Positions 1-41,934 of a stretch of 41,934 bases of DNA are shown one piece after another (position 1 is the stretch's first letter; each line of letters opens with the position of its first letter). The position numbers were made by a program, and so were the translations under genes. This DNA comes from a virus. The DNA lies in the IMG/VR virus record IMGVR_UViG_3300031758_000162, positions 1 through 41,934 of that record. The stretch is one strand, 5' to 3'. Under the pieces are notes generated by a model. That model searched no databases. It worked only from the letters and a program-made list of their open reading frames with translations, and was not told where the DNA came from.

Positions 1-645
1 TACGCAGACGGGGGAATGGTGCCTCCTGCCCCCAGTGCAGCCCCGCCGCAGGCCGGTATGGCACCCCAACAGCCCGGTCTTGCTCCATCAGGCGGGGCTG
101 CACCCCAGCGCATGTCGCTCCAGCAGCTTCAGCAGGAAGCCCAGAAGTTCGCGCAGGCGAACCCGCAGGCAATACAACTCATCCGTGAGTCTCTGATGGA
201 GGGCGTCCAGTCGGGTGACGTGACCCCGCAGCAGATCACGATGCTGGTTCAGATGGCGGTCGCCGCCGCCCAGAACCCTGAACTCTACCCCCGCCTTCGC
301 CAGATGGCGATCCAGCAGGACTTGGCTGACGAAGAAGACCTGCCCATGCAATACGATCAGGGCATCGTCTTCTCGCTCATCGTGGCTGGTACTGCGATGC
401 AGCAGGCCGGTGGTGCAATGCAGCAGGCTCCTGCTACTCCCGCCCCGCAGGGCGCGACTGCCATGATGAAGGAAGGCGGGCACATCCCCATGACCCGCAG
501 CCCCACGGGCGACAACACAGGCCGCGCCGACGACATCCCGATCCGCGTCTCCGGTGGTGAGTACGTCATCCCGAAGCACGTCGTGGAGCGCAAGGGCACG
601 GAGTTCTTCGACAAGCTCATCGGTAAGGATAAGGTGCAGGCATGA
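1..645 (+). CDS. Phage virion-associated protein, 5'-truncated by the window edge
   Basis: The reading frame is open from base 1 (Y-A-D-G-G-M...), so the ATG at 16 is probably internal and the gene starts outside the window. The visible part is Pro/Ala/Gln-rich, then has a helical Gln-rich middle. It ends in a segment of the form IPMTRSPTGDNTGRADDIPI, VSGGEYVIPKHVV and GTEFFDKL. This Gly-rich, GEYVIP-containing tail is a recurrent C-terminus of phage structural proteins encoded next to internal virion proteins, where it is usually unassigned. The gene overlaps the next by the ATGA at 642-645, so the two are translationally coupled. I infer a structural role from position and tail; the exact function is unknown. 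Confidence 0.7.
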   Translation, partial: YADGGMVPPAPSAAPPQAGMAPQQPGLAPSGGAAPQRMSLQQLQQEAQKFAQANPQAIQLIRESLMEGVQSGDVTPQQITMLVQMAVAAAQNPELYPRLRQMAIQQDLADEEDLPMQYDQGIVFSLIVAGTAMQQAGGAMQQAPATPAPQGATAMMKEGGHIPMTRSPTGDNTGRADDIPIRVSGGEYVIPKHVVERKGTEFFDKLIGKDKVQA

Positions 646-1868
646 CCCAGATCACTTACATCAAGTCGGCGCTGAACCACTCTTCGGCCATGACGACCCC
701 CGCCGTGGCACTCACCGAGTTCGGCCTGTGGGGTAGCATCAAGAAGGCGTTCAAGAAATACGCCAAGCCCCTCGCCGCCATCGTCGGTATTGCTGCGTCC
801 ATCGCGGTGCCCTTCATCGCCCCGGCTGTTGCTGGTGTTATCTTTGGTGGAACAGCCCTTGCCACAGGTGCCATCGGCGCTGCCATCGCAGGCGCTGGAC
901 TCGGTGCCGCCGCAGGTGCCCTGACGGCCTACGGCACAGGACAGAACGTCCTCATGGGTGCTGGCCTTGGCCTTCTTGGCGGTGCTATCGGCGGCGGCTT
1001 TGCGGGTTATAGCCAGACAGGAGGGCTGTTCGGCGCTCTTTCTCCGTCGCAGGCACCCGCTTCTGGCCTTGGTGCCCTGCCATCGGTTGGTGGTATTTCC
1101 CCTGCCGGTACTGTAACTGGCGCAGCAGGTGAGACTTGGAATGTCGTCCAGACGGTGCCCGGTTCTGCGGGCACTGTGACTGCTACTCCCGTCTCTGCCA
1201 CGGCTACCCCCGGCATCGGCTCCAAGCTGCTCAACGCAGCCATTCAGGCGGCTCCGGGTGCCATCGGCACCGTCGTTGCCGGTCTGTCGGACGCCGACGC
1301 CGCGCAGGCGCAGGCAGAACTTCAGGCTGAGATGGCCCGTCTTCAGCAGTCCGACATGGCTGCGTACCAGAAGGCCCGCGAACTCTACGACACGCTGGTC
1401 GCCACATACGGTCAGATTGACCCCACGGCCCTCGCGCAGTCTGCTGAAGCTGACGTTCAGCGCCGGGTGGCGCAGCAGTCCAGTGAGAACCTCCGTAATA
1501 TTGAGATGTCAGGTGGTGCATCTGGCAAGCAGTACAAGGAAGCTGAAGAGCGCAGGCTGCAAATCGAAGGCGCAGGTATGGGGTCCACTGCCTACGGCAA
1601 TGAGTACTGGCGGTCCTTCGGTGCAAAGCTGCAAGGTCTGGCTGGCTTGCAGCCGCCGCGCTACCAGAGTTCGACTTCCGGCTACCTTGAAGGTAACCTT
1701 TCCCGCGCAGAGCGGGGTCAGGCCGGTCTTGCTTCTGACATTGCTGGCATCCTCACACCCTTCGCGGAAGAGTTCAGACCGCGTAACACGACACTGACGA
1801 GCGCGGACGAGGAAGAGCTACGGGTACGCAGGCGACTGGGTGATCGTAATTTCGCATCGTTTGAATGA
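642..1868 (+). CDS. Glycine-zipper internal virion / DNA-ejection protein
   Basis: 408 aa. After about 25 residues comes a basic amphipathic stretch (KKAFKKYAKPLAA). Residues 45-120 form a long Ala/Gly-rich hydrophobic block with repeated GxxxG spacing (ATGAIGAAIAGAGLGAAAG, LGLLGGAIGGGFAG) that looks membrane-active. The C-terminal half is hydrophilic and Gln/Ala/Glu-rich with coiled-coil character (about residues 215-300). T7-like phages carry a small membrane-associated ejection protein (gp14) just before two larger ones. The same order and size progression is seen here (408, 939, 2901 aa), so I infer an ejectosome membrane component. Start: ATG overlapping the previous stop. A later Met at residue 16 is possible. 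Confidence 0.6.
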   Translation: MTQITYIKSALNHSSAMTTPAVALTEFGLWGSIKKAFKKYAKPLAAIVGIAASIAVPFIAPAVAGVIFGGTALATGAIGAAIAGAGLGAAAGALTAYGTGQNVLMGAGLGLLGGAIGGGFAGYSQTGGLFGALSPSQAPASGLGALPSVGGISPAGTVTGAAGETWNVVQTVPGSAGTVTATPVSATATPGIGSKLLNAAIQAAPGAIGTVVAGLSDADAAQAQAELQAEMARLQQSDMAAYQKARELYDTLVATYGQIDPTALAQSAEADVQRRVAQQSSENLRNIEMSGGASGKQYKEAEERRLQIEGAGMGSTAYGNEYWRSFGAKLQGLAGLQPPRYQSSTSGYLEGNLSRAERGQAGLASDIAGILTPFAEEFRPRNTTLTSADEEELRVRRRLGDRNFASFE

Positions 1869-1886
1869 TAACGGAAAGACCATCTG

Positions 1887-4706
1887 ATGGCATACACTCC
1901 GGGTCTTTACACTACCGCAAGCTCGGTTGCTGCTCTTGAACGTGAGCGTTACGCCAAAGCGCAGGAACTGAATGAACAGCGTGCGGCACGCGAACGCGCA
2001 GGTCTGATGCGTCAGCAGCAGGCGGGGCTGGATCAATTCACCGCTGGTCTGACGCCCCGGTCTGAAGTTGCGCTCCCCGATTGGGCTGCTCCTGCGGCCC
2101 CGCCCATGCCGCCCGGTATGACTTCTCCGAAGCCGGGAAGTGGCGGTGCTGCCGATGCTGGCGGTGCTGCTGGTGTGTCTTATGAGCGCGACCGCGCCGT
2201 GCAAAGGCGCAAGCTCCTTGAGGGACAGTACAATTCTGAACTTGCTGCCCAGAAGGCTGAGATCGACAGCCTTGGGCGTGAGAAGTATATCCTTGAGCAG
2301 CAGTTGCGAGTGGCCCCGCCCAACATGCAGCCGCGCATTCGCGCTGCGCTTACAAAACTTGATGGAGATATTGCTACCAAGGTCGGCGGTACTCGTGAGC
2401 GTGTGACCTTCTTTAATGATATCTTCACGACTATCGATGAGGCGATCCGTACCGGTGACTACAAGCGTGCAAACCTTGCCGCTCAGTCTGTAAGCGAACT
2501 TCCGGCTGCACAGCCCCGTGGGACCATGCCGGAACGTGAAACGCAGCCCCGTGGTGTCGGTGAGAGCGGCAGGGCAAATGCCATCCCGGCTCCCGACTCC
2601 ATCGGGTTTACCGGTGCTGTCGCTCCCGCCCCCGGCGCTCCCGGCACTGCCCCCGCTTCTCGCGCAGGTCTGGCTGGTCTGCCGCCGTATGTTGTTGATA
2701 CACCATCCAGCGCCCTGCCCCCCGGTGGCGGCGGATATGAGCCGAAGTCGTATCTACCGCCAGCGGCCAATGCGACAGAAGCGTACAAGGCAAATCAGCG
2801 GGCTATTATCCAGTATAATCGTCTGCGCGGCTCCCTTATGACGAATGTTTTCGGGGATGCAGGTAGCTATCTTTTTGGTTCGCAGGCTGATTACGATACT
2901 CGCCAGACGATGAAGGCACGCAACACTGAAGCTCTTCAGTGGTTCGAGACACCTGCGGTAAAGGATTTCATGCTTGCCAACCCGGCAGCAATTGAAGAGG
3001 CTCAGAAAGACCCGTTTGGGTATTATCAGAAGTACAAGGGTAGGTTTGGTAAAACTGCTAAAGGTCCAACCCCTGTCGCTGATGCCGCTGCTGCTCAGAC
3101 TGCTACTGGTGGTAAGACGGACCTTCAGGCTGCGCCCGGTGTAACTCCTCCGCAGACGCCTGAAGCTGTGGCTGGGGCTTATCCTGCTTTGGATATCCCA
3201 GCGGCTACGCCGCTCACGGGTGATCCGGCGCGTGTGAAGGCCATTACCGATTTTTCCGCGAGTGCAGTCGCTGAGCGCGTCCCTGAACGTCTTCCGCTTC
3301 TTGGTCCCGCCGTACAGTCGAAAAAGGGTCAGGAGTATCTGGCTCGCGCAGATGAGTTTGAAGTACCTCGTGCGGCGCTCGTTGCTGTCTGGGGTATTGA
3401 GAGTGCCTTTGGTAAGGACAAGCGCAAGAACCCCGTTTCCGGTACGTTTGGTGACTTCCATGTCCAGAAGGGTCAGCTTGATCTACTGAAGAAGTTCTAC
3501 ACCGACGAAGCATTCATTGCGGAATACGGCGTTCCGCCCAAGTTCACTGAGCTTGCCAATGAAATTTTTGCCGGTGGGATGGAGAAAGTAGAAAGCGTCG
3601 ATGCGGCGCTGCTCCAACTCAAGATGATCGAAATTCTCGGTATCCCCCCTAACCTCTGGGGTGCTGCGTATCAGGGTAACGCTTGGGATGTACTCAAGAT
3701 GGGTGCGCCCACGGCTACGCACGATGCGGGCAAGGAAGGTATCGCTGGTCTTACCAACAGCGATTACAATGCGTACTTCGCTACGCTCTACAACGAAGCG
3801 CGTGTGGTTGCCAACACGCCGATGACCACTGATACGGCGAGGCCGACCGAACTCTCTACCTTCAATCTGGAGAAGTACGACCGGGAGCAGGTGCGTGTCG
3901 AGTCCGATCTGAACTACAGCTACCAGACGGCGGAAACGGCGCGTGCCACCGCAACCAAGAAGTATCAGGACCTTCAGCGCCGCCTCGAAGTGGCGAAGCA
4001 GTTTGGCAGGTACGACGAAGCCCAGACGATCCTCGCTGAGATCGAAGGTGTTGCAACAAACCTGACGGATGTCGAGGACACGGTGCGACAGGCTGAGCGT
4101 GCCGCTGAACTCAAGATCGAAGAACTCAATCTGGCTCGTGTCGATGAGTACATCAACATTGCTGTCAACGAGTTGATGGTTAATAACAACCCGAAGCCGT
4201 TTGCGGACATGGTGTCTCGCGGCACTGGACAGCTTGTTGAGATTGTACCGGTCGAGAACTCTACGCTTGTTCAGGTGTATGTTAACAACGAACTCATCTC
4301 CGGTGGCGGTATCACCGCAACGGAAGCGCGGGACCTGTTCTTGCCGAAGATTAAGGCGTCGGCAGCAGCCGAACAGGCAGCAACCGCCGAGAAGAACGCT
4401 GAGTTTGAGCGCGAAGTCCTTCTCGAAAAAGTGAAAATACAGGGTAAGATTGCTGAAGTCACGACGCTCGAAGAACTGAAGCAGAACGCAGAGTTCCAGA
4501 AGCTGATCGCTACCAACAAGCTGACGAAGTCCAGCGAAGAGATGGACCCTGTCTCAGGTAAGCTTGGTAAGATTGTCTTTACCGATGAGCGTGGTAACAT
4601 CATCGAGTACACCATGGGTGCGGAGACGACAACGCCACAAGGGGTAGTGACAAGACCCCAGCCGCAGGTTAGGGTGACACGGGCTACCGGCGTTACGCCG
4701 CAATAA
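1887..4706 (+). CDS. Internal virion protein with lytic transglycosylase-like domain
   Basis: 939 aa. The N-terminal 450 residues are Ala/Pro/Gly-rich with helical stretches. A cell-wall hydrolase-like domain spans about residues 450-640. The segment ALVAVWGIESAFGKDK places a candidate catalytic Glu at 505 in a WGIExxFG context, like MltB/SLT-type lytic transglycosylases. Further on is GAAYQGNAWDVLK. The C-terminal 250 residues are highly charged and predicted coiled coil. Phage ejection proteins often carry such a domain to open peptidoglycan locally during DNA entry. Start: ATG at 1887 with GGAAAG upstream, 18 nt after the previous stop. Motif match is good; assignment to a specific glycoside hydrolase family is not certain. 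Confidence 0.65.
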   Translation: MAYTPGLYTTASSVAALERERYAKAQELNEQRAARERAGLMRQQQAGLDQFTAGLTPRSEVALPDWAAPAAPPMPPGMTSPKPGSGGAADAGGAAGVSYERDRAVQRRKLLEGQYNSELAAQKAEIDSLGREKYILEQQLRVAPPNMQPRIRAALTKLDGDIATKVGGTRERVTFFNDIFTTIDEAIRTGDYKRANLAAQSVSELPAAQPRGTMPERETQPRGVGESGRANAIPAPDSIGFTGAVAPAPGAPGTAPASRAGLAGLPPYVVDTPSSALPPGGGGYEPKSYLPPAANATEAYKANQRAIIQYNRLRGSLMTNVFGDAGSYLFGSQADYDTRQTMKARNTEALQWFETPAVKDFMLANPAAIEEAQKDPFGYYQKYKGRFGKTAKGPTPVADAAAAQTATGGKTDLQAAPGVTPPQTPEAVAGAYPALDIPAATPLTGDPARVKAITDFSASAVAERVPERLPLLGPAVQSKKGQEYLARADEFEVPRAALVAVWGIESAFGKDKRKNPVSGTFGDFHVQKGQLDLLKKFYTDEAFIAEYGVPPKFTELANEIFAGGMEKVESVDAALLQLKMIEILGIPPNLWGAAYQGNAWDVLKMGAPTATHDAGKEGIAGLTNSDYNAYFATLYNEARVVANTPMTTDTARPTELSTFNLEKYDREQVRVESDLNYSYQTAETARATATKKYQDLQRRLEVAKQFGRYDEAQTILAEIEGVATNLTDVEDTVRQAERAAELKIEELNLARVDEYINIAVNELMVNNNPKPFADMVSRGTGQLVEIVPVENSTLVQVYVNNELISGGGITATEARDLFLPKIKASAAAEQAATAEKNAEFEREVLLEKVKIQGKIAEVTTLEELKQNAEFQKLIATNKLTKSSEEMDPVSGKLGKIVFTDERGNIIEYTMGAETTTPQGVVTRPQPQVRVTRATGVTPQ

Positions 4707-4716
4707 GGGTATCGTT

Positions 4717-7700
4717 ATGGCTGACAGGTTCCTCGGAACAACTTCCCCCATGCTTCAGGGTTTGGGGCAGAACACTCCGCAGGCGATTGCCGACAGGGCC
4801 TCGCGCGATATCGACCAGTACGCTGCTGGTATCCGCGCGGGTCTGAGGACGCAAAACCAGCAGTTTATGCAGCCGGAAGAAGAACCCACGCAGCGTACTG
4901 CCCGTGTCGCCTACAGCCCCGAAGAGAACAAGTACTTCATTGGTGGTCATGTCGTTGACGCCAACAACGACACAGACGTTGCGGTCATGTCGAAGTACGC
5001 TGGGCAGGAAGCCCCGCTGCCTGAAGGTAACTGGCAAGTGGTGGACGATACCAGCTTCAGCCAGTATGTGCAGAGCATCCGTGACCCCGGTCTTCTGACC
5101 TTGATGGGCAAGAACTTCAGCATGGGTACGGACGAGATGCAGCAGATGGCTGGTCTCGGGCTTCAGTGGCTGGGTGCAGAGCAGACCGGGCAGTACTTGG
5201 CAGATCAGGAAGCAGACCTCCAGCCCAATCAGGTTTACAGTCGCAACTTCACCGATATTGGCTCTACGCCTGAGAACGGCGTCCTTGACTGGATGGCCGC
5301 GACCATCGGTCGCCTTGGCCCCAACGTGGTCGAGTCTGCCATCACTGCCGGTGTTGGTGCTGTCGCTGGTGGTGCTGCTACGGGTCCTGCCGCCCCCGCT
5401 GGTGCCGTGCTTGGTGCCATCGGTGGATTCTTCGGTAAGGCGGCGGTCAAGAAGGCGCTGCTCGAAGCTGCCAAGAAGCAGTTGAAGGGCGAAGCACTGG
5501 ACGCCGCCGAAAAGAAGCTCATGCTCTCTGCGGCTGGCATGACCAACGCGGCGGCGAATGCCGCCAAGACGCGCCTTGCTCCCGGTGCCTTTGACGAGAT
5601 GCTGAACGAGGGTCTGACGGCTGGTGCGCAGGCTGTGATGAAGCAGGCCCCTGCCATTGAGCGCCGTATGCGGCAGATCGGTGGTGGTATCGCAGCGTCT
5701 ACTGCTTCAAATATCTTCCAGCAAACGGGTGCTGCCTACGGCGAAACCATGGCTGACGGGGGCGAGGGCAACCGCCCTGTGTCTCTGCTGGTCGGTACGC
5801 TTGGCGGTCTTCTTGACACTGCCCCCGAACTGCTGCTGGCTGGCCGTCTCTTCAGTGAACTCGCGGGTGACGTTGTCGGCGTTGCCAAAACCCAGCGCAA
5901 GTCCATGGACATCCTCAAGGGTGTCGCCAAGGGGCGCACAGGCCGCATCGCCGGATACGGCGCACTTGGCATGGGTATCGAAGGCGCAACTGAAGGCACG
6001 CAGGAAGTCCTCCAGATCGCAGCTAACCCTGTCCTCGACCTGAACTCCGCTGAAGCGACCAATCGTATCATCAACGCCTTCGCTGCCGGTGCCCTAATGG
6101 GTGGCGTGATGGGCGGTGCCGGTGGTGCGTTCGCTGGTTCGCTGGCTGACAATAAGACCGAAGCCAATCTCCTGCTGCCGGTATCTCAGGACGATCCCGG
6201 CTATGCCCAGTATCTTATCGATCTGAAGAAGCAGATCGGTGACACTGAGTATAAGAAGGTCTTCGCCCCGCCGCAGCCCTACACCCGTATCATGGAAGAG
6301 CAGGCGGCTGAGCAGGCCGCTGTGCAGCAGATGACCAACCCTGTCGTTGGTCTTCAGCCTTTTGCTGGTACGCAGGCCCCGCTGACGGGTGCTGCTGACC
6401 AGACGTTCCAAGTTGGTCCTACACCCGCTATCCCCAGCACGATCCCCGGCCCATACTTCGGTACTGAAGGTGCCGTACCCGGCGCTATGGGGCAGGCTGG
6501 TCCTGTTCCGACTGTAACTCCGGGTGCGATGACTGTCGGTGCGCCGCCGTTGCAGATGTCTCCTGTGGCTCCTCCCACGCCTGCGGTTCCCCCCGTGACG
6601 GGTGGTCCCATGAGTATGGGCACCACCATGACCCCCGCTCAGACGGGTGGTTTCGGTACGTTTGAACAGTTCCAAGCCGCTGCATTGGCACAGGCGCAGC
6701 AGGCAGCGCAGGCGCAGCAGGGCGTACAGCAGCAGGCCGCACAGCGGCAGGGTGCGCAGCAATTTTTCGGCAGTCAGGCTGCGCCTGCGCAGCCTATCCC
6801 CACTGGTGTGGCACCCGGTACGGCACCTGCCCTTCCGATTGCTGATGTGGTGCGTGGTGTTCCCACCACGACCGAAGCCCGCCGCCGCGTCGCTACGGAT
6901 CGTATTGTTGCCAACCGTCAGGCTGAGCTTGCCCGTGGGCGGGCGCAGCAGTTCGTTGCAGGGCCGCAGCGCCAGCCGATTGCCCAGACCCCTATGGGTG
7001 CTGGTATGCAGGCAACGTACACCCCGGAACAGCTTGGTGGTGTGACTGGCTACGCACCCGTTAGGTCTGGAACGGAAACCCCTACTGCCACATTGCAGCG
7101 CCTTCAGCGCGGCAAAGCAAAGGGTAAGAAGGGCGAGCCGACTGGTAAGGTTACAGTTGTCCAGCGTGGCACTGAAGATGTGATACCCACAGGTACTGCT
7201 GCGCAAGTCGAAACGCTTTCGACTGGTGTTACGCCTAAACTTACACCCAACGTCGGTAAGGCATCGCAGCGTATCCGTACTTTCCTCAACCAGCTTTTGC
7301 TTGCTGGCAAGACGCAGTTCAATGAGAGCGACATCGCCAAGCATATCTTCAAGAAGCTGGGGAAGGTGACCAAGCTGTTGAAGGTCGAGAGGCTTACGCT
7401 TGAGCAGAAAGAGAAGGTACAGCGGTTTGCTGATACCATGGTCAACACGCTCAAGGTTGCTGATCGCGCACGCACATTCGGTACAGGCGGTGAAGAGTTC
7501 ACCATCAGGCAGGAGGTCATTGATGACTTCAGATCAGGACCGGGAGGCGCGGATACAAGGACTCTTGCAGACGTACCAGCAGACAGGGAGACTGGGGAAC
7601 AGCAGGCCGAGCAGCCCGGAGCAGGCGGAACGGCAGGCCCGCGCAATCGTGGCCGCGCAAGACAGCAGACCGCCGCCCAAGAACCCGCGCAAGCAGAACA

Positions 7701-10700
7701 AGGGCCTGCCGCCCGGAGTGAAACCCTACGGGAAGAAGCTGGTGGGGCCGCTAAGCTAGAGGAAAAGAAGCCAACGGGCAGGAAACCGCGACCCCCAAAA
7801 GCCCAAGGGGCGGTCGCGGTCGCCCCCTCAAAAACCCCCGCTGAACTGAAGGCTGAGAAGAAGGCCGCTGAGAAAGCTGCGAAGGACCTGAAGAAGGTCG
7901 ATGACGCTATCATAGCAGCCAATAATGCCAACGCGGATGAGCGCACGACTGCATTTGCTCAGCTTGTGCGGATGGGTAACGACGAGAAACTCTCGCCCGC
8001 TGCACGCGCCAAGGCGCAAGAGTACATTGTCACCGAACTCAGCCCGCTGGAACAGATAATGGTAGCTGCCCGTCTGGCAGATGCCAAGTACGCGGACCTA
8101 TCGGATGACGCCAAGGCTGACCTTGCCGCAGACGCCATGGAGGGGTCGAAAAACATCGATGAGAATAAGGTTCCCGCCAGTGAGTTGGAGGAGGTTTATT
8201 CCGCCGTTGCTCAAGTCAGGAAGCAGACAGATAAGATCAAGGGCCTAGCCAAGGCCGGTAAGGATACGCCCGAACGTAGGGAAGAGTACAGGAACGCTTT
8301 TACTAACCTCATCTTCTGGGCCAAGGGGCAGGGTATCTCTGATCAGGCGCAGTGGACTGCGCGTGCGTATCTTGAAACTTACAAGGACAAGACATCCCAA
8401 GGGTGGGCCGGTGTTGAGCAGGCGCTCAAGGACATCGATGAAGGGCGGTATCGCCTCTCCCAGTTCGACGCCGTCACTAACCCCGTGGATGAGAACGGTC
8501 GCCCCGCCAAGGGTGTGAACCCGATCCGGGCCAAGGCTATCGTGGACAAGTTCCGCAGTGGTCTTGCCAAGGCTCCGCGCTTCTACGTCTACAAGAACCA
8601 AGCTGACCTCCAGCGCCGCAATCCCGAACTGTACCAACGTGCAGTGGCAGCGCGTCCGCAGGGAGATTTCGACACTGCCCCGGCTTCGGGCTACGCCTTC
8701 GACAACACGGTGCTGGTCTTCACCGACCGCATCCCGACCGAGAAGCACATGCGGTTCCTGCTGGCTCACGAGGCCATCGGTCACTATGGTATGCGTGCTC
8801 TGCTGCCCGCGAAGCAGTTCGATGCACTCATGGACTACGTCTATGATAATAACCCCAGTGTGCGTCAGTCGGTCGATGGTGCTCTTGGCTTACGTCCTGC
8901 CGGGGTTGCGCCTATGTCTCGGCGCGGTTTTCTGAAAGGTGCAGGCTCTGTTATCGGGGCTGTTGCTGTTCCCAAGATGCCGCGCATCCCAGCAAAGCTA
9001 GATGTGGGTACGTTTGTTAGCGCATTCTCTGAAGTTCAAGAGAAGCTGCGTAATATCAACAACCCCGACAGTGTCGGAAAGGTGGGTGACCTCTTTCTTG
9101 AGATACTCTCTCCGATCAAGGGTTCTGACTACAAACAAGCCATCGCCAAGATGGACAGCATCCTCGACAACGCCAGATCACTAGACGGTGATGTTGAAGG
9201 TAGCAGCAGAGCACTCAGTAAACTTCTTACCGATCTTGAATACCAAGACGATGCGGATTTAATTATCCAGAATTGGTTTGAAGACAATGAAGGTAACGCA
9301 TCTTCACTACTGAAAGAGTTCAGTTCGCTGGTAGAGGAAGCCTACCAAAAGAGGAACATCGAGATTGAAGACCATCTCCGCTCTACATTGGACATGGTTA
9401 AGAAGAAAGTTGGAGGTGATACAAAGAGAGAAGCTCGTCCGACTACTAGCGAAGATGTTGACATGCTCGGTGCCCGCCGCGAGGCGGTCGAAGAGTACAT
9501 GGCGAAGTTCGCTGAGAAGCTGGACAGCAGCATCCTCGCCCGTGTCTGGTATGCCATCAAGGATGTACTGAACAAGCTGGGTGTGAAGTTCGAGGACGAC
9601 ATCGTCCGCTATCTCGTGTCTCAGGCCCGCAGCACCGTGCGCAATGGTTCGTCCATGTTCACGCCCAGCACCTTCGCGCTCAACCTCCAGACCGTGATGA
9701 CCAACAACGGCACGGGTAGGTTCAGTCAAGACTCGGTCTACTCTGCGCAGCATTCACTGCGCAATCAGCTTGACCTTCTCCCTACGCCGCCCGCCAGCAT
9801 GGAGGAAGCGACCAACACTCTCAGGGACCTCAAGATCGATAACCTCGACAGGTTCGAGAGGTTCGTGCGCAAGTTCCTGCGTCTGGGTACTTACAACGCT
9901 CTGCGCAACCATGGGGCAAACATCGCTGAGCATCTCAAGGACGCCATGCGCACGAACGCGGCGAAATTGTACAACACGTATAATGAACGTCTCGCCAAGC
10001 TGCTGGCACTGACGGGAAACTCTCGCCTCGTGGTATCTTATGCCTTGGTGATTAGCCGCCGCATTGCCAGCCCCCGGTTCAAGCTGGATAAGGAACTCCG
10101 CAACGCTCCTCTGCTCATCCTCGGTGATGAACGTCTGGACGGTTCCGGGCGTGACACGAAGGTTGACGAGGATGTACTCAAGAGGCTCCTCGCCATCGGC
10201 ACACTCTCCAAGAAGGAACTCGAAGACGGCGCGGAGATCACCTACGAGGAAGCCGTCGAAGGTAACAAGACCAAGAAAACCACTGAAAAGATCAAGGGTC
10301 TGAAGGAAGAACTCAAGCGTGAACTGACCGACGACGAGTATGACCGCTACGTCGAGACGATGCGGAACCTTGCCGACCTCCATGTGGAGCGCCTGAAGGC
10401 GCAGTTCGACAATTACTTCCTGTCTGAGAAGGTATCCACCAAGGGTATCAACAGGATACTCGCCAACAAGGAAGTGACAGGCGACGACGCCAAGTTCGTC
10501 AAGGACATCGTGAACCACGCCAAGAAGCTCTTCGTGGATGACATGGAATATGACGAGCGCGGCCTGCCGGATGTCACGACCAAGACGGCAATGCGCATGG
10601 AGCAGTTCTTCAAGGCGGTCAACACGGCTATCGTGAAGAAGGAGTTCACCGACGACCTGAAGAAGGACGTGCGGGAGTTCTATTTCCCGAAGCCGACGAA

Positions 10701-13422
10701 GAAGCTGACGAAGGAAGAGGAACAGGCTAGGGCCGAAGCCTTGGCGAAAGGTAACGAGAAGTCCGAAGCCGCCATCAAGAAGATTGAGGAGTTCCGTAGC
10801 CGCCGCAAGGAGTTCACCGGCCTCGAAGAGCAGAGCGTAATTTATACTGTGCAGGACAAGGTCAAGGAGATCGTCCTTGCTGACGCCGCATTCGAGCGGG
10901 CGCAGATGTTTGTGCGCAGGTCCATCGCCTCGTCGCACGTCCCGCTGTGGCGCGAGGGCAAGTTCCAAGTCCGTGTCGAAGCGCAGATCAACGGCAGGAC
11001 GGTTCAGCTTCATCCCGACGTGCAGAGCAAGATGATCTACAGCTTGGCTCCTAAACTGTCGGATGCTGAAAATCAGGCGGCGTTCTACAACGACGCTATG
11101 AAAGATATCGAGTACAGCGGCCTTGTCAGGGACGACGCGACCGGCGAGTACAAGACGCAGACCTTCAAGCTGTTCGCCCGTGCATCTCAGGCCGTGGATA
11201 CTGTCTCATCCGATCCGTCGCTGGATATTGACAACTTCCTCTATGTGTCGCGCGTCCTTGGTATCCCGCTGGCTCCTGACAAGCACGCCAAGGCGATCAC
11301 CATGCTTACGGCTCCGGGCAGTGCGCTTCGCAAGTCGCTGAAGTTCGATGACTCCCCCGGCTACGACCCCAGCAGGACAATCGACGCTGTTGCCCGCCAC
11401 GTCACCACGCGCTCGTCGCTCATCGTGAAGACGCGCTTTCAGCCGCTACTCCGTGATCTCATGGATCAGTCCTCTGAGACAGGCAAGAAGTGGTTCGGTG
11501 ATAAGGAAGCAGTCATCACTGCCAAGGAGCGCCTCGACGCCGCGACTGACCAGAAGCAGAAGGATTACTGGCAGGACAGGCTCACCAAGGAACTCTATAT
11601 GTACGTCATTACCAACCCCGGAGCCAAGGGTTGGGACGGTAGCCGCTCGACGTTCAACAATCAGCCGACCAAGGCCAGTCTTGGTATGCGCTTCTATAGC
11701 GACACCGTCAAAGACTTCGACGCCATCAACGATGCACCCAACATCAACGAGTCCACGTTCGAGGGTAAGCGGTACGCTGCACTGGCAAAGATGATCACCA
11801 GTGTGGGCTTCCTCGGCGGTGTGATGACGCAGTTCGCGCAGAACATCATGTCTTTCTATACCAACGTGCTGCCGTTCCTCGCGTCTAAGGATAGCCAGAC
11901 GGGCTTCGGTGGCGGCTTCGGCATGGCGGTCATGCCTATGTACCTGAAGTCCTTCAAGGACGTGGTTGGTTGGCGTGGACTTAATCCATTCTCTGATCCC
12001 ATCGAAGATGCCAAGGCATTCGAGAAGGCCGCAAATGAGATCAAGGCCGCGCGTGACGCTGGCAACACTGCCAAGGAAGCTGAGCTTATCCAGCAGTACG
12101 GCCTTACCTACTACGAAGCTCTGAACATCGCCCGCGAAATCCGCGAAGGTAAGCTCATCCCGGCGCAGGCCAACGCCTTGCTGGAGACTGCCCGTGGTAT
12201 GTTTACTGGTGCGTGGGCCAAGGGCTTCCTCAAGTTCTCTGACTGGTACATGGCTCCCTTCAACGTCTCGGAACAGGCCACCCGCCGCGCCACGTTCCTC
12301 ACCGCATTCCGTCTGGAGTTCAACCGCCTGAAGGAAGCCGGGTTCGCAGAGGACAAGGCCAGTGAGATGGCACGCCTGTTCGCCGTCGATACGGTGGATA
12401 AGACGCTGGGCGAGTACTCCAACACCAACCGTCCTCCCATGTGGCGCGATGGCTGGATGTCTCTGCTGTTCGTCTACAAGACTTACCCCCTGACATCTTT
12501 GTCACTGTTCAAGAACCTGTCGCGCGGCGGCAAGCTCGGCATGTTGACCGCACTCTACGTGTTGGCTGGTGCTGCGGGCTTCCCACTGGTGGATGACATT
12601 GAAGACTTCATCGATACGCTCTCGCAGCGCCTCGGCCTTGATCTTGGACAGGGTCCCGCTGTGCGCATGGCTATTGTTCGTCAGCTTGAAGAAGTCTTCC
12701 CCGGCTGGTCCGACTTCATCCTGCGCGGCCCGATGAACCACTACACAGGTATGGACGTTGGCGCGAAGTTCGGTCTGGAAGACTTCATTCCCGGCACAGG
12801 CATCTTCCTCAAGGGTGCCAACACCACGCAGGAACTCAAGAGTATCGCTGGACCTGTGATCGGTATGGGTCTGAGCATCGGTGAATTTGTCTACGCGGCT
12901 GGTCGCGCCCCGCTCTCGTCTACCACAAACTTGCTTGATGTATCCCGCGAAGCGCCCTTCTCACTGGTGCGTGCCATTGGTGACAGCGTAGCTTACATGC
13001 AGAATGGTGCTATCGTGGACCGCCGTGGATACATCGTCTCGCCGGAAGTCAGTGCAATGACAGTGGCGTCTCGCATCCTTGGCTTCTACCCCGCAGATGC
13101 AGCACGGCAGTACGACTTCATCAAGTATGCTAACCGCATGAACTATGACTACAAGGAGGTGGGCACTGCCTACAAGCTGGCGTGGGTCAAGGCCATGATG
13201 ACAGGCGACAGGGCACAGGCTGCACGCATCGTGCGCGAGGTCAACGACTGGAACGAGGCCAACAAGGGTGGGCCGGGGGTCATCCGCAACTTCCTGCGCA
13301 ACGCCCAGAAGGCGCTTCAGGAAGCCCGCCGCCCTGCTGGTGAGAGGCTCCTCAAGTCTGCGCCTGTCGCGTCCCGCGCCAGCCTCGAACGCTTCTTGGA
13401 CAACGTCGCACCGCCTGAGTGA
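4717..13422 (+). CDS. Giant internal virion / polyvalent protein with zincin-like domain
   Basis: 2901 aa in one frame. Residues about 190-470 hold Ala/Gly-rich hydrophobic helices and an EGATEGTQEVLQ motif seen in phage polyvalent proteins. Residues 490-860 are Pro/Gln-rich and probably disordered; about 940-1060 are low-complexity. A zincin-like motif HEAIGHYG begins at His1351 (Glu1352, His1356), and EAVEEYM near 1589-1595 could supply a later ligand. Between them lies an insert with SRRGFLKGAG (residues 1401-1410). The C-terminal 700 residues contain the hydrophobic and aromatic segments typical of these giant proteins (for example WMSLLFVYKTYPLTSLSLF). By position it is the third, largest ejection protein, likely delivered with the DNA. 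Polyvalent proteins of this type can protect or prepare entering DNA, but a specific activity cannot be assigned. Start: ATG with AAGGGT upstream. Confidence 0.7.
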   Translation: MADRFLGTTSPMLQGLGQNTPQAIADRASRDIDQYAAGIRAGLRTQNQQFMQPEEEPTQRTARVAYSPEENKYFIGGHVVDANNDTDVAVMSKYAGQEAPLPEGNWQVVDDTSFSQYVQSIRDPGLLTLMGKNFSMGTDEMQQMAGLGLQWLGAEQTGQYLADQEADLQPNQVYSRNFTDIGSTPENGVLDWMAATIGRLGPNVVESAITAGVGAVAGGAATGPAAPAGAVLGAIGGFFGKAAVKKALLEAAKKQLKGEALDAAEKKLMLSAAGMTNAAANAAKTRLAPGAFDEMLNEGLTAGAQAVMKQAPAIERRMRQIGGGIAASTASNIFQQTGAAYGETMADGGEGNRPVSLLVGTLGGLLDTAPELLLAGRLFSELAGDVVGVAKTQRKSMDILKGVAKGRTGRIAGYGALGMGIEGATEGTQEVLQIAANPVLDLNSAEATNRIINAFAAGALMGGVMGGAGGAFAGSLADNKTEANLLLPVSQDDPGYAQYLIDLKKQIGDTEYKKVFAPPQPYTRIMEEQAAEQAAVQQMTNPVVGLQPFAGTQAPLTGAADQTFQVGPTPAIPSTIPGPYFGTEGAVPGAMGQAGPVPTVTPGAMTVGAPPLQMSPVAPPTPAVPPVTGGPMSMGTTMTPAQTGGFGTFEQFQAAALAQAQQAAQAQQGVQQQAAQRQGAQQFFGSQAAPAQPIPTGVAPGTAPALPIADVVRGVPTTTEARRRVATDRIVANRQAELARGRAQQFVAGPQRQPIAQTPMGAGMQATYTPEQLGGVTGYAPVRSGTETPTATLQRLQRGKAKGKKGEPTGKVTVVQRGTEDVIPTGTAAQVETLSTGVTPKLTPNVGKASQRIRTFLNQLLLAGKTQFNESDIAKHIFKKLGKVTKLLKVERLTLEQKEKVQRFADTMVNTLKVADRARTFGTGGEEFTIRQEVIDDFRSGPGGADTRTLADVPADRETGEQQAEQPGAGGTAGPRNRGRARQQTAAQEPAQAEQGPAARSETLREEAGGAAKLEEKKPTGRKPRPPKAQGAVAVAPSKTPAELKAEKKAAEKAAKDLKKVDDAIIAANNANADERTTAFAQLVRMGNDEKLSPAARAKAQEYIVTELSPLEQIMVAARLADAKYADLSDDAKADLAADAMEGSKNIDENKVPASELEEVYSAVAQVRKQTDKIKGLAKAGKDTPERREEYRNAFTNLIFWAKGQGISDQAQWTARAYLETYKDKTSQGWAGVEQALKDIDEGRYRLSQFDAVTNPVDENGRPAKGVNPIRAKAIVDKFRSGLAKAPRFYVYKNQADLQRRNPELYQRAVAARPQGDFDTAPASGYAFDNTVLVFTDRIPTEKHMRFLLAHEAIGHYGMRALLPAKQFDALMDYVYDNNPSVRQSVDGALGLRPAGVAPMSRRGFLKGAGSVIGAVAVPKMPRIPAKLDVGTFVSAFSEVQEKLRNINNPDSVGKVGDLFLEILSPIKGSDYKQAIAKMDSILDNARSLDGDVEGSSRALSKLLTDLEYQDDADLIIQNWFEDNEGNASSLLKEFSSLVEEAYQKRNIEIEDHLRSTLDMVKKKVGGDTKREARPTTSEDVDMLGARREAVEEYMAKFAEKLDSSILARVWYAIKDVLNKLGVKFEDDIVRYLVSQARSTVRNGSSMFTPSTFALNLQTVMTNNGTGRFSQDSVYSAQHSLRNQLDLLPTPPASMEEATNTLRDLKIDNLDRFERFVRKFLRLGTYNALRNHGANIAEHLKDAMRTNAAKLYNTYNERLAKLLALTGNSRLVVSYALVISRRIASPRFKLDKELRNAPLLILGDERLDGSGRDTKVDEDVLKRLLAIGTLSKKELEDGAEITYEEAVEGNKTKKTTEKIKGLKEELKRELTDDEYDRYVETMRNLADLHVERLKAQFDNYFLSEKVSTKGINRILANKEVTGDDAKFVKDIVNHAKKLFVDDMEYDERGLPDVTTKTAMRMEQFFKAVNTAIVKKEFTDDLKKDVREFYFPKPTKKLTKEEEQARAEALAKGNEKSEAAIKKIEEFRSRRKEFTGLEEQSVIYTVQDKVKEIVLADAAFERAQMFVRRSIASSHVPLWREGKFQVRVEAQINGRTVQLHPDVQSKMIYSLAPKLSDAENQAAFYNDAMKDIEYSGLVRDDATGEYKTQTFKLFARASQAVDTVSSDPSLDIDNFLYVSRVLGIPLAPDKHAKAITMLTAPGSALRKSLKFDDSPGYDPSRTIDAVARHVTTRSSLIVKTRFQPLLRDLMDQSSETGKKWFGDKEAVITAKERLDAATDQKQKDYWQDRLTKELYMYVITNPGAKGWDGSRSTFNNQPTKASLGMRFYSDTVKDFDAINDAPNINESTFEGKRYAALAKMITSVGFLGGVMTQFAQNIMSFYTNVLPFLASKDSQTGFGGGFGMAVMPMYLKSFKDVVGWRGLNPFSDPIEDAKAFEKAANEIKAARDAGNTAKEAELIQQYGLTYYEALNIAREIREGKLIPAQANALLETARGMFTGAWAKGFLKFSDWYMAPFNVSEQATRRATFLTAFRLEFNRLKEAGFAEDKASEMARLFAVDTVDKTLGEYSNTNRPPMWRDGWMSLLFVYKTYPLTSLSLFKNLSRGGKLGMLTALYVLAGAAGFPLVDDIEDFIDTLSQRLGLDLGQGPAVRMAIVRQLEEVFPGWSDFILRGPMNHYTGMDVGAKFGLEDFIPGTGIFLKGANTTQELKSIAGPVIGMGLSIGEFVYAAGRAPLSSTTNLLDVSREAPFSLVRAIGDSVAYMQNGAIVDRRGYIVSPEVSAMTVASRILGFYPADAARQYDFIKYANRMNYDYKEVGTAYKLAWVKAMMTGDRAQAARIVREVNDWNEANKGGPGVIRNFLRNAQKALQEARRPAGERLLKSAPVASRASLERFLDNVAPPE
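7523..7759 (+). CDS. Embedded 78-aa gene overprinted on the giant virion gene
   Basis: This frame lies inside the 2901-aa gene, shifted by +1. Its ATG at 7523 is preceded by AGGAGGT at 7511-7517, a near-perfect Shine-Dalgarno site with 5-nt spacing, which is stronger than that of most genes here. The product looks like a real soluble protein: MTSDQDREARIQGLLQTYQQ, then TGRLGNSRPSSPEQAERQARAI, then a basic Pro/Lys-rich tail ending GLPPGVKPYGKKLVGPLS. The DREARI..LL..Y..TGR.G.SRP..p..A..QA.AIa pattern is familiar from small phage proteins of unknown function. In the long frame the same DNA encodes low-complexity Gly/Ala/Gln/Glu sequence, as expected when that frame is not the constrained one. 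Function unknown. Confidence 0.55.
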   Translation: MTSDQDREARIQGLLQTYQQTGRLGNSRPSSPEQAERQARAIVAAQDSRPPPKNPRKQNKGLPPGVKPYGKKLVGPLS

Positions 13423-13540
13423 TGGTGGCCCGTATCGTGGAGCCTTACGGCATCGCGCTCTCCAAAGGATGAAACGAGAGCCTTAGCGGGTGCTGTTATA
13501 TCTACCGACCTGCACCTGCGGCGAGTGGCCCGGATGAAGC

Positions 13541-13963
13541 CTACCGGACCACCTTATTGGCGTAGCGTGCTGCACGCTTGTTGACCTTCCGGCCATAGGC
13601 TACGCTGATCCCCTGATTGTGGCAAGCTGCGGCACGCCACAGATTGCGGGTCTTCCTCCAGCACATCGCCAGATGTTTCATTCCCGCGTCAGTCTGTGTC
13701 GCACAGGATGCTGCACGTATGTTCTTATACCCAAGCCCTCGCGCCGTCGATGGCAGGATTTGCAGTGGGCCTTTCTCCCCGGCAGCGCCAGTGCGTCCGC
13801 ACTTCACGCCGCTCTCGACGTGGGCTACGCGAAGGGCGAAGTGAACGGGAACACCATGGCGCTTGGCCGCACTGATCACCAGTGGCTTCGCATCGGCACG
13901 CACTTCGGGTGCAGCAACCGCAAAGGCAAGAGCCACAGCCGTGGCAGCAATGATCTTCTTCAT
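13541..13963 (-). CDS. Exported lytic transglycosylase, likely endolysin
   Basis: 140 aa. It has an N-terminal signal peptide: MKKII, a hydrophobic AATAVALAFAVAAP core, and a likely cut after VRA at residue 23. The mature part is a small SLT-type domain. ALRVAHVESGVKCGRTGAAG carries the candidate catalytic Glu50, GPLQILPSTARGLGY follows, and WRAAACHNQG resembles the usual Y-N-x-G segment. Several Cys suit a periplasmic protein. Such enzymes cleave the MurNAc-GlcNAc bond of peptidoglycan. It is the last gene of the long - strand run, starting 10 nt after the primase stop with SD TAGGAG, and converges with the late + strand genes. Endolysin is the best guess; no holin or spanin is recognised beside it. 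Confidence 0.75.
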   Translation of the reverse strand: MKKIIAATAVALAFAVAAPEVRADAKPLVISAAKRHGVPVHFALRVAHVESGVKCGRTGAAGEKGPLQILPSTARGLGYKNIRAASCATQTDAGMKHLAMCWRKTRNLWRAAACHNQGISVAYGRKVNKRAARYANKVVR

Positions 13964-13973
13964 GCACGATCTC

Positions 13974-16841
13974 CTACGATATGACCTGAAGCTGGTTCAG
14001 GGTCATGTTGTCGATAGCACCATCAGCATCATCAAGGATGCTACGCAACCTGTCGTGTGCGAGGTTGACGCCCAGAACGTATATCTGACCCGGCTTCACA
14101 GGACAGTCCTTACCAATTGAAAATTTCTCAGATTTGGGTGTGGCGTTAATGCCACAAATGTTGAAGGTCTTGACGATGGCGTTGTAGTCACCGTGGTTGG
14201 TGTTCACCCACTGCTTGAAATGTTTCCTATCGATCATCATCGTGCCACTGGTGAACGGCTCACTGGGTGACTTGCGGTGCGCATCGATGCGCACGCGAAT
14301 GCCGTTGCGCGGCATACGGCTGTAGTCCACCATTGGCTTGGCCTGACCCACCGTGTGCATCACCGTGACTGTCTCGCTGGCCGCATCGTTGAGATACGCC
14401 GCCAGCATGTCGAAGGCATCCATCTGGTTGGACTTGATCGTGTCGCGCATCGCGCCGATCTGGTTGAGGATAGCCCTCGTACATTTCTCGTAGTCGTACT
14501 GACTGAGGTTCAGCTTGCTGGCAAGCTCGTTGCCGAGATCGGCCTTAATGATGCCGTTCTCCCAGAAGCGTTCCTGCCCGGTGAACTTCGCATTGTACTT
14601 CTTGAAGAAGCGGACACGGTGATCTTCGACCATCGCCCTACAACCATCCTCGCCAAGCTCGACCAGATGCTTGATCAGCACCTCACCTGCGGTGCCATGG
14701 TTCTCAGCGAGGAAATCGTATATCTTCTTGCCAGCAGTCGAACTGTCGCTGAACATCGGCACTGCGTGCATGTTGATCTCCAGCAGTCGGGCAAGCTGCG
14801 CATCGGTGTCCATGCCCGAGGTCATCATCTTGGAGCCGAGCGATCTGTTGGATGAGGTCACGCACGGCAGACCCCACGTCTTGCCCTCTCTTTCCTCCGA
14901 GTTCTTATTGAGGCGGGCCTTGTCCTTGCCCTGAGTAACCCAGTAGCAGAAGTCTCCGACTTCCTTGTCGGGCATCATCGTCGCTTCATCGATGGTAATG
15001 GGCAGGTTGTTGTAGAACCCGAAGCGAGAGAACACGGCGTTCTGTGTGTACTTCGCCGTGAAGTGCAGCTTGTCTGGGATACCGTAGATCGACTGCATCC
15101 AAAGCTGCGCGATGGACTTGCCCGACCCCGTGGGGCCGCAGAGGCTGATCACCACGCCACGCAGACCGCTGAACTGGTAGAGCGGTGCGGAGAACGCCAC
15201 GCCAAGGGCGAAGCCGTGGATCGGCAGGTTGGCCTTCTCAATGATGGACGTGAACGTCGCCCACTTCTGCACGTCACCCTTTACGTCAAACAACTTCTCG
15301 CCAAGCCGTTGCGATGTCGCTGCTAGGTTGATTGGCTCAACCACTGCGGAGCCACTGTCGTCGCGCCGGATCAACCGGTCACCGATGAGGAACTGGGTGT
15401 TGTTCTCCTTCCACCCCATGGTGGAGTAGAGGTTGGTGACCGCCTTGATCTTGCGGAGTTCATCCATGTATGCGCGGAGCATGTTTTGAAAACTCGCTGT
15501 CTGGTTCTTGCTGGCAAGGACGATACCTTGGTCAGCGATGGCTGTTGCGAACTCGCGGTTCTCTTGGGCCAGATATGCCTGACGGAAGCGGAGTTCCTTC
15601 CACCCAGAGTGCGGGCGGTTCCAGTGGTAGCGCACCACCTCGTAGCCCAGTGTCTCGTCGTACCCATAGCCTACCGGGTAGATGTCGAACTTGCACACGT
15701 CGATGTCGGTGCCATCCGTTACTTGCTTGATGCCATCCGCCGTGCGCTTGTAGGGCTTGGGGATCGGGACTTGGAACGCCACTTGATCCGGTGCGCTCTG
15801 CTCGACGGTGACCTCTTCACGCTGCAAGCCCAGCCGCGCTGGCGACCCGATGCGATCCTTGAAGCGGCACGACTTGCAGATATCCGGGCGCTCACTGTCA
15901 AACTTCGCACAGGTAGTCGGACCCGTGGCGGCGTTCTTCCAGTGGCCTACCTTGCGGATCGTCTCGTCTTCGCTGAAGGTGGGGTGGTCCTTCGACCACG
16001 CAATGGCGGTGTCTTCCGGGTTTTCGCAGAAGGCTGCGATACCCATCAGCCCGTACCACATAGGCTCGGGGACATCCTTCTGGTTCGACACGGCCCAGTT
16101 CACTTGGGCGCACTTGGATACGATGACATCCGGCTTGGCAGGCGGGTACTCTTGTCTTACGGATAACTTATCCAGCAGAGTAGTCTTGTTGTTAGCATTT
16201 GTACGCGAAGTAAAAGGAACGACATTAGCGACCACATATTTGCCCAAGCACTGTCGCATCGCTTCCACCGTGGTGGCCGGGGCATTGATCACCACCTTGA
16301 CCTCGCCACCACCCTTGGGATTGATCGTCCCTGTGGGGCGCAGCACTCGCGCAGCATCGGCGGGCACTGCCGGGTCTACCTTGAAGCCATGCTGGCGGCA
16401 CGCCGCCTTCAGCTTCTCCGCGATGGGCTTCCACTCGCCGGGTTCGAGTTCCTCCTCCAGCACCCAGTAGACGTGCCAGCCGTTGCCCGACGATACCACC
16501 ATGGGCTTCGGTAACCCGGTGTCCTTGACGAACTGGCTCAGTGCCAGCAGCCCGTCCTTCTTGGTGGCGTACTTCTTTGGAGTATCTTCTCCACAGTCGA
16601 TGTCGAGGAAGAATGCTTTAAGAGCCGACACGGCGTGAGCCTTGCGGGTGCCGTTCTCGTTGAACGAAGCGACTGCATAGTAGACGTTGTGGCCCTTGTC
16701 GCTCAGCGCGTTCGCAAAGGTCGCAAGCTGATCGATGGTGTCGAAGCTCCGCTGCTTCGGTTGCTGTCCCTTGTCGATCACGGTGACGACATACCAGCCT
16801 TGGGACGGCAGTACGTACCGCAAGAAGTCCAGCGTGTTCAT
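13974..16841 (-). CDS. Primase-helicase: AEP-type prim-pol plus DUF927-like ATPase
   Basis: 955 aa. The N-terminal domain is an archaeo-eukaryotic-type primase/polymerase. FFLDIDCG gives the metal-binding Asp80 and Asp82, SSGNGWHVYW (S117-W126) the SxGxGxH motif, and RVLRPTGTINPK a further basic motif. A Cys cluster around C311, C322 and C325 may bind zinc. The C-terminal half is a DUF927-type P-loop ATPase: Walker A GPTGSGKS (569-576), Walker B PITIDEA (Asp618, Glu619) and a VTSSNRSLGS sensor-like segment. It would make primers and unwind DNA at the phage fork, with the DNA polymerase encoded upstream in the same operon. Start: ATG with CAGGAG upstream. A perfect hairpin (16867-16888) lies just before it. 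Confidence 0.88.
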   Translation of the reverse strand: MNTLDFLRYVLPSQGWYVVTVIDKGQQPKQRSFDTIDQLATFANALSDKGHNVYYAVASFNENGTRKAHAVSALKAFFLDIDCGEDTPKKYATKKDGLLALSQFVKDTGLPKPMVVSSGNGWHVYWVLEEELEPGEWKPIAEKLKAACRQHGFKVDPAVPADAARVLRPTGTINPKGGGEVKVVINAPATTVEAMRQCLGKYVVANVVPFTSRTNANNKTTLLDKLSVRQEYPPAKPDVIVSKCAQVNWAVSNQKDVPEPMWYGLMGIAAFCENPEDTAIAWSKDHPTFSEDETIRKVGHWKNAATGPTTCAKFDSERPDICKSCRFKDRIGSPARLGLQREEVTVEQSAPDQVAFQVPIPKPYKRTADGIKQVTDGTDIDVCKFDIYPVGYGYDETLGYEVVRYHWNRPHSGWKELRFRQAYLAQENREFATAIADQGIVLASKNQTASFQNMLRAYMDELRKIKAVTNLYSTMGWKENNTQFLIGDRLIRRDDSGSAVVEPINLAATSQRLGEKLFDVKGDVQKWATFTSIIEKANLPIHGFALGVAFSAPLYQFSGLRGVVISLCGPTGSGKSIAQLWMQSIYGIPDKLHFTAKYTQNAVFSRFGFYNNLPITIDEATMMPDKEVGDFCYWVTQGKDKARLNKNSEEREGKTWGLPCVTSSNRSLGSKMMTSGMDTDAQLARLLEINMHAVPMFSDSSTAGKKIYDFLAENHGTAGEVLIKHLVELGEDGCRAMVEDHRVRFFKKYNAKFTGQERFWENGIIKADLGNELASKLNLSQYDYEKCTRAILNQIGAMRDTIKSNQMDAFDMLAAYLNDAASETVTVMHTVGQAKPMVDYSRMPRNGIRVRIDAHRKSPSEPFTSGTMMIDRKHFKQWVNTNHGDYNAIVKTFNICGINATPKSEKFSIGKDCPVKPGQIYVLGVNLAHDRLRSILDDADGAIDNMTLNQLQVIS

Positions 16842-16866
16842 GTTAACTCCTGCCCTGTGAGAGAGG

Positions 16867-16888
16867 CATGGGGGCCGCAGCCCCCATG
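16867..16888 (-). other. Perfect intercistronic hairpin before the primase-helicase gene
   Basis: The 9-bp arms CATGGGGGC and GCCCCCATG flank a 4-nt loop. The hairpin sits in the 63-nt gap between the HTH gene stop and the primase start. No U-run follows it on the transcribed strand, so a simple intrinsic terminator is unlikely. It could be an mRNA processing or stabilising element, like the other intercistronic hairpins in this window. Confidence 0.6.
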
Positions 16889-16904
16889 AACGTGTGATGC
16901 TATC

Positions 16905-17180
16905 TTAGCTGACCAGCGCAAGCAACCGTTCGCGGCGCTGGGGAGGGGGAAGAGGCATGACCTCTTCCTCCCATTGCTTGTCCTTCATCAGGTCCAGCAT
17001 GACCTTGACGACCTTCTTCACACGGGACGCTTGCGTTTGTCGCATGTTCCCACCACGCACCCACAAGTAGTAGGTCATGCGCGATACGCCAATCGCTGCG
17101 GCCACGTCTGAAGAGCTAAGTCCAAGGCGGTTGCGCAGAAGCTCTACCTTGGAGAAGTCCAGCTTAGGCGTCTGCGTCAT
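16905..17180 (-). CDS. Small Cro/C1-type helix-turn-helix protein
   Basis: 91 aa. Residues about 14-46 (LLRNRLGLSSSDVAAAIGVS then RMTYYLWVRGG) form a typical Cro/C1-like helix-turn-helix: a helix, the DVAAAIGVS turn, and a recognition helix with RMTYYLWV. A basic helix (RVKKVVKVMLDLMKDK) and a Pro-rich linker follow. The start overlaps the end of the upstream gene by 17 nt, so the two are coupled. It may be a transcriptional regulator or a replication-accessory DNA-binding protein. The absence of any other lysogeny gene argues against a prophage repressor. Confidence 0.7.
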   Translation of the reverse strand: MTQTPKLDFSKVELLRNRLGLSSSDVAAAIGVSRMTYYLWVRGGNMRQTQASRVKKVVKVMLDLMKDKQWEEEVMPLPPPQRRERLLALVS

Positions 17181-18138
17181 CGCTGGGCGCTTCGCTCAGC
17201 ATGGCCGCGATCTCGTCTTCGAGACTGGCGTTCGCCTCGGGCACAGGCGCAGCCTTCGGCTTCGCGGCCTTCGGCGCGGCAGCGGGCTTGGCCGGGGCAG
17301 CGGCTTCAGCCTTGGCACCGAACCCACGCTTGGGCGCAGCAGCCGGGGCAGGGGCTTCCTCATCCTCGGCGGGCGCAGCCTTCACCAACTGGGGCTTGGG
17401 CTTCGCGGGCGCTTCGATCTGTGCCGGGGCGGGCCGCGCCTTTTCACCTGTCATCTCAGGAATAACAGGGTTGGCGAGGACCTCGTCCACCGCAGTGATC
17501 TCGTCCTCGGTCAGCCAGCCGCCGAACCCGAACTTGATCTTCGGGAACGAGGCGTTGGTGTCGAACCCGATGCGGGTGCGCACCAGTTCCGGGGCGATGC
17601 CACGGTGGCTCAGGTCCTTCTGGTACTGGTTCAGGTCCTTGAGCGCAGCCGGGGTCACCAGCATGAGGTAGACCGGGCCAGACGGATCGTCAGCAGATAC
17701 CACAGCGATGCGCTTGCTGTCGCTGCACGCCTTGAGGTCCTGACCCTGCGGCCCCTTCTTGGAACCCCATGCGTTGTGCGGGCAGGTCGCGCAGAGATCG
17801 TTCTGCGGCTCGGCCACGTTGGCATCAGGGCGCACGCCGTCCATGGACGAGCAGTCGGGCGCGGTCGGTTCCGCATTGGGGTCCCACGCCTTGGCATAGA
17901 AAGTCTTGGACAGGCGCGGGTTGGAGCCGACGATCACCACATCGATGGTGGTGGTCTGGAGGACAGTCTCGGCATCGCCTTCCTTGATGCGGAAGCGGCC
18001 ACCCTTGATGGAGATACGCGGCCACGTTTCTCCGTTGGAGATACCACCCACAAGCTTCTCTGCCAGCGCAGAGGGCTTGCCGATGCGGTTCGCAAGATGC
18101 GCCGGAACCTTGGCGTCGAGAGACACGATGTTGCTCAT
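17164..18138 (-). CDS. Possible ssDNA-binding protein: 4-Cys core, acidic C-terminal tail
   Basis: 324 aa. The N-terminal 200 residues look globular. A likely zinc site is formed by C96 (APDCSSMDGV), C116 and C119 (LCATCPHNAWGS) and C138 (LKACSD). Residues 220-300 are a low-complexity Ala/Pro/Lys linker. The last 20 residues are acidic (LEDEIAAMLSEAPSDDADA). A folded N-terminus, flexible linker and acidic tip is the architecture of single-stranded DNA-binding proteins, whose tip recruits partner proteins. The location between the helicase and primase genes fits. The 4-Cys core is not a classic SSB fold that I can confirm, so this is an inference. Start: ATG with AGGAGA upstream. Confidence 0.5.
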   Translation of the reverse strand: MSNIVSLDAKVPAHLANRIGKPSALAEKLVGGISNGETWPRISIKGGRFRIKEGDAETVLQTTTIDVVIVGSNPRLSKTFYAKAWDPNAEPTAPDCSSMDGVRPDANVAEPQNDLCATCPHNAWGSKKGPQGQDLKACSDSKRIAVVSADDPSGPVYLMLVTPAALKDLNQYQKDLSHRGIAPELVRTRIGFDTNASFPKIKFGFGGWLTEDEITAVDEVLANPVIPEMTGEKARPAPAQIEAPAKPKPQLVKAAPAEDEEAPAPAAAPKRGFGAKAEAAAPAKPAAAPKAAKPKAAPVPEANASLEDEIAAMLSEAPSDDADA

Positions 18139-18161
18139 ATGATTTCTCCTGTAATGAGCGG

Positions 18162-18491
18162 TTAGATTTTAAGTGAGCCGGAAGCGTAGCCGCTGGTATT
18201 CAGGGCATTGACGCCGCCACCGCCGCCAACGGTGACAGGGTTGACATCATTGAACCCCATCTTCGCCAGCGCCTCGGTGTTGACGATCTGCTTCGCCACG
18301 TCGAGCGGTGTCGGGCAGAAGGTGATGCGGGCGTCCTCACGGTATCCGTTCGCACCAAACTTGTGGACGAGATACCCGTTTTCGATCTTGTAGATCGACA
18401 TCATGGGCGGGCCACCATTGCTCACCACATGAGGGACGCTGTTCTCATCACGGGCAACTCTGCCGATCCAGTTCTTCAGTGCCCTGATCAT
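18162..18491 (-). CDS. Hypothetical protein in the replication gene cluster
   Basis: 109 aa, not recognised. The N-terminus is basic (MIRALKNWIGRVARDENSVP), the middle has strand-like repeats (SIYKIENGYLVHKFG), and there is a Gly run (VGGGGGVNALNTSGYASG) near the C-terminus. It starts in an ATGA overlap with the stop of the upstream gene, so it is co-translated with its neighbours. Position between the Gam-like and SSB-like genes suggests a DNA-metabolism accessory role, but nothing in the sequence defines it. Confidence 0.6.
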   Translation of the reverse strand: MIRALKNWIGRVARDENSVPHVVSNGGPPMMSIYKIENGYLVHKFGANGYREDARITFCPTPLDVAKQIVNTEALAKMGFNDVNPVTVGGGGGVNALNTSGYASGSLKI

Positions 18492-18889
18492 GCTGCCTCC
18501 ACGCGCTTCGTCGGCTTACGGACGTTGACTTCCAGCCGGGTGCCGTACATCACGCCACTCGGCACGGACTTGTGCGCATCGATGTAGCCGCGCACAGCCG
18601 TCTTGCTGATGCGCTTCTCAAACATATCATACGCATCATTGTCCTTGACGAACTTCACGACTGCATCCCAATCCTCGACGCTGGCGAAATCGACAGTCGT
18701 CAGGAAGGCCGTGCCGTGGTTGGTTTTGAAGGACGTGACGCCCTGCTCGTCGGCCTTGTTCTTGATCCAAGCTTCGAGCTTGTCGAGCTTGGCGTCAATG
18801 ACGCCGACCTCTTCCTCAAGTTTAGCGCGGATGGCGCTCTTCTCATTGCGGAGCCGCACATACAGTGCGACCACATCGTCCACAGTCAT
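18488..18889 (-). CDS. Gam-like / small coiled-coil phage protein
   Basis: 133 aa. Residues 1-55 are a charged helix with coiled-coil character (RLRNEKSAIRAKLEEEVGVI then DAKLDKLEAWIKNKADE). A compact domain follows (SFKTNHGTAFLTTVDFASVE, DWDAVVKFVKDNDAYDMFEK, RISKTAVRGYI). This arrangement recurs in phage replication clusters and is sometimes called Gam-like after the host-nuclease inhibitor, without proof of that activity. Protection of phage DNA ends is possible, given two nucleases and a helicase upstream. Start: ATG with GAGG about 8 nt before it, six bases after the helicase stop. Confidence 0.5.
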   Translation of the reverse strand: MTVDDVVALYVRLRNEKSAIRAKLEEEVGVIDAKLDKLEAWIKNKADEQGVTSFKTNHGTAFLTTVDFASVEDWDAVVKFVKDNDAYDMFEKRISKTAVRGYIDAHKSVPSGVMYGTRLEVNVRKPTKRVEAA

Positions 18890-18895
18890 GGTCCT

Positions 18896-20446
18896 TTACC
18901 TCGTTGTATCCTGTTGGATCATTTCGAGCAGCAGACCTTGGAGCTTCTGCTTGCTCTGGAGACGGCTGTACATTTTGTACTCCAAGTCCGTAGCTTCGAT
19001 ATGAACCACATTGGATGCGTGCTTCTTACCGATGCGTTCGACACGTCCGTTAGCTTGGACATATTGTTCATTGCTGGTGATCGGCCCGTACCACACGATG
19101 GTTGACGCCGATGTCAGTGTCAGGCCGTGCGCCATGGTAGCCGGGTGTGCGATCAGCACCTGCGGATGCGGCGAGTGCTGGAAGTTCTGGAAGATTTCGT
19201 TGCGCTTGTTGCTGCTGACTTCTCCGTTGACCACGCCTACGGTGTAGTCCTTGCCGATCTCGCGCTCCAACATACGCAGTGTACCCGTCAGCGGCACGAA
19301 CACGATGATCTTGCCGCCCGCCTCTTCGATCACTTCCTTGACGGCATTGATGCGCGGCGAACAATCGAGTTCGATATTCTGACCATCTTCTCCATAAGCA
19401 ACACCGCAGGAAATCTGGATCAGCTTCTGCATCTTGACGGCTTCGTTGACGGCGGTGATCGCGCCCTCCTCGGCCTCGGTGATCAGGTGGCGGATCATAC
19501 GGTCGTAATGCTTGCGCTGATCCGGCGTGAGTTCTACCTGACGAGTTTGGAATACGGTGTCGGGCAGATCGAAACACTCGTCGCGGGTATAGCGGATCGC
19601 CGGGTGCAGCACATGGCGCACGATCTCCACGCTCTCGGGGCGGGGCACCCAAGTGTACTGCCTGATCTTCATCATCACCTGTTCGCGGAAGGCGGTGTAG
19701 GTCTTGGGGATGAACGGGCTATCGACCAGCCGCGCCAGCGCCCACGCATCCGATGGTTCATTCGGTGTCGGGGTTCCGGTCATCAGCCACAGGCGGGTGT
19801 CGGGGTTGCGGGCCATCCAGTTACGGACTTCCTTGAAACGTCTTGTGCTGGGGTTCCGCAGTACAGCAGCTTCGTCCACGATGAGCAAGTCAAACATATC
19901 ATGGCACTCGTCGGCAATGATCCCGAACCCATCATGGTTGATGATGTAGAAGTCGGCCTCGGTCTTGAGCAGCTTCTTGCGGCGCTCTGCGCTACCATGA
20001 AGCACCACGCTCTTGCGTGAGACAAAGTTGGTGAAGACAGCGTCATCCCAGACGCGCTTCAGCGTTGACAGGGGCGACAGGATCAGCACCTTCTTCACCG
20101 CGCCAATCGATATGAGATAGTCAGCCGCCCACAGTGCGCTCTGCGTCTTGCCCGTGCCAATGTCGTTCAGCACGATGGCTTTCTGATTGAGGGTCAGGAA
20201 GGACGCCGTCTGCTTCTGATGGTCATAGGGTTGGAACCGTCCCTGCCAGTCGTAGAAGTGGAGGATGGGAGACGGAACATCGAAGCCCAGAGCTTGCAGG
20301 GCCGATGCCTCTTCGAGCCGCAGCGGAACCACGACCGCTTCGTTACCCTTGATGTTGACTTGTTTGGCGGAAGGAACCGCTTCGAGTACCCGGTGCGGGT
20401 TACTCAGTTTCAGCAGAAGCGCCCTTGCTTTGGGAAGCACCAGCAT
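18896..20446 (-). CDS. SNF2/DEAD-type superfamily 2 helicase
   Basis: 516 aa. The helicase motifs are in order: Q-like YDHQKQTASFL near 74-84, motif I DIGTGKTQSALW (Lys100), motif Ia LILSPLSTLKRVW, motif II LLIVDEAAVLRNPS (Asp191, Glu192), motif III LMTGTPTPNEPSDAWAL, and motif VI QANGRVERIGKKH near 465. The IVDEA.VLRN and TGTPTPN spellings are those of SNF2-related phage helicases. It uses ATP to translocate on DNA, for example in recombination-dependent replication. The start overlaps the VRR-NUC gene by 47 nt and has GAGGA 9 nt upstream, so helicase and nuclease probably work together. Confidence 0.88.
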   Translation of the reverse strand: MLVLPKARALLLKLSNPHRVLEAVPSAKQVNIKGNEAVVVPLRLEEASALQALGFDVPSPILHFYDWQGRFQPYDHQKQTASFLTLNQKAIVLNDIGTGKTQSALWAADYLISIGAVKKVLILSPLSTLKRVWDDAVFTNFVSRKSVVLHGSAERRKKLLKTEADFYIINHDGFGIIADECHDMFDLLIVDEAAVLRNPSTRRFKEVRNWMARNPDTRLWLMTGTPTPNEPSDAWALARLVDSPFIPKTYTAFREQVMMKIRQYTWVPRPESVEIVRHVLHPAIRYTRDECFDLPDTVFQTRQVELTPDQRKHYDRMIRHLITEAEEGAITAVNEAVKMQKLIQISCGVAYGEDGQNIELDCSPRINAVKEVIEEAGGKIIVFVPLTGTLRMLEREIGKDYTVGVVNGEVSSNKRNEIFQNFQHSPHPQVLIAHPATMAHGLTLTSASTIVWYGPITSNEQYVQANGRVERIGKKHASNVVHIEATDLEYKMYSRLQSKQKLQGLLLEMIQQDTTR

Positions 20447-20726
20447 TCAGGTAGTCCTCTAACAGTTTCAATGTTTCAACATCGCAAACGACAAAACACT
20501 TGCCACCAGCGGCTTCGATCTTAGCCATACAGTTGCGCTGCAACTGGGTGGGCTTCTTGGTCCTGTCGGCTTTGACTTCGATGCCTACGAACTGGCCTCG
20601 CACAATCGCCACACGATCAGGAATACCAGCACGTCCGTAAGGTCCAGCTTGTGGGCTGTAGAACCATACCTTGTACTGGTGGAGAAGCTTATCGACCCTA
20701 GCCTTGATCTTTCCCTCTGGTGTCAT
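20400..20726 (-). CDS. VRR-NUC domain nuclease
   Basis: 108 aa, a stand-alone VRR-NUC protein. PEGKIKARVDKLL forms the first helix. AGIPDRV supplies catalytic Asp37, GIEVKA supplies Glu50 and Lys52, and PTQLQRNCMAKIEAAGG is the conserved Q-x-Q helix. VRR-NUC proteins are PD-(D/E)xK nucleases that cut branched or double-stranded DNA. In phages a single-domain form is commonly encoded next to an SNF2 helicase, exactly as here (47-nt overlap). The Shine-Dalgarno sequence is weak. Confidence 0.88.
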   Translation of the reverse strand: MTPEGKIKARVDKLLHQYKVWFYSPQAGPYGRAGIPDRVAIVRGQFVGIEVKADRTKKPTQLQRNCMAKIEAAGGKCFVVCDVETLKLLEDYLNAGASQSKGASAETE

Positions 20727-20758
20727 CGAAGGTAATTCCGGTTTACATCGTTGTCAAG

Positions 20759-21418
20759 TTACTGGGCAGAAGGACACAGGTGTCGTGCAGGGCAGAAACG
20801 GCACAATCCGCTGGGGCGGGCGGGCCAATTATCTGTTTCTACTGACTTTTCTATGCGCTTAATCTGTGTAAGGAGTTTCGTCCACAGTGTTGCGGCATCC
20901 TGTCGCATGTAGACTTCGCGGTCCATGGCCTTGTCCTTCAACCAGACGAAGCCCACGGCGACACGCTCGACCTCTGGGTAGTGCGTGAAGATTTGCAGGG
21001 CATAGAGTTCAAGCTGATCGAAGTCGGGTTTGCGCTTGCCGGTCTTCCAGTCGAGGACCTTTGCATCCTTCTGATTTATTACCAGTACGTCGATCTTCGT
21101 GCGCAGCCATGCGTCATCGTCAGACCATCCGGTGGGCTTGAGTTCGACGTTCAGCGTGAGTTCCTGTTCGACCAGCAGTTCGCCCGCGCCAAGGCTGTCG
21201 ATGATCGCCGTGGTCAATGGCTCGTAGTGCGCCGCCTCCTGCGGAAGCTCGGTGTTCGTCTTGAGGCGGTCCTCCAAGAACTTGTGGATGCGCTCACCAT
21301 GGTGCGTGGCTTCGCTGCCGGGGTCGCTGACCGCCTTCCTGATCCGCTGGTGGTAGTATCTCAGCGGGCAGTTCATGTACATCTTGATGGACGAGTAGGA
21401 GTGGGTCAGCTTGGTCAT
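20759..21418 (-). CDS. Cas4/AddB-like PD-(D/E)xK exonuclease with Fe-S cysteines
   Basis: 219 aa. SYSSIKMYMNCPLRYYHQRI carries Cys17. HHGERIH is the His-containing motif I region, KIDVLV gives Asp110, VLDWKTGK gives Asp123 and Lys125, and QLELYA is the QxxxY helix. CRFCPARHLC near the C-terminus gives Cys206, Cys209 and Cys215. With Cys17 these four match the iron-sulphur pattern of Cas4 and AddB nucleases. Likely role: end-resection or recombination nuclease during phage replication. The gene shares an ATGA overlap with the dCMP deaminase gene and sits 32 nt before the VRR-NUC gene. No CRISPR array is present, so it is not a CRISPR component. Confidence 0.88.
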   Translation of the reverse strand: MTKLTHSYSSIKMYMNCPLRYYHQRIRKAVSDPGSEATHHGERIHKFLEDRLKTNTELPQEAAHYEPLTTAIIDSLGAGELLVEQELTLNVELKPTGWSDDDAWLRTKIDVLVINQKDAKVLDWKTGKRKPDFDQLELYALQIFTHYPEVERVAVGFVWLKDKAMDREVYMRQDAATLWTKLLTQIKRIEKSVETDNWPARPSGLCRFCPARHLCPSAQ

Positions 21419-21837
21419 CGCACTTCAACTCCCGCTTCGAGGAACATCACACGGGCAACGTCGAACTCCTCGTCGGGCATGGAAGTCGTGCCGTTGCCGA
21501 TCACCACCGTGGTGACCCCCGCCTGTATAAGCGAACGCGCACAGCGCGAACAAGGGTGGTGTGTGACGAAGGCGGTGCCGCCCTTGAGCTTGGCCCCCAC
21601 CCGTGCAGCTTGTGCAACCGCGTTCTCCTCGGCATGGCTAGTCCAAAGATATTTTGCAGGACGCTCCATGCGCTCGCTCCTGTCTTGGACGCCACGAGGT
21701 AGGCCGTTGTATCCGGTCGCTGCCACGACCTTGTCCTCGGTCACAACCACGCAGCCGACCTTGGTGCTGGGGTCCTTCGACTTGCTGGCGACAAGCTCAG
21801 CCATCGACATGAAGTAGTCTTTCCAAGACGGGGTCAT
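21415..21837 (-). CDS. Deoxycytidylate (dCMP) deaminase
   Basis: 140 aa. Signature zinc site: TSHAEENAV with His68 and catalytic Glu70, then HHPCSRCARSL with Cys96 and Cys99. KDPSTKVGCVVV and GYNGLPRGV are typical of the dCMP deaminase branch and its allosteric/substrate loop. It converts dCMP to dUMP, feeding dTMP synthesis or altering the phage nucleotide pool. Length is normal for the family. No thymidylate synthase or dUTPase is seen in this window, so the host enzymes or a gene outside the window would complete the route. Both ends overlap neighbours by ATGA. Confidence 0.92.
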   Translation of the reverse strand: MTPSWKDYFMSMAELVASKSKDPSTKVGCVVVTEDKVVAATGYNGLPRGVQDRSERMERPAKYLWTSHAEENAVAQAARVGAKLKGGTAFVTHHPCSRCARSLIQAGVTTVVIGNGTTSMPDEEFDVARVMFLEAGVEVR

Positions 21838-22109
21838 TCGCTTTCCTTTGCTGTGTGATAGGCTTTAATGATTATGTCCCGTGCGACTGTTGCAGGTGGT
21901 TTATCCTGCCTAACAGCTTCGTCCATGATCCACGAGACGATGAACTCAGGGAGCAGCGGCGAGATGACTTGGTTCCATCTCAGCGCCCGCTTGATTGCCA
22001 TCGACACGTTGGGCTTGCTGCACCCCATGATCTTGGCGATCTCGGTGACCGTCTTCTTCTCTACTGTGTAGAGCCTGATGATCTCATCGCGGAGGGACTG
22101 GCGCTTCAT
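21834..22109 (-). CDS. Small helix-turn-helix protein
   Basis: 91 aa. MKRQSLRDEIIRLYTVEKKT then VTEIAKIMGCSKPNVSMAIK is a compact helix-turn-helix of the sigma region 4 / resolvase-like kind, with recognition helix SKPNVSMAIKRAL. The rest is helical (PEFIVSWIMDEAV). The ATG at 22109 was chosen because GGAGGTG lies about 8 nt upstream and the ATGA overlaps the upstream stop. The longer open frame adds 14 residues without such support. Likely a phage regulator; target unknown. Confidence 0.65.
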   Translation of the reverse strand: MKRQSLRDEIIRLYTVEKKTVTEIAKIMGCSKPNVSMAIKRALRWNQVISPLLPEFIVSWIMDEAVRQDKPPATVARDIIIKAYHTAKESE

Positions 22110-22342
22110 AGGGGGAGCACCTCCATGAGTACTGTAGCGACTTTGTCCCACAGCTTGTTGGTGCGGTTCGCGGGTTCGGTAAGTCCGTGAAGGCGCAGGA
22201 CAGATGCGATCTGCCGCAGTTCGTCATGCACCTCGTAAAGCAAGACCAACTCTGCTTTCTCCCGCTTCTCCAACGCGGCGTGCGCCCGCTTCAGATCGTG
22301 GTACTGCGACATGAACTTGCCGAAACTGTTGTGCCCCCTCAC
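22106..22342 (-). CDS. Small helical hypothetical protein, GTG start
   Basis: 78 aa, not recognised. It is mostly helical and charged (HDLKRAHAALEKREKAELVL then LYEVHDELRQIASVLRLHG), suggesting a coiled coil or helical bundle. The start is taken as GTG at 22342, in a GTGA overlap with the upstream stop and with AAGGAG about 9 nt before it. It is one of two small helical proteins between the polymerase and the HTH protein. Its C-terminal LWDKVATVLMEVL resembles the LADKMWEVLKE end of the preceding protein, so the two may be diverged relatives. Confidence 0.6.
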   Translation of the reverse strand: MRGHNSFGKFMSQYHDLKRAHAALEKREKAELVLLYEVHDELRQIASVLRLHGLTEPANRTNKLWDKVATVLMEVLPL

Positions 22343-22518
22343 CGCTCTGTCTCCTTCAGGACTTCCCACATCTTGTCAGCCAAACTGTAGTAGCCCGCGA
22401 CTTTCAGCACACCGATGACCAACGCTAGGCCATTGCGCAGCATGAGTACGTCTGCCTCTGCCTTGCGCAGAGCTTCGCCCAACGCGCGGTTGACGACTTC
22501 GAGATCAGCTTCACTCAC
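22339..22518 (-). CDS. Small helical hypothetical protein, GTG start
   Basis: 59 aa (V-S-E-A-D-L-E-V-V-N...). The start is GTG in a GTGA overlap with the stop of the DNA polymerase gene; the longer upstream frame merely shadows the polymerase. The sequence is one amphipathic helix with a hydrophobic centre (LMLRNGLALVIGVLKVAGYY), then LADKMWEVLKETER. It could be a polymerase-associated or weakly membrane-associated peptide. Function unknown. Confidence 0.6.
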   Translation of the reverse strand: MSEADLEVVNRALGEALRKAEADVLMLRNGLALVIGVLKVAGYYSLADKMWEVLKETER

Positions 22519-24401
22519 TTGGCATCTCCATAGTTGTAGCCAATATCTGCTTCGCAAGCGACAGGGAGGTCCGGTGCCCACGACGGAGGGGTGGACATGC
22601 ACTGCATGATGAACGCCTTGGCTTCCTCGGCCTCGTCCTCATCGACACAGCACACGATCTCGTCATGGACTTGAAGCACGATTTTATACCGCTTCGCAAT
22701 GGCGACCATCTGGCCTGTCACCACGATCCTCGCCAATGCTTGAACTATGTTTTCCGTAACCTTGCCGCCGTAGATGCGCACCCACGGCAGACCATCGCTG
22801 CTGTCGCCTGTCAGTCTGTTGACCACCGCCTTGCGGTAGCTCCTGCCGTCAGCAATGTAGAAGTACCCGTCGCCGCTCTCGCTGGCACGCAACAGCGGAT
22901 AAGTAATAGGCAGTCCACTGGGGAGGATGATGGCGTTGTCTTTGTAGTCGAGCATGGAGCGCATGGGCAGGACCTGCCCGCTGCGCTGACCCACGAGATC
23001 ATCCAGCACGCGCCCGCAACGGTTCCAGAACCCGGCGATGCGGTGGTTCTTGTTGCGGTATAGGTGGACGATGCGCTGCGCATCCCCGGCTTCGATCTCC
23101 ACCTTGATGCCGCCCTGCCCAAGGGCCAGCGTGTCGCGGAACTTGAGGGCACCCATACCGTAGCCCAGTCCAAGGATGCAGGTCTTGCCGACGAAGCGTT
23201 CCACCTTGTCGGCCTTGGTGACCTTCTTGCCATAGACCTCACTGGCGAACTCGGAGTACACGTCACGCCCCTCGCGGAAGGCTTGCAGCAGATCGTTCTG
23301 TTCCGACACCCATGCCACCATACGGGCTTCGATCTGCGAACTGTCGCTGGCGATAAGAACTTTCCCCTTGGGGGCGCAGAGGGATTTGCGCAGGGCACCA
23401 CCGCGAGGGAGGTTCTGGAGGTTCATCTTGTCGCCACCGCTGAAGCGTCCGGTGTGCGCTCCGTAGTAGTTCAGCATGATGGGCAACGAGCCACGATTGG
23501 ATACGCCGATAAGAGACTGAGTACGGGATTGTTCAATGGTGGACTTGACGCCAAGCCGTGCGGCCACGGCGTTCTGCACCCATGGGTCCTCGTGTTCCAG
23601 CAGGGCGGTGAACGCCTTGTCCGTCTTGCTGAAAGCATATGCAGCCTTGCCCGTCTTGGGGCTGACCTTCAATGGTGGGAGAACACCAAGGGTAGAGAGG
23701 AAGTTGGCGAACTTGTCGTTGCTCATCAGCATGGACTTGGCTTCTTCCTCGGTGCAGTCCAGTCCAAGCTGACTGACGAGATCGGTCTTGCGGTTCACCA
23801 CATCGTGAAGGTGCTGGTCGAGCAGCGCCCGGTCCAGTTCAATGGTTGGCTCAGTGTACATGCGCATGGTGATGTCGATCACCCGGAGTTCTTCAGGGGT
23901 GAACCGCCCCTTCATCTTGTGGAACAGCTTGTATGTCAGGTCCACATCGTTGACGCAGTAGGATGCGTAACGCTTAAGTTCTTCTGGCGAGAAGTCATTG
24001 CGGCGCTTGCCCATCGCGTTGATCACTTCGTCGCCCTTCGCGCCCAACTGGTAGTGCGAGACGAGGTTCTTGAGACTGCCGCCGACCGTGACGTTGTGCA
24101 GGGGCCGCGCCATGGAGAGCGTGTCCAGCCAGAGCTTGGGCTGGATGTGGAAATGCCACGACAGGATGGCACCGTCGAAGGCGGTGTTATGGCAGAGGAT
24201 CGCCTTGTTCGTGTAGTTGAGCGACCGCAGAAAGCGACCGGGATCGCTGCCGCTGTACCAGTCAGTCGGATGGTTGTTGACCTTGATGCCCACGCCGATC
24301 ACCTCGAAACGGATGTCGCGCACATAGGCTTCAGTGGTCATCTTCGACAGGGAGTACTCCCGGTCATAGTAGGTTTCAAAGTCAATCGTTACGATGTCCA
24401 T
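22515..24401 (-). CDS. Family A DNA polymerase with 3'-5' exonuclease domain
   Basis: 628 aa. The N-terminal DEDDy exonuclease begins at once: VTIDFETYYD (Asp7, Glu9), CHNTAFDGAIL with its Asp, and YCVNDVDLTYKLF. The polymerase domain has motif A SDSSQIEARMVAW near residue 350, a motif B-like KTCILGLGYGMGALKF, and motif C VLQVHDEIVCC near 575. This is the short, N-terminally trimmed Pol I form common in phages, without a 5' nuclease domain. It would be the replicative polymerase with the primase-helicase. The ATG at 24401 places the DxE motif at the usual distance; an upstream GTG at 24437 is possible. The start overlaps a small membrane-protein gene by 20 nt. Confidence 0.92.
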   Translation of the reverse strand: MDIVTIDFETYYDREYSLSKMTTEAYVRDIRFEVIGVGIKVNNHPTDWYSGSDPGRFLRSLNYTNKAILCHNTAFDGAILSWHFHIQPKLWLDTLSMARPLHNVTVGGSLKNLVSHYQLGAKGDEVINAMGKRRNDFSPEELKRYASYCVNDVDLTYKLFHKMKGRFTPEELRVIDITMRMYTEPTIELDRALLDQHLHDVVNRKTDLVSQLGLDCTEEEAKSMLMSNDKFANFLSTLGVLPPLKVSPKTGKAAYAFSKTDKAFTALLEHEDPWVQNAVAARLGVKSTIEQSRTQSLIGVSNRGSLPIMLNYYGAHTGRFSGGDKMNLQNLPRGGALRKSLCAPKGKVLIASDSSQIEARMVAWVSEQNDLLQAFREGRDVYSEFASEVYGKKVTKADKVERFVGKTCILGLGYGMGALKFRDTLALGQGGIKVEIEAGDAQRIVHLYRNKNHRIAGFWNRCGRVLDDLVGQRSGQVLPMRSMLDYKDNAIILPSGLPITYPLLRASESGDGYFYIADGRSYRKAVVNRLTGDSSDGLPWVRIYGGKVTENIVQALARIVVTGQMVAIAKRYKIVLQVHDEIVCCVDEDEAEEAKAFIMQCMSTPPSWAPDLPVACEADIGYNYGDAK

Positions 24402-24543
24402 CGGGGTCCAGTCCTGTGAGGAGCCTATACCTAACACGCAGTTCAGCGTACTTGTGTTCCATCCGGTCGAGCTTGGTGCGTATGTGGATAAGCATTACCA
24501 CAAAGTACACAGTTGAAGAGAGCAACAAGATCGTCTGCGCCAT
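24382..24543 (-). CDS. 53-aa single-pass membrane protein
   Basis: Read directly from the sequence. It begins at an ATG in a TGATG stop/start overlap and ends 20 nt inside the polymerase gene. Residues 3-21 (QTILLLSSTVYFVVMLIHI) form one transmembrane segment, followed by a charged, basic tail (RTKLDRMEHKYAELRVRYRL, ending DPDGHRND). An N-out, C-in anchor is likely. It belongs to a group of tiny membrane proteins in this operon. Role unknown: holin-like, spanin-like or host-membrane effector are all possible. Confidence 0.65.
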   Translation of the reverse strand: MAQTILLLSSTVYFVVMLIHIRTKLDRMEHKYAELRVRYRLLTGLDPDGHRND

Positions 24544-24854
24544 CACGTCACCATCTTCTTGGTTGCGGCGCGGGTATCGTAGTACGCCTTCAGTATCTCG
24601 GGGTGCGCCCCCTTGAGGAACTCAAGAAGATCAGCCATGGCGGGGATCAGTTCTTCGAGGTCCTTGACACGGGTGCTGAGTTCACTGATCTGCAACTTCG
24701 CCAAGTCACTCCCATCGACGAGCAGGTTGTTGGCTTGCTGTATATGATTTGCCCACTCTTGCAGTTTGTTGGGGAGCACCACGGGGTAGTTGTTCGAGCG
24801 GTAGTCGTTGAACGTGATGCTCTCGCTACCGTACACTTTCAAGTTGGATACCAT
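24543..24854 (-). CDS. Hypothetical helical protein
   Basis: 103 aa, not recognised. The N-terminus has strand-like sequence (NLKVYGSESITFNDYRS). The rest is a long helix with coiled-coil character (NKLQEWANHIQQANNLLVDG then SDLAKLQISELSTRVKDLEE). It ends KKMVT. It is coupled on both sides by TGATG overlaps, upstream with the HicA-like gene and downstream with the membrane-protein gene. No function can be assigned. Confidence 0.6.
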   Translation of the reverse strand: MVSNLKVYGSESITFNDYRSNNYPVVLPNKLQEWANHIQQANNLLVDGSDLAKLQISELSTRVKDLEELIPAMADLLEFLKGAHPEILKAYYDTRAATKKMVT

Positions 24855-25057
24855 CAGCGCATCCTCTTCTTGATGTCGGCCAGCACGAAGTGCGGCCAGT
24901 GCGACTGGCTGCGCGGTGACACGGATACAGTGATCCGTGCGGTTCGTCCTTCGCCGTTGGCGACTGTCACCTTGAAGTGCTTGCCTGTCTCTACGTTGAG
25001 CATCTTATACCCACCGCCTTCGATCACCTTCTTAAGCTGTCGGACTGTCAATGTCAT
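24854..25057 (-). CDS. HicA-like small protein
   Basis: 67 aa. TVRQLKKVIEGGGYKM is a short helix, GKHFKVTVANGEG and ARITVSVSP are strands, and LADIKKRMR is a C-terminal helix. The helix-strand-strand-strand-helix order and the GKHFK segment resemble HicA-type small RNA-binding domains, where the His of G-S/K-H is catalytic. It overlaps the upstream HTH gene by 26 nt, which resembles a toxin-antitoxin pair, but the antitoxin is not HicB-like by eye. In phages such domains are often simple accessory proteins. Confidence 0.45.
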   Translation of the reverse strand: MTLTVRQLKKVIEGGGYKMLNVETGKHFKVTVANGEGRTARITVSVSPRSQSHWPHFVLADIKKRMR

Positions 25058-25298
25058 CGTCGTTCATCCTGATTACGAGCTTACCGCCCAATGCGTTGAT
25101 CACTGCTTCGATGTCGGAGAGCTTGGGATTATTCTCCCCGCTCCTCCACTTTCGCATGGCGCTGGAAGAAACGCCAGAGCGTTGCGCGATGTCCTCCTGA
25201 CTGGCGCGTTGCATATTGGTCTGCTGCCATATCCACCGCACGAAGCGGTGGACGGCCCTACCCTTGGCGGGTTCCTTCGCACGCTGGTAGGCTTTCAT
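25032..25298 (-). CDS. Cro/C1-type helix-turn-helix protein
   Basis: 88 aa. A basic N-terminal arm (MKAYQRAKEPAKGRAVHRFV) is followed by a helix-turn-helix: ASQEDIAQRSGVSSSAMRKW then RSGENNPKLSDIEAVINALG. This is the XRE form with the conserved W-R-x-G-x-x-x-P. The C-terminal strand GGKLVIRMNDDD is typical of small XRE antitoxins and phage regulators. It starts in an ATGA overlap with the 58-aa gene upstream and overlaps the HicA-like gene by 26 nt. Probable DNA-binding regulator. Confidence 0.75.
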   Translation of the reverse strand: MKAYQRAKEPAKGRAVHRFVRWIWQQTNMQRASQEDIAQRSGVSSSAMRKWRSGENNPKLSDIEAVINALGGKLVIRMNDDDIDSPTA

Positions 25299-25471
25299 GG
25301 TATATCTTTCTTCAATACATCCATCCCGACCACAAGTGCCAGCATGGCATTCGTTATCTTCTTATACCGCTTAGAGAAGTCGTCTGTATTCAAGGCGTCC
25401 TTGAGATCGCTGTGTGCATTCATCATGGCGTTGAACGCCATCTCAGCGCGGGTCATCTTCGGGTCAGTCAT
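25295..25471 (-). CDS. 58-aa hypothetical protein
   Basis: Read directly from the sequence: ATG at 25471 in an ATGA overlap with the upstream stop, and a TGA that overlaps the next ATG. The product is helical and Met-rich (MTDPKMTRAEMAFNAMMNAH then SDLKDALNTDDFSKRYKKIT), ending ALVVGMDVLKKDIP. The overlaps on both sides and the lack of any other frame support it as a gene. Function unknown. Confidence 0.65.
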   Translation of the reverse strand: MTDPKMTRAEMAFNAMMNAHSDLKDALNTDDFSKRYKKITNAMLALVVGMDVLKKDIP

Positions 25472-25773
25472 GGTCTGTTATCCTCACCTAGGCCACGCAG
25501 TGTGTAACTCAGAAGAAACAATATGCAGCAGCCAGCGTGGGCAAGGTGCGACAAACCTGTCTCGGGGTCCTTCCCCTCACCCCTCCACCATGCCCACATA
25601 TGGCGCATCAGCGCAGCGAAGGGGCGGTTCCACTTCATACCCTTCTCCCAGTTGCGCTCACCGTACTTGACCGCGCCGAACTGCAAGACCTTCACGATCT
25701 CTTCGATGGCATCACCCGGTAGTAAATCGTATGGTAGCTTGCCGTCATCGAACTTCTTGCCTTCAAGTGTCAC
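25468..25773 (-). CDS. dATP/dGTP diphosphohydrolase-like protein (MazZ-like domain)
   Basis: 101 aa from a GTG start in a GTGA overlap with the upstream stop. KKFDDGKLPYDLLPGDAIEE then IVKVLQFGAVKYGERNWEKG contains the signature F-D-x-G-K, FGAxKYGxxNW. It is followed by ALMRHMWAWWRGEGKDPETG and LSHLAHAGCCILFLL. These match the N-terminal dATP/dGTP pyrophosphohydrolase domain found in phages, a MazG-like all-alpha fold with acidic/His metal ligands. It would hydrolyse purine dNTPs to dNMPs and reshape the nucleotide pool. A related enzyme (MazZ) serves 2-aminoadenine phages, but no PurZ-like gene is visible here. Confidence 0.75.
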   Translation of the reverse strand: MTLEGKKFDDGKLPYDLLPGDAIEEIVKVLQFGAVKYGERNWEKGMKWNRPFAALMRHMWAWWRGEGKDPETGLSHLAHAGCCILFLLSYTLRGLGEDNRP

Positions 25774-26756
25774 TTTGCATCCTCCGTTGTGACGTTGTAG
25801 CTCTTCTTGACGAAGCCCTTCGAGGCATCGCCACGCATGTGGTGCCGCCGCATATAGCGGAAGCGCCCGCACTTGGTGCAGTCCCAGTGGTTCTCTTCGT
25901 CCCCACGCTTCTGCCAAGTATGTTCGCAGTTGCGGGTTCCGTGCCGGTGAGCGTAGTGTGCTGGCACTTCGTGTGCCCTGCGGGTTTCCCCGCTGCCGGA
26001 ACTCATGGCCTTGCGGATTTGAACCGGGCTGTCGAGCGTGATGGTCACCACGTTGTGCGCCATGAAGGGGCGAGACTTACCACGGTACATCGTCCGATAT
26101 GCGGGCTTCTCGGTGAGCGCGATGGCTTTCTTCTGGTGCAGGAGCAGCAGGGCTGCGGCGTAGATGCGGGCTTCACCTATGTGACCGTCCATCACCGCTT
26201 TGGTTTGCAAGAGTGCGACCGATGTATCCCCGTAAAACATGGGTACGAAACGGCCAGCAAAATTCCTACGCTGCTCGGGGGTCAGGTCTACATATGTGGA
26301 ACCCAATACATGAAGCACCTGCTGATCCAACAGATCGCTTCTGAGGTTATCCCCCCACTCTTTTGCAATACGACTAAACCCATAGACTCCTGCCAACGTG
26401 TCAGCAACGTCACGGCTACATACGACTGTGTTAGTCCTACCTGCGTGAGATAAAAACCCAAGCTTCCAATCAGCTTTCTTACCAGCTTGTGAACCCGCAC
26501 GCCCAATGCCGTCGATCACAGCGTCAATCTCTACCTCCACATATGTTGTGGGGTATGGCTCAATAGCAAACTCAATTTGCTCTGCAATCAAGTCTGCACA
26601 CGTCCGAATGAACTGACCCAGCTTGAACGAAGCATCACGGTCGAACACATAGCAGCGGGCTTGCGGTGCTATAGACTTCATCCGCTTACTGGCCTCGGGG
26701 TGCAAAAGCGGACCCCACTTGGCGACAGGCAGTTCCTTGATATCATCCAGCAACAT
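25770..26756 (-). CDS. Hypothetical phage protein with C-terminal His/Cys-rich zinc-like tail
   Basis: 328 aa from the ATG at 26756, which has AAGGAG 10 nt upstream; the longer frame shadows the next gene. The N-terminal 220 residues are helical (FKLGQFIRTCADLIAEQIEF). The C-terminal part has HEVPAHYAHRHGTRNCEHTW, then CTKCGRFRYMRRHHMRGDAS, then GFVKKSYNV. The H-Y-x-H, R-x-H-x-R-G and V-x-K-x-Y-x-V pattern recurs at the C-termini of a widespread family of uncharacterised phage proteins. The Cys/His spacing suggests a zinc knuckle. Overlaps both neighbours. Function unknown. Confidence 0.6.
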   Translation of the reverse strand: MLLDDIKELPVAKWGPLLHPEASKRMKSIAPQARCYVFDRDASFKLGQFIRTCADLIAEQIEFAIEPYPTTYVEVEIDAVIDGIGRAGSQAGKKADWKLGFLSHAGRTNTVVCSRDVADTLAGVYGFSRIAKEWGDNLRSDLLDQQVLHVLGSTYVDLTPEQRRNFAGRFVPMFYGDTSVALLQTKAVMDGHIGEARIYAAALLLLHQKKAIALTEKPAYRTMYRGKSRPFMAHNVVTITLDSPVQIRKAMSSGSGETRRAHEVPAHYAHRHGTRNCEHTWQKRGDEENHWDCTKCGRFRYMRRHHMRGDASKGFVKKSYNVTTEDAK

Positions 26757-27198
26757 GGTGAACTTCTCCTTTGTCCCAGATAAACGTGTGGATTGGCTCA
26801 GCGCAGACAGGACTAAAGATACAGGCGACCTCGGCAGCTTGCGCTGCCGTAGCACCCATGGCAAGAGCGCCGTAGGCAAAGTCGCGGCCCTCACCGAATG
26901 CACACTTGGTTATGCCGTGGTCAATTGCAAAGGGCGATGCTTCATATCGCCGCACCCCGTTGGGGTCGATGACCACAAGCTCGGCGTCCCGGTGATACAG
27001 TACGGCTGGCGGAAACTTATCCAGCGTAGCGCCGTCGATGTACCACTCAGCGAGAGCCACAACATGCGAGGCAAGCCCAGCCCCAGTGATAAGCTGGTTG
27101 CGATGCACCCACCACTTCTTGATACTGTGCGTTGTCGTGCCAGCGACAGCGCCGCTGTCCACAGCGCATGTAGCTCCGTCGAATACGATAACAGTCAC
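26743..27198 (-). CDS. HslV/proteasome-like Ntn-hydrolase
   Basis: 151 aa from the second of two adjacent GTG codons, with AGGAG 8 nt upstream. After Met removal Thr becomes the N-terminus: T-V-I-V-F-D-G, as in HslV (T-T-I-V). TCAVDSGAVAGTTTHSIKKW gives an Asp and Lys at positions comparable to HslV Asp17 and Lys33. NQLITGAGLASHVVALAEWY and GEGRDFAYGALAMGATAAQA fit the strand-helix core and the G-x-G...A..A...G.sA.eA motif of proteasome beta-type subunits. Family members are self-assembling threonine proteases. Length is slightly short of HslV. No HslU-like unfoldase is adjacent; the phage MoxR ATPase or host HslU might act with it. Confidence 0.65.
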   Translation of the reverse strand: MTVIVFDGATCAVDSGAVAGTTTHSIKKWWVHRNQLITGAGLASHVVALAEWYIDGATLDKFPPAVLYHRDAELVVIDPNGVRRYEASPFAIDHGITKCAFGEGRDFAYGALAMGATAAQAAEVACIFSPVCAEPIHTFIWDKGEVHHVAG

Positions 27199-27293
27199 CA
27201 CCCCTGCTCCTTGGTTATTACGAGGAACACGATGAACGCGATGAAGCCAGCGCATCCACCGACGAGAACTGCCAGTGCCATATCTGTCTGCAT
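27195..27293 (-). CDS. 32-aa membrane peptide
   Basis: Read directly from the sequence: ATG at 27293, two bases after the upstream stop. The frame ends TGGTGA, and its stop overlaps the GTG of the HslV-like gene. The product (M-Q-T-D-M, then ALAVLVGGCAGFIAFIVFLV, then ITKEQGW) is essentially a single transmembrane helix with a Gly-Gly-Cys centre. The tight coupling supports real translation. Function unknown. Confidence 0.55.
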   Translation of the reverse strand: MQTDMALAVLVGGCAGFIAFIVFLVITKEQGW

Positions 27294-27295
27294 GT

Positions 27296-27673
27296 TTAGT
27301 TACCTTTGCTGTTGATGAGTATGTCCACTGCGGAGATGGCCCGCAGATATTCAGTCTTGTTCTCCTCGAACTTGGCTACAGCATGGACGATGGTCGTATG
27401 GTCCTTGGAGAGGAACCGCCCAATCATGGGATAAGACATATCTAGGCGGTTGCGGTAGACCACCCAGCAGAAGTGCTGGCGTGGCACCACGATGCGCTGC
27501 TCACGGCTCTTGGATTTGAGTTCCTCCTCGGTCACACCGTAGTATAAACATACGGCACGCAAGCAACGCTTCATCGTGTAGATGGCGCGGTTGTCCCGCG
27601 CCATCTCTTGCACCTGTTTGTGAACATCAGGGAAATGGTACATCAGATAATCAGCCCTCACATACTTAAGCAT
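27296..27673 (-). CDS. DnaA domain IV-like DNA-binding protein
   Basis: 125 aa. Residues 38-104 read as the C-terminal DNA-binding domain of DnaA: VCLYYGVTEEELKSKSREQR, then IVVPRQHFCWVVYRN, then LDMSYPMIGRFLSKDHTTIV, then HAVAKFEE. The K-D-H-T-T-I-V-H-A helix is the DnaA signature that contacts the DnaA box. No AAA+ domain is present, so it should bind DNA without ATP-driven oligomerisation. It may mark the phage origin, modulate transcription, or interfere with host DnaA at oriC. The ATG at 27673 overlaps the upstream gene by 8 nt; a longer frame adds 17 unconvincing residues. Confidence 0.8.
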   Translation of the reverse strand: MLKYVRADYLMYHFPDVHKQVQEMARDNRAIYTMKRCLRAVCLYYGVTEEELKSKSREQRIVVPRQHFCWVVYRNRLDMSYPMIGRFLSKDHTTIVHAVAKFEENKTEYLRAISAVDILINSKGN

Positions 27674-28370
27674 ATTCAAGGAACACCCCGAACTCACTGC
27701 GCAAGCGGTTGCGATGTTCGTCAATCGTGCGCTCGAACTCCGCAGCCAGATACTCGTAGCCCATGCTGCCGTTGGGGTAGCGGCAGAGATAGTTGAACAG
27801 TTCGTCTGGATACTGCCCGTCCTTCATCCACTGGGCAAGCTGCGGCAAGCCGTACTCATACTCGCCCTTGCTGCGCACACCCAGCTTCAGCCGGGAGAGA
27901 ACGCCCATGCGGTACTCACGCAGGGTCTTGAGCCATACCTTGCGGGCTTCCTTGTCGGTGTTCTTGTGCCTGTCAGTGCGGGGGTTGATGCACTGCTGGG
28001 TCTCCAGATTGAACTGGATGCCGCCGAAATACTCGGGCAGGTCCTTGAGGTATTTGTAGTTGACGAGGTAGCCAATGCGGTAGCGGCCCTGCCCGACACG
28101 GTAGACGCCAAAGGGGAGAAAGCGGGTCATGGTATAAACAAGGCTGGAGCAGACGGTACGCAAGAACGTATCGGTATCAATGGTGAAGGTGATCACGTCA
28201 TCCTTGGTGATCCGTGCGAAGGTCCGTTCGTGCATGGTGAGGCGGAAGCTGTCGTCCCTATCTTTGAACAGGCGCACGCCCTTGCCGTGCAGGGGCTTGC
28301 CCTGCACGGGGTTTCGCACGGTGGTAAACGCTTCGACGCAGTCGGCGTAGCTGTGGATATCGTAACCCAT
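27666..28370 (-). CDS. Hypothetical protein, 234 aa
   Basis: Not recognised. A mixed, soluble-looking sequence rich in Arg and Tyr: MGYDIHSYADCVEAF at the start, RYRIGYLVNYKYLKDLPEYF in the middle, and ELFNYLCRYPNGSMGYEYLA near the C-terminus. No catalytic motif, membrane segment or signal peptide is evident. Start: ATG with AAAGGA about 10 nt upstream, 12 nt after the preceding stop. The C-terminus overlaps the DnaA-like gene by 8 nt. Confidence 0.65.
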   Translation of the reverse strand: MGYDIHSYADCVEAFTTVRNPVQGKPLHGKGVRLFKDRDDSFRLTMHERTFARITKDDVITFTIDTDTFLRTVCSSLVYTMTRFLPFGVYRVGQGRYRIGYLVNYKYLKDLPEYFGGIQFNLETQQCINPRTDRHKNTDKEARKVWLKTLREYRMGVLSRLKLGVRSKGEYEYGLPQLAQWMKDGQYPDELFNYLCRYPNGSMGYEYLAAEFERTIDEHRNRLRSEFGVFLEYA

Positions 28371-28382
28371 GGTATGTTTCCT

Positions 28383-29003
28383 TTAGCGGTTGAGGAACTT
28401 GCTGAGTGCGATGTCGGTCGCCAACTGCTTGAGATGGGGGTTGAGTTCCATCTCGGCGCTGGTCAGCTTGTGCTGCGGCACATCGGTCTTGCCTCGCGCC
28501 GCTGCTGGTAACAACTCCACCAGAGGAGGGAATGCCTTGATGGCCGGGGGTAGTGACACATACCGCTTGAGGATTTCGCGCACGGCCTTCTGCCCGTTCT
28601 CGCGGATTTCCATGGTGTCATCGATCTGCTTGCGCCACGACAGGATACCGTCCACGATCTCCTCGGTCATGGGGGTGCGGTTAACTATGAACCGCCCATA
28701 GTCATCAGCGGTCATGTTCTCATTACTGGGGTGCGACATACCAACCAGTCGCCTACCGGAGAGCGGGAACCGGAGAACGATCTTGCGATCACCAACCTTG
28801 CTGACCTCAATGACATCGCCCTTGGGAAGGAACCCGGCTGGTATGGCTTCCATGCTGGAAAGATATGGACCGTAAGCGAGTTCGTAGAGCCTGTCGCCAA
28901 CGACAGGCCTCTGCCTCTCGAACTCCTCGAACCGCTTGCGGTAGAGGTTGGTAATCGTCTCGACCACTTGGCCGATCAGCTTGTCGGAAATCCGAACCGT
29001 CAT
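28383..29003 (-). CDS. Possible Nmad5-like (nucleotide-modification-associated) protein
   Basis: 206 aa. RISDKLIGQVVETITNLYRK, then RFEEFERQRPVVGDRLYELA with YGPYLSSMEAIPAGFLPKGD, is the pattern I associate with the Nmad5 family of phage DNA-modification islands: an N-terminal helix, L-Y-x-x-x-Y-G, then a P-x-G-(W/F)-L-P turn. The C-terminal AVREILKRYVSLPPAIKAFP then PLVELLP also fits. The family is known mainly from association with base-modification genes; its reaction is unknown. Match is by eye only. Start: ATG with GAGG 9 nt upstream. Confidence 0.45.
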   Translation of the reverse strand: MTVRISDKLIGQVVETITNLYRKRFEEFERQRPVVGDRLYELAYGPYLSSMEAIPAGFLPKGDVIEVSKVGDRKIVLRFPLSGRRLVGMSHPSNENMTADDYGRFIVNRTPMTEEIVDGILSWRKQIDDTMEIRENGQKAVREILKRYVSLPPAIKAFPPLVELLPAAARGKTDVPQHKLTSAEMELNPHLKQLATDIALSKFLNR

Positions 29004-29004
29004 G

Positions 29005-29175
29005 TCAGTTATCCTCTATCTTGAATGAATGTGTATCAACTTGCACGACCTCGGCTTCGCCTCGGCCAACCCGGCACACCGCATCATGCAGTGCGTAGAG
29101 ATCGTCTCTCGTCCTGCGCCACTCCCAGTAATAAAACAGGGCTAGGGCGCAGGACATCAGTGCGATCACCTCCAT
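29005..29175 (-). CDS. 56-aa membrane-anchored protein
   Basis: Read directly from the sequence: the ATG overlaps the stop of the VWA gene (TGATGG), and the frame ends one base before the next gene's ATG. Residues 2-17 (EVIALMSCALALFYYW) form an N-terminal hydrophobic anchor. A charged cytoplasmic-type tail follows (EWRRTRDDLYALHDAVCRVG, ending HSFKIEDN). Without this gene the interval 29004-29174 would be an unexplained gap in an otherwise gapless operon. Function unknown. Confidence 0.65.
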   Translation of the reverse strand: MEVIALMSCALALFYYWEWRRTRDDLYALHDAVCRVGRGEAEVVQVDTHSFKIEDN

Positions 29176-30290
29176 CACATCTTCACCACTTCACCCCACG
29201 GGGCGCTGTCGCTGTAGTTGCTGACCCAGAGTACGGGGTACTCGGGCACAGGGCCAAAGTCGGAGCAGCACAGATCGGTCAGCACCACGCAAGCGACCGG
29301 GTGAATGTCGTTGCTGGTGATGTACTCGAAGATCGGAGAGAAGGCAGTGCCGCCAGTCTCAGGGGAGGAGAGCTTGCCGACCTCATCGTCGGGCATGAAC
29401 ACCTCGTACTTGCAGACCTCATGGTGGAAGTAAATCACATGCAGCTTCTCCGGTGCGCCGTCAGTGTGGATGGCGCGAAGCTCGGCGGCGAACTCGTTGA
29501 GTTCCTTGTCGCCAATGGAACCGGAGCAGTCGAGTGCAACCACCATCTCGCCAAGGCGTTCGCCAGTACGAGACGGCAGGTACATACCCTGCGTGAAGAA
29601 GCGACGATTGGGACGGGCGAAGGTACGCTCGTCGGTCTTGGCCTTCATCACGAAGCGGCGCAGCACATCGCGCCAGTCCACCTTGGGTTGGAGGAACTCA
29701 CCAACGATACGCTGGAGTGCAGCAGACAACTTACCTGCTGCACGAGCGGCCTGTGCTGCCTGTGCCACGGTGACCTTGAGATCAGCGATCTGCTGTTCCT
29801 GATCAGTGGCGCTGCCGTCAGCCTCTTGGATATCCTGACCGATACCACCATCGTTGGGGCCACCGTTGAAGTCGCCGCCTTCGCCATCCTCAAGGATGTT
29901 ATAGATACCGTCAGTGCTGCCGTTGCCAGCATCGTAGATCGACTTGTTGAGCAGTCCACCTTCGATGAACTTGCCGATCTTCTCGTCGGTCAGAAGCTGG
30001 TTGATGACGTAGTCACCAGCACGGTTCCACTTGCGAATGTCACGCCCGTTGAGGCGGAACATATGCTCGAACATGGGGTGGAATACCTCGTGCGCAACGA
30101 GGAACTTAAGCTGCTCGTCGCACAGGTCCTTGATGAAGTTGGGATTGAACTTGACCCACTTGCCATTGGTGCAAGCAGTCGGGATGCTATCATCCAGCAT
30201 CATGGGCATGTTGAGTGCCAGCGTTCCAATGAACGGCTGTTCGAGGATCAGCGCGGTACGCGCCTTGGCAAGTCTACGTTCGAGGTTCAT
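29175..30290 (-). CDS. VWA-domain protein with N-terminal zincin-like motif (MoxR partner)
   Basis: 371 aa. FLVAHEVFHPMFEHMFR contains HExxH (His67, Glu68, His71), matching the metallopeptidase-like N-terminal domain often joined to VWA-like domains (DUF2201 type). An acidic, Gly/Asp-rich linker spans about 115-165. The C-terminal half has VVALDCSGSIGD, the D-x-S-x-S MIDAS metal site, then GGTAFSPIFEYI and CVVLTDLCCSDF. Such proteins pair with MoxR AAA+ ATPases as chaperone or metal-insertion-like systems; phage N4 has a comparable AAA+/VWA pair. The gene is preceded by the same leader as the MoxR gene, suggesting matched control. Confidence 0.8.
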   Translation of the reverse strand: MNLERRLAKARTALILEQPFIGTLALNMPMMLDDSIPTACTNGKWVKFNPNFIKDLCDEQLKFLVAHEVFHPMFEHMFRLNGRDIRKWNRAGDYVINQLLTDEKIGKFIEGGLLNKSIYDAGNGSTDGIYNILEDGEGGDFNGGPNDGGIGQDIQEADGSATDQEQQIADLKVTVAQAAQAARAAGKLSAALQRIVGEFLQPKVDWRDVLRRFVMKAKTDERTFARPNRRFFTQGMYLPSRTGERLGEMVVALDCSGSIGDKELNEFAAELRAIHTDGAPEKLHVIYFHHEVCKYEVFMPDDEVGKLSSPETGGTAFSPIFEYITSNDIHPVACVVLTDLCCSDFGPVPEYPVLWVSNYSDSAPWGEVVKM

Positions 30291-30377
30291 GGTGTAAATA
30301 TCCTTTGTGTTGTCGAGGGCTGGGATTGTCGCACGGCGGGCCGTGCAGGTCGATGCGACAGATCGTCGCGGGGTCCG
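30291..30377 (-). promoter_or_regulatory. Shared leader element, copy A (before the VWA gene)
   Basis: This 87-nt gap between a stop codon and the VWA start holds a leader also found before the MoxR gene and the first gene of the operon. On the + strand it contains the inverted repeat GCGAC-N5-GTCGC (30355-30369), TGTCGCACGGC (30327-30337) and GTCGAGGGC (30312-30320). A hairpin-capable CACGGC-GG-GCCGTG lies between. An AAGGA ribosome-binding site follows. It could be a repressor operator, promoter or structured RNA leader. Confidence 0.6.
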
Positions 30378-30623
30378 TCAATTTGTGATAACTTCCTCCA
30401 CCACCACGGTCTGATTGCGGTAGCAGTCTTCGATCAAGTCGATGATATCATTCATCAGCCCGTCAGCGTTCTTGCCACGCCTGTCTGCCACCATGAAAGC
30501 CAGCAGTGCTATAGCTTTGGCGAAGGCGAGGATGACCTCGGCGTCCGTAGCATTGTCCGGTGGCAGCGAAAGAAGTTCCGGCACCAGCTTGTGGACGAGG
30601 TCCATGTCTGGACTATTGCTCAT
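30378..30623 (-). CDS. Hypothetical protein, 81 aa
   Basis: Not recognised. Helical throughout: MDLVHKLVPELLSLPPDNAT, then DAEVILAFAKAIALLAFMVA, then an acidic C-terminus (NDIIDLIEDCYRNQTVVVEE). The hydrophobic helix at about 32-47 could pack in a helical bundle rather than a membrane. It overlaps the upstream gene by 11 nt and ends directly at leader A. Function unknown. Confidence 0.6.
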   Translation of the reverse strand: MSNSPDMDLVHKLVPELLSLPPDNATDAEVILAFAKAIALLAFMVADRRGKNADGLMNDIIDLIEDCYRNQTVVVEEVITN

Positions 30624-30813
30624 TGTATGCTCCTGTCAGTTTCTTGTGAACATATTCTCGGTAAGCCTGCCAGTATAGCATCAGTTCTTGCTCATGGCAC
30701 TGGTAGTAAGGAACGTCACGCAGCATAGGCGTCTCGACGCCCAGCAGCATGACCTTGGCGAAGATCAGCTTGGCCTCTTCCTTGCCGGGATAATCGAGTG
30801 GGATTTCGATCAC
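30613..30813 (-). CDS. Hypothetical protein, 66 aa, paralog of its neighbour
   Basis: GTG start in a GTGA overlap with the upstream stop. MIEIPLDYPGKEEAKLIFAK then VMLLGVETP matches the start of the adjacent 76-aa protein (M-I-E-[IL]-P...P-G-x-E...LLG-[IV]-[DE]-x-P). A charged, Tyr-rich C-terminus follows (YWQAYREYVHKKLTG). The two genes probably arose by tandem duplication. Function unknown. Confidence 0.65.
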   Translation of the reverse strand: MIEIPLDYPGKEEAKLIFAKVMLLGVETPMLRDVPYYQCHEQELMLYWQAYREYVHKKLTGAYNEQ

Positions 30814-31040
30814 TTCATGGCCCTCAGTCGCTTGGTGACCTCCAGCCGGAACCGCTCCCAGCGTTCCTTCTTCTCGCGCCGGGAGAGTTGGTCATAGGGT
30901 TTGATCTCTGCCCAGTGCATACCGTCCTTATCTGTCATAGTGACAGCGTGCCGGGGTATGTCGATACCCAACAGGCGAAGGGTTGCGAGGATCACTCGCA
31001 ACCGCTCCATACCCGGCCACTTTTTCGGCAGTTCGATCAC
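30810..31040 (-). CDS. Hypothetical protein, 76 aa, paralog of its neighbour
   Basis: GTG start (GTG ATC GAA, the same first three codons as the paralog downstream) in a GTGA overlap with the DUF3150-like gene. MIELPKKWPGMERLRVILAT then LRLLGIDIP aligns with the downstream 66-aa protein. The C-terminal half is very basic and Arg-rich (SRREKKERWERFRLEVTKRL). A nucleic-acid contact is possible but unproven. Confidence 0.65.
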   Translation of the reverse strand: MIELPKKWPGMERLRVILATLRLLGIDIPRHAVTMTDKDGMHWAEIKPYDQLSRREKKERWERFRLEVTKRLRAMK

Positions 31041-31897
31041 AGACCACCCATGAACGCCGCCATCTTGTCCATGATGGCCTTGGCCTCATCGATCTTGGTG
31101 GCGCGGAGCTTATCGTTACCGACAACGGCGTCCTTGTTGAGGTTCGCCAGCTTCTGCTCGACCTCATGGCGCATGGCTTCGAGGTTGGGGTCATCCGCGA
31201 AGTTGAGGCGCGGCAGCAGTTCGCACAGGTCCTTGACGTGTTCGATGCTGCTCTCATGGAAACGTGACTTGGGATCGTCTACCTTAACCATCTTATCCAC
31301 AAGATGTTCCACCTTGTCGTAGAGCCGCTGCCATACATCCTTCATTGCGGAAGCACTGGCGTCCTGCACACGGCGCTCCACGTCCTGCTGAATACGCGCC
31401 AGTTCCTCGCCGCCAAGCTGAACCCGGAAATCGTTGGACGGTACGGGGAACACAGCCATATCCATCCTGAACTTGGCCGCGATCTGGCTCTCGTGGGGGT
31501 AGTCCTCCTCACGGTACAGCGAACCAAGGAACCGCTTGGAGTCGGCCTTCAGCGTGGGGAAGTTGGCGACGAACAGGTTCTTGAGCGTCTCCCACTCGGC
31601 CTTCTCCTTGCGGAACTCGTTGATGAAGTTCAGGTAGTTGGCAGTGGGCAGCAACTGGGTGCCTTCGATGCCCCATGCCAGCGTGTTCTCGTAGAACTTG
31701 TTGCGGATATAGCCCGCCTTCTGATGCACCATGGCGAGGTAGTCATTCGCCGGGAGCAGGGACTTGTGATAGCGGCCAACGGATGCGTTGACGCCATGAG
31801 CATGGGCCACCTCCTGTGTGGCCTTCTTGTCATGCTTTCGAGCGGTCCACTGGGAGATGGACAACTGGACGAGGAGAGCGCGGTCGGAGAGTTGCAT
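31037..31897 (-). CDS. DUF3150-like protein of the MoxR-VWA cluster
   Basis: 286 aa from ATG 31897, with AAGGAA about 9 nt upstream; the longer frame adds 13 residues across a hairpin. The pattern resembles DUF3150: LVQLSISQWTARKHDKKATQ, then YHKSLLPANDYLAMVHQKAG, TLAWGIEGTQLLPTANYLNF, a long helix, and YPHESQIAAKFRMDMAVFPV. The C-terminal third is helical and coiled-coil-like. DUF3150 proteins are typically encoded with a MoxR-type ATPase in phages, as here where the MoxR gene lies immediately upstream. Molecular role unknown; I infer a component or client of the MoxR-VWA machine. Confidence 0.65.
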   Translation of the reverse strand: MQLSDRALLVQLSISQWTARKHDKKATQEVAHAHGVNASVGRYHKSLLPANDYLAMVHQKAGYIRNKFYENTLAWGIEGTQLLPTANYLNFINEFRKEKAEWETLKNLFVANFPTLKADSKRFLGSLYREEDYPHESQIAAKFRMDMAVFPVPSNDFRVQLGGEELARIQQDVERRVQDASASAMKDVWQRLYDKVEHLVDKMVKVDDPKSRFHESSIEHVKDLCELLPRLNFADDPNLEAMRHEVEQKLANLNKDAVVGNDKLRATKIDEAKAIMDKMAAFMGGL

Positions 31898-31922
31898 GAG
31901 ATATGTTCCTTGTAGAAGGTTA

Positions 31923-31946
31923 GGGGGAGACACCATTGTCTCCCCC
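31923..31946 (-). other. Perfect 10-bp intercistronic hairpin
   Basis: GGGGGAGACA and TGTCTCCCCC flank a 4-nt loop (ATGG on the transcribed strand). It lies between the MoxR stop and the DUF3150-like ribosome-binding site. The transcript continues UAACCUUCUA rather than with a U-run, so an intrinsic terminator is unlikely. Partial attenuation, RNase processing or mRNA stabilisation are possible. Confidence 0.65.
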
Positions 31947-31955
31947 GTACAGAGA

Positions 31956-32954
31956 TCAGAACATCACATCGTGATGCTTGACAACCCAGTTGCTGAGCGC
32001 AGCCGTGTTGTGCAGTTCCTTGTCGCGCCGCAGCGCCATGCTGACCATGAGGACGGAGAACTCAGGGGGCATACGCTCAGCGTACTGGCACACCCGCTCA
32101 AAGTTGCCGACACTGGCACGCTGGGCGATGGAACCAGCGAGAGCGTACAGCGTGGCCGGGTCATTGGGCACGTCAGCCGTCTTGGGGTTCATCAGCACCA
32201 CGTCAGGGTTGGGCAGCTTACGGGCGATCTTGAGGAAGGCCGTGAACTCCGTGGCAGGACCCTCGCCAACAGCGCCCATGAACACCTCGCGCTCGGCCTC
32301 CTTGGGCACCACGTCAAGGGCCGGGGAGACACGCTCAGCCCAACCACGGGGTGAGGCGTTCTTGGTACGCTGCGGATCGAAATCGTGCAGCAGTGCCGTC
32401 TTGAAGTTGATGAAGCTGATCACCTCGGGACGAACGCCGTTCTCGCTGGCCCATGCGGTCCAGTCCGTGTGGTGGGTGTCAAGGGTGAACTCGTACTCAC
32501 GGTCAGCAAGGTGGCTCAGCACACGGTTGGCACCAGCACGGTCCTCCTGACGGTTACCCGTCGAGAGGATGAACCAGTTGTCAGCGAGGGGAACACCGTG
32601 AAGCTCACGCTCCTGAACGAGGTTGGCGAGAGCCTTCTGGAGATCGTTGCCAGCCTGATTGCGGTCATCGAAGCACAGGATACCCGGCACATCGTTGTCG
32701 TGCTTGGACCCCTTGGCCGGGAACCAGTCGGGCAGCTTGTAGTACAGCATCGGCTTGTCAACCATCGGCACACCAAGGTCCTCGACGGGCATGGTGGGCA
32801 GGTGACGCTGGAGGTACTGGTAGTTGAGCTTCTTGGCGACCTGCTTGATGATGGAGGTCTTACCGCCACCGGGGATACCGACGACGACAGCGGAGGACTT
32901 AACCTCCGACTGGATGAGGGAGCAGAGGGTGTCGATCAGAAGAGGTGCACGCAT
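31956..32954 (-). CDS. MoxR-type AAA+ ATPase
   Basis: 332 aa from the ATG at 32954, which has AAGGA upstream; the longer frame runs back through the leader. Walker A is VVVGIPGGGKTSI (Lys32). The Walker B region is GILCFDDRNQA, with a second Asp where Glu is usual. VPLADNWFILSTGNR is the sensor 1 segment with Asn. LADREYEFTL and DWTAWASENGVRPEVISFI are typical of the MoxR lid and helix-2-insert region. MoxR ATPases remodel protein complexes with VWA partners; here the VWA and DUF3150-like genes follow. The shared leader B precedes this gene. Confidence 0.85.
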   Translation of the reverse strand: MRAPLLIDTLCSLIQSEVKSSAVVVGIPGGGKTSIIKQVAKKLNYQYLQRHLPTMPVEDLGVPMVDKPMLYYKLPDWFPAKGSKHDNDVPGILCFDDRNQAGNDLQKALANLVQERELHGVPLADNWFILSTGNRQEDRAGANRVLSHLADREYEFTLDTHHTDWTAWASENGVRPEVISFINFKTALLHDFDPQRTKNASPRGWAERVSPALDVVPKEAEREVFMGAVGEGPATEFTAFLKIARKLPNPDVVLMNPKTADVPNDPATLYALAGSIAQRASVGNFERVCQYAERMPPEFSVLMVSMALRRDKELHNTAALSNWVVKHHDVMF

Positions 32955-33054
32955 TGGTGTATATATCCTTGTTGCAGTGGTTGGGTTGGTCGAGGGCCGG
33001 GAGTGTCGCACGGCCAGCCGGGGCGGTCGATGCGGCACGGTGTCGCAGGGGGCC
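32955..33054 (-). promoter_or_regulatory. Shared leader element, copy B (before the MoxR gene)
   Basis: On the + strand: GTCGAGGGC (32989-32997), TGTCGCACGGC (33004-33014) and the inverted repeat TGCGGC-N5-GTCGCA (33031-33047, one mismatch). These have the same order and nearly the same spacing as copy A (15 nt between the first two elements in both). Even the ribosome-binding region matches (AAGGATAT.TACACC). This strongly suggests common control of the MoxR and VWA genes. Confidence 0.65.
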
Positions 33055-33080
33055 GCTGCCCCTGATATATCAGGGGCAGC
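33055..33080. other. 26-bp perfect palindrome
   Basis: GCTGCCCCTGATA followed directly by its exact reverse complement. As RNA it forms a stem of about 11 bp with a short AU loop. It lies just upstream (in transcription direction) of leader B, between a small gene and the MoxR gene. No U-run follows. A dimeric-protein operator or an mRNA processing hairpin are the main options. Confidence 0.7.
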
Positions 33081-33107
33081 AGAACTCGTTGAATGAGTAC
33101 TCGAAGG

Positions 33108-33335
33108 CTACAAAACCATCTTCTTGACAGCGATGGCCGTCAGTATCTGAGGCTTCAGCGCCTTGAGTTCAGCGGGTGATACACGGGGGTCGGTAAGACC
33201 ATCGGCTTTGAACGACGAGGTCAGCCTGCCAGTGGCATAGCCGTAAAGCAGCACGACCCTGCGCCCACTCCTATGGGCAATGACCTCCGCATACTTTGGC
33301 TTGAGATTCACCCTATGGATGACCCAGTCGTCCAT
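33108..33335 (-). CDS. Hypothetical protein, 75 aa
   Basis: Not recognised. It contains strand-like sequence (DDWVIHRVNLKPKYAEVIAH then RSGRRVVLLYGYATGRLTSS) and a helical C-terminus (SPAELKALKPQILTAIAVKK). The ATG at 33335 lies in a TGATG overlap with the upstream stop; a GTG three bases earlier is an alternative. It ends 28 nt before the palindrome. Function unknown. Confidence 0.6.
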   Translation of the reverse strand: MDDWVIHRVNLKPKYAEVIAHRSGRRVVLLYGYATGRLTSSFKADGLTDPRVSPAELKALKPQILTAIAVKKMVL

Positions 33336-33574
33336 CACGTCACCATCTTGGCGAGGGTGGGCTTGTTGAAGCTCGGCACATAGAGCCTTTTCTTATACCC
33401 AAGCCCCACGTTGATGGCCTTGTAGTACAACACCGCCTGATGGATGTTCCCCATGAAGCGATAGCGAGTGCGGTACGCACTGCGGTTCTTGCCCACCTGC
33501 ACCAAGAACTCGGTCTGGTTGGTGTAGGCAATGCGCTTGCCGTCGAGGGTGACGTATTTGATTTCGATATCCAT
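33335..33574 (-). CDS. Hypothetical protein, 79 aa
   Basis: Not recognised. Basic and Tyr-rich with alternating strand-like segments: MDIEIKYVTLDGKRIAYTNQ, then TEFLVQVGKNRSAYRTRYRF, ending KKRLYVPSFNKPTLAKMVT. A small beta-rich protein seems likely. Its end (AKMVT, then TGATGG) is identical at the DNA level over 18 nt to the end of the 103-aa gene at 24543. Starts three bases after the preceding stop. Function unknown. Confidence 0.6.
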   Translation of the reverse strand: MDIEIKYVTLDGKRIAYTNQTEFLVQVGKNRSAYRTRYRFMGNIHQAVLYYKAINVGLGYKKRLYVPSFNKPTLAKMVT

Positions 33575-33577
33575 GAT

Positions 33578-33895
33578 TTATTTCCTCTTACCGTTCTTGG
33601 CGCGATACTCGGCCAGCTTCACCGGGAACTCACTGACAAGGCCCATGAACACATGGGCTTCATCCTGATGCCTTGACATCCAATTATAGACCTCGGCATC
33701 CGCGATGATCTCAGGTTCACCACGGATTGCGCTCTTGAGCGTCAGGATAGCCAAGGGGAAATCGTTCTCGCTGTTCGCCAGAACTCCCCGAACGAACGCA
33801 ACTCGTTCGAGAAACCTTACGGTCTTGTCGTGCTTGGCCTGTGCATGTTCGAGGTCACGCTTCGCATCAGCCATACGCTTTACGATATCATCCAT
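33578..33895 (-). CDS. Hypothetical helical protein, 105 aa
   Basis: Not recognised. The N-terminal third is a charged helix (MDDIVKRMADAKRDLEHAQA then KHDKTVRFLERV). The rest is mixed (NDFPLAILTLKSAIRGEPEI, YNWMSRHQDEAHVFMGLVSE). Start: ATG with GGAG upstream inside leader copy D1. Function unknown. Confidence 0.6.
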   Translation of the reverse strand: MDDIVKRMADAKRDLEHAQAKHDKTVRFLERVAFVRGVLANSENDFPLAILTLKSAIRGEPEIIADAEVYNWMSRHQDEAHVFMGLVSEFPVKLAEYRAKNGKRK

Positions 33896-33967
33896 TTGTT
33901 ATCTCCATTGGGCGGGCTTGCCCCCACTACGCAGCCAGTTGCGCTGACTGCGTAGGAAAGGTTTCCC
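33896..33967 (-). promoter_or_regulatory. Duplicated leader element, copy D1
   Basis: In transcription direction the gap begins GGGAAACC right after the TAA of the preceding gene. It then forms a hairpin with arms CTACGCAG/CTGCGTAG (33927-33955) and an inner CAG-TTGCG-CTG. It ends in GGGGCAAGCCCGCCCAATGG leading into the ribosome-binding site. A 22-nt block is identical to copy D2 at 35162-35183, while the hairpin sequence differs but is retained. Covariation of this kind suggests a structured RNA. Confidence 0.6.
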
Positions 33968-34237
33968 TTAAAATTTACCGTTGATGCGGGCCAAGGCAAT
34001 ATGCGGCGCGGCCAAGTACCACAGCTTATTTGTCATAGCCTTTGGTAGGCCAATACTACGGTCAAACGGTGCTTCATCGTCTAGGGCACGAGATAGCGTA
34101 GCGTAGTAGTGTTTGGTCTGGGTGTCGAAGCTGAACCGCCACTCGCGCCGATCTGCCTTGCGGCAGGTATCAACCATGATGATATCCATCCACTCGTCGT
34201 TACGCTGTATGGCTACAACCTTGAACTTATCCAGCAT
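33968..34237 (-). CDS. Hypothetical protein, 89 aa
   Basis: Not recognised. MLDKFKVVAIQRNDEWMDII then MVDTCRKADRREWRFSFDTQ suggests a small alpha/beta protein, ending KLWYLAAPHIALARINGKF. The ATG at 34237 is preferred because GAGG lies 6 nt upstream; an ATG four codons earlier, in an ATGA overlap, is the alternative. Followed directly by leader D1. Function unknown. Confidence 0.6.
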   Translation of the reverse strand: MLDKFKVVAIQRNDEWMDIIMVDTCRKADRREWRFSFDTQTKHYYATLSRALDDEAPFDRSIGLPKAMTNKLWYLAAPHIALARINGKF

Positions 34238-34245
34238 AGCGCACC

Positions 34246-34503
34246 TCATGCGAAGAACGTGAAGGTCGCCACATCACAGGCGAGAACGCCATACTGTGCG
34301 GCATCGTGCCACCGCATGAACTCGGTATCTTCCGATACATCCACACAGTGGCAGGACCCGTAGGTTCTAACCATATCGTTGACGAAGGCTTCAAGCTGAG
34401 CCTGATCCTCATCTTCAAGGCCCGTCTCATCGCCGTTGATGAGCGGTGAGGCCCAGTGCATGGGCAGCATGAGGGTGTAGGTCTTGATCTTGTGTTTAGC
34501 CAT
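34246..34503 (-). CDS. Hypothetical protein, 85 aa
   Basis: Not recognised. A basic start (MAKHKIKTYTLMLPMHWASP) leads to an acidic middle (INGDETGLEDEDQAQLEAFV). CHCVDVSEDTEFMRWHDAAQ then YGVLACDVATFTFFA ends the protein. The C-H-C and later C-D may bind metal. The ATG at 34503 has GGAGG 9 nt upstream and overlaps the 49-aa gene by 8 nt. The longer frame has no support. Function unknown. Confidence 0.6.
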   Translation of the reverse strand: MAKHKIKTYTLMLPMHWASPLINGDETGLEDEDQAQLEAFVNDMVRTYGSCHCVDVSEDTEFMRWHDAAQYGVLACDVATFTFFA

Positions 34504-34645
34504 TGTTTGTTTCCTCCATGAGTTTACGGGCTTCACGCAGGGTGGCGAGAGCCTGACCCCGTGTGTCGTTATGTGTCTTACCAGAAGCATAGACCTCCAG
34601 CATGGCGATGAGATCGGTCATCACGTCCTTGGTGCGCTTATCCAT
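34496..34645 (-). CDS. 49-aa hypothetical protein
   Basis: Read directly from the sequence: ATG at 34645 overlapping the upstream gene's stop by 8 nt, and a TAA overlapping the next ATG by 8 nt. The product is helical (MDKRTKDVMTDLIAMLEVYA then SGKTHNDTRGQALATLREAR), ending KLMEETNNG. Its position between two well-supported genes, in an operon without gaps, supports it. Function unknown. Confidence 0.65.
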   Translation of the reverse strand: MDKRTKDVMTDLIAMLEVYASGKTHNDTRGQALATLREARKLMEETNNG

Positions 34646-34985
34646 TGGTCAGCCTTTCATAAACGAGAGAGTTGTAGCCCATCCTGTCCAAGAGCCTGAT
34701 CTGATCAGGACTCAACAACACGGTGCTACAGTGCGGATGCGTTTGCGTCCGGTGCTTGGATGTTGTTGGGCTGAATTTATCCTTGTTCTCGAACCATGTA
34801 TCCACCTTCGAGACATAGACGAACAGCGGCCAATGGGTGCCATAGGAGTACACCACATAACGAGCGTCACCGTTCTCTATGCCGTTAAGGCCAACCCACT
34901 CAGCATAAAGCTGACCGTTGCTGTTCTTGAACGGCAGCTTACGCTGAACATATGGACGGGACAGCCGTCCGTTAATTCGCTTCAT
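34638..34985 (-). CDS. Hypothetical protein, 115 aa
   Basis: Not recognised. A very basic N-terminus (MKRINGRLSRPYVQRKLPFK) is followed by strand-like sequence (YVVYSYGTHWPLFVYVSKVD) and a C-terminal PDQIRLLDRMGYNSLVYERL. A small DNA- or RNA-binding protein is conceivable. Starts three bases after the stop of the 55-aa membrane protein. Function unknown. Confidence 0.6.
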   Translation of the reverse strand: MKRINGRLSRPYVQRKLPFKNSNGQLYAEWVGLNGIENGDARYVVYSYGTHWPLFVYVSKVDTWFENKDKFSPTTSKHRTQTHPHCSTVLLSPDQIRLLDRMGYNSLVYERLTNG

Positions 34986-34988
34986 AAC

Positions 34989-35156
34989 TTATACTCCATA
35001 GAGAATGTTAAGGGTGACGATGAGCGACACTGACAGCATGGCGAAGTAGGCCATCCAGCCAATGCGCTCCCACCTTCGCCTTGTGATCTCGTCAGCAATG
35101 GCGAAGGTCCTTCGAGCAAGGAAGATTTCCTCACGGGTCCAGTGATTGTGATCCAT
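34989..35156 (-). CDS. 55-aa tail-anchored membrane protein
   Basis: Read directly from the sequence. The ATG at 35156 has GGAGG five bases upstream. The basic N-terminal half (MDHNHWTREEIFLARRTFAI then ADEITRRRWERI) is followed by one C-terminal transmembrane helix (GWMAYFAMLSVSLIVTLNIL). A longer frame over the same DNA is a shadow: it has no membrane or domain logic and its start falls inside leader D2. Function unknown. Confidence 0.7.
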   Translation of the reverse strand: MDHNHWTREEIFLARRTFAIADEITRRRWERIGWMAYFAMLSVSLIVTLNILYGV

Positions 35157-35220
35157 TTATCCTCCATTGGGCGGGCTTGCCCCAACGCCACCAGCTTATG
35201 CTGATGGCGGTAGAGTTTCC
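35157..35220 (-). promoter_or_regulatory. Duplicated leader element, copy D2
   Basis: In transcription direction it begins GGGAAACT overlapping the TAG of the preceding gene. A hairpin follows (10-bp arms with one mismatch, TTAT/ATAA loop, 35186-35209). It ends with the same GGGGCAAGCCCGCCCAATGG block as copy D1, followed by GGAGG. The stem sequence differs completely from D1 but the fold is conserved, so the RNA structure probably matters. Confidence 0.6.
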
Positions 35221-35424
35221 CTAGCTGTGGCAATAGCCATCACGTTCAATGCACAGCCACATGCCGCACCACGGTACGGTCACCGCGCCATCGCAGCCAA
35301 ACGTGGGCTGTACGAGCTTACGGAAATCACGGTAGGTAGCCTTGGGCGGCATCCTGTTCCGTGTGGCATCGCGGTCGAAGACCCGCTTGATGGCCTTGCG
35401 CTGAGCTTTGGTGGTTCTAACCAT
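35221..35424 (-). CDS. Hypothetical basic protein, 67 aa
   Basis: Not recognised. MVRTTKAQRKAIKRVFDRDA then TRNRMPPKATYRDFRKLVQP is strongly basic. The C-terminus is Cys-rich (FGCDGAVTVPWCGMWLCIER, ending DGYCHS). Four Cys suggest metal binding or disulphides; a nucleic-acid-binding role is plausible. The ATG at 35424 has GGAGG upstream; the longer frame adds an unsupported 48 residues. Function unknown. Confidence 0.6.
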   Translation of the reverse strand: MVRTTKAQRKAIKRVFDRDATRNRMPPKATYRDFRKLVQPTFGCDGAVTVPWCGMWLCIERDGYCHS

Positions 35425-35437
35425 GATGTTATCCTCC

Positions 35438-35719
35438 TCAGAAGTTTCGTGCAGAATGCACGGTGACGATGTAGCGGTTGCCGTACATCCTGTTGATACT
35501 GGTAACACCACCAGTGCGATGACCACAGCAGTCACGCTGGCAGTAACAGCGCATCTCGAAGTAACCACGGATATCCTTCTCGTCCCTCTCGGTCAGGGTT
35601 TCCCGCTCGGTGTCGAGGATGTAGACCGTGGTCTTAGGCTCGGTCATGTCGTAGTCATCTTCGCCGCTACCTTCACGGCAGTCCGTCAGCGTTCCGTTCT
35701 CCATGATCCTGAATGACAT
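35438..35719 (-). CDS. Hypothetical Cys-rich protein, 93 aa
   Basis: Not recognised. The N-terminal half is acidic (TLTDCREGSGEDDYDMTEPK). A Cys cluster follows in MRCYCQRDCCGHRTGGVTSI, compatible with a small zinc site (C-x-C-x3-C-C-x-H). It ends MYGNRYIVTVHSARNF. Function unknown. Confidence 0.6.
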   Translation of the reverse strand: MSFRIMENGTLTDCREGSGEDDYDMTEPKTTVYILDTERETLTERDEKDIRGYFEMRCYCQRDCCGHRTGGVTSINRMYGNRYIVTVHSARNF

Positions 35720-35722
35720 GGG

Positions 35723-35911
35723 TTATCCTTTCAGCCAGTGTTGCGCAGTGTCGAAGGCTTCCACCCGGTCAGTGACATAGGCGTCAGCCTTGAAGAGATA
35801 GGTTTCACCGTCGAAGAACTGGACGATGTACTGGTTCCACTCAGTGTCGCGGCGAACCACCACGGACCTGCCATTGGGGTTGGAACCACGGTAGATGATA
35901 CGGTTAGCCAT
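35723..35911 (-). CDS. Hypothetical protein, 62 aa
   Basis: Not recognised. MANRIIYRGSNPNGRSVVVR, RDTEWNQYIVQFFDGETYLF and VTDRVEAFDTAQHW suggest a compact beta-rich fold with a C-terminal helix. The ATG at 35911 has AAGGA about 10 nt upstream and overlaps the preceding gene by 8 nt. The longer frame (28 extra residues) is not supported. Confidence 0.6.
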   Translation of the reverse strand: MANRIIYRGSNPNGRSVVVRRDTEWNQYIVQFFDGETYLFKADAYVTDRVEAFDTAQHWLKG

Positions 35912-36095
35912 TGGGGATATCCTTGATGAACTTGGGGGTGCAGATGACCCAACTATCGCCTCGTTCCATAGCGAACGAGTAATGCTTGGCCTCAATGGCA
36001 GCTTTGGCCGCTACACAGGCAGCTTCGCTGCGGAAATCCACCACAAGGGGGCCACCAGCATAGTGCACATTGAGAAAGGCTATGAGTACCCACAT
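35904..36095 (-). CDS. Hypothetical protein, 63 aa
   Basis: Not recognised. A hydrophobic N-terminal strand (MWVLIAFLNVHYAGGPLVVD) is followed by a helix (RSEAACVAAKAAIEAKHYSF) and a strand (GDSWVICTPKFIKDIPNG). A small alpha/beta fold is likely. The ATG at 36095 lies one base after the upstream TGA (TGATATG), with GGGAG upstream. An in-frame ATG 14 codons earlier is less likely. Confidence 0.6.
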   Translation of the reverse strand: MWVLIAFLNVHYAGGPLVVDFRSEAACVAAKAAIEAKHYSFAMERGDSWVICTPKFIKDIPNG

Positions 36096-36096
36096 A

Positions 36097-36333
36097 TCAC
36101 CACTCCCCTGTTGCGACGATCTCATTGCGGTGATCATCCATTGCCTTCAGCGTCTTGCGCAGCTTACGGATAGCAGCATCCGCACTGCGGCAGTTCTTCA
36201 CCTCGCCAAGGATGGCGGCGTCGTCCCAACACTCAACGAGATAGTCCCATCCGCCTTCGGCGTAATGCCGAAGGGCGTGGTCCCTGATGAACTTGACGAG
36301 GGCTTCGTCGCTGTAATCTGTCTGGTTAGCCAT
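36097..36333 (-). CDS. Hypothetical helical protein, 78 aa
   Basis: Not recognised. Helical and charged: TDYSDEALVKFIRDHALRHY, then AEGGWDYLVECWDDAAILGE, then DAAIRKLRKTLKAMDDHRNE. No motif identified. It is the second gene of the operon, five bases after the first. By its position at the head of a long early-type operon it could be a host-takeover protein, but that is inference from location only. Confidence 0.6.
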   Translation of the reverse strand: MANQTDYSDEALVKFIRDHALRHYAEGGWDYLVECWDDAAILGEVKNCRSADAAIRKLRKTLKAMDDHRNEIVATGEW

Positions 36334-36338
36334 GTGCC

Positions 36339-36578
36339 TTACTCCTGAGAATATGTTACGAACAACACGGTGCAGGAACCACGAGGGGTGAACTTGAGCA
36401 TGTCGCCGTAGTCTTCCCAGCGGCCTCGAACGCCCTTGATGCCCATCAGGTCCTTGGCGAAGCCCTTGATGAAGCTATTGGGCGTACCCTGTTCCACCAT
36501 GAAGGTGTCACGTTTGACCCAAGCGTAGTTGGCCTCACCGCCGAACGTATCTGTAAACTCTACTGTAAACTTATCCAT
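36339..36578 (-). CDS. Hypothetical protein, 79 aa, first gene of the long - strand operon
   Basis: Not recognised. MDKFTVEFTDTFGGEANYAW, then VKRDTFMVEQGTPNSFIKGF and GRWEDYGDMLKFTPRGSCTV suggest a small alpha/beta protein. The ATG at 36578 has AAGGAG 7 nt upstream. It is preceded by leader copy C and the AT-rich control region, so it should be the promoter-proximal gene of the 23-kb operon. Function unknown. Confidence 0.65.
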   Translation of the reverse strand: MDKFTVEFTDTFGGEANYAWVKRDTFMVEQGTPNSFIKGFAKDLMGIKGVRGRWEDYGDMLKFTPRGSCTVLFVTYSQE

Positions 36579-36664
36579 TTGGTATCTCCTTAGGCCGTTG
36601 ATCGACCGTGGCACAGCGTCCCACAAATCCGGCGCGGCGTCGATGCGACACGTCGTCGCACCCC
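36579..36664 (-). promoter_or_regulatory. Shared leader element, copy C (head of the long operon)
   Basis: On the + strand it contains the perfect inverted repeat TGCGAC-N5-GTCGCA (36644-36660) with the flanking GTCGATGCG shared with copies A and B. A more diverged downstream half follows. It sits between the AT-rich region and the first gene. This is the copy where promoter or operator function is most natural, because an operon head needs one. Confidence 0.6.
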
Positions 36665-37290
36665 CATAAGTGTAAACTTTAGATGTAAAGTTAGGCTAAG
36701 TTTACATGCCGAAAGGCTCGACTATCCGTTAACAGATAGCTAACAGGGCGATTTTAGATAGGCGACAGATAGGCGTAAGTCTTTGTTTTTATTGGGTGCT
36801 ATCTGTACTATCTGAACTATCTGTGTTTTTTCTGTTAATGTGGGGGTAACTTGGGAAGGTGAGGCGGGTTAGGAGTGTAAAGTCCTAGTGTCTTAGTAGA
36901 GTATATGAAAAAAAAAGGTGAGTGACTCTTAATAATATACAGATAGTTAGATAGTATAGATAGATAGACGCTCTGGTATTTTGCTAAGTCCTTGGTTTCA
37001 TTGGTCTTTCGGGAATTATACTGTAAAGTATTCCCTCTTTGTTCGTGTAAAGTTAGCTACAGATTTTACATCTAGCACAGCCCAAATCGCAGATAGTTGG
37101 CGCTAAGTGCTTGAAATCATTGAGTGTAAAGTTATAATCGGGTTTACATAAGGGGCTTAGGTTGTAAGATAGCCAGAGGACTTAAGAGTTCACCTTTTTA
37201 CGGCAAGCTATAGGCCCCCGACGTATGGCCGAACGAAGTGAGGGCAAAACCCCCCAACGCCACAGGCGCGGCAGGTCAAAACGCAGGCAA
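36665..37290. promoter_or_regulatory. AT-rich non-coding region with multiple short repeats (candidate origin / early control region)
   Basis: No convincing gene is seen in about 600 bases, which are far more AT-rich than the rest of the window. Repeats include TGTAAA...TTTACA inverted pairs at 36684-36706, 37046-37070 and 37125-37148. Single TGTAAA sites occur at 36671, 36876 and 37022. CAGATAG or CTATCTG occurs at 36733, 36766, 36799, 36808, 36817, 36940 and 37090. A TAAGTNCTTG...ATTG motif recurs near 36776, 36984 and 37103. An A9 run lies near 36908. AT-richness with repeated sites at an operon head is typical of a replication origin and/or a repressor-controlled early promoter region. 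I could not choose a single promoter. Confidence 0.6.
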
Positions 37291-37321
37291 CAAAAAACCC
37301 CTCCAGCCGAAGCCAGAGGGG
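37291..37321 (-). terminator. Intrinsic terminator of the leftward mini-operon
   Basis: On the - strand CCCCTC and GAGGGG (37298-37321) flank an inner TGGCTTCGGCTG that can extend the stem. TTTTTT (37292-37297) follows directly. This is a classical rho-independent terminator. It lies seven bases after the stop of the 24-aa peptide gene and would stop transcription from the mini-operon before the AT-rich control region. Confidence 0.85.
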
Positions 37322-37327
37322 TCAGGG

Positions 37328-37402
37328 TCAATCGTTCCAGTGGAACACCCAGAGATATCCTGTGCAGATGAACACGAGGTAGAACCCGAGGGTCAGAAGC
37401 AT
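37328..37402 (-). CDS. 24-aa membrane micro-peptide
   Basis: Read directly from the sequence. The ATG at 37402 has a clear GAAAGGA about 7 nt upstream, and the frame ends in TGA just before a strong terminator. The product MLLTLGFYLVFICTGYLWVF plus HWND is a single hydrophobic helix with aromatic ends. A good ribosome-binding site between a hairpin and a terminator makes translation plausible. Function unknown. Confidence 0.5.
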   Translation of the reverse strand: MLLTLGFYLVFICTGYLWVFHWND

Positions 37403-37424
37403 GTGCTGTCCTTTCAAAGAAGTT

Positions 37425-37450
37425 GGAGAGCGGGACCATTCCCGCTCTCC
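37425..37450 (-). other. Perfect 11-bp intercistronic hairpin
   Basis: GGAGAGCGGGA and TCCCGCTCTCC flank a 4-nt loop (ATGG on the transcribed strand). It is preceded by TGACACCAACG, nearly the same linker (TAACACCAACG) that follows the 94-aa gene. No U-run follows. It lies just before the ribosome-binding site of the 24-aa peptide. Confidence 0.65.
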
Positions 37451-37457
37451 GTTGGTG

Positions 37458-37613
37458 TCAGCCTTCCACAATTCGAGCCTTGAGCTTGTGCCTCATCTGG
37501 ATGCGCTTGAGGAACTCAGCGATGTTCCTCGCCCGCACTTCGACGTACACGGTTTGCAGGACGCGGCGGGTGCCGCGCTTCGTGGAAATTTCCACGGCAA
37601 TGGTCTTTCTCAT
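37458..37613 (-). CDS. 51-aa basic hypothetical protein
   Basis: Read directly from the sequence. The ATG at 37613 has AAAGGA 9 nt upstream. MRKTIAVEISTKRGTRRVLQ, TVYVEVRARNIAEFLKRIQM, then RHKLKARIVEG is strongly basic with beta strands followed by a helix. It may bind nucleic acid. It is the middle gene of the mini-operon. A long + strand frame over the same interval is a shadow. Confidence 0.65.
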   Translation of the reverse strand: MRKTIAVEISTKRGTRRVLQTVYVEVRARNIAEFLKRIQMRHKLKARIVEG

Positions 37614-37646
37614 GGTCTTGGTCCTTTGTTGAGGTTGAGGAAGGTA

Positions 37647-37668
37647 GGTCCCGCCCGGAGGCGGGACC
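37647..37668 (-). other. Perfect 9-bp intercistronic hairpin
   Basis: GGTCCCGCC and GGCGGGACC flank a 4-nt loop. It lies between the 94-aa gene stop (TAACACCAACG linker) and the 51-aa gene ribosome-binding site. No U-run follows it on the transcribed strand. Confidence 0.65.
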
Positions 37669-37676
37669 CGTTGGTG

Positions 37677-37961
37677 TTAGAACAACTTCTTCTTTTCCGG
37701 CTTTGCCGTCCCGATCTCTCCGAGCACCTTGACGCCCTTCAGGGTGTCGGTGATCAGAAACATCTTGCCGCCGCCCATTGGCGGGCAGGACACTCGAAGG
37801 TGACCAGACAAGTCCTTAACCGTGGACTTGATGGAGCCGATCTTGATACCCGAGAACGTGCCGTTCTCGTTCACTCGATCTGCCGTAAGCTCGATCACGA
37901 AAGTGATCGGCTCGATTGCCTTCTTGACGGTGGAGCCGTTCGAGGAATTGTCCTTGGACAT
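37677..37961 (-). CDS. Hypothetical protein, 94 aa, first gene of the mini-operon
   Basis: Not recognised. A polar start (MSKDNSSNGSTVKKAIEP) leads to strand-rich sequence (ITFVIELTADRVNENGTFSG, HLRVSCPPMGGGKMFLITDT), ending in a Lys-rich tail (GTAKPEKKKLF). A small beta-barrel or OB-like protein is possible. Start: ATG with AAGGAG upstream, preceded by a perfect hairpin (37987-38006). It is transcribed leftward, separately from the long operon because of the terminator at 37291-37321. Confidence 0.6.
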   Translation of the reverse strand: MSKDNSSNGSTVKKAIEPITFVIELTADRVNENGTFSGIKIGSIKSTVKDLSGHLRVSCPPMGGGKMFLITDTLKGVKVLGEIGTAKPEKKKLF

Positions 37962-37986
37962 TTTAGTCTCCTTACGATGTCAATCA

Positions 37987-38006
37987 GCAGGGCAGGATTG
38001 CCCTGC
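37987..38006 (-). other. 8-bp hairpin in the mini-operon leader
   Basis: GCAGGGCA and TGCCCTGC flank a 4-nt loop, about 25 nt upstream of the 94-aa gene start. A second inverted repeat, CACTGGAA/TTCCAGTG (38010-38035), lies immediately further upstream. No gene is between them. Probable leader RNA structures. Confidence 0.55.
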
Positions 38007-38328
38007 CGACACTGGAAGGCATCTGCTTTCCAGTGACTCCAATGTGGCATATCCATACCAGATTGTCAAATCGGCGTGGCAATCCAAGCAATTCGGCGCT
38101 TGCCAATGAGCAGGCGCAATCGCCGCGCAATCGCCGCGCGGCGCGGCGGAAGCAGGGCACCGGGGGTACATGGACAAGAAAATCCGACCGGCCCCCCATT
38201 TGTAGGCAACCTCTCAAAGCAAGACCCCAAAAACCATTGTTAACATTAACTTACAACTTCCCCGGCTCGGCCGTTCCAAAAACGCACTGACTTGACACTA
38301 CCGCACCCGCAGGTTACCTTCCCTCCCC
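38007..38328. other. Intergenic region between mini-operon and terminase genes
   Basis: No gene is seen in 322 bases. It holds the inverted repeat at 38010-38035 and, on the - strand, a TTGACA near 38064-38069 that could be a -35 for the mini-operon, with only a weak -10. There is also a GC-rich block at 38114-38150 with the 11-mer GCGCAATCGCC twice in tandem followed by GCGCGGCGCGGCGG. The promoter-like site of the terminase operon lies at the right end. The GC-rich repeats beside the terminase small-subunit gene could be a packaging site. Confidence 0.5.
38292..38320 (+). promoter_or_regulatory. Predicted promoter of the terminase operon (near-leaderless)
   Basis: TTGACA (38292-38297), a 17-nt spacer and TACCTT (38315-38320). 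The -35 is perfect; the -10 is weak. The ATG at 38329 begins 9 nt after the last -10 base, so transcription would start at about +1 to +3 relative to the ATG. There is no Shine-Dalgarno sequence before the ATG, which agrees with a leaderless mRNA. Confidence 0.5.
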
Positions 38329-38778
38329 ATGTTCGCACCCGTCGAGTACACCAAGTGGACCGACCGTCTCTGCTTTGACATTGCCCTCAAGCTGGAGGGC
38401 AGTGGCGAGGACCTGCCGGAAATCCTTGCGCGGCATAGCCTGTCCTCTTCCGAACTCGCGGACATCTCCAAGGACCCGGTGTTCGACAAGAAGGTCAAGC
38501 ACTACCGGGATGAAATCCGCGAGAAGGGCATCACCTTCCGGCTGAAGGCACGCGCACAGGCCGAGGAACTTCTCACGACCTCATGGTCTCTCATCCACCA
38601 CCCGGATGTCAGCGCCGCCGTCAAGGCCGACCTGATCAAGTCCACCGTCAAGTGGGCAGGACTGGAGGTCAAGGGTGACGCGCCAGAAAGCACTGGTGGT
38701 GTGTCGATCACGATCAATCTCGGTGGAACCTCGCAGGAGATGCGCGTTGTCGAACATGAGCCTGCTGAGTCTATTTGA
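38329..38778 (+). CDS. Terminase small subunit (DNA-recognition protein)
   Basis: 149 aa. A helical N-terminal DNA-binding-like region (FDIALKLEGSGEDLPEILAR then HSLSSSELADISKDPVFDKK) contains a turn typical of small terminases. A long helix follows (YRDEIREKGITFRLKARAQA then EELLTTSWSLI), then a C-terminal SAAVKADLIKSTVKWAGLEV segment. The product binds the packaging site and hands DNA to the large subunit. Identification rests on this architecture and on the large subunit gene 140 bases downstream. No Shine-Dalgarno sequence; see the promoter at 38292. Confidence 0.75.
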   Translation: MFAPVEYTKWTDRLCFDIALKLEGSGEDLPEILARHSLSSSELADISKDPVFDKKVKHYRDEIREKGITFRLKARAQAEELLTTSWSLIHHPDVSAAVKADLIKSTVKWAGLEVKGDAPESTGGVSITINLGGTSQEMRVVEHEPAESI

Positions 38779-38929
38779 CGACCGTGGTTGTGCGGTGTTC
38801 ACGTCACCCCTTGCCGCCGCTGAAGTCGAGAGCCAGTTGAGGGACAACAACCTGTCCTTCCGTACACGGATCATCAAGACGCGCAAGCGCGGCCTCGAAT
38901 ATAGGATCGACCTGCTCAATGGGACTTGA
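38756..38929 (+). CDS. 57-aa hypothetical protein between the terminase genes
   Basis: MSLLSLFDDRGCAVFTSPLA then AAEVESQLRDNNLSFRTRII, ending KTRKRGLEYRIDLLNGT. A small alpha/beta protein with a basic C-terminal strand pair. It overlaps the small-subunit gene by 23 nt and the large-subunit gene by 11 nt, so the three are translated together. The ATG at 38756 is used; an upstream ATG in frame would overlap the small-subunit gene more. Possibly a packaging accessory protein; unproven. Confidence 0.6.
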   Translation: MSLLSLFDDRGCAVFTSPLAAAEVESQLRDNNLSFRTRIIKTRKRGLEYRIDLLNGT

Positions 38930-40307
38930 GATCAACTACACGCCGCCGCCCACCGGCAAGCTCTTCATGGAGGATAACTCCAAGATGCGCACGCTCATGG
39001 GACCGGTAGGTTCGGGGAAGAGCGTAACCTGTTCCTTTGAGATCGTGCGCAGGGCCAGCCTGCAAAAGCCTAACGCCCAAGGTATCAGGAAGACCCGCGC
39101 GGCGGTCGTCCGCGAGACGGCACGCCAGCTTCAGGATACCACCATCAAGACCTTCCTCGACTGGTTCCCACCGGGGGTGTGCGGTGAGTACATGCGCACC
39201 ACGAAGACCTACTACTTCAAGGTCGGCAACGTCGAGTGCGAGATCATGTTCCGTGCGCTGGACGACGCGGACGATGTGGCGAACCTCAACTCGCTCGAAC
39301 TGACCTTCGCGTGGTTCAACGAGTGCCGGGACATCCACCCTGACATCGTGGACGCCATGTCCAAGCGTATTGGCCGTTTCCCGTCCGCGAAGGACGGCGG
39401 GCCGACGTGGCACGGGATGTGGGGCGACACCAACCCGCCCACCATGGACACATGGTGGTACTATCAGATGGAGAAGCTGGACCCGAAGGACGGCGTCAGC
39501 CCCAACGACAACGGCTGGGCTGTGTTCAAGCAGCCGTCAGGCCGCAGTCCCTACGCCGAGAACATCGAAAATCTCCCCGATGGTTACTACGACACCCAAG
39601 GACGCTCAGATGAGTACATCCGGGTTTACATCGACGGTGAGTACGGCCTCAGTTCGGCGGGTATGCCTGTGTATAAGTACTTCCGTACTGATTATCACAT
39701 GGCCTCTGAGTGTCTTCGCCATATTGCCAATGGCGTGCGTCCCATTGTGGTGGGCATGGACTTGGGCCTTACGCCTGCTGCTGTCATCGGTCAGCAGGAC
39801 CCGCGCGGGCGGGCGCTCGTCCTTGCCGAGGCGGTCAGCTTCGACATGGGGGTCCAGCGGTTCGTGCGCCAAATCCTCAAGCCACTGCTCTTCGAGCGGT
39901 TTTCGGGGTCGCCCATTCTCGTCGTTACAGACCCCGCTGGCATCCAGCGGGCGCAGACGGACGAGAGGTCGGCGGTGGACATCATCAAGGCCGAAGGGCT
40001 GAAGGTCATCCCGGCGCGGACAAATTCTATCTCCGCGCGTATCAACGCGGTGGATGACTACCTCATGCGGCAGGTGGACGGCGACCCGGCCTTCCTCGTG
40101 GACCCCAGATGTACACAGCTTAAGGCTGCAATGATGGGCGGATATCGCTACAAACCCAAGGGCGACAGCGATATCGATAAGAACAAACACTCACACGTTG
40201 CAGAAGCCTTGCAGTACCTGATGCTGCACATCGCCACGGCGGGTGAGGGTGCGGCCCTTCAGGCGCGGCGCGAGGTCAAGGTGCTTGCCGCCGCAGGCTG
40301 GACGTGA
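38919..40307 (+). CDS. Terminase large subunit (ATPase and nuclease)
   Basis: 462 aa. Walker A: LMGPVGSGKSVTC (residues 28-35). The Walker B-like segment LTFAWFNECRD carries the catalytic Glu after a hydrophobic strand, and TNPPTMDTWWY is a coupling-like motif. The C-terminal RNase H-like nuclease has acidic residues in VVGMDLGLTPA (about Asp281), VVTDPAG (about Asp340), and DKNKHSHVAEALQYLML near 420. It pumps DNA into the prohead and cuts it. The length fits compact podovirus-type large terminases. Overlaps the 57-aa gene by 11 nt. Confidence 0.93.
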   Translation: MGLEINYTPPPTGKLFMEDNSKMRTLMGPVGSGKSVTCSFEIVRRASLQKPNAQGIRKTRAAVVRETARQLQDTTIKTFLDWFPPGVCGEYMRTTKTYYFKVGNVECEIMFRALDDADDVANLNSLELTFAWFNECRDIHPDIVDAMSKRIGRFPSAKDGGPTWHGMWGDTNPPTMDTWWYYQMEKLDPKDGVSPNDNGWAVFKQPSGRSPYAENIENLPDGYYDTQGRSDEYIRVYIDGEYGLSSAGMPVYKYFRTDYHMASECLRHIANGVRPIVVGMDLGLTPAAVIGQQDPRGRALVLAEAVSFDMGVQRFVRQILKPLLFERFSGSPILVVTDPAGIQRAQTDERSAVDIIKAEGLKVIPARTNSISARINAVDDYLMRQVDGDPAFLVDPRCTQLKAAMMGGYRYKPKGDSDIDKNKHSHVAEALQYLMLHIATAGEGAALQARREVKVLAAAGWT

Positions 40308-40353
40308 TAGCTTCCACCTCGGTTTCCTCCCATGAGACCAACCCCTGTGACTT

Positions 40354-40387
40354 GGCCCTCGCCTACCGTCGAGGGCCTTTTTCTTTT
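40354..40387 (+). terminator. Intrinsic terminator after the terminase large subunit
   Basis: GGCCCTCG and CGAGGGCC (40354-40361, 40370-40377) form a perfect 8-bp stem with an 8-nt loop, followed by TTTTTCTTTT. It separates the terminase genes from the portal gene, which has its own promoter-like site just downstream. Confidence 0.88.
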
Positions 40388-40392
40388 GGGTA

Positions 40393-40421
40393 TTGCAACC
40401 ACAGCACAAATCCTCTACAAC
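40393..40421 (+). promoter_or_regulatory. Predicted promoter of the portal/late operon (near-leaderless)
   Basis: TTGCAA (40393-40398), a 17-nt spacer and TACAAC (40416-40421). The ATG at 40430 begins 9 nt after the last -10 base, the same geometry as the terminase promoter at 38292. No Shine-Dalgarno sequence precedes the ATG. The terminator immediately upstream supports a new transcription start here. Confidence 0.55.
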
Positions 40422-40429
40422 TGTAAACC

Positions 40430-41934
40430 ATGGCTGCTGGGTTGAGCATATTCCGTGTAGTCTCGAACGACGAGCTTGCACGGCAGGAACGCGAACAGAT
40501 TGACCGTGAGCTTCAGGCACGGCAGTCCAGTTCCCTCATGCTTGGCATCGTGGATTATCTGCGCGAGTGCTGGGACGCGGCGAAGATCGCCAAGAAGCCA
40601 ATCGAAGACATCATGCTGCGGGCCATGCGCCAGCGCAACGGTGAGTACGAACCCGAGAAGCTCAATGCGATCCAGAAGCAGGGCGGCTCCGAAGTCTACA
40701 TGATGATCACCGAGGTGAAGTGCCGCGCCGCCGAAAGCTGGCTGCGGGACATCCTGCTCGACACAGGCACACCTCCGTGGGACATCCAGCCCACGCCGAT
40801 CCCCGACCTGTCACCTACACAGACACAGGAGATCAAGGCGGCGTTCGCTGACATGGTCGCCCGCCTGCTTCAGGAAGAACTCCGCGCCATGACGCCGTCC
40901 GAGATGGCCGAGGCCAAGGAGGCGGTGTCGCAGGAGTACCGGTTCAAGATGCTTCAGGCGGCGCAGAACCGCGCCGACAAGATGAAGCACAAGATTTCCG
41001 ACCAGTTCGCAGAGGGCGGCTGGGCCGAGAGCTTCAACGACTTCATCACCGACCTCGTCACCTACCCCGCCGCTGTCATCAAGGGTCCCGTCGTGCGCCG
41101 CCAGCGCACACTGGGCTGGCAGAAGGACGCCTCGGGGCGCACCATGGCGGTGCCGGTGGACAAGATCGCGCCTGAGTATGAGCGCGTCGATCCGTTCTAC
41201 TTCTACCCGGAGCCGGGGATCACCCGCATTCAGGATGGGTATTGCTTCCAGCACCACCCGCTGACCCGCACAATGCTCTCCGATCTCATCGGAATGCCCG
41301 GTTACGACGACGCGGCCATCCGCAAACTGCTCGAAGAGGGCAACGGAAGCTCGTGGATCAACCAAGACATTGAGTTGATCAAGGAAGAAGAGGAGCGCAA
41401 GTTCCATACGGAGATGCGCCCGACGCAGATTTTCGACGCTCTGGAGTTCTGGGGCAAGGTTTCCGGTGCGATGCTGCGCGAATGGGGCATGTCGGAGGAC
41501 GAAGTGCCCGATGCGGCGCTCGAATACGACGCAAATGTGTGGGTCTGCGGCAATTTCGTGCTGAAAGCGGTCCTCAACTACGACCCGTTGGGCGAAAAGC
41601 CCTACGCCAAGACCTCGTTCATCAAGTGTCCGGGCGCATTTTGGGGTAAAGGCATCCCCGAAATCATCGAAGACCTGCAAAATATCTGCAATGCGGCTGC
41701 GCGTGCCCTTGTCAACAACATGGGCATCTCGTCTGGACCCCAAGTTGAGGTCAATCTGGAGCGTATTCCGGCCAATGAAGACATCACGCAAATCTACCCA
41801 TGGAAGATTTGGCAGGTCACGAACGATCCGACTGGTTCGAGCGCACCAGCGGTGCGTTTTACGCAGCCTGAAGCAAATGCTCAGATGCTCATGGGCGTCT
41901 ACGAGAGGTTCTCACGCCTAGCCGACGAGCATTC
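40430..41934 (+). CDS. Portal protein, 3'-truncated by the window edge
   Basis: 501 codons are visible with no stop. It starts MAAGLSIFRVVSNDELARQE. A helical N-terminus is followed by GIVDYLRECWDAAKIAKKPI and SEVYMMITEVKCRAAESWLR (head-to-tail portal type), a large charged helical region (residues 120-200), DFITDLVTYPAAVIKGPVVR, VDPFYFYPEPGITRIQDGYC and GAFWGKGIPEIIEDLQNICN then AAARALVNNMG. The last segments are typical of podovirus portals, where a helix before the C-terminal stem lines the DNA channel. Position directly after the terminase agrees. Major capsid and tail genes must follow outside the window. Confidence 0.85.
   Translation, partial: MAAGLSIFRVVSNDELARQEREQIDRELQARQSSSLMLGIVDYLRECWDAAKIAKKPIEDIMLRAMRQRNGEYEPEKLNAIQKQGGSEVYMMITEVKCRAAESWLRDILLDTGTPPWDIQPTPIPDLSPTQTQEIKAAFADMVARLLQEELRAMTPSEMAEAKEAVSQEYRFKMLQAAQNRADKMKHKISDQFAEGGWAESFNDFITDLVTYPAAVIKGPVVRRQRTLGWQKDASGRTMAVPVDKIAPEYERVDPFYFYPEPGITRIQDGYCFQHHPLTRTMLSDLIGMPGYDDAAIRKLLEEGNGSSWINQDIELIKEEEERKFHTEMRPTQIFDALEFWGKVSGAMLREWGMSEDEVPDAALEYDANVWVCGNFVLKAVLNYDPLGEKPYAKTSFIKCPGAFWGKGIPEIIEDLQNICNAAARALVNNMGISSGPQVEVNLERIPANEDITQIYPWKIWQVTNDPTGSSAPAVRFTQPEANAQMLMGVYERFSRLADEH

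Follow-up and report, generated by a model that had tools for sequence, protein, structure and literature searches.

A phage-encoded stand-alone DnaA domain IV protein that appears to be accessory and may compete with host DnaA

Introduction

Stand-alone copies of DnaA domain IV are already known in phages, many of whose proteins are annotated as 'DnaA C-terminal', and 'replication initiator' is a frequent label of this form. The question at stake is whether such proteins, as a class, initiate the replication of the phage or prevent that of the host. It is raised here by a small gene in a 41,934-base IMG/VR virus record (the window, meaning the whole stretch of DNA that was analysed), which carries phage genes for a terminase large subunit, a head-tail adaptor/portal, a family-A DNA polymerase, a primase-helicase, a helicase, an exonuclease and a dCMP deaminase. 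In the accessible portions of the open-access literature, no study testing the function of a stand-alone domain IV from a phage was found. An earlier note on this DNA had suggested that the protein could tag the phage origin, recruit the primase-helicase or compete with host DnaA, and these proposals are weighed below against sequence comparison, a predicted structure and the genomes of related phages.

The gene and its genomic setting

The gene lies between two others encoded on the same strand, as follows.

27666..28370, minus strand: upstream neighbour p234, 234 aa, whose 3′ end overlaps the start of the following gene by 8 bases
27296..27673, minus strand: gene of the stand-alone DnaA domain IV protein (DnaA-IV), 125 aa, with an ATG start at 27673 and the stop included
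26743..27255, minus strand: downstream neighbour, HslV-like peptidase, 170 aa (PHROG 1040, E 6.4e-17)

No Pfam or PHROG match was obtained for p234. An identical DnaA-IV protein is encoded in two further IMG/VR contigs (L001 and L002), which share 99.9% DNA identity with the window over 16,168 bases and 99.98% over 24,325 bases, respectively. Since these near-identical contigs carry the same protein, the gene is not an artefact of assembly.

Part of the phage genome is missing from the window. A near-identical contig, G007 (IMGVR_UViG_3300008450_000065), joins both window ends through a stretch of ~15.8 kb that is absent here, so that the genome would measure ~57.7 kb. Within this missing stretch, a dense GC-rich short repeat occupies positions 33,160-33,400 of G007. 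In the virion-gene region of the window, a single ORF of 2901 aa spans 4717-13422 on the plus strand.

Domain identity and predicted structure

It was first asked whether the 125-aa product is a DnaA domain IV at all. The elements bearing on this point are listed below.

27371..27562, minus strand: Bac_DnaA_C (PF08299) match, model positions 5-68 of 69
27503..27505, minus strand: codon of Arg57 (invariant in 8/8 and 11/11 aligned proteins), which corresponds to E. coli Arg399, a residue in contact with the minor groove in the 5′ part of the DnaA box
27392..27406, minus strand: residues 90-94, the KDHTT signature that opens the recognition helix, with Thr93 equivalent to E. coli Thr435 (from the sequence and alignments)

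Residues 38-101 matched PF08299 (E-value 2.1e-18; 66.5 bits, cut-off 31.5), and this was the sole Pfam family above its cut-off; no AAA+ domain was detected in the protein. When compared with the NCBIfam model of DnaA (TIGR00362), DnaA-IV covered only the C-terminal columns 332-422 of 437 and scored 68.2 bits, far below the cut-off of 343.9 for a whole-protein DnaA initiator. The scores for the PRK06030 family were also low (15.4 bits versus 148 for NF004686 and 12.8 versus 136 for NF004688). Both the AAA+ ATPase domain III and the helicase-binding domain I of the initiator are absent from the 125 residues, and no feature that would serve to bind ATP, oligomerise, melt DNA or load a helicase was found in them. 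A sequence search of the PDB returned matches that were all DnaA (8btg, 3pvp, 1j1v, 2hcb and 1l8q).

The AlphaFold2 model, computed from an input alignment of 11 sequences taken from the window and the fetched loci, reached a pLDDT of 90.7 and a pTM of 0.79. By VIA-align, it was superimposed on 3pvp_B (M. tuberculosis domain IV with DNA; Z 16.9, rmsd 1.4 A, 92 residues) and on 1j1v_A (E. coli domain IV with a DnaA box; Z 16.8, rmsd 1.3 A, 90 residues), whereas the best row other than DnaA had a Z of 6.2. Among the families listed in the PDB sequence and fold searches, no non-DnaA family stood well above background.

The residues that contact the DnaA box in E. coli have counterparts in DnaA-IV. 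The accessible text of PMC5742627 describes Arg399 as entering the minor groove and the helix 434-451 as entering the major groove of the box, and reports R399A and T435M as defective in box binding. In the alignment, Arg399 corresponded to Arg57 and Thr435 to Thr93, and the protein carries the contact set Arg57 plus Asp91, His92, Thr93 and Thr94 (DHTT). Arg57, Asp91, His92 and Thr94 were invariant in 11/11 aligned proteins, and Thr93 was kept in at least 90% of them. The same two contact regions are described for B. subtilis domain IV, which was used as an isolated soluble construct, in the part of PMC11511705 that was available. DnaA-IV also differs from the E. coli protein, as one residue was gained after Arg65-Gln66 and one was lost before KDHTT. 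Moreover, Tyr occupies the position matching what we take to be Leu422 in E. coli numbering. Because of this substitution and of the one-residue gain and loss in the recognition region, the specificity of DnaA-IV may differ from the standard box.

A further hallmark of DnaA domain IV is the binding of TTATNCACA, which DnaA-IV may share. These results altogether fully support, at the level of sequence and model, the assignment of DnaA-IV as a stand-alone DnaA domain IV, which keeps the fold and, very probably, specific DNA binding. The earlier note had recognised the signature KDHTTIVHA, which is indeed present in the translation, and had described a domain IV without AAA+; Pfam, the contact residues and the predicted fold all agree with it. 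A predicted structure departing from DnaA domain IV, which it had named as grounds for abandoning the idea, did not materialise, as the match to 1j1v_A illustrates.

Distribution among phage relatives

Relatives of the phage were gathered with its 955-aa primase-helicase, which yielded 80 related loci. Among 50 records (the window plus 49 others, many of them partial), PF08299 matches were found in the window and in G003 only. The true absences are fewer than this count implies, given that G007 and G008 represent the same phage cut short and that many other records are partial. The use of G007 and G008 as natural knock-outs of DnaA-IV was considered and rejected, since these near-identical contigs simply end at window positions 27262 and 25895.

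Sixteen other contigs were then read whole by tblastn and an unfiltered profile search. DnaA-IV was detected in G003 only, the next best hit having an E-value of 0.86. Four of the contigs (G007, G009, G012 and G037) fall short of the place between p234 and polA. That place is covered in 11 longer relatives sharing the replication genes (G013, G017, G023, G026, G030, G032, G040, G043, G047, G051 and G053), and all 11 are without DnaA-IV. This phage family replicates without the protein and relies on a family-A DNA polymerase, a primase-helicase, a helicase and an exonuclease that it encodes itself.

Both p234 and the HslV-like gene were found in seven of the 11 relatives. They are directly adjacent in three (G053, G030 and G023), separated by one different ORF of ~70-80 codons with Cys pairs in two (G013 and G017), and separated by several other short ORFs in the remaining two (G026 and G040). 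The junction between p234 and the HslV-like gene (27255-27666 in the window) is a variable accessory slot across the phage family. The earlier note had drawn attention to the position of the gene just before the HslV-like gene; the order is correct, but the adjacency is incidental, because the HslV-like gene follows p234 at the same place in relatives without DnaA-IV.

The homologue in G003 is 63% identical to DnaA-IV. Between the window and G003, the dN/dS of DnaA-IV was ~0.16 with a dS of 1.56, which is near saturation; for the neighbours, whose dS was likewise near saturation, it was 0.33 (p234), 0.29 (p206) and 0.26 (HslV-like). Judged from these ratios, DnaA-IV is apparently under purifying selection. 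The simplest reading of the distribution is that DnaA-IV is an accessory gene gained at a variable slot in the lineage of the window and G003; repeated loss would be a less simple alternative.

DnaA boxes in the phage genome

If DnaA-IV acted on the phage's own origin through standard sites, DnaA boxes might be expected to form an array there. No such array was found in the window, where the boxes are scattered. Under a second-order model, the consensus TTWTNCACA occurred three times exactly (24483, 31293 and 39668) versus 0.83 expected, and 21 times with up to one mismatch versus 23.7 ± 5.3 expected. A depletion of boxes had been considered, given that dinucleotide shuffles predicted 35.5 occurrences against the 21 found, but the second-order model predicted 23.7, and neither depletion nor enrichment is claimed. 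One exact box, TTATCCACA at 24483-24491, precedes the start of polA by some 50-90 bases. None of the exact boxes of the window is exact at the aligned place in G003: the DNA before polA is unalignable there and holds no exact box, and the boxes at 31293 and 39668, which lie in coding sequence, are broken by substitutions.

The other carriers were similar in this respect. No tight array of exact boxes was present anywhere in the records of seven named phages that matched DnaA-IV, nor in those of G004 and G005; the AT-rich PJN03 record had 14 exact boxes versus 11 in its reversed control. No clustered 9-mers were found close to the stand-alone gene in the seven named phages, taken as partial records, or in two prophage-like loci. 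In the available part of a survey of alphaproteobacterial phages, predicted DnaA sites had no positional asymmetry in any phage group (PMC9437464).

A two-motif region shared by the phage family

The region 36665-37290 had been proposed in the earlier note as a place where binding should be looked for. It holds two clustered motifs, delimited here as follows.

36540..37200, no strand assigned: clustered TGTAAAS and CAGATAG region, mostly intergenic; candidate origin or regulatory region of the family, judged not DnaA-IV-specific

In this region, TGTAAASTT occurs at six sites and CAGATAG at seven, and neither occurs in the rest of the window. The shorter TGTAAA is present 11 times in the 36.5-37.2 kb region versus six in the rest of the window, and also 11 times in the G003 counterpart. 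Both motifs are clustered at the same place in G003, in which the surrounding DNA is only ~68-71% identical to that of the window. The CAGATAG variant is typical of the window and G003, and other relatives have other variants.

The motifs were searched for in a fixed stretch of 800-2000 bases upstream of terS, with reversed controls, in 13 of 17 genomes; G007, G009, G012 and G032 were excluded, as their contigs lacked the stretch upstream of terS, yielded no terS or ended at this gene. As the motifs were derived from the window, the p-values are independent only for genomes other than the window itself (G000) and G003. The weaker p-values are in addition inflated by the AT content of the stretch, which exceeds that of the genome. 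TGTAAAS was over-represented (p<0.05, down to 5e-13) in eight of the ten slot-covering relatives without DnaA-IV, the exceptions being G013 and G026. The lowest p-value (5e-13) came from G051, one of these eight, which has 12 of its 31 TGTAAAS sites in 1.2 kb. AGATAG/GATAGT was over-represented in nine of the ten (not in G043), although G047 was no better than its control. Over-representation was rare in the reversed controls. A TGTAAAS cluster was also present in G037 (8 of 23 sites, p 5e-8), whose contig ends in the interval from polA to the ATPase gene; the slot is not covered there, so this phage was not counted as lacking DnaA-IV.

The two clustered motifs thus recur at the same place in the window (36540-37200), in G003 (C1:880-1700) and in the terS-upstream stretches of G017, G023, G030, G037, G040, G043, G047, G051 and G053. 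The pair consists of TGTAAASTT and of the variants CAGATAG, TAGATAGT or TAGATTGT, the second motif shifting between subgroups of the phage family. Near positions 1475-1501 of G003:C1 (locus L045), two TGTAAA-type motifs face each other within the palindrome TAACTTTACAGTAAAGTTA.

The two-motif region is a candidate for a family-wide replication origin or regulatory hub. Since the clusters occur without DnaA-IV, the region appears to belong to the family at large and to be the target of some other binder. Its interpretation as a DnaA-IV signature, which was the first hypothesis and implied binding at the phage origin, was dropped for the same reason. The region singled out earlier therefore does contain clustered TGTAAASTT and CAGATAG, but it is not specific to the DnaA-IV gene. 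The proposals that DnaA-IV tags the phage origin or recruits the primase-helicase are likewise disfavoured: all 11 covering relatives share the replication genes and do without it, the motif region exists without it, no box array accompanies it, and no exact box is conserved in G003. The label of initiator is unsupported for the window protein on similar grounds, given that DnaA-IV is dispensable in its phage family and has no accompanying DnaA-box array.

Possible function and rival explanations

DnaA boxes cluster at the oriC of bacterial chromosomes. With its DNA-binding domain intact, no effector domain, a replisome encoded by the phage itself and no box array in the phage genome, sites on the host chromosome require the fewest extra assumptions for DnaA-IV. 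It is tentatively suggested, as the most likely of the explanations considered, that the protein is an initiation-dead DNA-binding protein that may sit on host DnaA boxes and compete with host DnaA; the binding, the host target and the mechanism are all inferred. Competition with host DnaA, one of the proposals of the earlier note, would be compatible with all the findings. Devoid of AAA+ and of domains I and II, DnaA-IV would bind DNA yet be unable to assemble into a DnaA filament, to open the duplex or to retain a helicase. It would occupy sites of the DnaA-box type outside the phage genome, either at host oriC or at DnaA-controlled promoters, and the displacement of host DnaA would hold back new rounds of host replication. 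A narrower form of this proposal, which is rather doubtful, pictures a 'headless DnaA' decoy that would cover the boxes of the host origin, allow no ATP-DnaA filament and stop new host rounds, with the phage using an unrelated, box-less origin. If the decoy were real, DnaA-IV would be a mobile host-replication blocker picked up by phages as cargo. Some observations speak against competition with the host. The nearest stand-alone relatives lie in replication modules (RHph_N28_2 and a Rhizobiales prophage-like locus), a location suggestive of some part in phage replication in these cases; the three exact boxes represent a slight excess, though unclustered; and a changed specificity would void the argument from the missing array.

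The main rival, which is somewhat unlikely, takes up that last point and supposes that DnaA-IV, with its specificity changed to CAGATAG or TGTAAASTT, binds 36540-37200 and contributes to the onset or timing of phage replication or early transcription. The confinement of both full motifs to this region of the window, the recurrence of the motif pair at the same place in G003, which alone shares the gene with the window, a CAGATAG variant characteristic of these two and the nearest homologues in replication modules would fit this explanation. It is weakened by the enrichment of the motifs in relatives without the gene, where something else must bind, and the match between variant and gene amounts to a single evolutionary event; that DnaA-IV shaped the CAGATAG variant is accordingly a residual possibility resting on that one event. 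DnaA also acts as a transcription factor, and with an exact box just before polA, DnaA-IV might regulate a few phage genes through single boxes such as TTATCCACA; this is improbable, as that box has no counterpart in G003, the other two are coding and broken there, and the number of boxes is at or slightly above chance. That DnaA-IV draws the initiation apparatus of the host (its DnaA or its helicase loader) to phage DNA is improbable to a greater degree: other phages carry stand-alone DnaA domain IV proteins, some of them annotated as replication initiators, but DnaA contacts DnaB and other DnaA molecules through domains I and III, which DnaA-IV lacks, and the family encodes its own replication proteins, with relatives managing without the gene. 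That DnaA-IV is a drifting, functionless remnant is very improbable. Its small size, accessory status and confinement to one lineage would suit a remnant, yet its dN/dS is below that of its neighbours, its contact residues are kept, and it is intact in three contigs of the same phage and in G003.

Comparison with known systems

Relatives of DnaA-IV occur in other phages. In the BFVD, 21 viral models matched it at E <= 0.001, and many of them were named 'Chromosomal replication initiator, DnaA C-terminal' from uncultured Caudovirales. By tblastn, 40 of 50,697 phage records had a relative at E <= 0.01, some of which were pieces of host chromosome labelled as phage. In a plasmid search, most hits were complete dnaA genes carried by large replicons or by chromosomes filed wrongly as plasmids. 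In the accessible parts of the literature, DnaA is mentioned as a protein of Polaribacter phages (PMC4615864) and of HTVC010P-related phages (PMC6811365), and a 'DnaA-like replication initiator' is mentioned in Bacillus phage Pony (PMC3853050).

The closest stand-alone relatives were the G003 homologue, that of Rhizobium phage RHph_N28_2 (42% identity over 74%) and those of the Rhizobiales loci L302 and L313. In RHph_N28_2, the gene lies in a replication module, after a DUF1376 protein; in L302, a PHROG 'replication initiation protein' stands directly before it, and in L313 a terminase is nearby, neighbours from which both loci look like prophages. An extra residue after PRQ/PRH is common to the closest stand-alone proteins and absent from four full-length DnaA in the same alignment. 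As far as sequence relationships go, the source of DnaA-IV likely lies among alphaproteobacterial phages.

Like the window, Pelagibacter phages HTVC204P and Skadi-4, RHph_N28_2, Octadecabacter DB virus 2 and Microcystis phage Mae-JY35 ('DnaA-like'), as well as uncultured Caudovirales, encode DnaA domain IV in stand-alone form. N-terminally longer proteins (~180-200 aa) occur in RHph_N28_2 and the Rhizobiales loci, where they are encoded in a replication module or near a terminase, whereas the gene in the window codes for 125 aa and is inserted between p234 and the HslV-like gene. With the DnaA domain IV structures (PF08299; 1j1v, 3pvp and 8btg), DnaA-IV has in common the fold, the length and the equivalents of Arg399 and DHTT; it differs from them in being encoded alone, and its identity over the structural alignment is 22-28%. 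A parallel in mode of action to the proposed competition with host DnaA is offered by the phage-derived E. coli protein YfdR, which reduces initiation from oriC when supplied in excess together with its gene cluster, according to the accessible text of PMC4776307. As described there, YfdR binds the DnaA protein itself, for which Phe46 matters, and not the DnaA boxes, which DnaA-IV would occupy.

Follow-up and report, generated by a model that had tools for sequence, protein, structure and literature searches.

Three leaders on the minus strand of a phage genome, one at the head of a leftward operon and the others ahead of a MoxR and a VWA gene, very probably combine a promoter with an operator, and, according to our analysis, the phage may make the expression of some of its genes depend on the respiratory state of its host. 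The initial annotation had proposed that one control element is reused at these three places, a proposal that is supported by the results presented here.

A leader used three times

The window, the whole stretch of DNA analysed, is a 41.9 kb piece of an uncultured phage. When it was searched in full for YGCGACRNNNTGYCGCATCGAC with up to three mismatches, the only matches were the three minus-strand leaders at 36639-36660 (operon head), 33026-33047 (MoxR) and 30349-30370 (VWA); on average, dinucleotide shuffles produced 0.15 matches, and none of the 100 reached three. BLAST of the MoxR leader against its own record returned the VWA leader (79% over 73 bp, E=5e-11). The element lies where it had been placed originally, on the minus strand in the gaps 36579-36664, 32955-33054 and 30291-30377. 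Reading the sequence confirmed that GTCGAGGGC and TGTCGCACGGC are common at equal spacing, and the common ribosome-binding region, AAGGATAT(A/T)TACACC(A)ATG, was also recovered. The inverted repeat described for every leader holds for the head and VWA copies; the MoxR copy is imperfect, with GCCGC as its right arm (GCGAC-N5-GCCGC).

All genes behind these leaders are encoded on the minus strand. At the operon head, the ORF list and the sequence place the first gene of the leftward operon at 36339..36578, with its ATG at 36578. The second leader precedes a MoxR-type AAA ATPase of 332 aa (31956..32954; phrog_1297, E=7e-68; PF07728), itself followed by the middle gene of the MoxR-X-VWA cassette (31037..31897). 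The third precedes a metallopeptidase/VWA-like protein of 371 aa (DUF2201, 29175..30290; PF13203, PF09967, phrog_1314).

Conservation in related phages, for which the initial annotation had proposed a search, was found. In the close relatives L004-L010, whose MoxR proteins are 81-100% identical, the same genes have retained their leaders, and L168 (MoxR 80% identity) carries the full head, MoxR and VWA triad. With one mismatch tolerated, the 59.5 kb L168 contig adds a single site to these three leaders, at 15735, and the equivalent site of the window, at 20892, is inside a gene; the -35 hexamers are divergent in two of the three L168 leaders. The leader is absent from nearly all MoxR relatives at 57-62% identity, and the window gave no DNA-level match to known phages. 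A scan of viral contigs revealed two other phages, L029 and L042, with two copies each, all in the same orientation and 75-110 nt ahead of ATG start codons. What L029 has in common with the window is limited to MoxR, the middle gene and VWA (26-33% identity; 28% for MoxR and 26% for the middle gene), and one of its copies precedes MoxR. L042, which encodes a RecE-type exonuclease, is unrelated.

Anatomy of the likely promoters

We aligned 18 phage leaders. Many come from close relatives, so that counts overstate independence; the window group, L168, L029 and L042 represent separate lineages. Constant features are GCGAC and TGYCGCAT, followed by bases resembling TCGAC; a hexamer stands precisely 17 bp further on. 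In 17 of the 18 leaders this hexamer, at spacer 17, displays A2 and T6 (nAnnnT), the two positions best conserved in the -10 element of sigma-70 promoters; at other spacings the pattern turns up in 0-1 leaders. In most leaders a TG stands one base before it, forming an extended -10 (TGSGACACT). The dyad abuts the -35-like hexamer TCGACN on its upstream side, and the 17 bp between the -35 and the -10 fall within the 16-18 bp separation of sigma-70 promoters.

In the head-operon promoter, the 17-bp RegA-type dyad TGCGACG-ACG-TGTCGCA (36644..36660, minus strand as for all the following) is adjoined at a fixed position by the -35-like TCGACG (36638..36643), and a 17-bp spacer leads to the -10-like GACGCT (36615..36620), with TG 1 nt upstream. 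The MoxR promoter presents TGCGACA-CCG-TGCCGCA (33031..33047), whose single A-C mismatch is compatible with a GNCGC half-site; alignment of the leaders places its -35-like TCGACC at 33025..33030, and GACACT (TGC-GACACT) follows at 33002..33007 after 17 bp. The VWA promoter combines CGCGACG-ATC-TGTCGCA (30354..30370) with TCGACC (30348..30353, from the same alignment) and, again after 17 bp, GACAAT (TGC-GACAAT, 30325..30330).

These leaders resemble sigma-70 extended -10 promoters in their 17-bp spacer, in the TGn before the -10 and in the conservation of A2 and T6, but differ from them by a -10 without T1 and T3. Since GACACT, GACAAT and GACGCT are poor hexamers in this respect, the promoters are probably weak without an activator, and a poor -10 is indeed expected of an activator-dependent promoter. 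Good consensus hexamers are absent, the leaders falling below the 9-of-12 threshold of a simple promoter scan (TCGACC / GACACT). The syntenic Rhizobium phage RHph_TM27A has TTGACA-N17-TATAAA ahead of its MoxR gene, so that a promoter is to be expected at the MoxR leader of the window.

The leader would thus be a composite promoter, with a 17-bp dyad TGCGACR-NNN-TGYCGCA centred near -44, a -35-like TCGACN, a 17-bp spacer and a poor extended -10. Transcription would start about 7 nt past the -10 and leave a 5' UTR of 28-41 nt. A redox-responsive response regulator of the host, bound to the dyad beside sigma-70 region 4, could recruit RNA polymerase to these weak promoters and thereby couple the head operon, the MoxR gene and the VWA gene to the redox state of the host. 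From the position of the site, we infer activation and not repression. The repeated GCGAC/GTCGC pentamers had been interpreted as a multimeric protein-binding site; a protein-binding type of element is retained here, but the extra pentamers coincide with the extended -10, the pentamer-like stretch TGTCGCACGGC (plus strand) overlapping TGCGACACT/TGCGACAAT.

A probable host regulator for the dyad

The protein that reads the dyad is probably a host homologue of the RegA/PrrA/ActR family, as judged from sequence comparisons: unrelated phages with the site have no common regulator, the window is without a Fis-type HTH, and bacteria use the same composite. The initial view that no established family predicts the element is not borne out, the dyad being of the RegA/PrrA/RegR type of the literature, joined to a -35, a 17-bp spacer and a -10. 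All three leaders contain an inverted repeat of the GCGNC-N5-GNCGC type. Published boxes are SSGNVRDNHYSNCSS for RegA and GNGRCRTTNNGNCGC for RegR, the RegA and PrrA forms differing from that of RegR (PMC5359404, PMC5506826). The strict RegR box, one published form with TT at positions 7-8, has no match in the window, and the relaxed form GNGRCRNNNNGNCGC matches all three leaders. Like the RegA/PrrA/RegR boxes of Rhodobacter and Bradyrhizobium, the leaders have a 15-bp GCGAC-N5-GTCGC dyad upstream of the -35, a position also described for RegA sites in Acidithiobacillus (PMC5506826); they differ in that the dyads are much tighter, are fixed directly against the -35 and occur in phages.

An external matrix was built from 33 RegA ChIP-seq sites of Rhodobacter capsulatus (PMC5359404); its consensus is GCGACAAATTGTCGC. 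Over 41,920 window positions, it ranked the VWA dyad first, the head dyad 4th and the MoxR dyad 66th. Random segment triples ranked as well in 1 of 20,000 draws. Within their own loci, the L029 sites rank 1 and the L042 sites 1 and 5. Column-permuted matrices ranked the sites as well in 6 of 2000 cases, which counts against the RegA reading, as do the consensus promoter ahead of MoxR in RHph_TM27A and the absence of the GCGRCR-N4-GNCGC core from the 48.9 kb scanned of that phage; nor was this core found in the stretches scanned of Pseudomonas phage Rollin. PrrA ChIP-seq gave no strong consensus and degenerate sites (PMC4263372), and because sites of the family are degenerate, matches alone do not prove binding.

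Bacterial genomes provide counterparts of the phage promoters. A scan with the core gave 113 sites, or 98 after dropping duplicates and sites at ends. As the search pattern included ATCGAC, its conservation there is no evidence, but the spacing is: TAnnnT follows the -35-like hexamer at a distance of exactly 17 bp in 13 of the 98 sites (about 15 promoters with this geometry) and in 0-1 at other spacings. Twelve of these 13 fall among the 33 sites with YGCGACA. Downstream genes encode Fe/Mn superoxide dismutase, CcmH, a YtkA/FixH-like protein, TonB receptors and an outer-membrane protein, and appear redox- or respiration-like. The strict composite was present in three of 369 gamma-class genomes, two of the three being seeds, and in none of the 385 alpha-class genomes searched; given this rarity, the phages carry a tighter motif than is typical of a host regulon.

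In two Acidobacterial loci (L078 and L099), a histidine kinase stands beside the site together with a response regulator bearing a Fis-type HTH, with ActS/PrrB/RegB and ActR/PrrA/RegA as their respective best NCBIfam matches (NF033791 and NF033792); these matches lie under the equivalog cut-off (172 vs 250 bits for the regulators). L061 has the kinase and a partial regulator, and L104 a regulator motif. There is a modest chance that the composite promoter is the same and that its dyad is recognised by a different transcription factor of the host, one whose site is GCGAC-N5-GTCGC. Most promoter-like bacterial loci are without a RegA gene in the 8 kb fetched, RegA-type motifs being found only in L078, L099, L104 and L167, and some of the downstream genes look copper-related from sequence reading. 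Against such a factor stand the RegBA-like pairs adjoining the motif in the Acidobacterial loci and the ChIP-derived consensus given above. The copper-related genes also prompted a comparison with CopY/BlaI or CusR-type copper operators; these were rejected, as the adjacent regulators are RegA-like and the half-site spacing of such operators does not fit the dyad.

It is improbable that the leftward operon is controlled by a regulator of the phage's own, with the dyad as its operator. The window does encode HTH proteins at 16905, 21834 and 25032, which the initial annotation proposed as binders, the motif is tight and in three copies, and L029 is a fragment. Nevertheless, no regulator is common to the window phage, L029 and L042, and the same composite stands ahead of chromosomal genes; the HTH proteins of the phage are accordingly not favoured.

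A host RegA-family regulator would have a documented precedent in phage use of a two-component regulator, the Pho boxes of cyanophages read by host PhoB (PMC10976474; Zeng and Chisholm 2012, cited there). Common to the two systems would be phage promoters with a binding site for a two-component response regulator of the host, which ties infection to host physiology. In contrast to the cyanophages, the putative regulator is here RegA/PrrA/ActR, a redox regulator, and it would act on MoxR/VWA and a leftward operon. Tentatively, unrelated phages may have independently put MoxR/VWA and operon-head transcription under host RegBA, as a general redox gate (quinone/oxygen) on lytic expression. If true, the action of a redox regulator on these genes, and this across several unrelated phages, would connect oxygen or respiration with the infection programme, and would open a simple, testable route to the MoxR-VWA cassette, which occurs unexplained in many phages.

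Hairpin alternatives

The leaders are better explained as promoters than as a structured RNA, the alternative raised at the outset. A riboswitch-like or attenuator leader is very improbable: the dyad could form a 7-bp stem with a 3-nt loop, but among 15 distinct sequences compensatory changes affect none of the seven stem pairs, and two pairs are disrupted, each in three sequences; among these breaks is a fixed A-C in the MoxR leaders of the window group. The loop is not conserved, the dyad lies 5' of the inferred transcription start, and an Rfam search returned only a chance-level match (19.6 vs 49 bits gathering score).

A hairpin promoter of the N4 type, recognised by a virion RNA polymerase, is scarcely credible: N4-like phages also have the MoxR/VWA pair and the short stem of 7 with a loop of 3 fits, but here the loop varies, a -35 and a conserved -10 are present, compensatory changes are missing, and the 2901-aa virion protein is F116-like (PLxRFG type) without an RNAP match in this fragmentary record, where the lack of a PF00940 match is weak evidence since the control was also silent.

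Directly upstream of the MoxR promoter, a perfect 26-bp palindrome without a U-tract occupies 33055..33080 (minus strand) and could be a unit boundary or a terminator-like element.

The MoxR cassette and its probable promoters

The cassette encoding MoxR, a middle protein of 286-299 aa and VWA (window 29175-32954; L029 3200-6305) is all that the window phage has in common with L029, a phage carrying two leader copies, and a leader of one type precedes MoxR in both. In the syntenic Rhizobium phage RHph_TM27A (L253), the MoxR gene is preceded by a consensus sigma-70 promoter, TTGACA-N17-TATAAA, at approximately 14540-14570. Immediately upstream of the window MoxR promoter lies a perfect palindrome, GCTGCCCCTGATATATCAGGGGCAGC (33055-33080), which may represent either a unit boundary or a terminator devoid of a U-tract; upstream of MoxR in the close relatives L008-L010, GACAAATCAGGGGCAGCGGCCCCCTGCGAC forms a repeated unit.

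Possible RegA-type sites beyond the leaders

The composite of dyad, TCGAC, 17 bp and -10 was also found in bacterial promoters (loci L061, L065, L066, L069, L078, L097, L099, L124, L128, L130 and L132), where the downstream genes are of redox or respiration type. These promoters could constitute a putative, undescribed RegA-type regulon outside the alphaproteobacteria. With the RegA matrix, the third-ranking site, GCGGCATCCTGTCGC (window 20892-20906), is located inside the exonuclease gene and has a counterpart at 15735 of the relative contig L168; both probably reflect conserved codons.

Other features of the window

The AT-rich divergent region at 36670-37200, in which TGTAAA/TTTACA motifs recur together with AACTATCTGT/AGATAGTT and a rightward consensus promoter (TTGAAA-16-TATAAT) is found at 37111, is a possible origin or early control region. 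F116-like phages carry a giant PLxRFG-type protein to which the C-terminal 450 residues of the 2901-aa virion protein (window 4717-13422) are related.
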